Both the position numbers and the translations under genes were made by a program. From assembly GCA_947179485.1 (NCBI GenBank), contig OX359249.1, forward strand, positions 9,486,001 through 9,550,000: a DNA stretch of 64,000 nucleotides. The letters are read 5' to 3'. Below, one piece after another: positions 1 through 64,000 of the stretch; position 1 is the stretch's first letter, and the number at the start of each line of letters is the position of its first letter. This DNA comes from Allacma fusca. Lineage: Eukaryota > Arthropoda > Collembola > Symphypleona > Sminthuridae. Under the pieces are notes generated by a model that searched no databases, was not told the origin of the DNA, and saw only the letters and a program-made list of their open reading frames with translations.

Positions 1-466
1 GAGTTCTTAGGACGTATAAATGAAATTGTATATTTCTTGCCATTCTCCAAATCCGAGCTATACCAACTGGTCACTAAAGAACTTCAGTTTTGGGCAGGAA
101 AAGCATTGGAAAAGCACTCCGTCACACTACAGGTTTTGAATACGGCCGGATCTTACTACATTAAATATTTTACCGAGCTGACACGAGCTGACATATCTTT
201 CTCATTCATTTTTCTAGTGGGATCAGTCTGTGGTCGAGCTGCTTACTCAAGGTTACAATGTTCACTACGGAGCACGATCTATTAAGCATGAAGTAGAACG
301 TCGCGTTGTGACCCAGCTAGCACAAGCTCATGAGAACTGCCTATTAAAGCCAAAATCCACAATTCACATTGTAGCGTGCAATAATACGATTCGCCTTCAG
401 ATAACACAAAAAGGGAAGCTAGTTGACCTGGAAAATCCTATCAAGGTTCCTCTCAAGAATATTTAA
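1..466 (+). CDS. CLPB: CLPB (Skd3) C-terminal part, cut by window edge
   Basis: This is the last part of a mitochondrial ClpB/Skd3-type AAA+ disaggregase, which resolubilises proteins in the intermembrane space. The reading frame is open from base 1. Exon 1-132 encodes [15 protein letters not shown] and ends in frame at CAG|GTTTTG. The intron is 133-217 and ends TTTCTAG. Exon 218-466 encodes [29 protein letters not shown] and a short tail ending in TAA. EFLGRI(N/D)E and the YGAR-(S/P)-(I/L)-(K/R) sensor-2 region are hallmarks of the second ATPase domain and the ClpB C-terminal domain; [18 protein letters not shown] matches animal CLPB closely. The N-terminal ankyrin and Walker A parts lie outside the window. 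A polyadenylation signal AATAAA follows at about 530-535. The family call is firm; exon 1 has no visible start because the gene is truncated by the window. Confidence 0.92.
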
Positions 467-1187
467 ATATGTTAATCGAGTCAATCTAATCAATATGGAA
501 ATAATGTTATAATAATCTTAATAACAGTAAATAAAAAACCGATTTTTGTTACCAGCTTATACCATACAATTATTATTATGGGTGTGGTTGCCGTTCATAT
601 ATAATATATGATTAATTAATTACATATATAATATGTAAACTGGATCAGTCATAACTTTTTACTTAAGCACACTCATCGTTAAAGCCCAACAAAGTTGGCT
701 GGAGCTCGAACATACTGCAATCGCGATTAATTAATTCGGGATTTTCCCATCATGCATATGCATGCTGCAGATAACTTTTAGGGAATATTCTTGGCGGGAG
801 TGTTCGAAGTCATGGCTCGAAATTATTTACAGCCAGTGCCAGTGTGAGTGTTCGAGCTTTCGAACCGTAACATTTTAATCCAATTCGTTCGAAAGTTTTA
901 GTTTATTTACAGTGCTGGTCGCATTGTTTAATTAACTGGCAAAGTCTTTTTAAAATACTGCTAGATTTAAAAATTGCGGAATGCAACATTTGGTCAAGTC
1001 AGTAGGCGATTTTAACTTTACTTCTACTTCACTTGAAGATTAAAAATTTGTTCGACAACCGTGAGACAATTTCATGGGAAATTACATTAAGAGCTGTGCA
1101 TAATATAACAGAGACAACGTAGAAACTGAATGTAATCTCAAGTGCTTCTGATTTTGTAAAGTGACATATTCTCGGAACTCTGGTACA
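467..1187. other. Intergenic and 5' leader region between CLPB and PEX16
   Basis: AT-rich sequence holding the CLPB 3' UTR (AATAAA near 530-535) and presumably the PEX16 promoter and 5' UTR. I see no coding exon, repeat or RNA gene in it. Confidence 0.6.
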
Positions 1188-2738
1188 ATGAGTAGTATTC
1201 AGGAAGTGTTAAATTTGATGAGGTCCAAGGCCCAGGAATTACAGAAAGACTACACGACATGGATCTGTAAAAATCCTAGTCGAGCAGCGGATATAGAATC
1301 GTCATTAAAAATTTTGTCATATTTGTTGCACGGTAAAGTAAAGCATGCGAACGTACTTCCTGAACTTCTCTACTGCTCCTCCAACCTCCTGTCCTTCTGG
1401 CACAACAAGCTCATCTCCAAAGAAGCCGAATTACAGATCATTGCCAATCAAGAGGATCTCGACTCCTGTCAAAGCCCACGAGTGAGACGCATACTTAAAA
1501 TCCAGTCTACGCTGACAATTCTTGAATATTTCGAAGTATTTTTAGAAGTGAGTGCCAAGGTATTTTGGGGGGAACTGGGGAAATGGCTTATGATCCTTAT
1601 CATTCAGTCTGTCAAGTAAGTTCAAAATAAATGAGAAACAAAAATAGTTTGATTTAGTAGACATTTTGAAGCGAAAAAATAACGGAATTTCCAAATTAAT
1701 TAGACTAATTTCTTTGATGTGAGTACTAAGATGAGAATGATGTTCCTGCATGTAGGACCGGTCTTCGAGCAGCCCTACTTTTTTATTACAAAGTTGGACT
1801 GATCCCTGGACCGTCTGCAGTAGGATCAACTATGCCAAAGCAAAAAAATAACGTTGGGAATAATAATGGGGGAAGTGACCCAAAAGTTGTGTTTGTGCTT
1901 AAGCATTCCGGTCGCGTTGTGAGGAAAATTCATGCATGTAAGATTGTGGTTTTTGTCTTGCTTTACTCAAAATATCCAATGCATTTTTGAGGATTCTATT
2001 CCGGAGTGCCGAAAATTTCAGTTCAAGTACTTGGCATATTGGTGGACAGGATGCGGTTAATACCGTAATTATGATGTATCCACTTTATAGCTATCTTTAT
2101 AAATAGTATGATTCTAGTTTTTATTTGGCTATTTTTAAATGCTAATTATAATTTTATTATTGTTTTGGTGTTTAGCTCCTCCTATCAAATATCGCAACTG
2201 GAAGCTGCCTGACGTGCCGAGACTAGCAGTTTTCCCAAAAGAGCTGCCTTCTCTGAGACTTGGTGCAGAAGTAAGAACATTTTCTATTGGGAAGATGATG
2301 TGTGAATTGATTTTATTTCGAGAATTACCATTTACTATTGTTTTATTTTGGAACTTATGCTATAAAATTGTGTTATTTTAGTTGCTGCATATTTTACGAC
2401 CCCTGTCTCATCTTTTGGGAATGGCAGTTTATGGCCCTAAATCTTGGAAACCTTGGGCACTAAGCTTAGTCATGGATGTCTCAAGTCTTCAGTTGCATTC
2501 CCAGATTGTTCAGAGATTGAGACCTGAACAGAAACAAGAGCTATCCAGACGACAGTTTGCTTTGTTGTACTACCTTATTAGGTCTCCTTTCTACGACAGT
2601 TATACTAAACACAGACTTATGGGTTTGCTAGTTTTCATGTCCAAGAGAATACCCCTGATCGGACGGTTGTGTGCAATTTTAGTAGACTCTATTCCAGAGT
2701 GGCAAGACACTTATTCATATATTTGGAATGATTTTTAA
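1188..2738 (+). CDS. PEX16: PEX16 peroxisomal membrane biogenesis protein
   Basis: Peroxin-16 is an integral peroxisomal/ER membrane protein that recruits PEX3 and membrane proteins to new peroxisomes. Four exons join in consistent phase: 1188-1615, 1756-1937, 2176-2270 and 2382-2738, total 1062 nt or 353 aa (human about 336). The donors are GTAAG, GTAAG and GTAAG and the acceptors TGTAG, TTTAG and TTTTAG. Family signatures are LKILSYLLHGK near the N-terminus, LEVSAKVFWGELGKWL and FYYKVGLIP in the first membrane part, HSGRVVRKI in the loop, then LRPLSHLL, YGPKSWKPW, LLYYLIRSPFYD and the C-terminal WQDTYSYIWN. The ATG at 1188 gives a start like that of other PEX16 proteins; an in-frame GTG at 1161 is not used. 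The gene follows CLPB in the same direction. Complete and apparently functional. Confidence 0.93.
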
Positions 2739-3209
2739 TAATTCAATTCTTGTTGGTGATACTATTTTGTAAATTGTAACGATAGGGTATGTCGTTGTCG
2801 TTGCTCGGTAAGGAATTATGCCAGTTTCTGCTTTAGCTTATTGTTATTCTCTCTAGATAAACTAAAGGAATGAATCCGTCCAAACGGTGGCGGCGAATTC
2901 GTGGGATTTTTATTTTAAGACATTCAGTCGTATCGATAGATTGTGTAAGTGCTTACTGATGTAGTTTGTTCAGTCCTAGATTACTTATAGTGTAAGTTTT
3001 TGTTGAAATATTTTTTTGTTGTATACGTTTTCTTTTTCTTTTCGTTTTTGACTACTTTAAACATCCAGGGTAAAACATCATTAAAGCGGCGAATCTTACG
3101 CTAATCTAACTATCGCTCCGACCGTTTCATTTTTCTTACCAAGAGTTATTTATAATGAGAATTCATATGTTGCTTAAGATGAATGACTTTTATTATAGTT
3201 TTTTAATGA
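2739..3209. other. Convergent intergenic region, PEX16 and TWNK 3' ends
   Basis: AT-rich spacer between two genes that point towards each other. It should hold both 3' UTRs. No exon or repeat is visible. Confidence 0.6.
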
Positions 3210-5991
3210 TCACAAGCCTTCGAATTTTAAATCACTTATTTTTGCACTAACAGAGCTGGCTTTCCTCTGGGAAGAAAAACATAATCTCTCCTTGTCAAAC
3301 TCTATGGGAAACATACCCAAGTCGCCACTAAATCTATTTTTGGTAACTTGTAAATACTTCTTCCCTTTGGGTGTTGTAAGTCTTCTATCTTGTAAAATGA
3401 GGATGTTATCGGCTTCCTGAGTCACTTTCACACCTCCAAATATTGAGCTATTTGTGAGATCTCCTTCGCTTTGTTCCTGGTTTAAATAGATTAACTTCAA
3501 ATTATATTCTTAAATGAAACAGCGGAAGTGCATACTAAAACTCTACATATACTCTTCAAATGAAAACGCTATTAGCCTTTAATAAGGAGGGTGTAAAGCA
3601 CTGGATGAGAAGAAAGAACCTTTTTAAACCTCAAGGATAATAGAGTAATATTCTATTAGCCTTGGTAAACCTGGTCACAGCTTTTGTTATGATACTCTCA
3701 AACGAAACAAATTTTGGTCTTAGTACTAGCCGGGTGTGTACCCCTCATACTTTAGTGGTTTTTGGTTTAGTAATAATTGTCAGTTTTCTCCTCTGTCCAA
3801 TCTTTACACACTCTAAGGTGGTTTATGTATCAAAATAGACCTTTCGTGGGTGCACTACAAGAGTTACGTGGCAGTTCCGTTCATTACAAAACTTCCGAAA
3901 GGCACCTATAACTATGTCCTGTTGCCAAAAACGATCATGTTGGCCACCATTTTCGCCGGTACCAAGCATGAATTGAAGATTGTCGATAACCACGTGTTCA
4001 ATATCGTATTTTTTAGATGTGACTCTCATCGCCTACAATAATTAACAACATTCGAATTGCATGTAAATAGTTAAATATGTAAAATATTACAGCAGTGAAT
4101 GACTAATGACTTGTTATTACCTGCAACACTTGTTTAAAACTTTGTGGGCCATGAAATGTCATAAAATACAATGGCAGTTTATTGAATTCATCTGCCCAAT
4201 AATCGAATTCGTCTATACTATTTTCTAATCGCTTTCCTGCAAATTGAGTCAGCATTGTTTTTGCTAGCCGTTCATTTCGAATTTCAAAGCTTCCCCAAAA
4301 TGTTTTGACCTACAAAAATACAATAATTATTGCAAGCTTCAGCTCATGAGACCTGAACGATATCAAAATTAAGTCAATGGAAAACATCCTGAAGAACGTG
4401 TGTTACATAAGGTTTGTGTATACACATGATTCCACTAATAAATAAATGCTTCAAAATACTAATCAAAGTTCAATTTACCCCCTGCATACACAAATCCAGC
4501 GAATACTCGCTCACAAATGTTGTTTTTCCGCTTCCTGTGGGTCCTGTCAATACAGTTAGCTCCCCGGGTCTGTGCCCTTGTAATAATTTGTTCAGTTGAG
4601 CGAAACGTTTCCATTTCACCCCGGCAACCTACGTTACACAGAATTATCCAAAATTCATTCCAAATGTCTCAGCTCCGAAACCCCGGGAGAATTTCCACAG
4701 TAAATTACAGGGTCAGATAAACATTACAACAAGCATCTACTTTACCACACATAATAATGATAGTACCTGCTCATGTTCTGAGATCTCATTATAGACTTGA
4801 TCTCGGAGATCGTTAAAAGTTACGCAGGATTTGTTCTCAATCGTATCCGTGGAGTATGTTCGGTCCAACGACTCTCGTGGCGTACGTGTACACCAAAACC
4901 TCTGAAAAACAAAAAAGTTGAACCTCAAAATTTTATCTCAATCCTCGGAACCACCCACTACAACTAGATGTGCAGAAGTAATTTAGCAAAAAAAAAATCA
5001 AAAAGGTTTCGGTATTCAAGGACAATTTCCGTTCCTTGGTAAAAGTCTATAACTATTATTTAAAAATTTCCCCTTACAATTCCTCTCCCCATGTTATTTT
5101 CGTGTTGTTATAGAAGCCAACAATTTACTCTTATTAATTATTTTAGCTTTCATCAATATCAAACTGAAGAAGGATCCTTCCCCTACCTACACACATGTTG
5201 GAAATATTTCTCACGTTACTCAAAAAATCTCCCCCATGACTATATTTAGTGAATTCACTTGACATAATATTACCTCTGAATGCTCCACTTCCCATCCCAC
5301 ACCTATTCATAGTTCCTGGACAATAAATAAATAATAAATTGGATCTCTACCATCAAAACAAAATCTAATTATACTGGTTTGATTACAACGAGAATTCATT
5401 CATATTTTTTACCAACTTTTTACTCACCTTGCACAAACGTTTCAGCACGAGCCCCGTCGTCATAACAAATTTAAGGAAAAACTATTCAGTAATAGGCAAC
5501 GAACTACACATTTACAAATTTGTACACACATCAAGTATGCACAATTACCACCAGTTCGTCTACTGAAATAAGTTCTGTCAATTAATTTTAGAATAATTGA
5601 CTTACTGTCGACGAGTTCCCCTCCTACAGAAATGCTCAATTTCGTATAATAAGTCAATGAGTTAAGCTTCCTCTAACGTCTGAATCTCTATAATATTTTA
5701 AGTTAAGCACAGCAAAGATATTTAATCTTAATTAGTTGGAGGTACTGAAGTATTTATTTATGGTAGCACTTGATGACACAACCAGTGCCGGGTAGTGTGA
5801 CTGCCAGAGTGGAATGCACACGAGTTCTTGATACATGCAATAATGCATTTAACATTGCAATGCCATAGCACATGTTTTTCCCACCTATTTTTAGGATACA
5901 GAAACACTAGCGGTCAGAGGTAAACACCTACCTTATGAATTTTAGAACTCGCTCCTTGTAGTATTAGTTTTGGAGTGGCTTCAAAACTCAT
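3210..5991 (-). CDS. TWNK: Twinkle mitochondrial DNA helicase, helicase domain only
   Basis: Twinkle is the hexameric replicative helicase of mitochondrial DNA. Five exons in phase 0 are firm: 4901-4767, 4628-4479, 4309-4121, 4032-3841 and 3476-3210. They encode a linker ([15 protein letters not shown]), Walker A ([12 protein letters not shown]), [36 protein letters not shown], the Walker B strand [24 protein letters not shown] and the C-terminal [32 protein letters not shown]. Two less certain 5' exons also fit phase 0: 5481-5428 and an ATG exon 5991-5932 with donor AAG|GTAGGTG. The model is 348 aa, about half the family's usual 600-680, because no zinc-binding or primase-like N-terminal domain is present. 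The 0.9 kb up to the IFT81 3' end has no room for it. The helicase identity is secure; the 5' end is not. Confidence 0.87.
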
Positions 5992-6885
5992 TGGCTCTTT
6001 TAGAATTTTAAATGTAATTATTATTAATATAAACACTCTTATAAGATTAATGAAGGTTCCATAGAAAGTGGATAGTGTAATAATTAAAGGCTGAGAGTGT
6101 ACAATTTTTGTGATATTTTAAGGGAATTTTTAGGGGAGGGAAAGTCCATGTCTATCTTTGCACTGGAATTGCCATTTCTTAGGACAGGGTATAGTAGTCC
6201 CGTCAGAAATACATGGGCCTCAAAAAGGTTTTTACATGGGAATGAAAAGGGTCCATTTCAGCCCCAAAGAATTCAAGAAACTCGGCCAACCAATTGTACG
6301 GCATAAAGTATTTGAGACTTGAGTAAATATAACTTCTAAAGTACCTATAAATAAGTACCTAAAGTAAGATTTCAATTGAACCAGTACCAGCCGATCAAGG
6401 GGGTTCAGTTATGGTGGTACCCATCGAAAAAACTTATCCTGAGCCTCAAATTGGGAATTTCCAATGTAATTTAATAGCTTAAAGTTTTAGCCCGATTGGA
6501 GTGTCTTGAAAATCAGACTAATGAATAATTTTATGCAATTACATTAAAAATATAAATATATCGGCATGTTACTCAAATGCTATACACTTGGTTAGATATA
6601 ACTGCACAATATTTAATACAGAAGCGTTAAATGTTTTTCCAGCTAAATACTGTAATTCGGAAATGAGTTCTTATGGTTAGTTCGTAACATGAGGTGTATA
6701 AATAGCCAATAAATCCTGTTGTTCGACTGGACAATACTTCTACACCGTCCCGATCCGATCATGTAACCTGAAGAACCCCCACTTTAGTTCTCAACAGTCT
6801 GAAAGATGAGAAAGCATGAAATTATATATAATTACAGTAAGGAGAAGGGACTGAAATAATTGGTTATTTAGGAAAATTAAAATAG
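5992..6885. other. Intergenic region between TWNK and the IFT81 3' end
   Basis: Non-coding as far as I can see. It contains a 33-codon open frame on the minus strand (6304-6203, beginning MPYNWLAEFLEFF) that I do not recognise and that may be a remnant of a repeat. It should also carry the TWNK promoter and the IFT81 3' UTR. Confidence 0.5.
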
Positions 6886-9800
6886 TTAATACTTGGATAG
6901 CTGTGCCCAAAGCTCTGATCGATTCCTGCGTTGAGAGCACACTTGTTCAATGCTGTCCTGATCATCCTTCAAAACTTTTCCTCGTCTTTCCTCCTCTAAA
7001 ATTTTGGTGAGAAGCTTGTCCCTGTTTTAAAATAATTAATTACGCTATTTTAAAATAGTGTAGCAGTACACATTATTTGCATGGCTTGTAGTTGTTTTGT
7101 TGTAGTACAACAAAATCACTAGTAGGGAGATCCTTAAAAGACAAAATTTACCACAAAAGGGTTAAAATGTTTAACCCCATGTGCTACAATATTATGTATA
7201 ATGTACAATATCTTGCAATATCTTCCTTGTAAGAGCATTTATAATTACTTACTTAAATCCTCGACTTTTCTCTTTCCCAATGTACAGGCCCTCTAATTGC
7301 GACTCATCACTGGCACGCTGAAGGTTGGTTTGCATTACACAAATTTCGGTTGTAAAACGCGAGAACTCCAGATTAAGTTTCATCTCTTCTTTTACGAGTT
7401 GATCATATTTCTGCATTAGATAGATGAACATAAAGATAGATGATTTTGGAAACTACTATCATTCAATCTTGACTTACAATAATTTTATCGACCAGCTTAC
7501 TGTTCTGTAATGACATGTATCCAATTCCACTGCAGTGAGACACGACTCATAATGATCCTTTACCTTAGTAAAATCTGATTCCAACAGCTGCGTGCTTAGA
7601 CGCTTAGATTGTAGCTCTGAAAGATGGTTACGAAGTTTTTTCAAAATGTCTTTAGAGAAAATTAATATCCAATTAAAAAAGTGTGTACTTTGGTCTTTCC
7701 GATTACCTTTTATCAATGGTTCCAAGTATAATTTTTTCAAAGCTATTTTGTCATAAAGGTCTTTGGCCATACAAGACATTTCGTGCAAATTGCTTCTGTT
7801 GGTTTCATCCAAAAGGGCTTTCTCCGATGACAGTGTTTCAAGTTTTTCCTGAGCTTTGCTAAAGCCTGCGAGTCCAAGCTTAGACTCAATATTGGACTTT
7901 TGAATCAAAAGGTCATATTATTAGAGTAAGGAACCAATCATCCTTGAGAAAGTAATGAGGTTATTGTTAAAGAGCAATAGTGTGGTACTTTACTAAATTC
8001 TCTTCTGTTTCTTTGAGTTCCCCTCCCAAGATAAATTTGGTGCTGGCCAAAATTCCTGTCTCATTTTGAAGCTTTGCCAGCTCTGACCTCATCTGCTTGT
8101 ACTGGGCAACTTTTACTCTCATTTTCTTCATGAATTGAAAATACTTCTCATCTGAGAGTTCTTCCTCGCTTTTAGATTTGGAGGTACGTTCCAAACATTG
8201 GTGTTCCAGACGATTTCTTTGCATGAACAATTCCCTATGGATGCAAGCCATTTTATTGGCTTTGAGGTCCCTAACTTTCTCCAACTGATCCACTTGCTCT
8301 CGTAGCTGCTGCAGATATCCATCCCGAAGCTTTCGATTCAAACGACTTTCCATGGCATGAAGCTCATTCTTCATCATTTGAGACTGCGTTAGAAGCACAG
8401 TTTAATGCTTTGGTTTGTAGTAATAATCACACATAAATTAAAACAAATAAAATATTTTAACATCCTCCTAACCATACCCTGATCCTTAGGTCGGTAATAT
8501 CTTGTTCAGAATTAGGTGGATCGTTGTCTACTAATTTCATGGCAGTGATACATCTTTCGTTGGATTCCATTTCACTCGGAATCTTTTGCAGGACAATATA
8601 TTTAAGAATTTCACAGGTTTCTTCCAATGATTCAACTATCCCTTCAGCTGTCCTGCCCCCATTTTTTTCTCGGAGGTCTTTCAGAAGTCTCCGATTCAAT
8701 CTTACTTTATCTTCGGCTTCTCGTAATTTCTGCTCCTCTATGTGTGCTTGTTTACACAGCTCATGAGCTTTGTCCCGAGCTTTCCGATTTGATCGTGCTT
8801 GTTTCAAAACGTTTTGGAGATCCGGGTACCCCGTGTACTGAAAATTGACCAAATATAAATAAAATATTTATATAATAGCCAAGTTTTTAAATATTTGAAA
8901 CATTATTTTTAATATTTCTGAACTGTTAAACAGGTAATCTTACTTTAGACCGGGCAATTTCTATTCGTCTTCGAATACATTCTAAATCATGCTCACAGTT
9001 TTGCATATCGTTTACTAGACCGAATGTTTGTTGTCCTAACTTGAGCTTCTCGTATTGTTTATGAATATTTTTGAATTCTTCGATCAAGTTCAGGTACTAA
9101 AAGGGAGTTTCAGAGTTTGCGTTTACCTACATATTGCTAAGTAATAAAGATATTTATTTCGGTTTTGTAACCTTTTGTCGGGTCTCGCTGATTTCATCAT
9201 CGGACAAGCATTCAAAAGGGATCTCAATTTCAACCAAAAAGTTTGAAAGATATGCTCGGGTTTTTAGGGTATCCTTTCTCTCCAAAATCCATGCCATTGT
9301 AGGCAGGATCACGTCTGCTTGGCCGTTCTGAATGGCCTCACGAAATTTCGATCTTCGTATTAAAAATTCAAAGCCGGATCGTTTGGAGTGTAATAAAGAA
9401 TCTTATGTAGTAAAGTATGTAATTACGAATATTACTAACGGGTCGTCAATTGAAGCCTTGTGCTTAAGCACTCGAAGAAATTCCAAAATCCGATCAGTGG
9501 TTTCAAGCGGCTCTTCATGTACAATTTGAACATGTTGGTTTGGATCTAGTTGGGCCAAGACATCATTGAAAATCTGTTAGTTTGGGAGAAATAAATTGTT
9601 AGTATTCAAGATATTTCGGGGGTCCAAAGAAGGATACAACCCGAGAGACTGTTGCCAACGGTTTAGAGGATATGAACATACATATGTATAGATGTAGAAG
9701 AGGAAAATTACGATTCGTATGCGATACTTTTATGGAACTCCATATGTGAACATTAAAACAAAAATCTTTTAACTGAACCTGTCGTATGTAATAGCTTTCA

Positions 9801-11914
9801 ATTTACTAAATAATTTATGAAAATTTATTTTTTTCCTGTGAAAATTCTGTGGGATCAATTTTCTAACATTTCATCAATGAATCTAGACTAATCTAGAAGA
9901 TAAAGACGCAAAATGAGGTTGAATTTTACTTAAGCGGTTAGAAACCACATTATCGTATACCACCAATAAGGACACGTTCTAATTCCTAAGTAAATAAGTG
10001 CAATCTAAAATACCGAGCTAACATGTATACCACCCAAGCGTATTCGGTCCAAGAACCACTCGCGAATGCATGTTTAGATGAGGGTAAGATGGTGTATGCA
10101 AATGGCGTGGTTTATGTTTATAGGGTTGTGTTTTGTGTATACCAGGTACATGATTTTTGAAATGAAAGGGAGAATTCAGACCAAAATTACTGCAGTTTGA
10201 AAAAAAAATGTCCTTAAAATACTTCATGTTCAAACATGTATATTTTCGAAATTACATTTTCGATTCCCTTTTATATTTGTATTTAATATGGCTTAATTTA
10301 TTCTTGCATCAGCAAGAGCATGTCAGTATGTATACATTCGGGTTATTCGAGTCGATAATTTTTTTTTCAATAATAATTCCACATAGTTCTTTCATCAAAA
10401 ATCCGCACTAGCGAGGACGGTGCTGCGGAGCGAAGTCATCTATGTGTTGGAATGCACATATATCTGGCCGACATTTATTTCTTATGGAATCGAAATGGCA
10501 TGGAAAATTGATGTCCGTAAACCAGACTAAAATTGCTACATAACGGGGGTTTCAACGTTCCATAGTTCACTCCCTTCTAGGTTGAGGGGGCAACAGATAT
10601 AATCAAGCGTTAGGAGCGACTAAATACCTCCTGACTTTGCTACAAGTCCCCGAACAACATATCAAGAGCTTTTGAGCTGTGCGGATGCAAATTTTTAAAT
10701 ATCTAGGAAAATTTGTCACAAAATTACCCGGGCTATAATGTGCATTTAATAATTATAAAACCCAGCGTATCACACGAATAGCACACTAATAACATAATTG
10801 AAAGAATAACAAGACCAAATTATTAATCCAATCCGTTAGGTGTAAAAAGTACTTAAAATTACAACTCGTTCTGTAAGTACTGTAATGATTCGGTACAATA
10901 AACCCTCATATAGATTAAGGGTAGGGAGAATTTAATACGTTAGGGTAGGGTCGGATTTTTGTACATTACCCCGGAACCATTTCAGAAATCCCTGCTGATA
11001 ATAAAAAGGTCAATTGTTTTCAAAATCCCTGTGGGCAAAAATAATTTCCCTGCAGGAAGTGAAATCCCTGCCAAATAAGGTCAACCAATCTAAAAACCTG
11101 TTTGCATAACGAATTTTTCTCTGAAACAAATTTGAAAATCCCTGCCATAAAAAGGTCAACGAATTTGAAAATCCCTGCCATAAAAAGGTCAACGAATTTG
11201 AAAATCCCTGCCATAAAAAGGTCAACGAATTTGAAAATCCCTGCCATAGAAAGGTCAACGAATTTAAAAATCCCTGTTCGCAAACAAGAATCCCTTCCCT
11301 TTGAGATTTTCCCCTACCAGAAATATTTTTTCCCTGGGAAGAATCATCCACGTCTACCCACGAACGTGTTAGGGATAAAGAAATGTCTGTAGGTGGGGGA
11401 ATGGGTTGTTGTTTAGGTTACTGACAGGGAAGCGAGGGAACGACTTCTAGGTTTAGGATAGGATTAACTTTATGCTTTAAGAATATGGAGAGTTTTAAGT
11501 CATGGATATAGGGGAAACGATTGAGGTTAGAGATAAGGGGAGCTTTTTAGGTGACGGATAATTTGGTTTTTAGCAGGCATAATACGTACATATTTAAGAT
11601 TTACTTCTGCTTCTCTATTTTATTATATACCAGTGGAGCCCCAATGAATAGCAGCAGAAGGTTAAAATTTATGTATAATCATCGTTTAACAATTTACAGG
11701 AGCCAGACAAAATAAGGGGATTTTAATGATCTTACAAATCAATTTTCATAACCTGAAGTAACTCATCACGGCTCATACAATCAAACGAAGCCAGATTAAA
11801 ATCCTTCCGAAATGGTTCCTTCCTCAACTCGTGCGTTAAATACTTTGCTGTCTGAGTTTCCAGGGTTTCTGGTTGGCTCAGCTGAGCAAACATGCTGTCC
11901 CAAATTGAGTCCAT
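6886..11914 (-). CDS. IFT81: IFT81, intraflagellar transport protein
   Basis: IFT81 is an IFT-B core subunit; its N-terminal calponin-homology domain binds tubulin and the rest is coiled coil pairing with IFT74. Exons: 11914-11753, 9573-9440, 9352-9172, 9096-8944, 8837-8478, 8383-7994, 7896-7707, 7649-7531, 7504-7478, 7410-7253 and 7021-6886 (stop TAA). Phases agree throughout and give about 669 aa (human 676). Diagnostic segments are LRKEPFRKDFNLASFD, IFNDVLAQLDPNQHV, ILERKDTLKTRAYLSNFLVEIEIP, YLNLIEEFKNIHKQYEKLKL and a long coiled coil to LWAQLSKY. The oddity is that frame is kept only if 7530-7505, a 26-nt GT...AG stretch, is removed. Intron 1 (11752-9574) holds a minisatellite. The gene implies motile or sensory cilia, or sperm flagella. 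It is divergent with VPS28, from which the retroelement separates it. Confidence 0.88.
9574..10985. other. IFT81 intron 1, unique part
   Basis: AT-rich intron sequence. I see no exon, RNA gene or clear mobile element in it. Short open frames here look random. Confidence 0.55.
10986..11285. repeat. 33-bp minisatellite in IFT81 intron 1
   Basis: The core runs about 11129-11275 as tandem 33-bp units of the type AATTTGAAAATCCCTGCCAT + AAAAAGGTCAACG. Four nearly perfect units start at 11129, 11162, 11195 and 11228, with a partial fifth. Degenerate units extend to about 10986 on the left (AAATCCCTGC...AAGGTCAA) and to about 11285 on the right. Because 33 is a multiple of three, several frames on both strands stay open across the array and give periodic 11-aa peptides. 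I treat these as artefacts of the repeat. Confidence 0.9.
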
Positions 11915-12340
11915 TAAGGCAGGAATTGCGGTGAGTTCTTCAGGATTATTATATTTTTTGTTTTAATAAGTATACCTTATCGCTTATCGTTTACTTCAAG
12001 TTAACAATAACACGTTCTCAGTTAATCAAGGAGAATCGATAACACTTTCGAAATAAAGTGGCAATGGGTGTCAGACACGGAATTTATTACAAGCCGTATT
12101 TCGCATACTCTCAGCAGACAGCGACACAGAAATGAAATTATATTTCGTATAAATTCATTTGCCCAATTAAATAATTTTTTTTGTATTAATTTAAAGTTTT
12201 ATTATTACATTATTATTTTTTATCTATTTATGTCTTCCACTAATTGAAGTGATATTTCCATGTAAACATTTCACTGCGCAATTTTACAAAATCTAATTAA
12301 GGCAACATTGGAACTTCCGAATTTGAGGTTGATATAGGCG
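11915..12340. promoter_or_regulatory. Likely IFT81 promoter side of a divergent interval
   Basis: This is the 426 bp between the IFT81 ATG and the retroelement target site. With 41208-42010 it makes up the original IFT81-VPS28 interval of about 1.2 kb between start codons. No specific promoter element could be fixed by eye, so the promoter role is inferred from position. Confidence 0.4.
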
Positions 12341-12344
12341 ATAT
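12341..12344. repeat. Target site duplication ATAT, left copy
   Basis: ATAT directly precedes the left LTR and is matched by ATAT at 41204-41207 directly after the right LTR. A 4-bp duplication is usual for gypsy/errantivirus-type integrases; from memory, elements such as 297 and 17.6 also favour ATAT. Confidence 0.85.
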
Positions 12345-12918
12345 TGTTACGTAATTGGTATTACTCGGGTATTGATGTTATGCGGGTAATACTAATGTAG
12401 CCTAGGTTCGGGTGTTCCATCCCCTGAATTCCTGGAATCCGATGTTGTTGGAAACGCATGAATAAATGGAACTATTGATTCTGTTGTGTAGATTCGTTTA
12501 TAATTAATTGGGCCAATTTATTGTTCCTAGAACTGATACAATTTACACTGAACAATTAACATTTAACACAAAATAGAATTTGAAGTCTGAATCTCTTCTT
12601 CCTGAAATCTCCCGATTTCATGTCGCCCCGCTTGCTACCTGTGGAGATCCATCCCGGAGGGAATGGACTCTAGGTGCGGCTCCTCTTGATGTTGCTTGCT
12701 TGAAGTCGAGATTAGAACTTGTACTTAATCTACGTGTCTTAATCTAAATCTAATCTTATCCTATTCTTAGTTTATTGTTTATTAAATAATCTAAATCATT
12801 TCCTTATAATTATGTTATGTCAGCGTTTGGCATCACGTAGCCTCTGCTTACGACCTTCCAAACTATTTGCTGACTTAGATTATGCTTATTCTACTCTATT
12901 TATAATATATCCGTAACA
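12345..12918 (-). repeat. 3' LTR of the giant element
   Basis: 574 bp with TGTTAC/GTAACA terminal inverted repeats. It matches 40630-41203 base for base on my reading. On the sense (minus) strand it contains two AATAAA signals close together (12783-12778 and 12776-12771) that could direct polyadenylation. A TATAAATAG motif lies only some 14 nt inside the sense-strand 5' edge. Confidence 0.95.
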
Positions 12919-12928
12919 TTCCTCTTCT
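12919..12928 (-). promoter_or_regulatory. Polypurine tract (plus-strand primer)
   Basis: On the sense strand, AGAAGAGGAA lies directly before the 3' LTR sequence TGTTAC. This is the expected place and composition for the RNase H-resistant primer of plus-strand DNA synthesis, and it fixes the element's orientation as minus. Confidence 0.8.
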
Positions 12929-15749
12929 GGGTAATTGTCGTCCTCGACAATGTCATCTGTCGAAGTTCAAGTTCATATTATTTGTAATTATACTAGTTGT
13001 ATTTTTTTTTGTTACCATACTTTGTAGCTAGATATTGGTCGTTATATTGACTTTGTAGCAAGGTCGTAATGGTATTATTATTGTTAAGGCATTTTTTTCA
13101 TTCATTTCATACAGTTTATCATACATGTTCATCATCATATGTGTGTATACTTTTGTAATGCTGTACAATATTTGATGTTATTGTTTGTGTATTTTATGTG
13201 AAAGGACTTCATAAAAATCTTAGATATGAAAATCGTTGCACGACAAAATATAGGTGTTACCTTTACAATTTGCATATACAATATTTACATGGAATACATC
13301 GTTATTTACATCATTATTTAACTTGATTTCTATTTTTATTTATCGTATCTAAGATTAGAAACATTGTAGCAGAATTGAAAATTTTGTACATGCAATTATA
13401 GTATATCGAAACAAGAATTCGAATCTCGAAAGCTACGTAAAAATACTATGCTGTGAAAAGAATTTGTTTGTAAAAACTGGCAAGAATACTTGAAAGCAGA
13501 TATGAAACTATTGACTCTTGTTTCTATTCTCATTTGATTTCTAATTTTCTCTGATATTGAATACTAGTTGTTGAAACATTGTGACTACTGTCAATTACTG
13601 TTATTACTAGGGTATTGGCCTAATGTATTGTTAAAAGGTGTATTTAATTATTAAGCATGTAAAATCCCGTGAGTTTCCTTGTAAAACAATTTAACATGTC
13701 ATAGACAAATCGTTGTGGGGAAAATTTTTGTCAAAACTATGATTGTTCAATATCACTATCAACGGTTTGAAGTGACGGTCCTGAGCGCAGTAGTGTCGCT
13801 CTTAAACACAATTATTTGAAAAAAAACCGACTCTGAAACCTCCTGAGGTCTCTACAGAAAGTTTGAAGAATCTTTTTATTTTCGCCTGTGAAATATTTGA
13901 GTTGTTTTTCGGTGGCTAAATTAGGAATTATGTCCTTCTCATGCACAACTGTTGGCAATTTCACCAAATGTGAAAACATCGTGCTCCATGAAGTTCTGTA
14001 AGTGGTTCTTACTACTCCATAAGACATAAAATCATATTGTACCGTGAACTATTTCCTCAACTGAGATCTGAATGTATTTTGGCGATAATCATAAATATAT
14101 ATATATATACCTTGATCTGTAAAATTGTTCTATTTGATGGAATGTGTCAAATTTGTAAGTTAATTTTGTTTTCTAAAAAGAAAAGGAATTGCATGAAAAA
14201 TCAAAACATATTGACATCCGATACCATTTTATCATTGATCGGAGTCTTCAGAATTGTGTTTTCACAACCGGTACATTATAGATTGGCAAATAATACTTTT
14301 CGTCTTGTGAAACTATGGAATGTAACAAAGCTAATAAGACGTTTGATCTTTTAAGATTTAAAATTTTGATCCTTTTTACTAATTGTTGAATTTAATCGTC
14401 GTGTATAAACGAAGTGAATTTAATGATTCCGTAATTTGTTGGAATCCATTACCGAAACTGTAAGAGTTAACTTTTCTAACGATAGCTATTGTCATTTCTG
14501 GTGTGTACTAAAATTGTAAAAAGATGTCAACACTGTTTGCAATTTCTTCACACAACATTCGTGTTTCTATTCTTGTAGATGGCCAAAGTGCTATGAAGTT
14601 AGCGACAGTTCTTATTGTCTACATCAGATAATCCCATTACTGTAATTTTCTTACTTTTTATATTTTTATTATTTAAAGTTCCTCCTACCTATTCGTGGTA
14701 TATTTTTGTTTATTCTTCTAGTCCCTAGATCGTTTATGTAGGCCCTTGGAATAGGTGAAGGTTCTTGCTCTCAAACGACATTAGGATCCTTCTGATCTGG
14801 GCACATTCATGTCAATAATTTTTGACAAAATTATTTTCTAACTATCATTTGAAATGCGAAACACTTTGCAAGTAAATAATTTTGTAAACAAACCTGTGTT
14901 ACAGAAATTCTTTTGAAAGAATCTATCCTTCGGACTTTCGTTTTACTTAATCTGTTTTCTAGGTACCTAAAATATTAGCACGTCTAGCTAAATAGATTTT
15001 GTTAAACTGAAGCTAAAAGGTAAACTGATCCTGATCGTAGAGAACTTGCTTATACAGGGGTTCTGATTTTTGCTGGAAATTTGGTATCCCGCTCATCCCA
15101 AACGATGAGTAGGTTGGAAATTTAATTTTTATTCTTCTCATATGGAGTCGAATGACCTAATAAGTCACAAGGCATTACAATCATCACTCATTGGCTGTTG
15201 AGTGAACAAGCCTCAAGGAATTATGATATTGCCTAAAATTTTTGTTAGAACTGAACCTTATCTTGAAACAATTTCGTCTCGTTAACAAATCAGTGTTTGT
15301 TTTGAAAACACAGCCTGACTTGATAGTGTTGATATCTAATAAAAACCTAATCACTGGAATCAATGGGGTGAAAAGGAAATTGGAAAGAAAATGGATAATG
15401 AATCCATCGAGACACGAAAGATATATTGATTTGAATCACAATCTTTAGACTTTTCTTCCTTTTACTCCTATTGGGGATCTGTCTCTTTAACTAAATGGAA
15501 CTTTTCGTTCGTTATTTGAACTTTGATTATTTTCATTTCATTTTTATATTTTTGTTGTATATGAACTTGATTTTCTGTCTTTTCTCTTCCTAACCTTATT
15601 CTACTTATAACTACTTATCCTATTATTTTGCTAATACTATCTTATAACTATTAAATGTTTTTAAATATTTTTCCATACAATTTTATGGTTTTGTGTATAT
15701 TTTTCTTCGTTTTTCTTTCTTGCGTTGATCCTTCCCGGTTGGGTCGGTG
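12929..15749 (-). other. Long 3' non-coding region of the giant element
   Basis: 2.8 kb of AT-rich sequence between ORF4 and the polypurine tract. The only open frame worth noting is 14027-13812 on the sense strand (ATG start, 71 aa, MSYGVVRTTY...), which I do not recognise and which may be chance. No further repeat or gene was seen. Confidence 0.6.
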
Positions 15750-16481
15750 TTATAGTTGTACGGTTGCTCTGGTTGTGTGTCGGCTGGCTTGTTGTTGTGT
15801 ATTGGGCCTCACAATTCTGCATCCGACTAGCTGCTCTATAGAATTTTGGACTAATGCCTGCGTGTCTGCAACATTGTCTAATTCTCTCTCATTCGGTTTT
15901 TGTTGATCTGTTTTTCTTTTCTTCATTCGAATCCGGTACAGTATTACTGTGAATATAAATATCACTACTGTGGTAATACAACCGAATGAACTAATAATGA
16001 CTACGGTATAATCCGTGTCTGATGTTGGAACCTCATTGGGTTTCCAATCAATTTCGTTGAATTGCTCCATCCATGGTGGTCTGCTATCCCTCAGCATCGT
16101 GGGCTGTTGGTTTTGTATGAATTGTTGTTGAGGTTGTAGTAAAGCCATTTGTTGGTTCCTTTCCATGATTCTCTGGGCTTCTACGTTCGGGTCGTTCGGG
16201 TCATACTGCACTATGGCTAGTTTCCCGTCATCCTTGTGGTGTAGTATGTGTACTGTTGGGTCCTTTTGTGATAGTACTGATGCTGTGATGGCTCCGCTTC
16301 CGACGGTTATGGCTGGTACCATGTAATTTGCGAACCATTTTCCAACTTGAGTTCCTAGGGTTGCCATCAGTGGTCCTCCCCATGGTTCTGGACTTGGTTG
16401 TGCTATCGGCCTGGTTTCGGAAACGTCCATTGCAATTAGAGTTATTGCAAGGCTCAAAAGAATATACCACTTGTATTCCAT
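15750..16481 (-). CDS. ORF4: small type I membrane protein of the giant element
   Basis: A 243-aa ORF with an ATG in good context (AAGGATGG). Residues 1-25 look like a signal peptide (WYILLSLAITLIAM core). A glycine/alanine-rich hydrophobic stretch lies at about 53-70 (VPAITVGSGAITASVL). A Q-rich stalk follows at about 110-125. A strong transmembrane helix at about 159-181 (ISSFGCITTVVIFIFTVILY) is followed by a basic cytoplasmic start (RIRMKKRK). The predicted topology is type I with an ectodomain of about 130 residues and a tail of about 60. It follows ORF3 by 567 nt and could be made from a spliced mRNA. Its position as the last ORF suits an envelope or accessory gene, but I cannot match it to a family. 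Confidence 0.7.
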   Translation of the reverse strand: MEYKWYILLSLAITLIAMDVSETRPIAQPSPEPWGGPLMATLGTQVGKWFANYMVPAITVGSGAITASVLSQKDPTVHILHHKDDGKLAIVQYDPNDPNVEAQRIMERNQQMALLQPQQQFIQNQQPTMLRDSRPPWMEQFNEIDWKPNEVPTSDTDYTVVIISSFGCITTVVIFIFTVILYRIRMKKRKTDQQKPNERELDNVADTQALVQNSIEQLVGCRIVRPNTQQQASRHTTRATVQL

Positions 16482-17048
16482 CCTTGGAAAATTTTGTATC
16501 TATTTTTTTGTTTCGTATTTCTGAGTAGTCTCAAGTATTTGAGCTCTCTGTGTGTGTTGAGATTATAATGAGTACTCTGGTTTAAGAGTCTCTTATTTAT
16601 ATCAGTATATTGTTTGTGTTTTCATCTTCCGATTGCGAAAGAGAATTCTTTTTCTAATTCCAATGTTGTAATCCGTATGTCCCACTTCCGGTGACATAAT
16701 CTTTTGTTAGTATTTCTATCTTATGGACTCTATGAAATGAGTTAGTAAGTAAAATATTTTTGTTTTGTTTTCTATTTTGTAATTATTTTTATTTGTTTTT
16801 CATTTCTAACTACTCTGTTATGGTGATCATTATGTAACATCCGCCGTAATCCCGATGGTTGATGCTACATAAGATCTTAAAAATGTTTTATCGTAGATCC
16901 TCTCTTACGAAATAATCTACACTTTACATTCCCTTCGGGAATTTCTTCCGTCATCAGGTAATTTGGCTTCTGCTTCTCCCCGCTAGTTCTCCTTCTCTTC
17001 CTACCATGACCTGGATGGAATGGTCAGGTTATTATCCTCTGTGATATT
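16482..17048 (-). other. Spacer between ORF3 and ORF4
   Basis: 567 nt without a convincing ORF. On the sense strand it ends in TTTTCCAAG just before the ORF4 ATG, which could act as a splice acceptor for an ORF4 mRNA. This is only a motif-level suggestion. Confidence 0.4.
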
Positions 17049-20000
17049 TTAATCGTCTTCCTCGGACGGCCCTCTGAGGGTGCCTGTCTCCTCCTCTCCT
17101 TCCGATAGTGTTCGGAATGATATGACTGCGAATCTATTCTCGGATAAAATCTCCGGGTCCCATCTTGCCCGTTCCGATCTTTCCCATAATTGATCCATTA
17201 ACCTTCTGTGCTCCACAGGGTTTGTTATGGAAAGATAGCTGGTTCTTTGTTGTGTTACTGGGTCTCTCCTGAGTTCTTCCTGAATAAAATCATGTCCAAG
17301 GTCTCGAAAAACTATTTCGATTCCTGTTCGACCTCTGAGGGTTCGTATGAGATTTATTATATCGGGTTCATCTGGTCTTCCATCAATGACAACTGATCGC
17401 CATTGGGGTGTTTGGAATCGATCTATAGCGCTTGGTACCATATGTATTGGTGTTATTCCTGGTCGTCTTTCATTTCTTGGCGATAATTGATATGGTTTGT
17501 AACTTGGTCCGTCTCCACGGTTGCTAATTTGCTCCCGCATCCTGTGAAAATGTTCTCTTTGCCAGATTCGTATCGTGACAAGTTCGTTTAGGTCTCTGAA
17601 AGAACCTGTCCTCCGGGGTTGTCTTAGGGTGGCTACTCCTCCTTTTAGTTTTCTAGCGTATAGGGTAGTTGGCTTTTGGCCTTCCCCTGCTAGTTTCATT
17701 GCGAATATCCAGTCTTCCCATTGTCCTAGTTCTTCTTCTATGTCGTCTATTGGATTGGGTTGACTTCTGCCGCTTTGGTTCATCGCTCCAAATTGTCGCC
17801 ACTCCTGAATTGCCTCGTCCTGATGATAAAGAGTTATGAGCCTTTCGGTCATACTCGCAAATTCTTGAAAACTTAGCATGTGTATTGGTATACTTGCTAG
17901 TTGTTGTAAAGCTTTCTCTCCACGTCCGGTGATGGCGTCTCCTCTCAGTAGGAAACTATTTATCCATATTTCTTGCTCTCGCCAGGTTGGCTGAGTTCCT
18001 ATGTCGAACCACATCTGAGTAATTAATCTGCGTAGCTCTGTTCCTGTTAGCCCTTGCATTACTCCTTGATGTTCCCGACATGTTAGGTATGTTGGTACTT
18101 GGTGATTGTCAATACCTCTTTGACCATTGAACAGTGTTGTCCAAAGTCTCGGTATCATTTCCCCTGGTGAGATGTTCATGTCTCCTGCCATCGTTTCCAG
18201 ACGGGTGTTTTCCATTGGTACGTTTCTTCGACTTTGCCCGTATAGGATGAGCAGGTCTCGCTCCCTTGGGTCTAGTCTGCGATAATCTGTGGGATGGTCC
18301 ATTGCATCATACAGCAATGCCCTTCTTTCCCGGATTAATTCTCCGTGATTGTTGTAGTCTATTCCTGCCTGGTGTTCGGCGTATTCTATATTTGATTCGT
18401 GAGCATCTGTTCTAGGTTCGCTTAAAGTGCTAAGCGCCCTTCGTAACTGCTCGAGTCGTAGTTGAGGTGGTTGGGTGGGTTGTTGGTGGATGTCAAGTCT
18501 CTCGATAAATGTCTCCCTGTACATTCTGTTGAGCCATCTCACTAGATTTTGCTCTGGACTGTTGGTTGACCGGTGTGAGATATTATATGTTGGAAATCTC
18601 TCTGGGTCGATGGTAGATTTCTGGTAACAATGAGGACACATGGTGGATCTTTCCCTGGTGTCCATGTTGTTGCTGAAGTAGTTCGTTCTCCTGGAGTACT
18701 GCGCTTCTGTCTGGCTGTGGCGTTCATCTCCGGATATATCTTCCATCACTTGGTCCGGGAATCTTGGCGGTGGTGAGTGGTCCAATGGGTCATTGGCCCT
18801 TTCCACCATCTTTTTCACTTGAAGTCGTACCGGATCCAGTTGGCTGTATAACTGTGTCTTGTTTGGGTTGGTAAAGATGACTATTTCCGCATCCTCATCT
18901 TCCCAACTTGGTGCTACCATCCATCCACGGACTCCTATATAAAATGATACGTGAGCTAAATCAACGAATCTTACATCAGGTGAGTCTGGTTGTGCTAGTG
19001 GGTCTTCCGGTGCTGGAGCTGGTGGGTTTTCCTGGCGTTCTTCCTTGAACTCCACCTTTCGTTGTCGTTGTCTAGCTCGTCTGGACTTCAGTTTGTCTTC
19101 AATGGGTGGTATAGGTTGTCCCGTTTTCGTGGATGGTCCGGGTGACGGTGACCTTGATCCTCGTCTGTCCCTTGTATCGTTAAATATTACAGTCCTAATG
19201 GGTGAGTATACTCTAACCCTGGGTCGTTCACTTTCTGGCTCTGGACCTCGTCGTCGTCCTCTATACTGGAATGTACAGTTTGGGGCGTTGTCTCTTCCAT
19301 ACAACCTGTCCAACTCGGGTCTACTCCTTCGGATGTATTGTACCGGAATGTCCTTTTGTCTTTGCCAAGCTTCATGTGCTGCTAACTTGGTCTTTGGTCG
19401 TACGGGTGGCTTATGGCCATGTTTGAGTGGGCAGTATTCGCATCTGGTCTGCACCCACTTACTGTCTGTCTCATTATCTGACGAACTATCTACCTGATGT
19501 TCCAATGGTGGCTTTTCTTCGTCGTCTAAGACTTCTTCCTTGATTACGTTCAATGATGTTCCGGCTCCTTCTTCTTGAGCTTCCATAGCTTGTTCCGTTG
19601 GCACAGCCGGTTCCTCTTCTGAGGCCAAAACCGGTCCTTCTGCTCCCTCTGTCCTTCGTGGGTGGCTTCTTCCGGGGTCGTTCTTCCGTATTGGATCCTG
19701 GTTCCCTCCGAAGTCCATTCCGACGGACGTGCCAATATAGATTACCATTCTGAGGGTAAATCGTACAAGCTGTTGAATAATCCCTGTAGGTCTTCCTGAC
19801 GATGAGTGAGCCTCCTCTTCCTCGATTCGTGCCAGCATAAGCTGTAGCTGTTGTTTTAAGAATTGTTTGCTATAACTGACGGGTGACCATGCGTTGGTCG
19901 GTCCTACGAATGCATCTCGCCTCTGTCGTTCTCTGGCTGCTCGTTCCGACGTTCGCTGGAAGAGTGGGTGGGTTTGTGAGACGTTGGCGTGTGCCTTTGT

Positions 20001-23000
20001 CTCCCATCCCTTAAGTTCTTCTGCTTCGAGATGGTCAACTCCGTTGTATATATGTGGTATGAGCAAAACTATCGTCCAGTTTGCTTCTGTGATTGTTGTT
20101 GCTAGTGCGAAGTGTACAACTTCACCTATTGCAATTTCCTCGGTGGGGTGAACATAGTCTTCCCCTTTTGTTATACTGTGAGGGTTGTTTTGGATCTGGC
20201 GTTGTAGATCATTTATCTGGTCTTTTGCCAAGATACTTCGCCTGGTACGTGTACGTGTGTTCTTAAGTCCCAAAATTTTGATGATTTTGCTGATGAATGT
20301 TCCGTACTGTAATTCGTACTCCTTCCAAATTTCGTATTCGGTATGTAGGGGTAACGGGATTGTCTTTGTGATTAAGTCCATTGCGACTGACTGTAAAGTT
20401 CTTGTTGTAAGGTGGTAACCGTCACGTATTGCTTGTGACATTAACCAAATGGCTTGCGGCAATTTCCGTTGGTCTCGAATTTTCTGTCTTCGTTCCTCTT
20501 CCTCCGAGGTGGGTTCAGGAGCATGTCGTCGCTCTCTCCCGTTTTCGGATTCTTCCGTGTCCACTTCTTTGCCTAAAGCTTGGTTCCATGCTTTGGCTAC
20601 AGAAGTTTCGTTGAGGTAATGAGCATTCCTTTGGATATCATCTGGCAATGCTATTAGGTTTGGTGAACTTTCCGTTGCTGCTGGACTTTCTTTGAGAAAA
20701 TCTTCAAGCTCCTTTTCCTCACTGGCATTGACGGGCATTATCATCCAGATGGGTCGTTGGTCTGGTAGTTGGGACTCAATGAGTACCCAGTCCTGTGGTA
20801 TTTTAACTGTTTTGAGTGGTTTATTCCATCTCCTGACTGCGTCTAGGATTGAGCTGGTATAGACTCCTACTATGACCATTCCCGTGGTACACATGCCTAC
20901 GGCTCCTGCTACTCCTCGTATTACTCCGTTCTGCCAGAGTCGGTGCGCTGTGGCTGAGCCGAAACCTTGGTACCGTACGGCTGAATTTCCGACCGGTGGG
21001 CATTCCCGTTGGCCGTAAGGGTCATAGTGTCCGATTTCCTCTGAGTCTTCCTTATTTTCAAAGTCTAGGCTGACATGGTCAAAGCCTCTTGGACTGGTTA
21101 GATTCTCGGTTTCCAATCGGGTCCACCACTGGTAATGTGATGCCCGGGTTGTTGGATATGGTCCATAGTGTCCCGTCAATTCCTTTCTCAAGTTGGGTTG
21201 TCCTATAGCAGATGTAATTAAACCGAACATTAATAAAAATGATAACCAACTGTTACCGAGGTAAGGTATGGGTCCTCCTCGTCTTCCTCCTCCTCCACGT
21301 CTCATTTCCGGCGTGTGAGGTGGCGTTTGAATTGATGAGGTTGACTGTCTTGGTTCCTCGTCGTCACTGAGGATGACGGTTCCGTCCTGGGGTGAATTGG
21401 CAAAATCAGCCAATGAAAGCTGGTGGTGATTAACAATTTCCGTTGTATCTGAAGTTATTGATGATTCTCGATCTTTGGGTCTTCTTTTTGCTCTGATCAC
21501 CTCAAAATCCTCTGAGCTACTGCTCTGGTCGTTGTGTTGTTCGGCTATAGATAGCTCGGATGTTGCAACTTCGACGTTTTGTGCTGGTGAGGGTGGCGTT
21601 TCCGTTGCCATTCCTGTTGGGCTTGCAGTTTCTGGACCATTTCGTTTTTCCTGAGCGAGCAAACGCTCTAGCTCTCCGGATGTAGCTGTTGACGTTGGAA
21701 TGTTCGTTGGTTCAAAATGTGCTGGAGGTAATTCTCTGGTTTGAAGGTCTATTTTTGATTCAGCACATACCAAGTGAAAGTCGTTATCATTTCTCCACTT
21801 TATCCATTCCTGGCGGTGGCGTGCTAATTCTTTCATTAATTCTTCCTTTTGCTTTTTCGCACTGTCTGCATTGACGTTTTGTCTGGCAAGGTTGCGGATG
21901 ATTTCCCCGAGATCTTTAATTCGGTTTACCATCTCCTCGTGCTTCCCTGCTTTCCTGGAGTCCTCTCCGATCTTTAGGATGTTTGACTGCCATTTCGCCG
22001 GTGGTTGGGTTGGTGCTGTGCTCTGTCCGAATAGCTCTAAGATGGTCATCTGAGCCTCTTTCTTGACCTTCTTCTCCTTCTTCGCACGTTTCTTTGCATG
22101 ATGTTCACATTCCTGTTGTACCACTGGTCCACTGTCGGTTGCAATTACTTGTCGTACCTTCTTACATCCTTTCCTACTACAGGTTTGGATGGGTACTGTC
22201 TCTTCCTCTTCTGAGTCTGAAGAGGATTCATTGGCGGTATCTCTGTCCGCTGTTGTGGCTATTTCCGTGGCTGTTTCTTCGCTCCATCGTATTACTGCTA
22301 CTGGTGGTGGAGTCACTACAGGTACTTCCACGGGTCTCTCTCTTTGAGCGATGCAAACTGCACGCTGTGGTTTAGGTGGTTCACTACTGACCGGTATTGT
22401 TGGCGGTGGCATCTTTGTGACCGCTGTGTAGCTTAAAGCTGGAGCTGCTATGGGTGCCGTCAGTATTGACTCCCTCTCCACTCGGTCTTTATAATCTTTC
22501 GCTGCTGGTGATAAAAATGGTGAAGGTGGTGGGGTTGACTCTCTCCTGCTCCTTGACCGCGCTGGACTATCATAGCGGCTCCTTGACCTGTCGTCTTCCC
22601 GTCGCTTCTTCCTCTCCGATGACGACTCTGTCTCCCGCTTCCTGGTCCTGCTGTCCTTAGAGCTGTGTCTTTCCCTCGAACTTTCTCTTGAGCTTCTATG
22701 ATGCCTGCTCGAACTTTCTCCAGTAGTGATGGCCCGCCCGCGGCCTCTCCCGGCTGGTACCATGTGCGCCGAGTAGGCTGCGAATCTCGGAGGTTCCCTT
22801 CGTCGGTCCTCCAAGTTCCCTCGTCTCAGATCGGGTCCATAGTTATCATCAATACGTCTACTGATTCTATGGGCTACGTCCTCGACCTGTTCTTCATGTT
22901 GCGGTAACCATTCACTGATTTCGGGGATGTTGACCCGGGTAACTCCACAAATAGGGTCGGCTCCCATCACTTTCCGAGATGAGCTTCGACTTGTCTTGCC

Positions 23001-23618
23001 TCGTTCGTACTGAAGGCTTGGAGTAAATGCCCAGGGGTCATGTTCATAATCTCCCCTTGGATTCTTTTGTCCGGGCACATCCTTTTCTTGCCTGTAATTT
23101 TGGACTAGCCATGGATCATCTGGCTGTCTGTTACGTGTTCTACAGATAGGAATCTGTCGTCGTATGGGAGTGGGATTAAATTCTTGCCCTTTAAAAAGGT
23201 AAACAAGATCATCTGGCGCTCGCTCGCCTTTGTCTACTTCCACCTGCTGCTCCGGAAAATTTATTGACCCGCAAAAGTGCGGTTCTCGTCGTAATATGCG
23301 GTAATCTAATGTTAACTCTCTAGGTTTCCTGAGAGCTCCGATTAGTACTGAATGGGTTACGATTTCTCGTCCATCTCGTCCTTGGATGATAATTCTGTGG
23401 GGTAACTTCCCGTCTACTCGGAGAACAACTTCCAGTCGTCCCGTATCTGAGTTTGGTAAGATTTTTGCTTGTGGTATTTCCACTTCAGTTTGACTCACGT
23501 ATTGGGTCCAGTAACGTGGTCGATCGTCGTCGTCCCTGTCGACGGCGGGTAGGGCGTCTTGGCGTGGAGTCTCGTTGGTTCGAGACCCGGATGCACGTGA
23601 CCCTCTGTTCTCTGACAT
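17049..23618 (-). CDS. ORF3: 2189-aa protein of the giant element, membrane-spanning middle
   Basis: Unrecognised as a whole. Residues 1-140 look globular. About 300-370 is an Arg/Ser-rich tract like an RS domain. About 477-510 holds C-x4-C...C-x2-H spacing and basic runs, followed by a coiled coil near 545-605. A hydrophobic segment at about 785-803 (WLSFLLMFGLITSAIG) starts a region with five N-x-S/T sequons (NLT, NAS, NET, NWT, NVS), basic cleavage-like sites near 1027 (RERR), 1123 (RTRR) and 1228 (RERQRR), a second hydrophobic helix near 897-930 and a weaker one near 1280-1295. This middle part resembles a processed glycoprotein. The last 890 residues are non-membrane, with two CxxC pairs and a helical W/F-rich region near 1900-2010 that loosely recalls a capsid. 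The ATG follows a splice-acceptor-like TTCAACCAG. It sits where env would lie, but env homology is not shown. Confidence 0.75.
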   Translation of the reverse strand: MSENRGSRASGSRTNETPRQDALPAVDRDDDDRPRYWTQYVSQTEVEIPQAKILPNSDTGRLEVVLRVDGKLPHRIIIQGRDGREIVTHSVLIGALRKPRELTLDYRILRREPHFCGSINFPEQQVEVDKGERAPDDLVYLFKGQEFNPTPIRRQIPICRTRNRQPDDPWLVQNYRQEKDVPGQKNPRGDYEHDPWAFTPSLQYERGKTSRSSSRKVMGADPICGVTRVNIPEISEWLPQHEEQVEDVAHRISRRIDDNYGPDLRRGNLEDRRREPPRFAAYSAHMVPAGRGRGRAITTGESSSRHHRSSRESSRERHSSKDSRTRKRETESSSERKKRREDDRSRSRYDSPARSRSRRESTPPPSPFLSPAAKDYKDRVERESILTAPIAAPALSYTAVTKMPPPTIPVSSEPPKPQRAVCIAQRERPVEVPVVTPPPVAVIRWSEETATEIATTADRDTANESSSDSEEEETVPIQTCSRKGCKKVRQVIATDSGPVVQQECEHHAKKRAKKEKKVKKEAQMTILELFGQSTAPTQPPAKWQSNILKIGEDSRKAGKHEEMVNRIKDLGEIIRNLARQNVNADSAKKQKEELMKELARHRQEWIKWRNDNDFHLVCAESKIDLQTRELPPAHFEPTNIPTSTATSGELERLLAQEKRNGPETASPTGMATETPPSPAQNVEVATSELSIAEQHNDQSSSSEDFEVIRAKRRPKDRESSITSDTTEIVNHHQLSLADFANSPQDGTVILSDDEEPRQSTSSIQTPPHTPEMRRGGGGRRGGPIPYLGNSWLSFLLMFGLITSAIGQPNLRKELTGHYGPYPTTRASHYQWWTRLETENLTSPRGFDHVSLDFENKEDSEEIGHYDPYGQRECPPVGNSAVRYQGFGSATAHRLWQNGVIRGVAGAVGMCTTGMVIVGVYTSSILDAVRRWNKPLKTVKIPQDWVLIESQLPDQRPIWMIMPVNASEEKELEDFLKESPAATESSPNLIALPDDIQRNAHYLNETSVAKAWNQALGKEVDTEESENGRERRHAPEPTSEEEERRQKIRDQRKLPQAIWLMSQAIRDGYHLTTRTLQSVAMDLITKTIPLPLHTEYEIWKEYELQYGTFISKIIKILGLKNTRTRTRRSILAKDQINDLQRQIQNNPHSITKGEDYVHPTEEIAIGEVVHFALATTITEANWTIVLLIPHIYNGVDHLEAEELKGWETKAHANVSQTHPLFQRTSERAARERQRRDAFVGPTNAWSPVSYSKQFLKQQLQLMLARIEEEEAHSSSGRPTGIIQQLVRFTLRMVIYIGTSVGMDFGGNQDPIRKNDPGRSHPRRTEGAEGPVLASEEEPAVPTEQAMEAQEEGAGTSLNVIKEEVLDDEEKPPLEHQVDSSSDNETDSKWVQTRCEYCPLKHGHKPPVRPKTKLAAHEAWQRQKDIPVQYIRRSRPELDRLYGRDNAPNCTFQYRGRRRGPEPESERPRVRVYSPIRTVIFNDTRDRRGSRSPSPGPSTKTGQPIPPIEDKLKSRRARQRQRKVEFKEERQENPPAPAPEDPLAQPDSPDVRFVDLAHVSFYIGVRGWMVAPSWEDEDAEIVIFTNPNKTQLYSQLDPVRLQVKKMVERANDPLDHSPPPRFPDQVMEDISGDERHSQTEAQYSRRTNYFSNNMDTRERSTMCPHCYQKSTIDPERFPTYNISHRSTNSPEQNLVRWLNRMYRETFIERLDIHQQPTQPPQLRLEQLRRALSTLSEPRTDAHESNIEYAEHQAGIDYNNHGELIRERRALLYDAMDHPTDYRRLDPRERDLLILYGQSRRNVPMENTRLETMAGDMNISPGEMIPRLWTTLFNGQRGIDNHQVPTYLTCREHQGVMQGLTGTELRRLITQMWFDIGTQPTWREQEIWINSFLLRGDAITGRGEKALQQLASIPIHMLSFQEFASMTERLITLYHQDEAIQEWRQFGAMNQSGRSQPNPIDDIEEELGQWEDWIFAMKLAGEGQKPTTLYARKLKGGVATLRQPRRTGSFRDLNELVTIRIWQREHFHRMREQISNRGDGPSYKPYQLSPRNERRPGITPIHMVPSAIDRFQTPQWRSVVIDGRPDEPDIINLIRTLRGRTGIEIVFRDLGHDFIQEELRRDPVTQQRTSYLSITNPVEHRRLMDQLWERSERARWDPEILSENRFAVISFRTLSEGEEETGTLRGPSEEDD

Positions 23619-23811
23619 CTGGTTGAAGATAAAATACTTTGCAGTAATCTGATTTAATGATTGTGTACGTACCTACGTATCGGATTCTCCTTTGACCTTG
23701 TCGTATGAGGTAACTAATGAGATTTATACGGTCTCCAATCTTGAGATCAACCTTGCTTTGACCAAAACTAACACAGTTTGGTATTGTTGTTAAGTATCTG
23801 GTGGTGTTCAT
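23485..23811 (-). CDS. 108-aa ORF coupled by ATGA to the last coiled-coil ORF
   Basis: The ATG overlaps the TGA of the preceding small ORF as ATGA (23811-23808) and lies six nt after the pol TGA, in the pol frame. Residues about 18-62 (KVDLKIGDRINL...VGTYTIIKSDYCKVFYLQ) have the pattern of a small beta-barrel such as the C-terminal integrase or SH3-like modules; this is a loose visual resemblance. The last third is Arg-rich (RRPTRRRQGRRR) and overlaps the first 134 nt of ORF3 in another frame. Expression could be by termination-reinitiation or by readthrough of the pol stop. Function unknown. Confidence 0.5.
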   Translation of the reverse strand: MNTTRYLTTIPNCVSFGQSKVDLKIGDRINLISYLIRQGQRRIRYVGTYTIIKSDYCKVFYLQPDVREQRVTCIRVSNQRDSTPRRPTRRRQGRRRSTTLLDPIRESN

Positions 23812-24071
23812 TCGTTTTCAGACTGATCCAAATCTTCTCGTCCTTTTTCGGGTACGAGTTGGGTATCGTCTACTTTCTCCGATTTCTTCAGCGCTTCCTT
23901 CCTGAGGTGTTTCCCCTGCTTCTTTAACTCCCGAATTTCCTCCTGAACTTGTTGAAGTTCCTGTTGGATTTGTACTCGTCGGGTTCTGAGGGTCGCTGAA
24001 TGTCTCTCGGTGCTCTGACGTATTTGTTCTAATTCTCTCAGGCCTTCTGGGACTGTCTTTCGTGATGACAT
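23808..24071 (-). CDS. Nested coiled-coil ORF 5 (87 aa), +1 frame in pol tail
   Basis: True ATG start. The sequence is a charged amphipathic helix with hydrophobic residues in heptad-like spacing (LRELEQIRQ, VQIQQELQQVQEEIRELKK), then an acidic tail. It is in the same frame as the other four nested ORFs and ends in TGA overlapping the ATG of the 108-aa ORF. The pol frame over the same bases is low-complexity, so the coiled coil may be the constrained product. Expression is inferred only from the pattern. Confidence 0.5.
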   Translation of the reverse strand: MSSRKTVPEGLRELEQIRQSTERHSATLRTRRVQIQQELQQVQEEIRELKKQGKHLRKEALKKSEKVDDTQLVPEKGREDLDQSENE

Positions 24072-27000
24072 CCAATGACCTGTCCTCTTCTGTAGAAAAT
24101 TCTACAGGTATGTTAATGACTTCTGTATGAGTATCTACAGAGTCTTGTCCGTTTTCGTCTGTTAGCACTTCTTGGAACTCTTCGTCCTCTTCTGTAGAAT
24201 TTTCTACAAGGACTTTTCGTTCCTTGGGTTGGTTGAATTGTTGGCTAACCTGTTGGCTGCTCGTATCTGATTTTTCAGAATATTCTTGGCTCTCTCGGTT
24301 TGTTCTATTTCTTTCTCCACTCGTGCTATTGCCTCTCTGATCCGACTGCCTTGCGCTTGTAGGCTTTGCAGTGTCTGTCTCTGAGCTTCGCTGGGTGGGC
24401 TTGGTGTTGAGTTCCACAAAGGGGGGCTCTTCCAAGGCCTTTTGCTCATCTGAGTGAAGCAATTGGGTTGAAATATCCGCCGCTATTGAGGGCCAAGGCA
24501 CCTCAACTCGTGAAGTCGCTTCTGAAGGTCCTTGATTTCCTGTTTCAATTTGTCCAGGTCTCCCTCTCTCTGTCGTAGGCGGTTGATTAGTTCTCGGTTC
24601 TGATCCCGAATTGTAAGAATTTGTCTCTCTACACTCACTGCTGTCGTCCACATCAAATTCTGTTGGACTTATCCCTGAACTACTTAATTCTTTAAGTGTT
24701 TTAAAGTCACTTTCGTCAATAAGTGGTTGAGTTTCTTCCTCACCTTCGGATGTTACACCTGAGCTATTTTCAGCTGGTTTATTAAATCCGAAATATCTTC
24801 TTTGGCTTTCTGTGTTTCCTGGAGGGTTGCTTTGTGGTCTCCCTCGAGTTGTTTCAATTTGCTCAGTATTTCCTGTTGTTCCGAAATCTGATGTAAAATT
24901 CTTTGTTTGAGACGAATTTCGTTCTCCTTTGCCTTGATTAATTGGGCTTGTAATCCCTGGATGATTAGGATTAATTCTCTCTTTGTGTGTGTCATCAGTT
25001 ACTCTGGTTGAACCTCGTCTTGTGATTTCTCCACTTGTGGGCAGAAACTTGACGTTTGAGGTTTTGTCTCCTGAATTAGCGGTTCTAAGTCTGCGATTCT
25101 CTGTTTGATGTACTCTTCCTGAGCTGCGTACTTCCAAATTTTTATTTGGACTAAATTCCTCTGTTGTTTCAATCCCCTTATCTCGTCCCTGATTTCTTCT
25201 AGGGTGTTCATTTACTTTCGAGCGAGTGAAATATGGGTAATTTTTATCTTTTCTTCCCTGAATATTATCCTTGTGTTGATGTGGTCCCTGGTTTGGTTTC
25301 CCTCCTTCACTTGGGGTGATTTGAGAGTGTGAGTAATTTTTGTCACAAAATTCTCCTCTCTGTTGTACTGGCTGAGCTTGGTCACTTGAACTGTCTGAGT
25401 AATTTTCGGATGAAAATTCTCTAGTTATTTCTTCAGTTTGAGCAGGTTGAACTTTAAAAGTCACCTTCTTGCTCGTAGTTGAACTGTTATCTGAAGTGGT
25501 CGAACTCTTAAGAATTGACCGTGGCTGACTCACTATAACTTTTCCACACTTGTTCCAATTTCGTTTTGTTACCAATTCCACTATATCGGAATCTAAGTCG
25601 TAACTATACTCGTCCTCAATGTGTTCTCGCTGCAGGCACTTCTTAAGCCTTTCCACATGGACTTTCTGTCTCTTTTTAGAATTCCTAAGGTCTTGAATGA
25701 TATAATTGTCTTTGGCTAAAACTTCTATGACTACAAAGGGTCCTTTGTAAGGGTGAAGAAAGCGTTCGCTCTTTCCAACTATCCTGGTCGGTGTAAAGAC
25801 TCGCACTGTGTCTCCGATGTTGAATTTAACGAACCTTCTTTTCCTATCATACCAATCCTTACTGTAGTCCTGACGTTCCCTTATCTTAGCAATAGCTTTT
25901 TCTATTCTAGTAGTGGCTTCCTCAGCACTCATAAAATTAGTGTCGACGCTGCTTAAACACAGTTGTAAGTTAAAATCATATATGGGTTGTCGCCTAAACA
26001 TCATAAAATAAGGAGTTTCTTTGGTCACGTCATGGTGACTGCAATTGTAAGCATTTATTAGAAACGGTAAACAACTGCACCATAATGCTTGCTCTTTTTG
26101 AGTATAATGACTCAGCATAGTGCTTATAGTCTGGACCATTCTTTCTATTTGTCCAACACTATTATGTCTTAGTGCTGTAGATGTAGAATGGTTCATGCCT
26201 AATCTGCGAAGTAATGCTTGAGTGATTTCCGCTCTGAATTCGGATCCTCCGTCACTCAGCAAGTTTTTAAACAGTCCGTATTTTAAAACTACTTTGTGAA
26301 GCAAAAACTCTGCTATCCTGTCAGCAGTTTTATCTGGAATTGCTTCTGCGATCACGAACTTTGAAACATAATCCTGTGCGATTATAATGTACTTATTCCC
26401 TTTTATACTAATTTGCATGGGTCCAATGAGATCAATACATAGTGCATCTCCTACATTTTCTATCCTGATTGGATGAAGCAATCCTGCTGGCTTCATTCTC
26501 ATGGATTTGGCTGCTTGGCAACTTTCACATGACATGACATATTTTGCTACTGAGACGTTCATTTTTCTCCAAAAATAATTTTTGTTGAGTCTATGAAGAG
26601 TTTTCTGGAATCCTAAATGTCCTCCGCATAGGATCCCATCATGAGCTTTTGATAGTAGAAAATTTCTAAGTACTCGGGGTACGTATAACTTACGTCCATC
26701 TTTATGTACTATAGTAAGAATCCCTTCTTCATCAATTTCATATCGGCTATACTTTTCTTTGTCCTTCCAATTTAACGTATGCCGCATCTTTATTTTGTCC
26801 ATGATGAATAAACAATCTGGATCGTCCCTTTGCATCTCCTGCATGTTATGTTCCTTTAACATAGTAACTTGCTCTTCATCTTCAAGTATCCTACACACAG
26901 GCTTGTGTGTGGAAAAAATATCTTTGCTCCCTTCGCACCCCTGTAGTGCGTGAGCTCCTGGAACAAATTTTATTGCTCTATTTAATGACATGTCCTCAGT

Positions 27001-30000
27001 TTTCTGAGCGTCTTTATTCCTTTGGTCTTCATCCTGTGAAAGACATAGTGAATGTGACGTCTTTTTACTTGTCACAACACCCTGCCCTTTCAGAGGTTGA
27101 ATCTTCCATGATCTTCCATCGGTGAATTTAATTTCACCTTCCCGGATATTTTTCCTCAGCTCTTCTACTGTGGTCGCCAGTAGAGAGTAATTATTTTTAT
27201 TAACTGGATTCTCTGTGGATATGTACGTATGCGACGGCGGAGGGTTTTTGTTTTCCTCCGACTCGCATGCTGCAGATCTTCGTTGGATATTTTTCATCCA
27301 TTCATCCACATCTTTGGAAATCTTCATCGCCTTGATCCGCTGTAGGGTATCAAGATCCGGATTGTTAGCATATCCTGGACTTTCTGCATCAGGAACTTGA
27401 TCAATCCTCCTGGCAGATTGTGCAGTGTATGTCTTCAATTGCGAAATAACTTCCTGTTTGAGCTTCCATTCGTCACCTTTTGCTGGCGTTGGATTCCTCC
27501 AAATTTCTTCAAATGCAAACCATTTCTCCTCATCTGTGGGATCGTGTCCGGATGGAATGTGATTTTCCACACTGAACTTTTCCTGTCTCAGTGTCGGTCG
27601 GTCGCATTCCTTTTGGACGTTCCTATCTTCATCCGTGAGTACCAATTTCTTGGCCTCTGTAGGATTGGCGGGATGGGTGGGCGGGTTAGTTGAGGACTTC
27701 TCTTGTGTAGTCTCAGCTGCCTGGCTCACCAGATCCGCTGTTTCCTGATTCTTCAATGTTTGATCATGGACTTCCGTATCGGAGTCTACAATTATGGCTG
27801 GTGGTAGATGTACAGCTTTAGTTTCAGCCTCACCTGCCCCATCCATTGTTGTGAATTCCATTGTACTTCGTGTCATCTGCCCTTGGGATTTTGGTGAATC
27901 AATGTCAACCTTCCCGTTGGCTGGACTTTGTGACGTTATTGCTGCCGTTGACTTTGGGGTAGGAGACCAATCCGTCCCCATTCCAATGTCAATGTTAGTA
28001 TTTCTGTCAAAATCTTCATTCTCATCTTGAACTCCATCCGGTGATAAAAATTCCTTCATGTCTAGTTCATTTATTGTAGCATTGTGAAGCTCTATTTCCT
28101 GTATTAATTTGAGATTTTTCTCGTAGATATACTCATTGGTATATTTCCAGGTGTTTTCATCCTCTTGTGGATCATCCTCCCGAAATTTGTGTATTGTAAT
28201 GATGTCATCTACGGATAATTTCCATTCTTTGAGCGCTGAGTAGCTGTGTGTAACTTCATTAACACGGCTCTTTACGCTCATTGTATGGTTTTCCCAATCC
28301 GTTTCCTCCAAATTCGGTTGAGGTGCTAAAATTTCCACTTGTGATTTGACTCTACGCCTGGGTTGACCTTTCAATCTTCCTGACCATGGATTTTGTCGCT
28401 GTGGGATTATGGCTTCCTCTTCATCTGAGGATTGACTTTCGTCATCCGTCCAATATTTTCCCTTATAGCTTTCCCTGGTCGTAAGGCTGGCTGCACACGC
28501 TGGTGGTGGCATCATTATGTTCCCCTGAGGGATTTGTTTTTGTTCTTCCAAAGCGATTTTGTGCTCTTTGACCGGATCTGGGTCAAATTCGATCACTCGG
28601 TCCTCTGTATCTTCCAAATCTTCCTTTGTATAGGGTAGTGGAGCTCTGGATAGAAAATCTGCATCCAAGTGTAAAGCTCCTTTCTTGTATGTAACTTGAA
28701 AGTCAAATTCCTGTAGTTTATTTACAAACTTACTTATCCGGTGGTTTGGATCTTTTTGTAATCGTAGGTAGCATAACGCTAAATGATCTGATCTGATTAA
28801 AAATTTTCTCAAATAAAGATACTGTCTGAATTTGCGAACTGCATATACGACTGCTGCTAGTTCTAATTCTGTGACTGAATAATTCTTTTCTGACTGAATT
28901 AGTGTCCTTGAAGCATAAGCTATTGGATGTTCTCCTCCATCATCTTGAAGTATACAGCATCCTAGTCCTGAGATTGATGCATCTGTATGTAGTATGCAAT
29001 CCAACTCTGGATTGAAATGAGCTAGGACTGGCTGTGTCATTAACTTGGTTTTGAGAATGTTGAAGGCAATTGTTGCATCTGCACTCCATTGGAAGCATCT
29101 TATGCGTTTTTGTCCCTCAGACTTCCCTTTGCTTCCAATCCATGATTGAGAGATGGGACTAGCAATTTTTGCGAAGTCCTTGATGTATTTCCTATAGAAA
29201 CTGCATATTCCGAAAAATCTTCTTGCTTCTGTTTCGGATTTTGGTACTGGCACATGTCTAATAGCGTCCACCTTTGCAGGATCTGGACTGGTGCCTTCCC
29301 TGGATACTTTGAATCCTAAAACAATTACTTCAAAATATCCGAATTTGCATTTCTTTGGCTTGAACTTAAAGTTCTTGTTGCTGGCTCTTAACATCAATTC
29401 TTCGAGAGATGCTAATTTGTCCAAAAGATGAATTCCATAAGAGATTACATCATCTAAATATACCATGGCTCCCCTAAATTTGAGTGAGCCCAGCATTTGA
29501 TCTGCTGCTCGCTGAAAAGCTGACGGTGCAATCTTGACTCCCATAGGTAGTCGTTTGAATGCATATAATCCATCCTGTGTGATGAAAGAGGTTATGACTT
29601 GGTCATCCTCATGTATTAATAATTGAAAGAAGCCTGACTCCATGTCAAGAGTGTCGAAAATTGCAGATTTTCCAAATTGCATAAGTATGTCATCTATTCT
29701 TGCTAAAGGGTAAACTTGATCTGTGATGGTTTTGTTTAACGCTCGATAATCCACAACTGATCTAAATGTTCCGTCTTTCTTCTTGATAAGAAATAGTGGA
29801 CTGCTGTAAGGTCCGTTCACTTCCTTAATGATGTCTGCATCTAACATCTTTTGTACTTCCTCACGTACTTTTTGTCGCTCCATAGGTGAGCAAGGGAAAG
29901 GTTTTGCCTGAACGGGTGGATTATTTCCCGTATGGATCCGAATGGGATCAATCCACGCTGGTTCTTTCAAATCTCCCTTGTTAAATGCGAAACATTCTGG

Positions 30001-30933
30001 ATATCTTGTCAACAATGCTCGGTACTTAGCTCTTCCTTCTTCATCGAGCTCTTCATTGACGTCGAAACAATCGAGCTGTTCTTGTGTGAGCCTTTTATGA
30101 GCATCACGTAATTGATTGCGTTTAATTTTGATGAGGTCAAAATTTTCTTCAGCATGACCTATAGCTGTACGTCCATACATTGTTTGTGGGCATGGAGCTG
30201 GATTAAATACATATGCGAAAGGTTCTTCGTTTGGTACTACACCTGCGGCTACTAAAAGTCGCTTGCTGGTGTAAAGCTTTTCTGATGGTTGCAAATAAAA
30301 ATCCTTTTTGATACGTTTTGGAATTTGTATGGGCACTTTCATGTGTCCATAGGCTGGTATTGTGACTGCTTTTCGAGTCCTGCACATCATGTTCTTCGGT
30401 CCTTTGACTTCATGAAATGAAAATATTGACCTGACAAATTCTATGTCGGCCTTCTTCTCTCCGACGTAGAGATGAGTGTCCCTAGTCATTGGAACTGTTT
30501 GAAATCGGTCACTCCGTATTTCATTATTCTTGTAATCCAACGTTATTCCGTAGCGTGATAAAAGATCTTCACCTATAATCATTCGTGGCTCTAGTGTTTC
30601 CATCACTAGACCTTTGAACAGAAGTTTTTCACCTTCAATCATCATTGTGAATTTGGCGAGACAAATTGGTTTTACCAATTCTGCATTAGCTACTGCTACT
30701 CGCAGAGCGCTTGGAACTTCCTTTATTTCCGCACATCTGGGTACTAAGTTTCTTTGGATACAGGATCTTGTTGCTCCTGAATCTAGTAAAGCTGGTATCA
30801 TCATACTGCATATTTGTACTTGTAAAGTGGACTTGTTGCCGTTTGATAAACGACATGGGTTGAGATCAATAATTTCTAATTCTTCGTCGTCTTTTGACTG
30901 ACTTTCTACTCTAGTTGCTATAATTGCATTCAT
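23818..30933 (-). CDS. pol: Pol polyprotein (PR-RT-RNase H-IN) with long insert and tail
   Basis: 2371 aa, made either from its own ATG or as a -1 frameshift fusion with Gag. Aspartic protease: LLDSGATRS at 49-57. RT: DTLDMESGFFQL near 427-438 and YLDD at 492-495. RNase H: LHTDAS with D651, TELELAAV near 688-695, RSDHLA with D716, HLDADFLSR near 755-763. Then a low-complexity acidic spacer, about 770-1425, where related Pol proteins have almost none. Integrase: the HHCC zinc finger from about 1430, catalytic D1501, D1561 and E1597 (DD35E spacing), and a GPF module near 1728. From about 1760 the protein continues for about 600 residues rich in S, T, N, E, Q and R. That tail overlaps five small ORFs in the +1 frame. 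All catalytic motifs look intact, so the enzyme set is probably active. It copies the RNA genome and integrates the cDNA. Confidence 0.95.
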   Translation of the reverse strand: MNAIIATRVESQSKDDEELEIIDLNPCRLSNGNKSTLQVQICSMMIPALLDSGATRSCIQRNLVPRCAEIKEVPSALRVAVANAELVKPICLAKFTMMIEGEKLLFKGLVMETLEPRMIIGEDLLSRYGITLDYKNNEIRSDRFQTVPMTRDTHLYVGEKKADIEFVRSIFSFHEVKGPKNMMCRTRKAVTIPAYGHMKVPIQIPKRIKKDFYLQPSEKLYTSKRLLVAAGVVPNEEPFAYVFNPAPCPQTMYGRTAIGHAEENFDLIKIKRNQLRDAHKRLTQEQLDCFDVNEELDEEGRAKYRALLTRYPECFAFNKGDLKEPAWIDPIRIHTGNNPPVQAKPFPCSPMERQKVREEVQKMLDADIIKEVNGPYSSPLFLIKKKDGTFRSVVDYRALNKTITDQVYPLARIDDILMQFGKSAIFDTLDMESGFFQLLIHEDDQVITSFITQDGLYAFKRLPMGVKIAPSAFQRAADQMLGSLKFRGAMVYLDDVISYGIHLLDKLASLEELMLRASNKNFKFKPKKCKFGYFEVIVLGFKVSREGTSPDPAKVDAIRHVPVPKSETEARRFFGICSFYRKYIKDFAKIASPISQSWIGSKGKSEGQKRIRCFQWSADATIAFNILKTKLMTQPVLAHFNPELDCILHTDASISGLGCCILQDDGGEHPIAYASRTLIQSEKNYSVTELELAAVVYAVRKFRQYLYLRKFLIRSDHLALCYLRLQKDPNHRISKFVNKLQEFDFQVTYKKGALHLDADFLSRAPLPYTKEDLEDTEDRVIEFDPDPVKEHKIALEEQKQIPQGNIMMPPPACAASLTTRESYKGKYWTDDESQSSDEEEAIIPQRQNPWSGRLKGQPRRRVKSQVEILAPQPNLEETDWENHTMSVKSRVNEVTHSYSALKEWKLSVDDIITIHKFREDDPQEDENTWKYTNEYIYEKNLKLIQEIELHNATINELDMKEFLSPDGVQDENEDFDRNTNIDIGMGTDWSPTPKSTAAITSQSPANGKVDIDSPKSQGQMTRSTMEFTTMDGAGEAETKAVHLPPAIIVDSDTEVHDQTLKNQETADLVSQAAETTQEKSSTNPPTHPANPTEAKKLVLTDEDRNVQKECDRPTLRQEKFSVENHIPSGHDPTDEEKWFAFEEIWRNPTPAKGDEWKLKQEVISQLKTYTAQSARRIDQVPDAESPGYANNPDLDTLQRIKAMKISKDVDEWMKNIQRRSAACESEENKNPPPSHTYISTENPVNKNNYSLLATTVEELRKNIREGEIKFTDGRSWKIQPLKGQGVVTSKKTSHSLCLSQDEDQRNKDAQKTEDMSLNRAIKFVPGAHALQGCEGSKDIFSTHKPVCRILEDEEQVTMLKEHNMQEMQRDDPDCLFIMDKIKMRHTLNWKDKEKYSRYEIDEEGILTIVHKDGRKLYVPRVLRNFLLSKAHDGILCGGHLGFQKTLHRLNKNYFWRKMNVSVAKYVMSCESCQAAKSMRMKPAGLLHPIRIENVGDALCIDLIGPMQISIKGNKYIIIAQDYVSKFVIAEAIPDKTADRIAEFLLHKVVLKYGLFKNLLSDGGSEFRAEITQALLRRLGMNHSTSTALRHNSVGQIERMVQTISTMLSHYTQKEQALWCSCLPFLINAYNCSHHDVTKETPYFMMFRRQPIYDFNLQLCLSSVDTNFMSAEEATTRIEKAIAKIRERQDYSKDWYDRKRRFVKFNIGDTVRVFTPTRIVGKSERFLHPYKGPFVVIEVLAKDNYIIQDLRNSKKRQKVHVERLKKCLQREHIEDEYSYDLDSDIVELVTKRNWNKCGKVIVSQPRSILKSSTTSDNSSTTSKKVTFKVQPAQTEEITREFSSENYSDSSSDQAQPVQQRGEFCDKNYSHSQITPSEGGKPNQGPHQHKDNIQGRKDKNYPYFTRSKVNEHPRRNQGRDKGIETTEEFSPNKNLEVRSSGRVHQTENRRLRTANSGDKTSNVKFLPTSGEITRRGSTRVTDDTHKERINPNHPGITSPINQGKGERNSSQTKNFTSDFGTTGNTEQIETTRGRPQSNPPGNTESQRRYFGFNKPAENSSGVTSEGEEETQPLIDESDFKTLKELSSSGISPTEFDVDDSSECRETNSYNSGSEPRTNQPPTTERGRPGQIETGNQGPSEATSRVEVPWPSIAADISTQLLHSDEQKALEEPPFVELNTKPTQRSSETDTAKPTSARQSDQRGNSTSGERNRTNRESQEYSEKSDTSSQQVSQQFNQPKERKVLVENSTEEDEEFQEVLTDENGQDSVDTHTEVINIPVEFSTEEDRSLDVITKDSPRRPERIRTNTSEHRETFSDPQNPTSTNPTGTSTSSGGNSGVKEAGETPQEGSAEEIGESRRYPTRTRKRTRRFGSV
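24204..24449 (-). CDS. Nested coiled-coil ORF 4 (81 aa), +1 frame in pol tail
   Basis: True ATG start, 33 nt after the stop of nested ORF 3 in the same frame. Residues about 20-70 (LQSLQAQGSRIREAIARVEK..., AKNILKNQIRAANRL) form a coiled-coil-like helix. The first 20 residues are Pro/Ser-rich. Function unknown; expression not shown. Confidence 0.45.
   Translation of the reverse strand: MSKRPWKSPPLWNSTPSPPSEAQRQTLQSLQAQGSRIREAIARVEKEIEQTERAKNILKNQIRAANRLANNSTNPRNEKSL
24483..24653 (-). CDS. Nested coiled-coil ORF 3 (56 aa), +1 frame in pol tail
   Basis: Found by translating the +1 frame directly between the neighbouring small ORFs. ATG at 24653, TAG at 24485-24483. Residues 8-50 have regular hydrophobic spacing (QILTIRDQNRELINRLRQ, LDKLKQEIKDLQKRLHEL), a clear coiled coil. 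It is shorter than its neighbours but of the same type and in the same frame. Confidence 0.45.
   Translation of the reverse strand: MWTTAVSVERQILTIRDQNRELINRLRQREGDLDKLKQEIKDLQKRLHELRCLGPQ
24753..24995 (-). CDS. Nested coiled-coil ORF 2 (80 aa), +1 frame in pol tail
   Basis: ATG start just after the previous ORF's stop: the sense strand reads TAA CTG ATG in one frame. Almost the whole length is an amphipathic helix (LILIIQGLQAQLIKAKENEI, ILHQISEQQEILSKLKQLEG, ISDLINQLKI). This is the strongest coiled coil of the set. Either reinitiation or leaky termination could link it to ORF 1. Confidence 0.5.
   Translation of the reverse strand: MTHTKRELILIIQGLQAQLIKAKENEIRLKQRILHQISEQQEILSKLKQLEGDHKATLQETQKAKEDISDLINQLKIAQV
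24999..25211 (-). CDS. Nested coiled-coil ORF 1 (70 aa), +1 frame in pol tail
   Basis: True ATG start (sense context GTAAATGAAC). Residues 3-50 are helical with hydrophobic heptad spacing (LEEIRDEIRGLKQQRNLVQI, YIKQRIADLEPLI); a P/S/Q tail follows. It is the first of five small ORFs lying in the +1 frame relative to pol over a 1.4-kb stretch. Function unknown. Confidence 0.5.
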   Translation of the reverse strand: MNTLEEIRDEIRGLKQQRNLVQIKIWKYAAQEEYIKQRIADLEPLIQETKPQTSSFCPQVEKSQDEVQPE

Positions 30934-30953
30934 TCTTTCTTGGATATCTTCAG

Positions 30954-33900
30954 TTACTGGGGGTGCGTCCCCCTCTGTGAGTTTCCCGACGGATATGGGC
31001 TAGATTGTCTTTTGTGTGGGCAATTTCTCCTCAGATGGCCCATCTCTCCACATCCGAAACATTTTAGGTCGGTTTGAGTGGATTCTAGCGCCAATTGTCC
31101 CGGTATCGGTTGTGACTGCTCCTGGCGGTCTGGTTGATTTCTCCAAGAGTTGTTTCTGTCGGTGCTTTGGCTGTTCCGGTCCCTGGAGTTAGTTCTACTC
31201 CTGTTGTTATTGTTATTGTACTGTTGGGGTCGCTGACCTCCTGGGTTATTGTTTGGCTGGTAACCCTGGTTCTGGTAACCTTGTGGGTTGGCCTGAATTT
31301 GTTGCATGCCAGGGTTGGCGTACCCTGCATTTTGCCCTTGACCGTATCCTTGTTGAGGTACGTATCCTTGAGATGGTCCATACCCTTGGGTAGGTGCATA
31401 ACCTTGGAATGGTGCATAACCTTGTTGTGGTGGGTATCCTTGATTCGGATTAAACCCTTGGGGTGGCATAAAGCCTTGAGTTTGATTAAATCCTTGGCTG
31501 TTATAGCCGTTGTAGGACTGATTGTATCCTTGGTTCATCTGCTGGTCATTCCACTGACGATTTCCCTGGTTGTTAGGGTTGTTGTTGTAGTATTGTCGGT
31601 TCGGACTTTGTCTAGATCCGAAGTTTTGGTTCCGCTGCGGGTAACCTTGGTTGTTGGAGCTGTTGCCATCATTTCTGTACTGAGGCCTACTCCTGTCTTG
31701 ATTATTGTAGAATCTCTCAGGTGTTGGAGATCTACCTCGGTTCCCATAATTTCTTCGGTCATCGTACCCTTGGTTGTTACGTCCCCTGTCCGGGTAGTTG
31801 TTATTGTTACTGTAACCTGGGCTGGAACTCCGTGAGTTGTTGAAGTTTCCCTGACCTGGACTTCGTCCCCGTTGGTCATTGGGTCTATTCTCAGGTCTCC
31901 GATAGTCCTGTTGTTCTCTCACTGCAGCTATTTTCACTACAGTTGTTTCCGCTGGAACGGGTTTCATTCCGGAGGTTAATTTCTCCAACATTTCTTGGAC
32001 TTTGGCAAATCTTGTCTCAATAGATTCCGCGCCGTCCGTCTTTCGGTCTTCATCATACTGCTTGATTCCCTCTATGAAATCTGCTACAGTCCCTGCTGTC
32101 CATCCTCGGCAGAAAACTATGTATTCGGATGTTAACCCTGCGCGTAAGAGTCTGATTTTCTCCAGTTCGGGCATAAATCTGTCGACTCTGTTGATTAGTG
32201 CTAATTTCGCATCTATGTATGCGCATGGATCTTCATCCGTATTCATCTTTCGCTTTTCCATTAGTGTACGTATCATTTGGTCGGTGATACTGTACCTTAT
32301 TAAAAATTCCTCCCTGAATTCGTCCCAGTTAATGGTGTCGTAGGGTAGTTCCTCATGTAATCTTCGTTCGGCAATCCAATTTCTGATCCAATCCCTGACG
32401 GGTGGGTCAAAGATGATCTGTACGTATTGCATCCTGGTTATGATGGTATCTCCTCCGAACCTGTTGGTCTGAAGTTCGGCTGTTGCGAAAGCTGTCTCTG
32501 GGTCATCTACACCCGGTTTGAATTCTACTTTGGGAAACATGAGGGCGGTCATGTCGTCGTCCAGATGTCTCCTTGGAATTATTCGTACTTGTTCTTGGTC
32601 TGCAACTTCCTCAATACGTATTCCCTGATTGCGATTGAGTGGTACGTATGGGTTGATGATGTTAACGTTGACCTGGTTAAAGAAATTATTTCTGTTCACA
32701 ATCTGTCTATTCCTCCAGTTGTCGAAGGCCTCAAAGTCGTGAGGGTTACTTGAGTTGCTACTGCTGGAGCTGGATGATGAGCTACTTCCTCCGGAACTTC
32801 CGGGGTCACTCCTTGCTCTCTGTCTGCCTCCGATGTGTCTACCTCCTCTTGAGCCTCCTCGACCTGGATTTGACCGTGATTGTGATGGTCGCTGGTTGTG
32901 GGAGTTGTTGTTATTAGCTCCTCTCGGCTGGTTTCCTCTCCCTGATCCACTTGGTCCTGGGCCTGGTGGTCTGGGCTGGTTATTTCCAATTTGACGGCGT
33001 GCTCGTAAGGGTTTACGTCTCTTTCTGACTTGAGTGAGTACAACTTGAGTTTCCGGACTAAGGTCTCGGAGTCGGATTCTTGGGAAGAAGTGGGTTTCTC
33101 CGGTATTATCCACAAATCGGACTTCCTCTTGTATCTCTTCGTCTCTTTCGATTGCTCTGAACGCTGCGTCGTAGGCGTCGTCTATAGAGATTCTTATGGT
33201 AAATTGACCTGGTACTTCTGGAATAATGAAGTCTTCTTCGTCAACTCCAATAAAAATGTGGTCTGTCTCTTCACTAGACTGTGTACTGTTATGCTGACCA
33301 CTCTCACGTCTTGGAGTGTCTCTCTGTACTACCTGCTCTTCTTCTTCCTCGCTGGACGTGTCACTCAAGATTTCTACGTTAGGGTCGTGAATTAATCTAT
33401 TCAATGCCTCTTGGTGGTCGTGTTCGTTCTCAATTTCTTCCAAGAAGCCTGGTGGTACCCTTTGTCTGCGAACGCCGTTCGGTAGACTGATGTGTCGATG
33501 GTAAAGTCTGAAATTGGGTGCGATGTAGCTGGAGATCTGTCCTGGATCTAGCGATCTTCGGGTAATTATATTCCAGAAGGTAAATATCGGGTGTTCACTC
33601 AGAACAATTTCTTCGTGTTCAGCTCTTGTGGCTGCAAACGCTTCAAAATTTGAATCTCTAGCTGGTCTAAACCTTCGTTGTATGATTCCGTCCCTTCTGT
33701 TATAGTAGATCAGGCGTCTCACTTGACCTGTCCAAGTTGCTTCGTTCTCTACCCCCTGGTTTCTGAATCTGTCTTGTTGTCTCGCGATCTTAGAGTATTG
33801 TCTTACTGTTACTCTGCTTGGTACTAGCTCGTCTTCGGTTGCTTCGTTCTCGCTGGTGTATACTCTGCCACTTGGTCCTGTCCAAATGTTAACTCCGTAT

Positions 33901-36900
33901 TGTAAGTCGTCAAGCCAACTGACTTTACCTTGACTTGTGGTTGGAGTTGTTGTTACTCGAGATGGTCCTGCTACTGCTGAATTTGGTCTGACGGGGACAG
34001 CTGGAGCCGTCGGCGTCGTTGGTCGGTTTGCTGACCTGGTTATGAACCTTCCGGTTGGCCTAGCTGGTACTGCAAAAATTGTTGCTGCACGTGTTGTTGA
34101 TGCAGGTGTTGTTGTCCGTGACCTTAAGGTGTCACCTTGGACGTATGACCCGTTGCTTATCGATGTTTGTTCCGAAGGTGGTGGTTGTGGTGCTGTTACA
34201 AGCTCTCCGCCTTCTATGATGGTCCTGTCGTTGTTGGTTGCTCGTTGCAGGATGTCTCGACCTCGTAAGTTGTGGCGGTGTATACCTGTGCGTCCTATCG
34301 GTAGGCTGTTGTATAACGAGCCTCTCGGTGATTGATAGACGGTAAACCTGTCTTGGGGTCTAAATGCCTGATAGTAAGTACCTGTGTCAGAATTTCTGAT
34401 GGTATTTGCAATAGTCAATGACGGATTCTGTTCCCGTAGTTGTCTCCCTACTTGCACCAATGTTCTTAAAGCTGTTTCACTAACGTCAAGGGGTGGTGCT
34501 CGCAACGCGTGCACGGGTGGATGTACGTAGATTCGACCTCCCGGTGACTGATAAACTCGGTGTACCAGTTGGTCGTTGTTGGTTGTCTGGGTGGAATCTG
34601 TGTTGACGTACAACTTTGTTGTTGTTAAATCCCTCTTAACGTTAGCCTGCGATGTACTACCAATTTGGGTGGTCTCGACCTCCTCAGTTGGTGTCTCCAA
34701 ATCGTCCTGGGTAGGTTGTGACCTAAATTGCAGGTTAGGTTGAGTTGGTCGATTCCTTGGCGTATTTTCCGTTGAAACCTGTCTATTCTGACTGGTTGGT
34801 GAGATGTGTACTGGATTAATCTGCTGTGTTATTTCGTGAGAGTTGCTATGTCGGCTTGATTGCCCCCTATCACCGGTTGTGGGTGTTGAGCGACAGGAAT
34901 TATTGGACCTCGGAGTTCCTCCCGGTTGTGCCGTAGAGCTCCCTGCTGGTGTCTGATTACCTGTCTGGACTGTGGGTGATGTAATGGGTGCTCTTGGGCT
35001 ACCCTTCTGAGCGGCTGTCTCGCAACGGCTGTTGCTTGGTTTCTCACGTGTCGCAATCCCTTGTGGACTGGTTCTGGGATTTAAGTTGCTGTTCTCCTCA
35101 GCACTCTTTACCCTATAATGTCCTCTCACCGATTTCTGGAAAAGTTGTGACCTAGGTGATGAGTAATCTACCTGGTTACTGTCCGTCACCTGGTTATTTG
35201 GTCTGAGATGGTCACGATCGGAGTTACTTGACTTCCGATTTCGAGGGGTTGTTAAACCTGCTTGAAGTGTCGCTGAGGCTATTGCCTGGGCTATAGCCTT
35301 GTTGATTGAGCTTGAGCTGGTATTCAAGCTTTCCGGTGAAATTCGTCGTGGCGTAACGGGTTGTACTGTAGGTTCGCCTGAGATGGTCCTTAGCGTAGAT
35401 CTAGATGCTGGTTCTAATAAACCCGTAACCGGATTCCGTGTTACTGGTGGGTTTCGTTGGTCGTACCTAAGGTACCTGCTAATGATGTCGTCAGCACTGG
35501 AGTCGATTACACTTTGCTGGGTGGTCCCGTTGTTGTTTGGATCTCGTTCTGGACCTGGCCTATTCTCGTTGCTGACTCGTCTTTCTTGTCGCTGTTGACC
35601 AAATTCTAGATTTTCACTAAGTCTTCCGGATTGTATCACGGTCGTGTACCTAGGTGTATCGTTGAAGAAAATCTGGCTATCCTGGTGTGCCTGATGGCTT
35701 CTCAACGACAATACCCGGTGCTCTAAAAGGTTTCGGATGACGTCTGTGGGGATGACAATGTTATCCCTGACGTTCCGACCGTACTCAAAGGCACGTGTAC
35801 GTAACACTTCCCTTTCTTCCCTATTCGGATCTCTGTTGTTGTCCCTTCTGTGGGTGACTTCAGCTAATCTAAGGAAAAAATGTGTCCACTGGACTGTACC
35901 TGTATAAAGATTTTGAGCTAACCTGTGATACACCTCTATCAGTTGTCCTTCCAATCCTCGAACTACCAGAAAATTTTCCACTGAGTTCCGTTGGAAGCCT
36001 GCGGTGGTCACTAATTGTTGAAACGAACCTGCTGGTACTATCACACCTGTACCTGTCACTAATTGTACGAAATTTTCTTCCACTCTTTGGATGTTATCTA
36101 GCCCTTCTCTGATCGGTGGTAGCTGATCCTCGACTGGGCCTTCCTGTTCTGTAGACTCAGACACCCGGCTGAGTGTCCTTTGAAAGCCTACGTCTCCTCT
36201 ATTGGAAAATCCTGGAGATGGTCTTGATAGAAACCTGTCTCGTACAAGTTGTTGTATGTCTGGTTGTTGGGAGACTGTAGTATTCGACTGTGAAGCCTTA
36301 CGGTGGTCACTGATGCTTAAATTTGATAACTGCTGATTTAATTGAGTAGTGACCTGGTCACGATCACTCCCTATACTGTTATTAGTACGTGGCAATCCTG
36401 TTGGTGAGTCACCTTGTTCGCTCTGTTCAGTTGACTCGTCCGATTGAGTTATTGCTAGATTGTCCCTAAATGATGAGTGTGTACTGAGATTCCCTTGCTG
36501 GATAATCTCTGGTGTACTAGTTGCTATAGCTATTGGTTTGTTGGAATCCTCCAATTCATCCAATTCCGTTGAGCTTTGCTGATTAACCTGTTGTTCTGTT
36601 TGTCCAGTAGCCTTGCTGCACATTCCTTGACTTTGTACATCCTGTTGGGATTGTATGCTCGTGTCTTGAGGAATGTCTCCGTTGCCAACTGGGTTTGTCA
36701 GGTTGCTGACAACCACATTGTTGGGTGATTCATTGGTCACGTCTTCCATCTCACTTTCTGGAGTTGCGAATCCTTGCTCACCCTCCTCTACGCTTGTATG
36801 ATTGCTTCCATGATCCGTGATGATTTCAAATGATGACGTGGCAGCGCTACTAGTTGGTCTTTCCTCAGGTTGATTAAATTGCGACAGGATTTCCCTGATC

Positions 36901-37520
36901 GTTGGGTCAGCGTCGTGACTGACAAAAACCATGTCTCCTCTAGCATTTAGCATGAATTCGCCTGTGGCCTCAACCTCCTGGTCTTGTTGGACCTGTTGGC
37001 CCTCCAGGTTGGTTACCTCGAGGTCGCGTAATTCTCGTTGCATAGCTAGTCTATGGAGATTTTGTCCTTGCACCACCTTTGTTTTTGAAAACTTTGGTGT
37101 TTGTGCTGTCGATACTGTTGGTGTTCGTTTAGGACTGGTTGCCGTACCTGTTACAGGTGTTGACACCGTGTCCAAGAACACATCCATGCTCTCATCATTA
37201 TTGTCAGGATTATCTCCGTGCCCCGTGGCCTGCGAGCCCGATGGACTTTGTGCAGATAATGCCAGGGTTGTACTGCCGGATTCTTCCATGACTGTAGATG
37301 TCGAAGCTGAAGATGTCGAAAAGAGGTCTACACCTGCCGTTGCTGTATTAGCTTTGGCTTTTGCTGCTTTCCTCTCCTCTTTCCTGCGGGCGAGGATCTC
37401 CTCCAAGCCTGTTTCATTCTGTGGCACTGGTCCTGCCGATCGCGTAGTCCTTCGAGATGGTATTGAAGGTGCAGGTGGTGGTTCCCTTCTTGATGGATGT
37501 TGGTTCTTTTCGGGTTCCAT
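30954..37520 (-). CDS. gag: Gag, 2188 aa, with capsid, QGY-rich linker and zinc knuckle
   Basis: Structural protein of the particle. Residues 1-1570 are mostly disordered (Q, S, T, N, P, R), with island-like structured parts near 450-620 and 1020-1130. Three YQSP-G/R-G-type motifs lie in the middle. A long Ser run (about 1580-1590) precedes the capsid-like region at about 1650-1850 (MQYVQIIFDPPVRDWIRNWI, FREEFLIRYSI, KLALINRVDRFMPELEKIRL). A low-complexity R/N/G/Y linker contains about ten QGY/QGF repeats (about 2000-2085). A CX2CX4HX4C zinc knuckle (CFGCGEMGHLRRNC) is at 2154-2167. The stop TAA lies 20 nt before the pol ATG. A GGGAAAC slippery site at codons 2178-2180 can shift ribosomes into pol. 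Ordinary Gag proteins are 300-600 aa, so the 1600-residue N-terminal extension is exceptional. Confidence 0.9.
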   Translation of the reverse strand: MEPEKNQHPSRREPPPAPSIPSRRTTRSAGPVPQNETGLEEILARRKEERKAAKAKANTATAGVDLFSTSSASTSTVMEESGSTTLALSAQSPSGSQATGHGDNPDNNDESMDVFLDTVSTPVTGTATSPKRTPTVSTAQTPKFSKTKVVQGQNLHRLAMQRELRDLEVTNLEGQQVQQDQEVEATGEFMLNARGDMVFVSHDADPTIREILSQFNQPEERPTSSAATSSFEIITDHGSNHTSVEEGEQGFATPESEMEDVTNESPNNVVVSNLTNPVGNGDIPQDTSIQSQQDVQSQGMCSKATGQTEQQVNQQSSTELDELEDSNKPIAIATSTPEIIQQGNLSTHSSFRDNLAITQSDESTEQSEQGDSPTGLPRTNNSIGSDRDQVTTQLNQQLSNLSISDHRKASQSNTTVSQQPDIQQLVRDRFLSRPSPGFSNRGDVGFQRTLSRVSESTEQEGPVEDQLPPIREGLDNIQRVEENFVQLVTGTGVIVPAGSFQQLVTTAGFQRNSVENFLVVRGLEGQLIEVYHRLAQNLYTGTVQWTHFFLRLAEVTHRRDNNRDPNREEREVLRTRAFEYGRNVRDNIVIPTDVIRNLLEHRVLSLRSHQAHQDSQIFFNDTPRYTTVIQSGRLSENLEFGQQRQERRVSNENRPGPERDPNNNGTTQQSVIDSSADDIISRYLRYDQRNPPVTRNPVTGLLEPASRSTLRTISGEPTVQPVTPRRISPESLNTSSSSINKAIAQAIASATLQAGLTTPRNRKSSNSDRDHLRPNNQVTDSNQVDYSSPRSQLFQKSVRGHYRVKSAEENSNLNPRTSPQGIATREKPSNSRCETAAQKGSPRAPITSPTVQTGNQTPAGSSTAQPGGTPRSNNSCRSTPTTGDRGQSSRHSNSHEITQQINPVHISPTSQNRQVSTENTPRNRPTQPNLQFRSQPTQDDLETPTEEVETTQIGSTSQANVKRDLTTTKLYVNTDSTQTTNNDQLVHRVYQSPGGRIYVHPPVHALRAPPLDVSETALRTLVQVGRQLREQNPSLTIANTIRNSDTGTYYQAFRPQDRFTVYQSPRGSLYNSLPIGRTGIHRHNLRGRDILQRATNNDRTIIEGGELVTAPQPPPSEQTSISNGSYVQGDTLRSRTTTPASTTRAATIFAVPARPTGRFITRSANRPTTPTAPAVPVRPNSAVAGPSRVTTTPTTSQGKVSWLDDLQYGVNIWTGPSGRVYTSENEATEDELVPSRVTVRQYSKIARQQDRFRNQGVENEATWTGQVRRLIYYNRRDGIIQRRFRPARDSNFEAFAATRAEHEEIVLSEHPIFTFWNIITRRSLDPGQISSYIAPNFRLYHRHISLPNGVRRQRVPPGFLEEIENEHDHQEALNRLIHDPNVEILSDTSSEEEEEQVVQRDTPRRESGQHNSTQSSEETDHIFIGVDEEDFIIPEVPGQFTIRISIDDAYDAAFRAIERDEEIQEEVRFVDNTGETHFFPRIRLRDLSPETQVVLTQVRKRRKPLRARRQIGNNQPRPPGPGPSGSGRGNQPRGANNNNSHNQRPSQSRSNPGRGGSRGGRHIGGRQRARSDPGSSGGSSSSSSSSSSNSSNPHDFEAFDNWRNRQIVNRNNFFNQVNVNIINPYVPLNRNQGIRIEEVADQEQVRIIPRRHLDDDMTALMFPKVEFKPGVDDPETAFATAELQTNRFGGDTIITRMQYVQIIFDPPVRDWIRNWIAERRLHEELPYDTINWDEFREEFLIRYSITDQMIRTLMEKRKMNTDEDPCAYIDAKLALINRVDRFMPELEKIRLLRAGLTSEYIVFCRGWTAGTVADFIEGIKQYDEDRKTDGAESIETRFAKVQEMLEKLTSGMKPVPAETTVVKIAAVREQQDYRRPENRPNDQRGRSPGQGNFNNSRSSSPGYSNNNNYPDRGRNNQGYDDRRNYGNRGRSPTPERFYNNQDRSRPQYRNDGNSSNNQGYPQRNQNFGSRQSPNRQYYNNNPNNQGNRQWNDQQMNQGYNQSYNGYNSQGFNQTQGFMPPQGFNPNQGYPPQQGYAPFQGYAPTQGYGPSQGYVPQQGYGQGQNAGYANPGMQQIQANPQGYQNQGYQPNNNPGGQRPQQYNNNNNRSRTNSRDRNSQSTDRNNSWRNQPDRQEQSQPIPGQLALESTQTDLKCFGCGEMGHLRRNCPHKRQSSPYPSGNSQRGTHPQ
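30957..30987 (-). promoter_or_regulatory. -1 ribosomal frameshift signal at the gag-pol overlap
   Basis: On the sense strand the heptamer GGGAAAC (30987-30981) is read in the gag frame as G GGA AAC, the canonical X XXY YYZ arrangement. A 7-nt spacer (TCACAGA) is followed by GGGGG ACGCA CCCCC, a 5-bp GC hairpin, ending just before the gag TAA. Pol is in the -1 frame relative to gag and open back to 30999, so a shift here gives a Gag-Pol protein of about 4,570 aa. Confidence 0.75.
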
Positions 37521-37829
37521 ACCTGTAAACGTCCTAACTTTTTCTGGATGGGCTGAAAAATGCTAAGGCGTTTCGTAGAGTTTGGTTTTATGAATTTGTT
37601 TTGACGGTTGTGAGAGTTCGTTTGTCAATTCCAATCCTGAAAACCTTCTTAAAACTTATGCCAAATTTCAACTTAAACCGTTTCCTAAAATTTTGCCTTG
37701 TATGCCTATGCTTATGTAACTCTAGTTGTTAAACTTAGTTGTGCCAATTGGTGATGATAACTTGGAAAAGAAATTTTTCTGTGCTTATAACCTAAGTGTT
37801 CATTCCCTGAACGTCCCTAACTTTAGCTG

Positions 37830-38150
37830 TGACCTGTCTTAAAACTTAATCTCTGTAATCCTAACGTTTCCAATAAGTACCTCCTGGTGTTACCACCTGA
37901 ATCTCCTTAAAGCCTAAACTTTTTAATCTTAATTTTTCGTTAAAACTTAATCCTTTTAAACCTAGACTGTCGTAAACTTACTTTCTTTAGACTTAAACTC
38001 CTTAAGACCTATTCCCCTTAAAACTTAGTGTCCTTTGAAACTTAACCTTCCCTAAACTTAGTCTCCTGGATCCTATCCTCCTTAAAACTTAGCGCTCTTA
38101 AACTTACTCACCTTAAAACTTAACCCTCTTAAACTTACTTATTTGCAATG
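37830..38150. repeat. Degenerate short tandem repeat in the leader
   Basis: The plus strand shows many variants of CCTTAAAACTTA or TCTTAAACTTA at intervals of about 15-25 nt (for example near 37842, 37953, 38012, 38032, 38082, 38112 and 38120). Spacing is irregular and units have drifted, so it looks like an old simple repeat. Confidence 0.6.
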
Positions 38151-38200
38151 GCTAGTTGCGTCTAACTCCGTAAACTATCAGTCTTATTGTCAATCAACAC

Positions 38201-39954
38201 TCCTCACATTCGGGCCGGTGTTGCCTAAATTCCCTAAATACTCCTGTAATGATTCCCAGAATTAATAAGGACTGTATTCCTCGCTACTAATTACCCTTCT
38301 GCCCCAAAGGATATGTTTCGCGTCCTAATTCGTACCTAAGAACTTCCTTGAACCGATCCTACCATCAGCAAGGCTTGTATCTGTTGTAGACAGCAAAAAC
38401 TGAAAGCACCAGAATTTACTGAATTTCTATCCCTATAACCAACTCTCAAAAACCATGAGCCTGTGGTTTCTTATGCCAAATCTCTCTACTCTAGCAAAAT
38501 CCTTCGAGAATGGCTAATCTTATGATGCACTCAAAACCATGAGTCATCTATGGAAGAAGTAATAAATATGAAAGTCCCTATGTATGGCCATAGCTGGAAA
38601 CCGCATACACAGATTTTAAAGTGAACCTCCGTGCTTTGGAATGTCCCCTGTTATCCTATCCACTAAACCATGGACCTCCTTACTAGTAATAGTCATTGCT
38701 GTTACCTATCCGCTAGCTCGGGCACATTACAAACATATACCTATATCGGTGCGTCAATCATAGCCTCTCCGATTACCTCTAGTAGGTCACAGGCTTATCG
38801 GTACTTTTGTCGGCACTCCATCCGATCACCTCCGTGCTTGGAATGACTCGAACCCTACTAAACCATAAGGTCCCTCATAATCTTCCTAGCCTCTCGGATT
38901 CTACGTATACTAAACTTATACACAACAATGATTCCGCTCACATTTCGGCCCTTGAATCCCTAAAAACTACGTAGATGAGAATTTTCTTATATGTATGCTT
39001 ATGTACTATGCCAATGTGTCCACGCTCAATATACCTCGGCCCTTTTGACTAAATTTTGTTCAAACCTTAATTAAACTGTCCTAATCACCTCGGCGCTCAT
39101 AATCGGCCCTTCCGAACAAATTTTGTTCACCTTACATACTATATTCTTTAGATGGTCTGATCTACCTATGCTCTCTAACTGAGCTATGTAGGTTTTGATT
39201 TGCAAAATGACTAACTGAAATCTGATAAGCTCCGTGCTCACATTCGGCCTTCCGGATTAACTTTACGGTCCTAATATTTGCCAAAACCATGACAAATTAT
39301 GTCCTAATTACCCAGCGCACAAAACGGCATTTCTGGTAGAAATGGAAAGATGGAAGAAGAAAAGATTTTTTGTGAAAAGCTTATGATAGATCCTATTGTT
39401 ACCCGTGTAAACCTACACATCAGATAAAGAAAGTAATTTTCAGCGAAAGAGTTTTAATTGGGTTTTGCCACCTTGCCATGGGGCTCTTAATTACGTAATT
39501 TGGAGATAAAGACTTTAAAGGCATTTGCGCTCGGTAACGGCCCTTCAAATGTACTTATACTAGAAGGAGAAAGATGTAGAGAAAGAAGAGAGTGAAAACA
39601 TTATTTTGAGTTATTTACTGAAAAGATAGATCGTATTTTGCTTTAAACTAAGCTTGGAAAGTGAATTTTGAGAGTCTTGTCTTAATAAAAAAAAATGTCC
39701 TAATTAATTGAAAGATTTTAATTGTGTTTTGGGTTCCTATCCCCTAGCCTGGGGTTTCCCAAAACTTTAAAAAGTAATTTGAAGAGTTAAAAGAATTTCA
39801 ACGCTCAGAAACGGCCCTTTTGAAATTAACCTTAAAACTTACGAAGAGAAAGATTACTATTATACTGCGCTCAATTAACGTCGGCCCTTCAGCCGGAATA
39901 GTACCCTTTACAATACGAACACTGTTTATGCCTCCGCTCACAACGGCACTTAAG
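38201..39954 (-). repeat. Dispersed 20-24-nt motif, about ten copies, in the leader
   Basis: On the plus strand the motif is (G)CTCA, 3-12 variable bases, then CGGCCCTT (sense strand AAGGGCCG...TGAGC). Copies lie at about 38201 (variant), 38934, 39023, 39094, 39234, 39314 (variant), 39527, 39801, 39867 and 39933 (variant). The conserved GCTCA and CGGCCCTT blocks with a variable interval suggest a conserved RNA or protein site, not a simple tandem repeat. Confidence 0.7.
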
Positions 39955-40629
39955 GCGTCTAAAAAGATAGAAGAAGACTTATTTTACTGGAAGAAGCTAA
40001 TTTTGGTGAAAATTTTGTTATGCACACACACCTACTATGTACTCTGAAAACCACAAAATACATATACATATATGAGCAATTTTCTAATTTAAATATATGA
40101 TTTGTGTCTAAACTCTGGTTAATTACTCCTGAATATTAGCTACGCCTCGTAACTACATGACAAAATTAATATGCTCCTAAACATGAAATTCATGAACCTT
40201 AAAGAAAAATTTGTATTACCTTATTGGACGTCCTCTTCCCCTAATTTTCCGGTTGGAAAGAGTCCCAATTTCACTGGTCACTTAAAATAATATTTCAGGC
40301 CTAAAAAATAGTTCTTTTTATAGTGCCGCACTAGGACTTCTGAACTGTTGTTTGAATCCGCGCGTGATGATAATGGCCAAATTTTCTTTCTTGAGGTAAC
40401 ATTGTTGCATGTTATAACTGCCTTTCACGAGAAGTTTCGGGTGGCCCTGGAGAGAAATGAAACATCACCTCCGTTTCGGACCCCATACTTCCATCTCATG
40501 AATTTTTGAAAACTGCGACCGTACTTGCTACAAAGTTGGTCTTTGTTTCAGGGTCATCCGCAGGTCCCCGACCTACGGATCCTCCGGGTCCTTACCAAAA
40601 AAAAACCCGAAGGCCTGGCAGAAACATCA

Positions 40630-41203
40630 TGTTACGTAATTGGTATTACTCGGGTATTGATGTTATGCGGGTAATACTAATGTAGCCTAGGTTCGGGTGT
40701 TCCATCCCCTGAATTCCTGGAATCCGATGTTGTTGGAAACGCATGAATAAATGGAACTATTGATTCTGTTGTGTAGATTCGTTTATAATTAATTGGGCCA
40801 ATTTATTGTTCCTAGAACTGATACAATTTACACTGAACAATTAACATTTAACACAAAATAGAATTTGAAGTCTGAATCTCTTCTTCCTGAAATCTCCCGA
40901 TTTCATGTCGCCCCGCTTGCTACCTGTGGAGATCCATCCCGGAGGGAATGGACTCTAGGTGCGGCTCCTCTTGATGTTGCTTGCTTGAAGTCGAGATTAG
41001 AACTTGTACTTAATCTACGTGTCTTAATCTAAATCTAATCTTATCCTATTCTTAGTTTATTGTTTATTAAATAATCTAAATCATTTCCTTATAATTATGT
41101 TATGTCAGCGTTTGGCATCACGTAGCCTCTGCTTACGACCTTCCAAACTATTTGCTGACTTAGATTATGCTTATTCTACTCTATTTATAATATATCCGTA
41201 ACA
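40630..41203 (-). repeat. 5' LTR of the giant element
   Basis: 574 bp, identical on my reading to 12345-12918. In sense direction this copy would drive transcription. A TATAAATAG motif (41189-41181) sits within 25 nt of its 5' edge. Either the U3 region is very short or transcription uses an initiator further in. The start site cannot be set from sequence alone. Confidence 0.95.
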
Positions 41204-41207
41204 ATAT
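41204..41207. repeat. Target site duplication ATAT, right copy
   Basis: ATAT directly after GTAACA of the right LTR, equal to 12341-12344. It marks both ends of the insertion. Confidence 0.85.
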
Positions 41208-42010
41208 GTATAATTTCCGCACGGTCAGAAATCATAACGTTAATGGACACGTACTTTACCAGACTTCATCGAGGTGCGTTGAATGGGAACGGTCTTTATT
41301 TAAATTTCGATGGGTTTGTTAATGAAAATATTACGGGCTGCAAAGTGCAAGTACCTGGGCCGAGACTTTGATCGGCCGAGTGAAAGGGTGTATTTTAGTA
41401 TTTCTTTCTAATCTGTATACAGCGAAGCATACATGAATGTATGTAGAGTTTGAGTTTATTAGAAAGACGATGATTCATTTCATCTTTTTCCAGTGCTTAT
41501 TTATTCTTTCCATCTGATCTAAGGCAGTCACGCATTGTGACTCACTCTTGTAGCGCGTTCATCTAAACTTGACTTGTTCCACCAAAATAAAGGGAAAAAA
41601 ATTCTTTTGGGTCTTTGATGTCTGTACAAATTTTTATTCAAATCGTTGAATATCTGGAATAAAATTGAAGAAGCAGTCAGAATCAACATTATCTATTACG
41701 GTATTATTACTGACTTTTAATTCTGTTATTATTAGTTACGTGGTTACGTCTAGTTATTATTACTGTTCACAGCTAATTGTGTTACTTATTCCTATTGTCG
41801 TCTAATTGTGTTACTTACTCCTGTTGTCTTCTAATTGTTGTTATTAGTCACGTTTAGATATAGTAGTGTAGATGTATGTGGCTGCCATCAGGAATGAAAC
41901 CTTGTGTTCAGAGTTTCGTCGATTTTTATGGGCGATTGATAGCACGGGTCCTTAATTGTACTTGAATTTATGTAATGTGTGAATAATAATAGTTTGCTGT
42001 TGTTTCTCAG
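41208..42010 (+). promoter_or_regulatory. Likely VPS28 promoter and 5' UTR with intron
   Basis: Before the insertion this lay next to 11915-12340. The VPS28 ATG is preceded by TTTCTCAG, a splice acceptor placed directly before the start codon, so a 5' UTR intron is likely. Promoter location is inferred from position; no core motif was fixed. Confidence 0.45.
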
Positions 42011-42694
42011 ATGTCCATGTTCACGGGACTTGGAGGTGTGGGTCCCAGCCCGGGATTTGACAACAGACCAGAATTGATGGAGGAAATTAAACTCTACCGA
42101 AATGCACGGGATCGAGAGAAGTGTGACAACTTGGCAGATTTATTTTCAATCCTGTCAACGCTGCAGCAGTTGGAAAAGGCATATATTCGGGATTGCGTCA
42201 AACATAAAGAATACACTGCTGCTTGTTCTAAGTTGTTGGTGCAATATAAAGCAGCAATCAAACTTGTCCAGGGTTATGAAGAATGTCCGAACGTGGAGAC
42301 CTTTGTAAAGAAATTCCGACTGGACTGCCCAGCAGCCTTACAGAGAATCAAGGATGACCGTCCTATTACGATCAAAGATGACAAAGGAAATACTAGCAAA
42401 TGTATTGCAGACATAGTTGCCTTGTTCATAACCTTGATGGATAAAGTTCGACTTGAAATGAAGGCAATGGACATGCTCCAACCGGATCTCCGGGACTTAT
42501 TAGAGACAATGAATCGACTTAGCTTAGTCCCAAGTGATTTTGAAGGCAAGGAGAAAGTTCAGTCTTGGATTGATACTTTTGCCAAAATGTCAGCATCCGA
42601 AGAACTCACTGATGAGCAAGCCCGCCAGCTCACTCATGACCTCGAAGTTTCCTACAATGCTTTCAATCGGCTCCTTCACCAAGACCAAGAGTAG
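42011..42694 (+). CDS. VPS28: VPS28, ESCRT-I subunit
   Basis: VPS28 is the ESCRT-I subunit that binds TSG101/VPS23 through its N-terminal core and ESCRT-II or late factors through its C-terminal four-helix domain, in multivesicular body sorting. The coding region is a single exon of 227 aa, close to the family's usual 210-240. Recognisable parts are [53 protein letters not shown] and, in the C-terminal domain, [35 protein letters not shown] and the end SYNAFNRLL. The start is fixed by the splice acceptor just before the ATG. It points away from IFT81; the retroelement now lies in the shared upstream region. Confidence 0.96.
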
Positions 42695-45600
42695 TAGTCT
42701 GGCAGAACGTAAATATTTAGGTGTTAATCTGGACTGTCACTTGAATTTTATGAATCATTTTATTATGTAAAGAAGAAATCGCTTTCCGCCGTAATTCTGT
42801 TACACAAGCTAGTAATTACATTATGTTACAGTTATTGTATGCACACTTCGAAATGTTCATTCCTATTTGTTTTGTAAACCCGAATGCTGTTTAGCGATTT
42901 GGTAATCCTAATTCTGATAGTGACTACCTGCAAGCTGCAAAACAAAATAGGTATATTATTGTATTCATTCTTCATTCGTACTATAGAATAAATAATAATT
43001 GTAAAGTAAAAGCTATCAAGACAAATAGCATGCGAAAGGATATTTGTAACTCCAGAAATACAGCTTATTATTAACTTTCTTACGGCAAATATCCTAACTA
43101 TAGATACATGAATGCATGCTGTAACTCAACTTACAATTAGGTTTCATTTACAATTTCAAGACACGTGTACACTAAATGTAATGACGTGTTCATTTATAAG
43201 CCAAATGTTCTTAATGTACTACGTAGAAATCGTTATCTCATAAGTTTTGATATGTTAATTTTCGGAACATACATACATATGTGGACTAAGCTGCCTCCAT
43301 CGCTGCGTGATTTGGAAAATATAAACTTTTAAATAGTGTCCTCAGAAAATGGTTCCTACTAAAACGTTGTCCTGACTCTGCTACTTGACTTTTAATTACG
43401 CTATTATTTGTAGCTATTACTGTGGATGTTGTTCGTTATTAGAAAGCATGAACGAATTTCTTTAATTCAATCAACTCAAGTCAATTAACGCTATACGCAC
43501 CCAAAATCCTACCAAACATTTTCCAAGGCAGGAATACTGCTGTATAGTTTTTTTTAAGCAGGAAACCTTCCAAAGTCCGGGGAGCCACAATTTTAGGAGT
43601 CATGTACATACATTAATGTAACCAAATGTGAATCTCATAACTTGGGCCAAATTGGGATCTAAAATTCAGGAAATATATTTAAGGACGTCGTGCCGTGCTT
43701 CGCTTTAGAGTAATACTACATACGATAAATTCCAGTAGGCTGGAATGAATGGGCAATTGGACATCCCCAAATGGCAGTTAATGCCTGCATCGCTATTTTG
43801 CTTCATAAATGTGGATCTCTTTAGTGCTAATATTTTAACATTCAAGTGGCTATATATCTATTTAACGGTAATTATATGCTACTGTACTCAACAGAAATTC
43901 TCAATTCTGTCCGCAGTCATTGAAGACCCCATTTATGAATACTCTATGATTGCAGGAAAAATGGTAGCTCAGGTTTTAGTGAGAAATAATAATTATTGTT
44001 TTAAATTTTCTAAAATGACTACTGACTATGACAGATTTGAAGAAAAAAATGCTTTTGCACGGACTCAAACTACTCAAACTCCCTGATCATGATGAGTGAT
44101 AACGGACGCAAAAACTAGTACATACTTTTAGCAGTTACTACTATCATCTTGATTACTCATTAATCAATCATTTTATTTGCAAAAAAGGAATTCATCGCCA
44201 TCAGGTAGGGACTAGGCACACGTGATGAGAATTATAATAATGCGATAAGTTTTTCCCCTTTTTCGAACTACAGCAGGTGAGGATGAGGATGAGACAGCTG
44301 GTTCACAAAAAATATTTGCAGACTATTCTAACATGCAAAAATTTTATTTGACGACGAAGAAAGCATCTGTACAAAAAAATTATCATCGACCAAGAGTACT
44401 TGGGTGAGGTTCCGTTGGCTACAGTGTCTATATATATAATCTTCGCATAATTGTTTCTGAAAATGACGAGAGGTTAGTCCCACTAGGAATTACTGTACAT
44501 GAGCCTCCCTGACACCGCCCGGAGCTCATAGTAACAGCAACGAATTTGCCTATATAGCAACAACGGAGCACTATATATATATATATGCTTTAATAGAAAA
44601 TACAGTCTACACTTCCAACACACACAACTGCCTCACCTGGGCTATTAAGGATCCCATCACATCAAGCCTTGTTTCCCTTTTTCTTTCCATGCTATTCTCC
44701 ATATACATATCCGTGGTTCTTCTTACTTCGTACTAATTGTAGTTCCTACATGCACATGCCTCATTGAAAAGAGGGATTTACTTTCCTACTTGATTTGCAG
44801 CTATTAGAAGAAGTGAACGGATGATTTAATTATTATTTATGCACGCAGTGTAGGTTACAGGATCCTACATCTACCTACCTTACCCAATTCAAGGAGCAAC
44901 GACTGTCAATAGTGTCAATGCTGAATCAACAAATAAGAAGTTAAGGGAAAGCCTCTGATGCAAGCATCACATCAATGATTTTATCACTGCGGAGGGTAAT
45001 TTGGTAGAGGCTCATATTTGAAGGGTATATATACTCCCCTTAAATTTCCCTAGGAATAAAAATACTCTCACAGTGGTAAAGTTCCTACTTGGATTGCCCT
45101 TAAATCTACTTCGCATTGCCTAGGTCCAGGTTCGCATTCGGGTATGCGAGGAGAGCATCAGACCGTTGTTGTATAGGTTATCTACTAAGGAAATTTGTCC
45201 TTCGGGTGAGGACAAAAACATGAGAGATATGCATTTTGGAATGTAGCAGAGCATAGGATTTGTTGTACGCCTTCCAGTATGAGCATCAAATGAAATCGTC
45301 TCTGCGTACAAAGCCAGCAAAAATATACCAGGGACATTTACATGTGTGTATACACATCCTGGACTTTTTAGTTTTGACGTGGACTCCATGCAAGTGAGTA
45401 AATGAGCCAAAATAAGTGTTTAGCAGCGTACATAACTTCTAATAGTGTTCAAGTAAAATATATAGTTTAGACAACTGACAATAGAGATACTCTCATTGCT
45501 GACCCTCCGTCACAACTACACTCCCAGTGGCAAAGGCAATGCAGTGAGGCCCAGGGTTTCTTAATGACAGTCAGTTGGGATGCTTTTAGTTGAGCATTAA

Positions 45601-46975
45601 ATACAACTTTAAAGACTTTTGTGCAGCATACAGCGTGTGTTTTTTTTCTTTTCTATAAAATATAGTAGCGAAGGTCAAAAGATTTAGTGAGGACTGTAGT
45701 AGGGTTTAAAAAGTGACTTAGTTTGGTGAGGTGGTTGGAACTTCTGGAGCCCAGATCAAAATAAGGTGCATTGTGTCCACTTTTTCTCATTTAAAGAGGA
45801 GAGGGATCTCGAGTACGGGAGAGTGCATAACATTGGTTTAATTAAGCTAATCTGTATACTCTGTGAGAATATATGCGAGGATCTTTTTTAACTACTCTTG
45901 GAAGGTGTATGCCTCATTATATATAGGGACAGCCCCCTATAGAAGTCTGCATATTATATAGCTGATCATTCAACCCGTAGAACATACATAAAAAAAAACT
46001 TTTAACCATTCCTATCATATGGTTTGTCTATATCTGTATATAGGAAATTTAACTGAAGCTAAATAACTGAGATCCGTAAAGTTAGAGGTGAAGCCTGTAG
46101 TAATTATAGATATAGAAATAACTCTACTTATATACATCATCACACTACAACACGTAAACATCAGTAAATTCATTGTGAAGTCAGCTGCATCCAATATACG
46201 AAAGTGCAATCAGTGCATCTCAAAAATAAGTTTCATATATATGTACATGTTTTACGCATTTAAAAAGTTACTATGAGCCAGTAGGTATATAGTAATACTG
46301 ATGAGTTAAAAGTGTGTTCAAATACAATCCCCTGCGTACATCTTGAACTTTTTTTTTTGCGAAACGAATTTTTGCAATTAACTCCAAGTATATTTTAAAA
46401 CTCCATGTACAAATTTAACTTTAAATAAAAAAATATCCTGATCCAGTAGATCTTGTATTGTGAATGGATCCTGTGCTGGCTTGACGAGTTGATAGAAGCA
46501 AATGAGCAATAAAAAACTAACTTAGTAACTACAATAATTAATTACACTTGCGACATTTGTGTTCCTATTCGTCCTAATTTTGTGTTCAGAAATTATGTAT
46601 TTGAAATCTTCAAAAAGAAAGGTCTAAATGAAAGTCTCATTGTATGTACAATATTATTGACAGTATTTTCACTATCGTTTGCACTGTATGTACATATTAA
46701 AAATCTTGAGTCCTCCACGGTTTTGTAATTTGTAACATCAGCGATAGTTACTTATATACATATTATCATTTGAAATTTTTTAAGGTTTTTTCCCTCCTTT
46801 GTGTAGTTCATATATCATTGCTACTTTTGTATAAAAACCTAACAACTTAAGAGTACCCTCAAAAGTTTCCACCGAAACAAAAAATACTGAAATCTTCATC
46901 GGATATTAGCAATTTTATACTTTTCTCATAATAGTACGAAAGCCAGGTTTTAATTTGTATTAAATACTCGGGAAA
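42695..46975. other. Long gene-poor interval between VPS28 and BCAS3 copy A
   Basis: AT-rich sequence. An ATG-started 113-codon frame at 43745-44086 (+) has no recognisable features and composition like random AT-rich DNA, so it is not called. Short AT microsatellites occur (for example near 44572-44585). No RNA gene or mobile element was recognised. Confidence 0.5.
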
Positions 46976-49900
46976 ATGTCTGCGGATGGTTTAAGAAAGG
47001 GTATAATGAAGATTCCGGGAAACATTGTACGACCACAGACTGTTAACGAGAAGACACTGATGGAAAGTGTTGCGGGTCTTATAAACGAGGTTGGACTTGT
47101 CTCTCAGGTAAATCCTATATTTTGTTATTCCTTGAATGGTGACTTAAACGTTTATCAAACCAATAACGAGGAGAAAAACAAGTATTGGGACTTTTTACAG
47201 AACCATGCCAATAGTGATGACAAAGAAAATAAGGTAGTGTGGACCAAGATTGAAAATAACCAAAATTATGATCTCAAACATCGAGCTGAGAGTCACAGTG
47301 ATACCAATCAGCAGCAGTCTTCTTTGATAATTACCATAGGATATCCCAGTGGGGTTCAAATGTGGGCCATTCCTCCAAACGGTGAAGCGCAAGAGATTTT
47401 GTCATGGAAGCGTTCTGGTGTGAGAATATTCCAGTTGTTGCCTACTCCATTTAATTTGGAAAAAGATCATCATAGAGCATCGCGTCCGATTGCAGCCCTG
47501 TGTGAAAGTACCAGTACAAGTTGTAGTACAAATAGTTTAACATTTATCTCGTTGCGAACTGGGGAAGTCATAAAAACCACTAAATTTTCTCATCCTCTTT
47601 GTGATATAATGGCCAATTCTGAGGCTTTGATTCTATCATTTTTGGAAAAAATTGTTGTTGTCGACCCATTCAGACTTGAGGTGAAAGTGACAATCGTAAC
47701 ATCCGAGGATAGTCTAGGGAGTCCTGGGATAAGTCCCGTTGCCCTAGGTTCTTCCTGGCTGGCCTTTGCTGACCGGAAATTATACTCTTCAATCCAGTCA
47801 GCTGGAGGGGTCGAGCCTGCTGGCACCCCTTCCTACACTGCCACTGTACTTTATGCTGCCAAGAGTTTGACGAAGGGATTGAAAGGCCTGGGAGAAACGG
47901 TGGCAAATAGCATCTCAGGTCATCGGATGCCTCCGAACCCAGATACGCAAGCGAGTGCTGAGCCGGAGCCTGGTGTGGTTACTGTTGTTAATTTGACTGA
48001 ACTGAAAAGTGGAGAATTCTCGCTGAATGAATTGTGTTGTGCCAATGGATCGTCCCAGTCACCAATTATCGCTCATTTTGTGGCCCATCTGCAACATCCC
48101 GTGTTAGCTATGAGTTTTGATCCCTCGGGACTTCTCCTGGTGACAGCAGACAAGGGAGGACATGATTTCCACGTATTCCGAATCCACCCACACCCGTGGG
48201 GCTCATCAATGGGAGCTGTTCATCATTTGTATGTTCTTCACAGGGGAGACACCGGGGCCAAAGTGCAAGACATATCATTTGCTCCTGACTCCAGATGGGT
48301 GGCCGTGAGTACGAAACGTGGCACTACGCATATTTTCCCCATCACTCCTTATGGCGGAGCCATCAGTGTCCGCACCCACACCTCCAACCGAGTAGTGAAC
48401 AGGCTGAGTCGATTTCACAAGACGGCTGGACTGGACGACAGCCCCGTATCAGGTCGTCACAGTCCGGTGATGTCCTCTTACAATACAGGGTCCGTGGCTG
48501 GAGGAAATGGGAAATCTGTAGATCAGTTCCATGTGGGATCTCCTTATCCCAATCCCCGTCTCCCACCCTTCCCACATCCCATAGTCGTTCCACCTCTAGC
48601 ACAATTACGCCAAAGCTACGTTGGAGCTGCCTCATCGCCAAAAAGCTCCCCACCTTGTAGATCAAAAGGGCTTTTACCTGTGGATGAGAGAGTTCATGTC
48701 AACTCATTATTCGAAGTACCTCGTGGATGGCTCCTGAGCAACCCGGCGATAGTGCCTTCTTGTGATAACCGGAGAAAGTCACCGATCGATGCCCTGTTTG
48801 TCCTGTCGTCACATGGGAATTTGGTTGAATACTCCCTGGAACCTCGCTCCCAATCGGGTATATCATCTGAATTTTGCCTCTTAATCTAAGTAGTAACCTT
48901 TTAAATTACACATTATGGAAAACACGTTTTGTGAAACATCCACTGAGCGTATCTGCTGGTAATAACTAATTATTGAGCTGTCAGAACAATTGAATCTGTC
49001 ACTTATACAATTTACACAGTTTGTATTGCAATTGTGGAAATGTTTTGTACGGGTGTCATATTTTACTGGGTCTTTGGGTTCATGATATGACGAACTTCTT
49101 TTCATTGGTTGTTGCACGGCGGTGCTGTCACGGTCACCAAATATTAGATACCATAACCATAGCTTGCCCTATTGTCGTTGTCACTGTCTCTGTTATGCTT
49201 TCTCTTTTCCTTATGTATTGAGAATGTAGCGTTATTAATATTAATTATTGTCTTTATAAACCTCGTCTTTTTATACCACGTAACATTTGAATACTTGGCA
49301 GTATGTTAGCGAGTGACAAGCAACGGGCTTTTAACAAGTTGTTTAGAGAAAAATAAGCGGCTAAGAACTAAAAGGCTACTAAATTCCAAAGTATGACCTC
49401 AAATGATTTTTTATTTTATACAGGAATCCCAAAAGAAAAGGTTACCGAGGATACTCAAATTGAATTACGTGTCCATGCTACAGCTCAGTGGAATTTCACG
49501 AGACCTTCATTTGTAAAAGAACTTCATCCTCCCCTCCAGCCCAGCAATCCAGTGTTAGTGTCTCACAGCTATACCAATGGACATTACAAGAAAAATAGCG
49601 CCTATGACAACTGTGGCATTGACCCGGATGAAAATTTGGACGAGCGATGGTTGTCTCAAGTTGAAATCACCACCCATTCTGGTCCTCATAGAAGACTTTG
49701 GATGGGACCCCAATTTACCTTTAAAATTTTCAATTCAGCTGGGTATGTTCCATATCAAGTTAAACTTGATGTAATGTTTGATATAAGCTCATTAGAATTA
49801 CTATAAACTACGAAGCAACAGTAAGTTCACAAACAGTGAACATTTTTGCTGATGTTTCTGAAAGCAAGATTGACTACTCCTAGAATTTTGCAGAAGTACA

Positions 49901-50675
49901 ATTTTTTCCTTTTTCTCTCTTTTGAACTTTGCTACCTTAAAATGTGAGATATAAACGCTAATAATTCTTTGAACTTCCAGCACCTCCAAAAGCCAAGGGA
50001 CCGGAGGTGGAATAGTGGACGTGGAAACTGTTGAAGTAAGTGTCACAAATAGACCTGCTAAGTCCAACCCTGTGGATATGCCCGTCTCGTCATCCCTCTA
50101 CCCCGAAGTCATGGCAGGGAGTACAGGCAGTAAGTACTATTTTCTCTGCGTTTTGAGCTAGCAGAGCAAATTTTGCTTTCCCTTAGCAGCAGATGCTGAA
50201 TATTGTTTTGTGATATTTAAAGTTAAAATTTAATGTAGTCGATGTACACATGTGTGCTATATGTGTGATTTTTTATTGTGAAAAAAGGTAGCATCGACCA
50301 GTCCCCTAGTCTATTCGACCCTCATTATGATGCCGAGGCATGTACTACTTCTAATGAATCTTTGATCAAAGAAAATCTTGCTGAAGCAATGATGGAAAAT
50401 TGCAACATTGATCCACGTAAAAGCAGAGGTGACTATAATACCTTAAACTTTAAGTATTAGTGTTCCAAAACCAGCTAAAAATTTTTGATTTTTGAACAAA
50501 TGATGATTTGTTTTTCTAATTGAGTATTCTCTTTTGAGTAGATCTAGGCGGATGTCAAACTCAAGGAAGCTGTGATAATCTTAGTTCAAGTAGTTTCGAC
50601 TCAACCAGTCAAAATTCCCTTGATGCTGCAATTACAACGCCTACTTTCTGCATTGATGCTGCATTTACTGATTGA
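46976..50675 (+). CDS. BCAS3: BCAS3/rudhira homologue, copy A
   Basis: BCAS3 (rudhira) is a WD40-like cytoskeletal protein linked to cell migration and phagophore lipid binding. Exons: 46976-47107, 47201-48857, 49424-49742, 49981-50129, 50288-50428 and 50542-50675. All phases agree, total 843 aa. Signatures are VRPQTVNEKTLMESV, the propeller with HPVLAMSFDPSGLLLVTAD, FRIHPHPWGSS, HHLYVLHRGDTGAKVQDISF and RGTTHIFPITPYGG, and the BCAS3 C-terminal region with RWLSQVEITTHSGPHRRLWMGPQFTF-type sequence. The bases 47108-47200 stay in frame but are read as an intron because copy B lacks them. The central 1,138 bp is almost identical to copy B, while flanks differ. Confidence 0.9.
47108..47200 (+). 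other. In-frame 93-nt intron of BCAS3 copy A
   Basis: It begins GTAAAT and ends CTTTTTACAG, and is exactly 31 codons with no stop. In copy B the matching exons join at the same place around a 935-nt intron (56995-57929). Retention would add 31 residues (starting VNPIFCYSL) without breaking the frame. Confidence 0.75.
47711..48848 (+). repeat. Near-identical tract shared with BCAS3 copy B (copy A side)
   Basis: 1,138 bp aligned without gaps to 58443-59580 (offset 10,732), with about five mismatches by eye. On both sides identity drops sharply to that of long-separated paralogues. Explained best by gene conversion within the coding exon. Confidence 0.9.
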
Positions 50676-53600
50676 TGGTGCTTGGATTTAATATTAACTC
50701 CATGGATTTTTCTATAAAACTACGCACTTCCTCATATAAGCTTGATAAAAAGACCTTCGAAATCTTTGTCAGAACTAATATGTCATGTTGTACTAATTCA
50801 AATAATAATTAGTACATGTTAGTAATTATTATTACTTTTCTCCTTATGTAAGCTTATATTTAGAATATAAGGATAAAATATTGATTTGTGTCCTTCAGAT
50901 CTTCGAAGCAATTTCTTGTAATGTGTAATATGAAGGAAAATAAGTTATGGCTACTCTGTGTGTAGCATAGATAATATATATACATATAGTTATAAAAACA
51001 AAACCACATAGCATGTCCTGGTTCTGGTACAGAACATTGTTTAGAATGTTACACATATTAGATACAACAGATCTTTGTAATTCTCTCAATCTCAACCACT
51101 TACTCATGCACAATGTAATTTATACTCATAAAGTTACAGTATAGGAGGAGGAAATAATATGTGGGGTGACTTCCTTGCAAACAGTCACATATTTGAGATA
51201 TGTAGTTTTATAGTAGGTTTAATTATTACACATATGTATTATAAATGCATAAACAGTAAGTACCTATAGTAACTGACTACTTGTATTCCCATAGGACTCC
51301 TTTTGTGTTTTTTTACTGCTTATAAGCACATTCAGTACTTACACTAAACACACTTTATTACATATACTACAATTTTTAATCCTGTACAGACATCACTCTT
51401 TAGTAATTTTTTTTAAAGTCGGCTCATCACAGCATCGTTGATCTTTTGTAGTTTTGTTGTGACGGACATGTGCTTACAAAATTACATATTTGGACATGCA
51501 AAATATAGCATAACTTCATATTGCAAAGTATATCTATATATATAATTAAGTCATTACATATAGTCTCTTATAGTAGACTCAAATACTCGACGTCGTCGGG
51601 AAGTTGGGTTAGCGTTGATAAACACACATGAATTCATCAGACCTGTACCGGGTATCAGAGTTGAGACGAGACTACAGTAAAATTTTACAGATTGTGCAGT
51701 AACGCTAAAGTTACGAAAATAAAGTGTTTTTACATTATGTATAGAAATTAATTTCTCAACTATTTGTGACCTTTGAGCGAACAACCCCTAGACCTCTAGC
51801 ACTTGTTGTGAGTATAGGCCCACATCATAACATAACAGCAATTATTCAGAAACGCAAACAGTAATAAAAAAATCGTTAATGTGATAGCAGCGATAACGAA
51901 TTTAAGGATATTTTCGTGGCAAAATTAAGAAAAATACATAGCTATAGACTTGACTATATTGTAGATGGATGACTGTTATAAAATGTAAACTTAACTTATA
52001 CCGAAAGTATCTATGTAACAATATTGCGGGGTGATTCAATAATTCCTAAAATGATAAACCATGTGGAAACTACCAGGACATTATTTTCTGTACATACACA
52101 ATCCGAAAAGGTGAAATTTTTCTCGGGCCAAGCCGAATGATAACCATATCGAGGGAATGTGCATACATGAAGGACTGTGTAAATTCCAAACACTAATAAA
52201 CGTGAGCAAAATCGTGGAAAAATTATGAGCTCGGAGAAAATCCTCAAGAGAGAGAGAGAGTTTAATATTTATTTTTTCGACAGTTATTGGCTTTGCTGTA
52301 ACATAAACATAGTCGATTTAGACCGCTTAAAAGCAATTAAGCGGCATAGTGCCCAGTCGTCATTCAACGCATTGTTATACGATCCATAAAGCTTATGTAT
52401 AGTCCTAAATGATATTACATTACAAAATAACGAACGCAATAAACAATATAACATCCAAAATAATACACTTTTTTGTCCTATCCGCTGATAGCCGTTCCTT
52501 TTGCATACACTAAAGCATGACCATCTGCGCCGACCATGAATAAACTTACATACTAAAACATGGTCTTACGCCCACTACTGCATCTTAACAAAGCCCTACA
52601 AAATTAAACGACACTCTTGAACTATTGACTTTCAATTCGAGGTAGATGGCAAGAAACATATTTTTTTTACAAGTACTTATTTACGCAGTCGCACTTTCTA
52701 AATGCTCACATTTTTCCTTAATTAGTTATATCTGTAGGGTGCATGAATGTTCAGTAGGATGAGTATGAAATACAAACTTGTGATTTGTTTTTAAAGAGCA
52801 GTGGAAGCAGGCTTTGTATTTACGTTTAGCGTGGGTGTTCACTTCCAATTACCCATAACAAGGTATAATTATTTAAGCCAGTTCTTTTTCTTATTTAACT
52901 TTGAATGCACCTATATTTTAATGCATTGCTCGTGCAGTACTTACAACGCAACCTTTTCTCAACGTACTTTCTCCGGTGACACCTCATTTATTTTTACAGC
53001 TGCTAAAAAGCTATTGAAGCATTAATTTAATTAGCGTAGTGCCTAGCGACCATTTATGAGCTAAAAAAAGTAACACTACACAGCTGAACTATATTATAGA
53101 ACTAGTAAAGAAATTACCTTTTGCCAAAAAAACATTGGTTGATATATTATGCTTATCTAAAGTACGTACAAATGATACGTTTTTCTGACCTGGTGAAAAT
53201 AGACACTGGTTCTCATTGTTGTACAATTTCCAAAGGAATTTTATACAACAAAACCATTTATAAATCCAGTACACAATAAGTACATGTATTTACTAATAAT
53301 AATTGTTAGTCAGCAAAATTCTTTATCAAGTTAATTTAAGAGTATTTTTTAAGAAACAAGCATGAATCATGGCATGAAATAAAAAGAGCATGTTACAATT
53401 TCTCTTATGTTGCACAAACCATACAGTCAATAAAATTTCCCTCCTGCCTTCTATAATCAGTGTTTCATTTAGTGCCAAATTATCCTTACTCTGTATAGAG
53501 GAAATTCAAATGGGGCTTTGCACAAAGTTACATTCGACCTTCATCCTCACAGAAATTAGACTACATCCTGAAAGCTTATCGCATCCCGTTACACAACTCT

Positions 53601-53715
53601 TCTTAGCTTTCGGAACTATATGTTGAATTAAATCAATTCTCAAAAATCAAACACTGCAAACAAAATCATCCTAAACAAGACCAATAAAAATGTACGCATG
53701 GATAGCTACAAACGC
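50676..53715. other. Gene-poor interval after BCAS3 copy A
   Basis: AT-rich DNA with the copy A 3' UTR and probably the 3' UTR of the minus-strand gene ending at 53716. A short GA run (52248-52259) is present. No exon or mobile element was recognised. Confidence 0.5.
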
Positions 53716-56043
53716 TCAAATTAGGCAAATTGATGATGTCAAGACTCGTGCCTCATCCTGACAGCTGTATGATATCAACTTGGTAATTATATCTTCTATA
53801 GTGCTGATACGGTTGTTTTTGTTTGGTGATAACTCCAAGCAAGGTTCCCAGTTTTTTCCCTTGTCATCCTGCCATGAGTGTAAACAAAATGAGTTAATCC
53901 TTTTGTTCCTTCAACCACTCAAAGGGTTTGGGGAAACCGCTTGAGTATCCCATTATCCCATATCCAAGTTTTAATTCATTAAATTAAATTTTTTGAAATT
54001 AAATTGTCAAAAAGATTAACCTAATCACCACGTCAGATCTCTACAGACATGTGAAATCTTTTCCCGTATCCTTTTCCGCTTTCAAGTATATATATAATTA
54101 CTTACCCGGGAGTAACCCATACCCTTGACAAACACTCGCTCATCACACTCACTGTAAAAAAATTACATACTATTTATCTCTTAAGAATAGCAAAATAATC
54201 AAATTGATGCCAAAACATGTGTCATGTAATCAAATACAATTTGCATTTGTGCAACTGCTGCTTTAGCATTTCTTCAGTAAGGGTAAAAGAGATACGTTGA
54301 GAAAAGAAAATATTTCGAGTCAAGCCAAGAGTGTGTGCATAGCATTAAAAGAGGAAGTTAACACACATGATAGGATATAAGAAGTAAATAACATCTAAGT
54401 AACATACATGTATTGAAGTATATAATATATAACACCAATTTTATAAGGCAGTATTCTCCTATCACAATTTGCAACTTCGACACAATGATACAACATGTGT
54501 AACTTTATTGAGGAAAGAGGAAACAATATGGTGAATAAAGAAATACATTCGATTAAATAAAGGCACGTCAGTAAAAAACATTTAAGAGCTAATCCTCTAC
54601 TGGATGTGCCTATCGCCAGTGAAGAGGCAAAATAGACTAGCTGTTTTAGCAATTAAAAGTAAAATGAACTAGATGCATCTTAAATTAAAATTACAAAGCA
54701 ACTACAAGACACAAGGATATTCAGTGAAAGCAAAAACATCTACACTAATTGTAAGAGAATAAATTCTAAATGTGAAATGACGTGCAAACAAATTTGTAAA
54801 TGTAAAATCAATTCGTAAGTGTATTCAAACTTGACACCACAATGAACCAGGCGCAATTCATTTTGAATGCAAAATGGGTCAGGTACAATTTATAATAAAA
54901 GCAAAATAGGCCAGGCGCAAATTTATCCTGAAAGCAAAATGGGTCAGGTACAATTTACCCTGAAAGAAAAACGGACCAAATGTAATTTATCCTAAAAGCA
55001 AAAAGGTTCGAATACAATTTATCCTAAAAGTAAACATGTTCGAATGCAATTTATCCTAAAAGCAAAACGAACCACTTTACACTTACTCTTAGTTCATTTT
55101 GCTGTCGGTCAAAATATCATGCACAATCATAGCCCATTTTACTTTGAAGGAAAAATACTTCCATTAAGTTTCATTCTATTTTGCCACCTGACAAGGAGGA
55201 GCATCATCTCCACCAAAAAGGGTGGCTTTAAAAAGTGTATTGTACTGTACACAATAAGGAAGCTTCAATTTCCGAAAACTGAAAGAAGTTCAAGACACCC
55301 AGAAGTAAAAAAAAAAGGTTTTTCCTTCCCTCCTAATTGTGAATGCCCACAGACAAACACACAAAGATTAAACCAAGATACAAGATCCATCTTATAAACA
55401 AACAAGAGAAGACAATGGAATGAAGTGACGCTTGAGAGGACCACATGTGTAGAATATCTACAGTCTACTCCCCCTATGCCAGAAGTCGCCCTTACAAAAG
55501 AATTTCCTCTGTAGGAGGAACATTATTTGAAGATATTTCCATTTAAAAAATATGACTAATTTTTTTTTTTACTAATTTCCCACCACAGTAAAAATTGGAT
55601 GTTCTGAGGGGCGCTGGGAAAGAGCAAGTGTACGGCTAGAGCTTATGCTCATTGGGAGTTCCAATACTGTTGCTATACAATGCTCATGTACAGAGAGTGG
55701 AAGGCAGGCTATGAAGAGCGGGCGGGTGAAGGCACACGGGTGCAGCAAAACAAAAATCAGCTGATTGCCAGCTGATTGCGTTGTAAGCTCAGAGAAGAAA
55801 TATGGGACAACACAAAAGTGTACACAGAGAGGGAGAGAGAACTTGATCAACATTCATTCAACATATTATATTATGCTTCTACTTTATATACGTTAACTGT
55901 ACGCACACACACACACACACACATACACAGTCACACACACACAACACACAGGCCTCACAAATGAGTTAACCATTAAAATACTTACGACGAGAATAGTGAT
56001 AAAATGCTCAGTTCAGTATACGTAATAGTGATTCGTTTACATA
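53716..56043 (-). CDS. Unrecognised minus-strand gene, 3' exons only
   Basis: Three exons fit together in phase: 56043-55986 (weakest), 54151-54106 and the terminal exon 53868-53716 with stop TGA. Splice sites are TTTCAG, GTC|GTAAGT, TTTTTACAG, CGG|GTAAGTA and ATGGCAG. The joined reading is about 83 residues; segments include ITYTELSILSLF, ECDERVFVKGMGYSR, KGKNWEPCLELSPNKNN and IEDIITKLISYSCQDEARVL. I do not recognise the protein. Coding character is suggested by matching phases and protein-like composition; upstream exons were not found. The intron between the first two exons holds a minisatellite and a CA microsatellite. Confidence 0.4.
54845..55075. repeat. Degenerate tandem repeat of about 33-36 bp
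   Basis: About seven units of the type GCAAAATGGGTCAGGTACAA + TTTATCCTGAAA, increasingly diverged towards the right (...AAGGTTCGAATACAATTTATCC). It lies in an intron of the unrecognised minus-strand gene. No function inferred. Confidence 0.75.
55903..55952. repeat. CA microsatellite
   Basis: An imperfect (CA)n run with about ten pure units followed by interrupted ones. Simple sequence, likely length-variable. Confidence 0.9.
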
Positions 56044-56856
56044 CTGAAATAGTTCGTCAAACTGACTTATTACGACGTGGAAATTATTTTTCACAATATA
56101 GTTAACGCAGTAATATACAGTTAATACATGACTTTTGAGATTCCTGGAGCTTCAGCCTGTGTTGCATCATTTTTTGTACAGTAGTCATAATTGTAAGTCT
56201 GTCCTTTATTTTGTGTACAGTCAGGATTTTGTGGAATTATTACATCTGTATGGATACATTATGGAATTATCAGTACCTATCATCCCTATTGATTACAAAG
56301 ATCATTGATTAGTAGGGAGATCATGGGTTAGAATAAATTGTCAGTTTTTATAATTTTGTGGATCTGTTCTATTCTTCTGCAGAATAACTGAAGGGAAAAA
56401 AACGCTCAATGTGTGAACGGTCCATTGGAGGATAAAGGATTTATTATTGTACGAGACTGGATCCTATTATATTATTGTATACTTCAATATTTTTTTTTAT
56501 GATCGCGGGATTACAAAATAATTCACCTGAATGTTGATTGGATTTTGTGTTGAAGGAGATCTAGATTGATTTTGTGTTTTGAATTTATTATTGTTTTTTT
56601 TTTGTTGTGTGTAAATGTAAAATATTGAAGACTCCTTTGAGATATTGTACTTATGTTTGAAATATTTAATGTACAGTTTCTTTACGAATATTGGAGCATT
56701 GTAAGTAGAGAAACAGAGATTGCCAGGAGTTATTGTAGTTTGGGGGGGAGTTAGATTTTAGAATATTTCGATGTCAGAAGTATCTAGTCCGGATAAGTGT
56801 CGTCACTAACCCTTGAGTCTCTGTCTGAAATTGTCAAAGCAGTGGTGGATTTGAAG
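56044..56856. other. Upstream region of BCAS3 copy B
   Basis: AT-rich, presumably the copy B promoter and 5' UTR. An in-frame GTG at 56797 extends the first exon's frame, but it is not an ATG and copy A starts at the equivalent of 56857. No other feature was seen. Confidence 0.5.
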
Positions 56857-59800
56857 ATGTCAGCGGATAGTCTGAAGAAAGGGCCTGCTCCTAAGGGCAG
56901 TCCTGGTCTGGTTATTCGACCACATTCAGTGACAGATAAAACTTTCATGGAGAGTGTAGCTGGTCTGATTAATGAAGTTGGTCTGGTGTCTCAGGTATGT
57001 TCTGTGACGTAGATATTTTTTGTGTATATATATCTATATATATATATATATATTTATTTATATAGATTTGATGAACCTATGTTTGAATTACGTTCGATGG
57101 GGTCATTTTTGAGAAGGGATTGTTTGTTGTATTGTGGATGTATTTGCGTAGTGTGAATTAATAAACGATGGTGTCTATAGATTGATGTGTAAGGATGTTT
57201 ATGTTTTCGTTTGTGCCACTACGTATGAGTGTCACCAGCCAGCCAAGTGAAAGATGAGAATAATAACTAGAGGGAATAAGAAATATGAAGGATAGTATTG
57301 AATAAGCGTATGGTAAATGGCAGGAGCTAACAAGAGAGTTGAAAAAAGTTATTTGTCTGGAATGGTTTTCTGTTCGGTATTAAATATTCGGTACTCATTA
57401 GATGGGTTCGAAAGCTGTTTCGTTGGGACTAGTACTGTAGGTTGTTCCAGTTTTTGTGATACTTTTGTAGTTTCATAATAGTAAAACTAGAACAAACGAG
57501 TTTCGAGATAATTAACAATCGAACGATATAATAAGATCACAAACGACAAACGAAACAAAGTGGCACTCCCATCGCAAGTAAACTATGCAGCTGCAGTGGT
57601 AGCAACGACAGCAAGCCATTGAAATATTCTTTGTAATAGTTCTTCTGTCACACAAGCTTTGCCAAAATAAATGACTTACAACAATATATTGTTAGGTCTG
57701 TCTTGGGAATATTTTTCTTGTTTGTGAAATAAGAAAACCGCTTGGTGCATTGCAAATCGCAACAATTGTTTATACAGTATATGCTTTCAGTTCATATTTA
57801 CATGTAAGCATTTTAGTAAGTACCATCCTCCTCATTGATGGACCTAGGTTGCGAAGATATGGGAATGCTGCAGAAATGATGGTTTGGTTAAGTTCAAGTC
57901 TATATAAATATATTTGATGTTGTATGTAGCCTCATAACAGCAATGAAGACAAGGAGAACAAAGTACTGTGGACAAGAATTGAAAACAACCAAAATTATGA
58001 TCTCAAGCGCATGCTGGATGACCGAGGAGATGTAACTAAACAGCACCATTCCTCGTTGATAGTAACGCTGGGCTATCCTTCCGGAGTTCAAATGTGGGCT
58101 ATCCCTGCGAATGGGGATGCACAAGAGATTTTGTCGTGGAGGCGTATGGGTGTTAGAATATTCCAGTTGTTACCTACTCCAAGTGATTTTGAAAAGGATC
58201 GTCATAGAGCTTCACGTCCAGCCGTAGCATTATGTGAAAGTTCTGGCGCAAGTAGCAGTACAAATAATCTTACGTTTATGTCTTTGAGAACAGGCGATGT
58301 ACTAAAGACCTCCAAATTTTCTCATCCCATTTGTGATATATTAACCAATTCCGATTCGTTGCTGATTTCATTTCTCGACAAAATTATAGTGATTGATGTC
58401 TTCACGTTCGACGTGAAAGTGACTATCATAACATCTGAGTACAGTCTAGGGAGTCCTGGGATAAGTCCCGTTGCCCTAGGTTCTTCCTGGCTGGCCTTTG
58501 CTGACCGGAAATTATACTCTTCAATCCAGTCAACTGGAGGGGTCGAGCCTGCTGGCACCCCTTCCTACACTGCCACTGTACTTTATGCTGCCAAGAGTTT
58601 GACGAAGGGATTGAAAGGCCTGGGAGAAACGGTGGCAAATAGCATCTCAGGTCATCGGATGCCTCCGAACCCAGATACGCAAGCGAGTGCTGAGCCGGAG
58701 CCTGGTGTGGTTACTGTTGTTAATTTGACTGAACTGAAAAGTGGAGAATTCTCGCTGAATGAATTGTGTTGTGCCAATGGATCGTCTCAGTCACCAATTA
58801 TCGCTCATTTTGTGGCCCATCTGCAACATCCCGTGTTAGCTATGAGTTTTGATCCCTCGGGACTTCTCCTGGTGACAGCAGACAAGGGAGGACATGATTT
58901 CCACGTATTCCGAATCCACCCACACCCGTGGGGCTCATCAATGGGAGCCGTTCATCATTTGTATGTTCTTCACAGGGGAGACACCGGGGCCAAAGTGCAA
59001 GACATATCATTTGCTCCTGACTCCAGATGGGTGGCCGTGAGTACGAAACGTGGCACTACGCATATTTTCCCCATCACTCCTTATGGCGGAGCCATCAGTG
59101 TCCGCACCCACACCTCCAACCGAGTAGTGAACAGGCTGAGTCGATTTCACAAGACGGCTGGACTGGACGACAGCCCCGTATCAGGTCGTCACAGTCCGGT
59201 GATGTCCTCTTACAATACAGGGTCCGTGGCTGGAGGAAACGGGAAATCTGTAGATCAGTTCCATGTGGGATCTCCTTATCCCAATCCCCGTCTCCCACCC
59301 TTCCCACATCCCATAGTCGTTCCACCTCTAGCACAATTACGCCAAAGCTACGTTGGAGTTGCCTCATCGCCAAAAAGCTCCCCACCTTGTAGATCAAAAG
59401 GGCTTTTACCTGTGGATGAGAGAGTTCATGTCAACTCATTATTCGAAGTACCTCGTGGATGGCTCCTGAGCAACCCGGCGATAGTGCCTTCTTGTGATAA
59501 CCGGAGAAAGTCACCGATCGATGCCCTGTTTGTCCTGTCGTCACATGGGAATTTGGTTGAATACTCCCTGGAACCTCGCTCGCAGTCGGGTTAGAAATTT
59601 TAATGAATTCTTATTTTTGGATGATTTTCGTTTTTAGATGATGAGAATATAAATTCTTCGTAGGTACCCCGAAAGATAAGGTTTCAGACGACGCGCAAGT
59701 GGAGTTGTCAGTACATGCAGTAGCGCAATGGAACTTCACTCGACCTTCGTTTGCGAAGGATTTGCAACCTCCTCTCGGAGTTAATAATTTGGGGATTTTC

Positions 59801-60704
59801 TCCAATACTCTTTCGAATAATGTGAAATATAACTGTGAAAACAGTTATGATGGGGAAAATGAATGTATTCCTGAAGAAGAACACATGGACGAGAGATGGC
59901 TTTCTCAAGTAGAAATCACAACTCATTCGGGACCTCACAGAAGGCTTTGGATGGGACCACAGTTTACATTTAAAGTTTTCAATTCATCCGGGTAACACAT
60001 TTGGATATTTTTGTAGACACCAGAAATATTACAGGATAGTCAAATGCACAACCCATTAACTTTAAATTGCTAGATCCTCTAAAAGCCAAGGAACATGTGC
60101 GGGAATGGTTGACGTGGAAACTGTGGAAGTTAGTGTCAAGAACCGGCCTGCTAAATCAAACAGTGTAAATATGCCCGTGTCGTCTTCCATTCTTCCTGAA
60201 GTCATTGTGGGTAGTTCTGGAAGTAAGTACATTATTATCGTCGAGTAAATAATTCATCGAGATCAGTTGCTTTGGTGATCTTATTAATTTTATTTACGAC
60301 TACATTGTTCGATCACAGGTAGTATCGAGCAGTCTCCACGTCTGTTTGACCCATATTATGATGCAGAATCATGTACGGCTTCAAATGAATCCTTGATTAA
60401 GGAGAATCTGGCAGAAGCTATGATGGAAAATTGCAACGTTTCACGCGACATAGCGAAAGGTAGTTCTGCGTTTTGTTTTGCATAATAAGAATTGTTCGTT
60501 TCTGCATATAAAAATGCTTCGGATTTTGATCTAATGTACTAAGTGAATGCGAATTTTTGAAATGTAACAAATAAACTAGGTGGATGTCAGAGTCTTGGAA
60601 GTGCCGATGAGCTTAGTTCTAGTAGTTTTGACTCCGCCAGCCAAAATTCTATTGACGCTCCTCTTGTGCCCAATTTTTGCATGGATGTCGGATTTCCTGA
60701 TTGA
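56857..60704 (+). CDS. BCAS3: BCAS3/rudhira homologue, copy B
   Basis: Tandem paralogue of the gene at 46976. Exons: 56857-56994, 57930-59589, 59664-59991, 60074-60222, 60319-60459 and 60580-60704; phases agree and give 846 aa. Start MSADSLKKG matches copy A's MSADGLRKG. The intron positions are the same as in copy A, but intron 1 is 935 nt here against 93 nt there. The first part of exon 2 and all later exons differ clearly from copy A at the DNA level, while 58443-59580 is nearly identical. The open frame and good splice sites argue for a functional gene. What distinguishes the two copies in use is unknown. Confidence 0.9.
58443..59580 (+). repeat. Near-identical tract shared with BCAS3 copy A (copy B side)
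   Basis: Partner of 47711-48848. The mismatches I noted are at about 58531, 58787, 58949, 59240 and 59359; two more substitutions just after the tract (59581 and 59584) mark its right edge. Confidence 0.9.
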
Positions 60705-63700
60705 CGACTACTATCAAGCCTATATCGTTAAAATTTAGCTTAAAATCTGTGAGAAAGTTAATAGGTTGTGAATTAGGGTAAAGAGAGTAGACAGTAGTAA
60801 ATAATGCAGTTGTCTCCATTAAGATTACTGCTTGGCTGCAGTAATTAGTTCTTTGTAGTAAATACTACTACTACAATGATTACGTGATTTGGAGTGTTGA
60901 TAGCGTTTTTAGTACTTTCTTGCTTTCCCATTCCTTAAACCTGTTATATAACCGCATGTTGTATGAATGTTTCTAATGCGTTCAGCACAACGTTTTGAGC
61001 TCAATATAATTTCCAAATGTGCAGTTCGTTTGTTATTATTGATATGTGAAATGTTTGTTTGGATCTGTAGGATTTACGTCGTTTAGGAAGCCCAAAAAGT
61101 AAGTAAGTTTATTGCAACCCCATTTCGCCGTTTAAGGAATTTGAAATACAAGCCAGAAGTTTTAAAACCTTCTATATACATATGTAGAAATACATGCTTT
61201 GTAATAAGAAATATTGAGAAAAAGCAAAGCCTGTAATCTGTTACATGCATAAACTATTGAGTCTGACTAAATATAGATTAGTTGATAATGTTATTCCTCT
61301 ACGAATTTCTTCTACTAGCAAGCATGCGTAATTAAGCATAGGAATTTTCACTTTTACAATAATCAATGTAGCTACATGTACGTTACGAATTACGATTACT
61401 ATAGGTACATGTTTTTGCGTTTTGTTTCAGTATGTTAGCATAAACCAGTCATACTGAAGAGCATAAATAACACAATACAATAAATTAGCAAATTACGCAG
61501 TTATTATTATGTACTAGTTGACAGTACTATTTACGAGCTATTATGGTTTTGTGATGGTGTTTTGAGTTAAGTATGATGCTTCATTGATCACTTCTTCCAG
61601 CTATTTATCAAAGCTTGTGTGTGATTAGAAGTAAAACAATACTTCCTCAAACAAAGCTTTAAAAAATTCTCTAAAGATTTATGTATTTATCGAGTACCAG
61701 AAAATAATTCAAGTCGGCTTTCTAGATTTTGTTTTTAGCTTTAAAATGGCAAAAAATTGTATTATATGTAATATTTTTATTTTATTCATTTGTGGCATAA
61801 AATTATAGAGCTGGGTATATTCTTTAAGTAGAAACCTACTGATCCACAACCCACAACACGGTATTTCCGGAATTACCCATTGTGGGAACTGTATCTTCAA
61901 ATTATTGGGATACACTAACAAAAGAGTTGAGGATGTTAGTATCTTCGTGAACGTAGTATGTAACGTATTCTGATAATATAAGTTTAATCATTATGAGCTT
62001 TGATCATAGCGGGAGTGTCATATAGTTCACCGAGAGAAGTTATAAACTTACCATCTGAAAAATACTAATATTGTTTCTTCTTTTCAAGTCAATTTGTTAT
62101 TCATTATTCTTCTATTTTATTAGATATGATGAATACGAGCAAGCGGTTTCAAAGCGGAATATTTTTAGGAGAGGCCGCATTTTATTTTGAAAATACTAAA
62201 GATATGTATACACATGTAAGCTGACAATTTAATCGATAGTTTATGGGAAAATTTCCATCTAAATGGGTGCTCATTTGCATTACATTGGGATTTGTGCCTT
62301 TGTAGTCATTATTTTATAATAATTGTTGTTCCTGCAAGTTTTTTTACTAAATATGTAAATGTATAAAATTCTGTTAGAATACTTGGCGGTCTTTCATTGT
62401 ACCCACTAATCGTACATGCATTAGGTGATTATATGCTGCTCCTGAATGTAAAATTGCCGATCATGGTAATCATGTGTAGTTTGACCCTTTGTCAAACCCA
62501 ATTTTAGGGTACTGCTGAGAATCCAAAAAAACTAAATATCGGTACTTACTAATCTAAATCTTTTATATTCTTGCCAATAAACAGTAATTATTCAAAATTT
62601 TATCGAGGATCAAAACAGGTGGAAAGTGATAATAATAATTATTTTCCTAAGTTGTGTATAGCCAAAAGCTAGACATTATGGGTGATTCGGTAATGATTAT
62701 TATACAAACCGTTATGCAATAAACTGTGACTTTGCTTTTCGAAATACTGTCTTAATGTTTCCATCTGTTATAAGCAGTTCAGGGCGTACTCCAAGAATTC
62801 CGTAGTGCCCTTACTGCTGTTGTATGTATATTAAATATTCCAATAAAAGATACACTGCTAATAGTTAACCGCTATATTTTAGTAACAGGCTCCTTTAATA
62901 TTTTTCTCAACAAAAACATTCCAAAGGCTAAAGTTCATTAAGTTGACAAGATTACAATCGTCGAACACATCGTCAACTACGAACTGGTTGGTAACTATTG
63001 CATACAACATAATTTTCGAATCAACATTTGACACGTTTTCATTCAATGGCAAGATAGTACTTCCCGTAGTAAACTGCAACATATTTAGCGTTTAGAGTTA
63101 TACTTATATATATATGATTAACAAAACAGAGGGTCAAATCAAAATTTTAAAGATTTCGTTAAGATTATTGCTATTGCTGTACACTTGCTGAAAATCGTCC
63201 TTTAAAGTAGCAGCTGAGATTCAAGCATTCTATAGTAGATGATCGAATAATAATAATTATAATTACAAATGCTATCTGTTGATGGCCACACAGAGTAGTT
63301 ATAATAAATTACAATTAACTGCATCTCACCATCCTACATACCACAATCAGTATTTATGTCGGTCTAAATTATAAACTCTTAGAGCAAAATGCGGGCATAA
63401 AGACCATTAAAGCTTTAATACCGTTAGGTTAAAATATGCAAGAACACAATCCTTTGTTTAAAAGCAACACCGAAATCGTAAATCGCAACGATAAAGTTAA
63501 ATAAATTACAATTACATCTGATCAATGAAAAAATTGCAAACGTCCATAAAACAAGCGCCTCCATAATAAGAAAATATGGTGTGTCAATATATTATTCTTC
63601 GATTAAGCATGTTATTTTCAACCATTTTATATTCAATATAACTAGAAGGTGCCAGGTTTCAATGAGAGGTTATTTCTAAAGGCTAGTTAACGTCAATGAG

Positions 63701-64000
63701 GACAAAAACTTCACGGTATCCATACCCCTTAAATTCTCTCTGATAGTCAGCATAACATAAAATTACAAGGATTGGGAGCTACCTCTAGCATTCAAAAAAC
63801 GGGAATAAATACAATGAAGTCCAGTAGTTCAAAAAGGACCTTAGAGTGATCATTAAAACCGACCCAGGATGACCTGATTCAAAGAGTTACGAGCCAGCCA
63901 CGTAGACCGTAGATATACAGTAGGTGTGCTAAGGGTAGCTATAACGTACGTATTGTTAGAGCTGCACTTATAGTAAAATCATACAAAGAACAAGCTGCCT
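60705..64000. other. Gene-poor interval to the window end
   Basis: AT-rich. It holds the copy B 3' UTR. One possible terminal exon lies on the minus strand at 63073-62879 (acceptor GTTGCAG, 64 codons then TAA, reading FTTGSTILPLNENV...), too weak to call as a gene. Nothing else was recognised. Confidence 0.45.

Follow-up and report, generated by a model that had tools for sequence, protein, structure and literature searches.

Overprinting, env-adjacent accessory genes, and leaky scanning are each already known, and vif overlaps pol in complex retroviruses. In Rice tungro bacilliform virus (RTBV) and badnaviruses, as described in the part of PMC5902531 drawn on here, leaky scanning proceeds over 900 nt through ORFs that lack internal AUGs and have suboptimal starts, and start contexts without both favorable bases form the weak class. 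On the rev-env dicistronic mRNA of SIV, ribosomes get to env beyond a small ORF through leaky scanning or reinitiation (PMC5902531, same part). A novel accessory protein of an LTR retrotransposon, CERV of Cer1 in Caenorhabditis elegans, is one multidomain protein from a spliced mRNA, unlike the array reported here, and the words overlap and leaky are absent from the main text of that paper (PMC10309623). LTR elements of bdelloid rotifers carry extra ORFs after pol, some with a coiled coil; unlike the present array, these are described as ORF3s, and the word overlap is absent from the main text (PMC5408684). Overprinting in viruses places a new gene in another frame of a pre-existing one, and unlike the cases in the part of the review consulted (PMC8227390), a whole array occupies the apparently loose tail of one gene here. 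Overlapping genes have mostly been described singly; the present case is an array of similar type in one frame of another gene's tail. No report of an array of this kind in an LTR element was found in the titles and abstract openings of the open-licence papers searched.

The window analyzed is a 64,000-nt stretch of the genome of Allacma fusca (GCA_947179485.1, OX359249.1, positions 9,486,001 to 9,550,000), within which all coordinates are counted, and most likely belongs to the X1 chromosome. Among VPS28 sequences that bear an organism name, the nearest was that of another springtail, Orchesella dallaii (80%). The window contains an LTR retroelement of 28,859 bp, which occupies positions 41203 to 12345 of the minus strand (Table 1). 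The characteristics of Ty3/gypsy elements (Metaviridae) were all observed, namely, LTRs with TGTTACG...CGTAACA ends and a short target duplication, Pfam matches of pol in the order protease, reverse transcriptase (RT), RNase H, and integrase, and a gag with a zinc knuckle (zf-CCHC, 8e-5). The zinc-binding and C-terminal integrase matches exceeded the Pfam cut-offs, the integrase core match (32.2 bits) was slightly below its cut-off of 32.6, and the Retrotrans_gag match to the gag-type part of ORF A (E value of 0.024) was below the cut-off. The integrase part of pol, the part used as the query, matched 11 proteins of the protein database with identities of 24% to 29%, none of them a close relative. 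A PHROGs search gave one weak match, to an entry of unknown function, and a scan of viral_contigs with part of the RT gave five pattern matches, none of which was confirmed. ORF C showed no homology with known env or fusion proteins, the mark of errantivirus-like elements that bear an env; the whole ORF had no Pfam match at 0.01 and no PDB match at 0.1 in a sequence search, and two pieces of it had only sub-cut-off Pfam matches with unrelated names (E values of 0.07 to 0.1). A PDB sequence search with ORF108 led nowhere, and its AlphaFold2 model was uninformative (mean pLDDT of 44). The 243-amino-acid (aa) ORF had no Pfam match above the cut-off and, judged by eye, may encode a membrane protein.

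Table 1. Features of the A. fusca LTR retroelement, with positions in the window
Feature	Positions	Strand	Evidence or remark
5' LTR, 574 bp	40630..41203	-	exact repeat of 12345-12918; ATAT directly outside
ORF A, 2188 aa: gag-type part beginning at ATG 32552 and bearing a CCHC knuckle, preceded by a long N-terminal extension	30954..37520	-	
ATG-free stretch within ORF A, ends at in-frame ATG 32552	32553..36556	-	0 ATG versus 29 expected
pol, 2371 aa: protease, RT, RNase H, integrase, long S/T/N/E/R-rich tail, basic C-terminus	23818..30933	-	Pfam
CC1, 70 aa, +1 frame of pol	24999..25211	-	intact in copies; helix model
CC2, 80-aa coiled coil, begins 3 nt past CC1 stop	24753..24995	-	intact in copies; relative in L064
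CC3, 56-aa coiled coil	24483..24653	-	intact in copies; match in L062
CC4, 81-aa coiled coil	24204..24449	-	intact in copies; match in L064
CC5, 87-aa coiled coil; stop overlaps following ATG (ATGA)	23808..24071	-	intact in copies; match in L064
ORF108, 108 aa, pol frame	23485..23811	-	constrained down to about ORF C start (sliding constraint)
CC1 start to ORF C start: only seven ATGs, all ORF starts, pyrimidine at -3	23616..25211	-	
ORF C, 2189 aa, in env position; no family or structure match	17049..23618	-	
243-aa ORF with a hydrophobic N-terminus and another hydrophobic stretch inside	15750..16481	-	
3' LTR, 574 bp	12345..12918	-	exact repeat of 40630-41203; ATAT directly outside

Five ORFs of 56 to 87 aa, CC1 to CC5, lie on the minus strand in a single frame, +1 to pol, exactly where an earlier sequence-only reading of this DNA had placed them. 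Its description of all five as coiled coils holds for four (P of 0.97 to 1.0), with CC1 reaching only 0.49 in COILS-type scoring. CC1, the one ORF of the five modeled by AlphaFold2, was predicted from its single sequence as one helix over residues 4 to 47, with block means of 95 to 99 over residues 1 to 40. Over the same bases the pol frame is of low complexity, as had been proposed (S, T, N, E, and R account for 53% of residues), and contains no coil, with 0 residues at P > 0.5. The same reading had held that five ORFs of one type were hard to explain by chance, and shuffled controls agree with it. A coil ORF was counted as an ATG-started ORF of at least 50 aa with at least 28 coil residues, and the controls comprised 1,500 codon-permuted and 1,500 synonymously shuffled sequences, the latter keeping the pol protein. 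The real array has five ATG ORFs of at least 50 aa, four of which count as coil ORFs; five ORFs of this length occurred in a fraction of 0.0007 of the codon-permuted and in none of the synonymously shuffled controls, at least one coil ORF occurred in 12% and 18% of them, respectively, and none of the 3,000 reached three.

The suggestion that the five ORFs are diverged copies of one unit found no support in the 10 pairwise protein alignments. The highest z scores were 5.0 (CC2-CC3) and 3.4 (CC3-CC5), those of the other eight pairs were 0.7 to 2.5, a reversed partner scored equally high or higher in 5 of the 10 pairs, and DNA alignments gave z scores of at most 2.2. Descent of CC1 to CC5 from one ancestral unit was rejected on these alignments; to judge from sequence, the five proteins have their type in common and not their ancestry. 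In Pfam, the CC proteins had only sub-cut-off matches, mostly to coiled-coil models, and matched no known accessory protein; no sequence relation to the accessory proteins of complex retroviruses was found there. The array resembles those accessory genes in consisting of small genes at the pol-env junction and differs from them in that a single frame encodes five to six coiled-coil proteins, all of the same type.

A DNA search of the 392.7-Mb genome gave 148 candidate places, the best 40 of which were compared. Since these were the best scored, they are the closest copies; they include the window and are all full length and 96% to 100% identical. One copy (L011) aligns poorly upstream of about 26780 and was kept in the counts. 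All possible base changes were sorted by whether they are silent in each of the two frames, and a change was scored as seen if present in any copy relative to the window; the counts are of distinct site changes, not independent lineages. All five CC ORFs are intact from ATG to stop in 40 of these best 40 of 148 copies, and the pattern named beforehand as contrary evidence, +1 stops with an intact pol frame, occurs in none of them. Within the CC ORFs of the best 40, changes silent in the +1 frame and altering pol were seen at 118 of 691 opportunities (transitions, 95/388; transversions, 23/303), versus 38 of 748 for changes silent in pol and altering the +1 frame (transitions, 31/374; transversions, 7/374; P = 1.5e-13). 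The integrase region of the same 40 copies shows the reverse, with 5 of 576 pol-altering, +1-silent changes (transitions, 4/320; transversions, 1/256) versus 73 of 582 pol-silent, +1-altering changes (transitions, 63/299; transversions, 10/283). In the gaps between the ORFs, pol is the more constrained frame in the best 40 (pol-silent transitions, 24/81, versus +1-silent transitions, 13/88; Fisher P = 0.016). A sliding window over these copies showed that constraint passes from the pol to the +1 frame at CC1, that in the gaps the +1 constraint weakens or pol constraint returns, and that from ORF108 onward constraint remains in the pol frame as far as the ORF C start. CC5 is the least constrained of the five (16 of 87 pol-silent transitions seen in the best 40), and ORF108 is intact in 39 of the 40.

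Stop-making changes in the +1 frame of the CC ORFs were seen at 0 of 208 possible sites in the best 40 of 148 copies, and those in the pol frame at 3 of 186, each at a single site, although none of the copies carries a pol stop in that region. The amino acid changes observed in the CC ORFs of these copies had a mean coil score change of +0.41 (n = 88), compared with -0.89 for all possible changes, and none of 5,000 resamples was as high as the observed value. In the best 40, the array combines a conserved start-to-stop frame with purifying selection in the +1 frame, two properties of overprinted genes. The proposal that the small proteins are the selected products is supported by the both-frame counts, the intact copies, and the diverged families described below.

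The companion proposal, that the pol tail is the overprinted frame, stands insofar as pol residues over the CC ORFs are nearly free, but the frame is not an unused one. It stays open in 40 of the best 40 of 148 copies and leads to a basic C-terminus with a YPTR motif, which is also present in other families, with pol closing in RYPTR or KYPTR in families B, C, and E too. In the best 40 copies, the last 19 pol residues occur in four forms, each one residue off the commonest. Between the integrase and the C-terminus, the tail seems to act as a loose linker with little dependence on residue identity, and such a linker would be permissive for new genes.

A degenerate RT-motif pattern matched 153 places, with several codon variants among the 100 matches listed, and seven loci were read (L060, L061, L062, L063, L064, L065, and L066). 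L064 (family B) contains six coiled-coil ORFs in the +1 frame of pol (66, 83, 100, 59, 80, and 89 aa; all with P of 0.95 to 1.0), its pol tail is open to the basic end, and relatives of ORF108 (96 aa, 50% identity) and ORF C (60%) follow the array. Five of these ORFs pair with CC1 to CC5 by order. In tblastn searches of L064, CC2 (46%, E = 7e-20), CC4 (35%, E = 1e-14), and CC5 (31%, E = 2e-14) were matched, and CC1 and CC3 had no match at an E value of 0.5, pairing by position and global alignment only (30% and 34%). Between the window (family A) and L064, where the DNA is about 50% identical, the CC frame shares 130 of 369 residues (35%) and the pol frame 82 of 369, and CC-silent, pol-altering changes number 171 per 466.7 weighted opportunities versus 96 per 475.7 for the reverse class. 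In comparison with L062 (family D), the identities are 152 of 194 and 130 of 194, and the changes number 39 per 243.2 and 17 per 249.8; both sets of identities, A-B and A-D, rest on alignments built from the CC proteins, which favors the CC frame. L062 matches CC1 (74%), CC2 (76%), and CC3 (91% over 47 aa), with a coil score of 0.11 for its CC1; no match to CC4 or CC5 was found in it and later ORF C sequence follows, so that this copy looks internally deleted. L060, a sister of L064, was excluded from the A-B count because its pol tail is frameshifted and its CC5 is broken, and L063 (family F) was excluded for an internal deletion in the array region. No array was found in L061 and L066 (family C) or in L065 (family E), which were left outside the A-B and A-D counts; these loci have a short pol tail, a small ORF of 82 to 91 aa, and then ORF C. 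In L061 and L065 the pol identity is about 41%; in the L066 stretch pol was not aligned. Among the loci sampled, the array was therefore found in families A, B, and D, and its gain in these three would be the simpler reading, although families C and E may instead have lost it.

The 1,596 nt that begin with the CC1 start codon and extend to that of ORF C contain only seven ATGs in all frames together, compared with 15.9 expected (standard deviation, 3.9), and these seven are the starts of CC1 to CC5, ORF108, and ORF C. Upstream of CC1, no ATG occurs for 447 nt. Exactly seven ATGs are present in 39 of the best 40 of 148 copies and eight in the other, and in these copies 280 of 280 starts have a pyrimidine at -3 and 0 of 280 have a G at +4. 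Two hallmarks of RTBV-type leaky scanning, suboptimal contexts and no intervening AUG, ORF bodies included, are found here. ATG-making changes in the CC region were seen at 5 of 249 opportunities versus 323 of 4,515 for other changes in the best 40; among nonsilent transitions there, ATG-making changes showed no deficit (4/43 versus 89/1,001). L064 has nine ATGs versus 22.2 expected, eight of them ORF starts and one an in-frame Met; its ORF108 and ORF C starts have a purine at -3, so that in this copy uniform weakness is confined to the six CC starts. In L061, L065, and L066, the small ORF starts with T at -3, and ORF C begins 235 to 241 nt beyond this start in L061 and L065; three further ATGs lie nearby in L065 (757, 804, and 827), and in L066 the ATG matching the ORF C start runs into a stop. 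These loci may represent an abbreviated version of the leaky arrangement in families C and E.

Selection at the protein level, the order of the ORFs, their intact starts and stops, the scarcity of ATGs, and the weak contexts are all shown by the sequences, and with good probability they reflect real small genes between pol and ORF C that would be expressed by leaky scanning of one mRNA and may function as assembly adaptors. We infer a subgenomic mRNA, spliced or separately started, whose 5' end would fall in the ATG-free 447 nt before CC1. Scanning ribosomes would then encounter only weak start codons, at each of which some would initiate and others would scan on, which would yield CC1 to CC5, ORF108, and ORF C from the same mRNA. 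Some reinitiation may assist at CC1/CC2 and CC5/ORF108, junctions at which a stop overlaps the following start or lies within a few nucleotides of it. Pol would be read from another RNA, and its frame would only need to stay open to the conserved basic C-terminus. The small accessory proteins would act through coiled-coil pairing; the fact that different coiled coils are kept side by side suggests that they pair with each other, Gag, ORF108, or ORF C. A role as adaptors of particle or RNA-protein assembly is the most likely function, proposed less firmly than the rest, and nuclear RNA export, by analogy with CERV (PMC10309623), would be a fair alternative.

Real ORFs could also owe their translation to coupled termination-reinitiation or to several spliced mRNAs, each beginning upstream of its own ORF. 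The stop-start contacts at CC1/CC2 (TAACTGATG) and CC5/ORF108 (ATGA), the shortness of the CC ORFs, and the spliced mRNA reported for CERV (PMC10309623) all favor such translation, but reinitiation needs no ATG-free bodies and separate mRNAs need no weak contexts, and both features were found. Leaky scanning, unlike reinitiation alone, requires that the ORF bodies lack ATGs in every frame; they do, and ribosomes accordingly seem to pass through them by scanning without translating. Moreover, ORF C starts inside ORF108, so that on a shared mRNA it would be reached past the ORF108 ATG. In the region scanned before CC1, no strong or convincing splice acceptor was found, the best sites lying at about the 95th percentile of the background. 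Translation by these routes in place of leaky scanning is accordingly rated unlikely.

Two further explanations deny that the five ORFs are separate genes or genes at all. That they are exons of one longer spliced +1-frame protein would agree with their single frame, order, and protein type, but every CC ATG and stop is kept in 40 of the best 40 of 148 copies, several +1 stops lie between the ORFs, and the +1 frame is not the constrained one there; one spliced protein was rejected on the inter-ORF constraint and the kept start and stop codons and is very improbable. An artefact, in which a biased, A-rich, low-complexity pol tail gives helix-like charged +1 peptides by chance, draws on an A content of 39% of the strand, which would favor K, E, Q, and R in any frame, and on the minority of controls that contain a coil ORF. 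However, none of the controls has three or more, selection acts on the +1 frame, and L064 keeps the peptides at about 50% DNA identity; the both-frame counts and shuffled controls led to the rejection of a chance origin, the probability of which is close to nil, barring a nucleotide-level cause of the constraint that tracks +1 codon positions.

Leaky scanning through the array resembles that of RTBV in that a reverse-transcribing element has consecutive AUG-free ORFs, suboptimal starts, and a long scan (900 nt in RTBV and 1,596 nt here). Unlike the array, ORFs I and II of RTBV precede the polyprotein ORF on the pregenomic RNA, and in the arthropod element six small ORFs, five of them inside the pol frame, lead to ORF C. 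Seven to eight serial starts on one mRNA, as proposed here, exceed the cases in the part of PMC5902531 consulted; if true, the leaky-scanning operon would be longer than any of those, and the CC proteins would form a new class of accessory factors in retroelements. Confirmation of the seven-start chain would set a new benchmark for the distance over which eukaryotic ribosomes scan and leak, and would give arthropod LTR elements a set of accessory genes like that of retroviruses, which routine annotation overlooks. Because the genome contains dozens of copies as well as diverged families, the birth of genes by overprinting can be traced here with true replicates.

A second region poor in ATGs lies in ORF A, where 4,004 nt contain none in any frame and ATG is the sole trinucleotide absent. 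Each of 2,000 synonymous shuffles of this desert had at least 7 ATGs (mean, 16.7). Among 13 sequences compared (the window and 12 copies), eight have no ATG in it, four have one, and one has two; nonsilent ATG-making changes were seen at 0 of 547 opportunities versus 254 of 8,645 for others, and silent ones at 5 of 49 versus 473 of 2,756. The ORF A protein frame is constrained across 37520 to 32330 in the copy comparison. Hidden genes in the desert were rejected since neither of the other two frames is constrained alongside that of ORF A, so that no such gene explains the missing ATGs. The desert terminates just before the gag-type part, and scanning to the gag start is its likely reason. The wider proposal, a cassette of five to six interacting overprinted coiled-coil proteins with a two-desert translation system of 7 to 8 leaky starts and a 4-kb scan to Gag, has about an even chance of being correct. 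The ORF A ATG itself is in a strong context, with G at -3 and +4, and is preceded by 47 ATGs from the 5' LTR onward, LTR counted, so that some RNA processing must come first.

In the 28,859-bp Ty3/gypsy-type retroelement, the coiled-coil ORFs in the +1 frame of the pol tail (CC1 to CC5) are followed by ORF108, a conserved ORF of 108 aa; the beginning of ORF C, the ORF in the position of env, overprints the later portion of ORF108. An early stop in ORF108 was found in 1 of the 40 copies (the window copy and 39 others), namely, L013. An in-frame stretch of 75 nt immediately 5' of CC1, present in all 39 other copies, is missing from the window copy; 2 of those 39 lack 21 nt near this site.

Features of the window and of two diverged loci (L064 and L060 in their own coordinates)
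Feature	Locus	Coordinates	Strand
ORF108	Window	23485-23811	-
Missing 75 nt	Window	about 25250	-
ATG-free stretch of ORF A	Window	32553-36556	-
5' LTR to ORF A start	Window	37521-41203	-
BCAS3-like gene	Window	46976-48889	+
BCAS3-like gene	Window	58011-59594	+
ORF with repeated peptide	Window	11010-11351	-
Sixth coiled-coil ORF	L064	1099-1401	
Shifting pol-tail frame	L060	655-2758	

Among the diverged family B loci, L064 has one coiled-coil ORF more, the sixth, which is 100 aa long, lies between the positions of CC2 and CC3 and has no counterpart in the window family. In its sister L060, the frame of the pol tail shifts from 1 to 0 and back to 1, and the coiled-coil ORFs, CC5 excepted, are open despite this shift.

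ORF A contains an ATG-free stretch of approximately 4 kb, preserved in copies, which ends at an in-frame gag-type ATG. Upstream, 47 ATGs, counted from the 5' LTR, precede ORF A, so that the unspliced genomic RNA would hardly be scannable.

Elsewhere in the window, two tandem BCAS3-like genes share a 121-aa alternative ORF in their later parts, with 1 difference. The near identity of this ORF, in contrast to 76% identity over an earlier 300-nt stretch, possibly reflects recent conversion. The ORF in which the peptide GFSNSLTFLWQ is repeated is probably a short tandem repeat.
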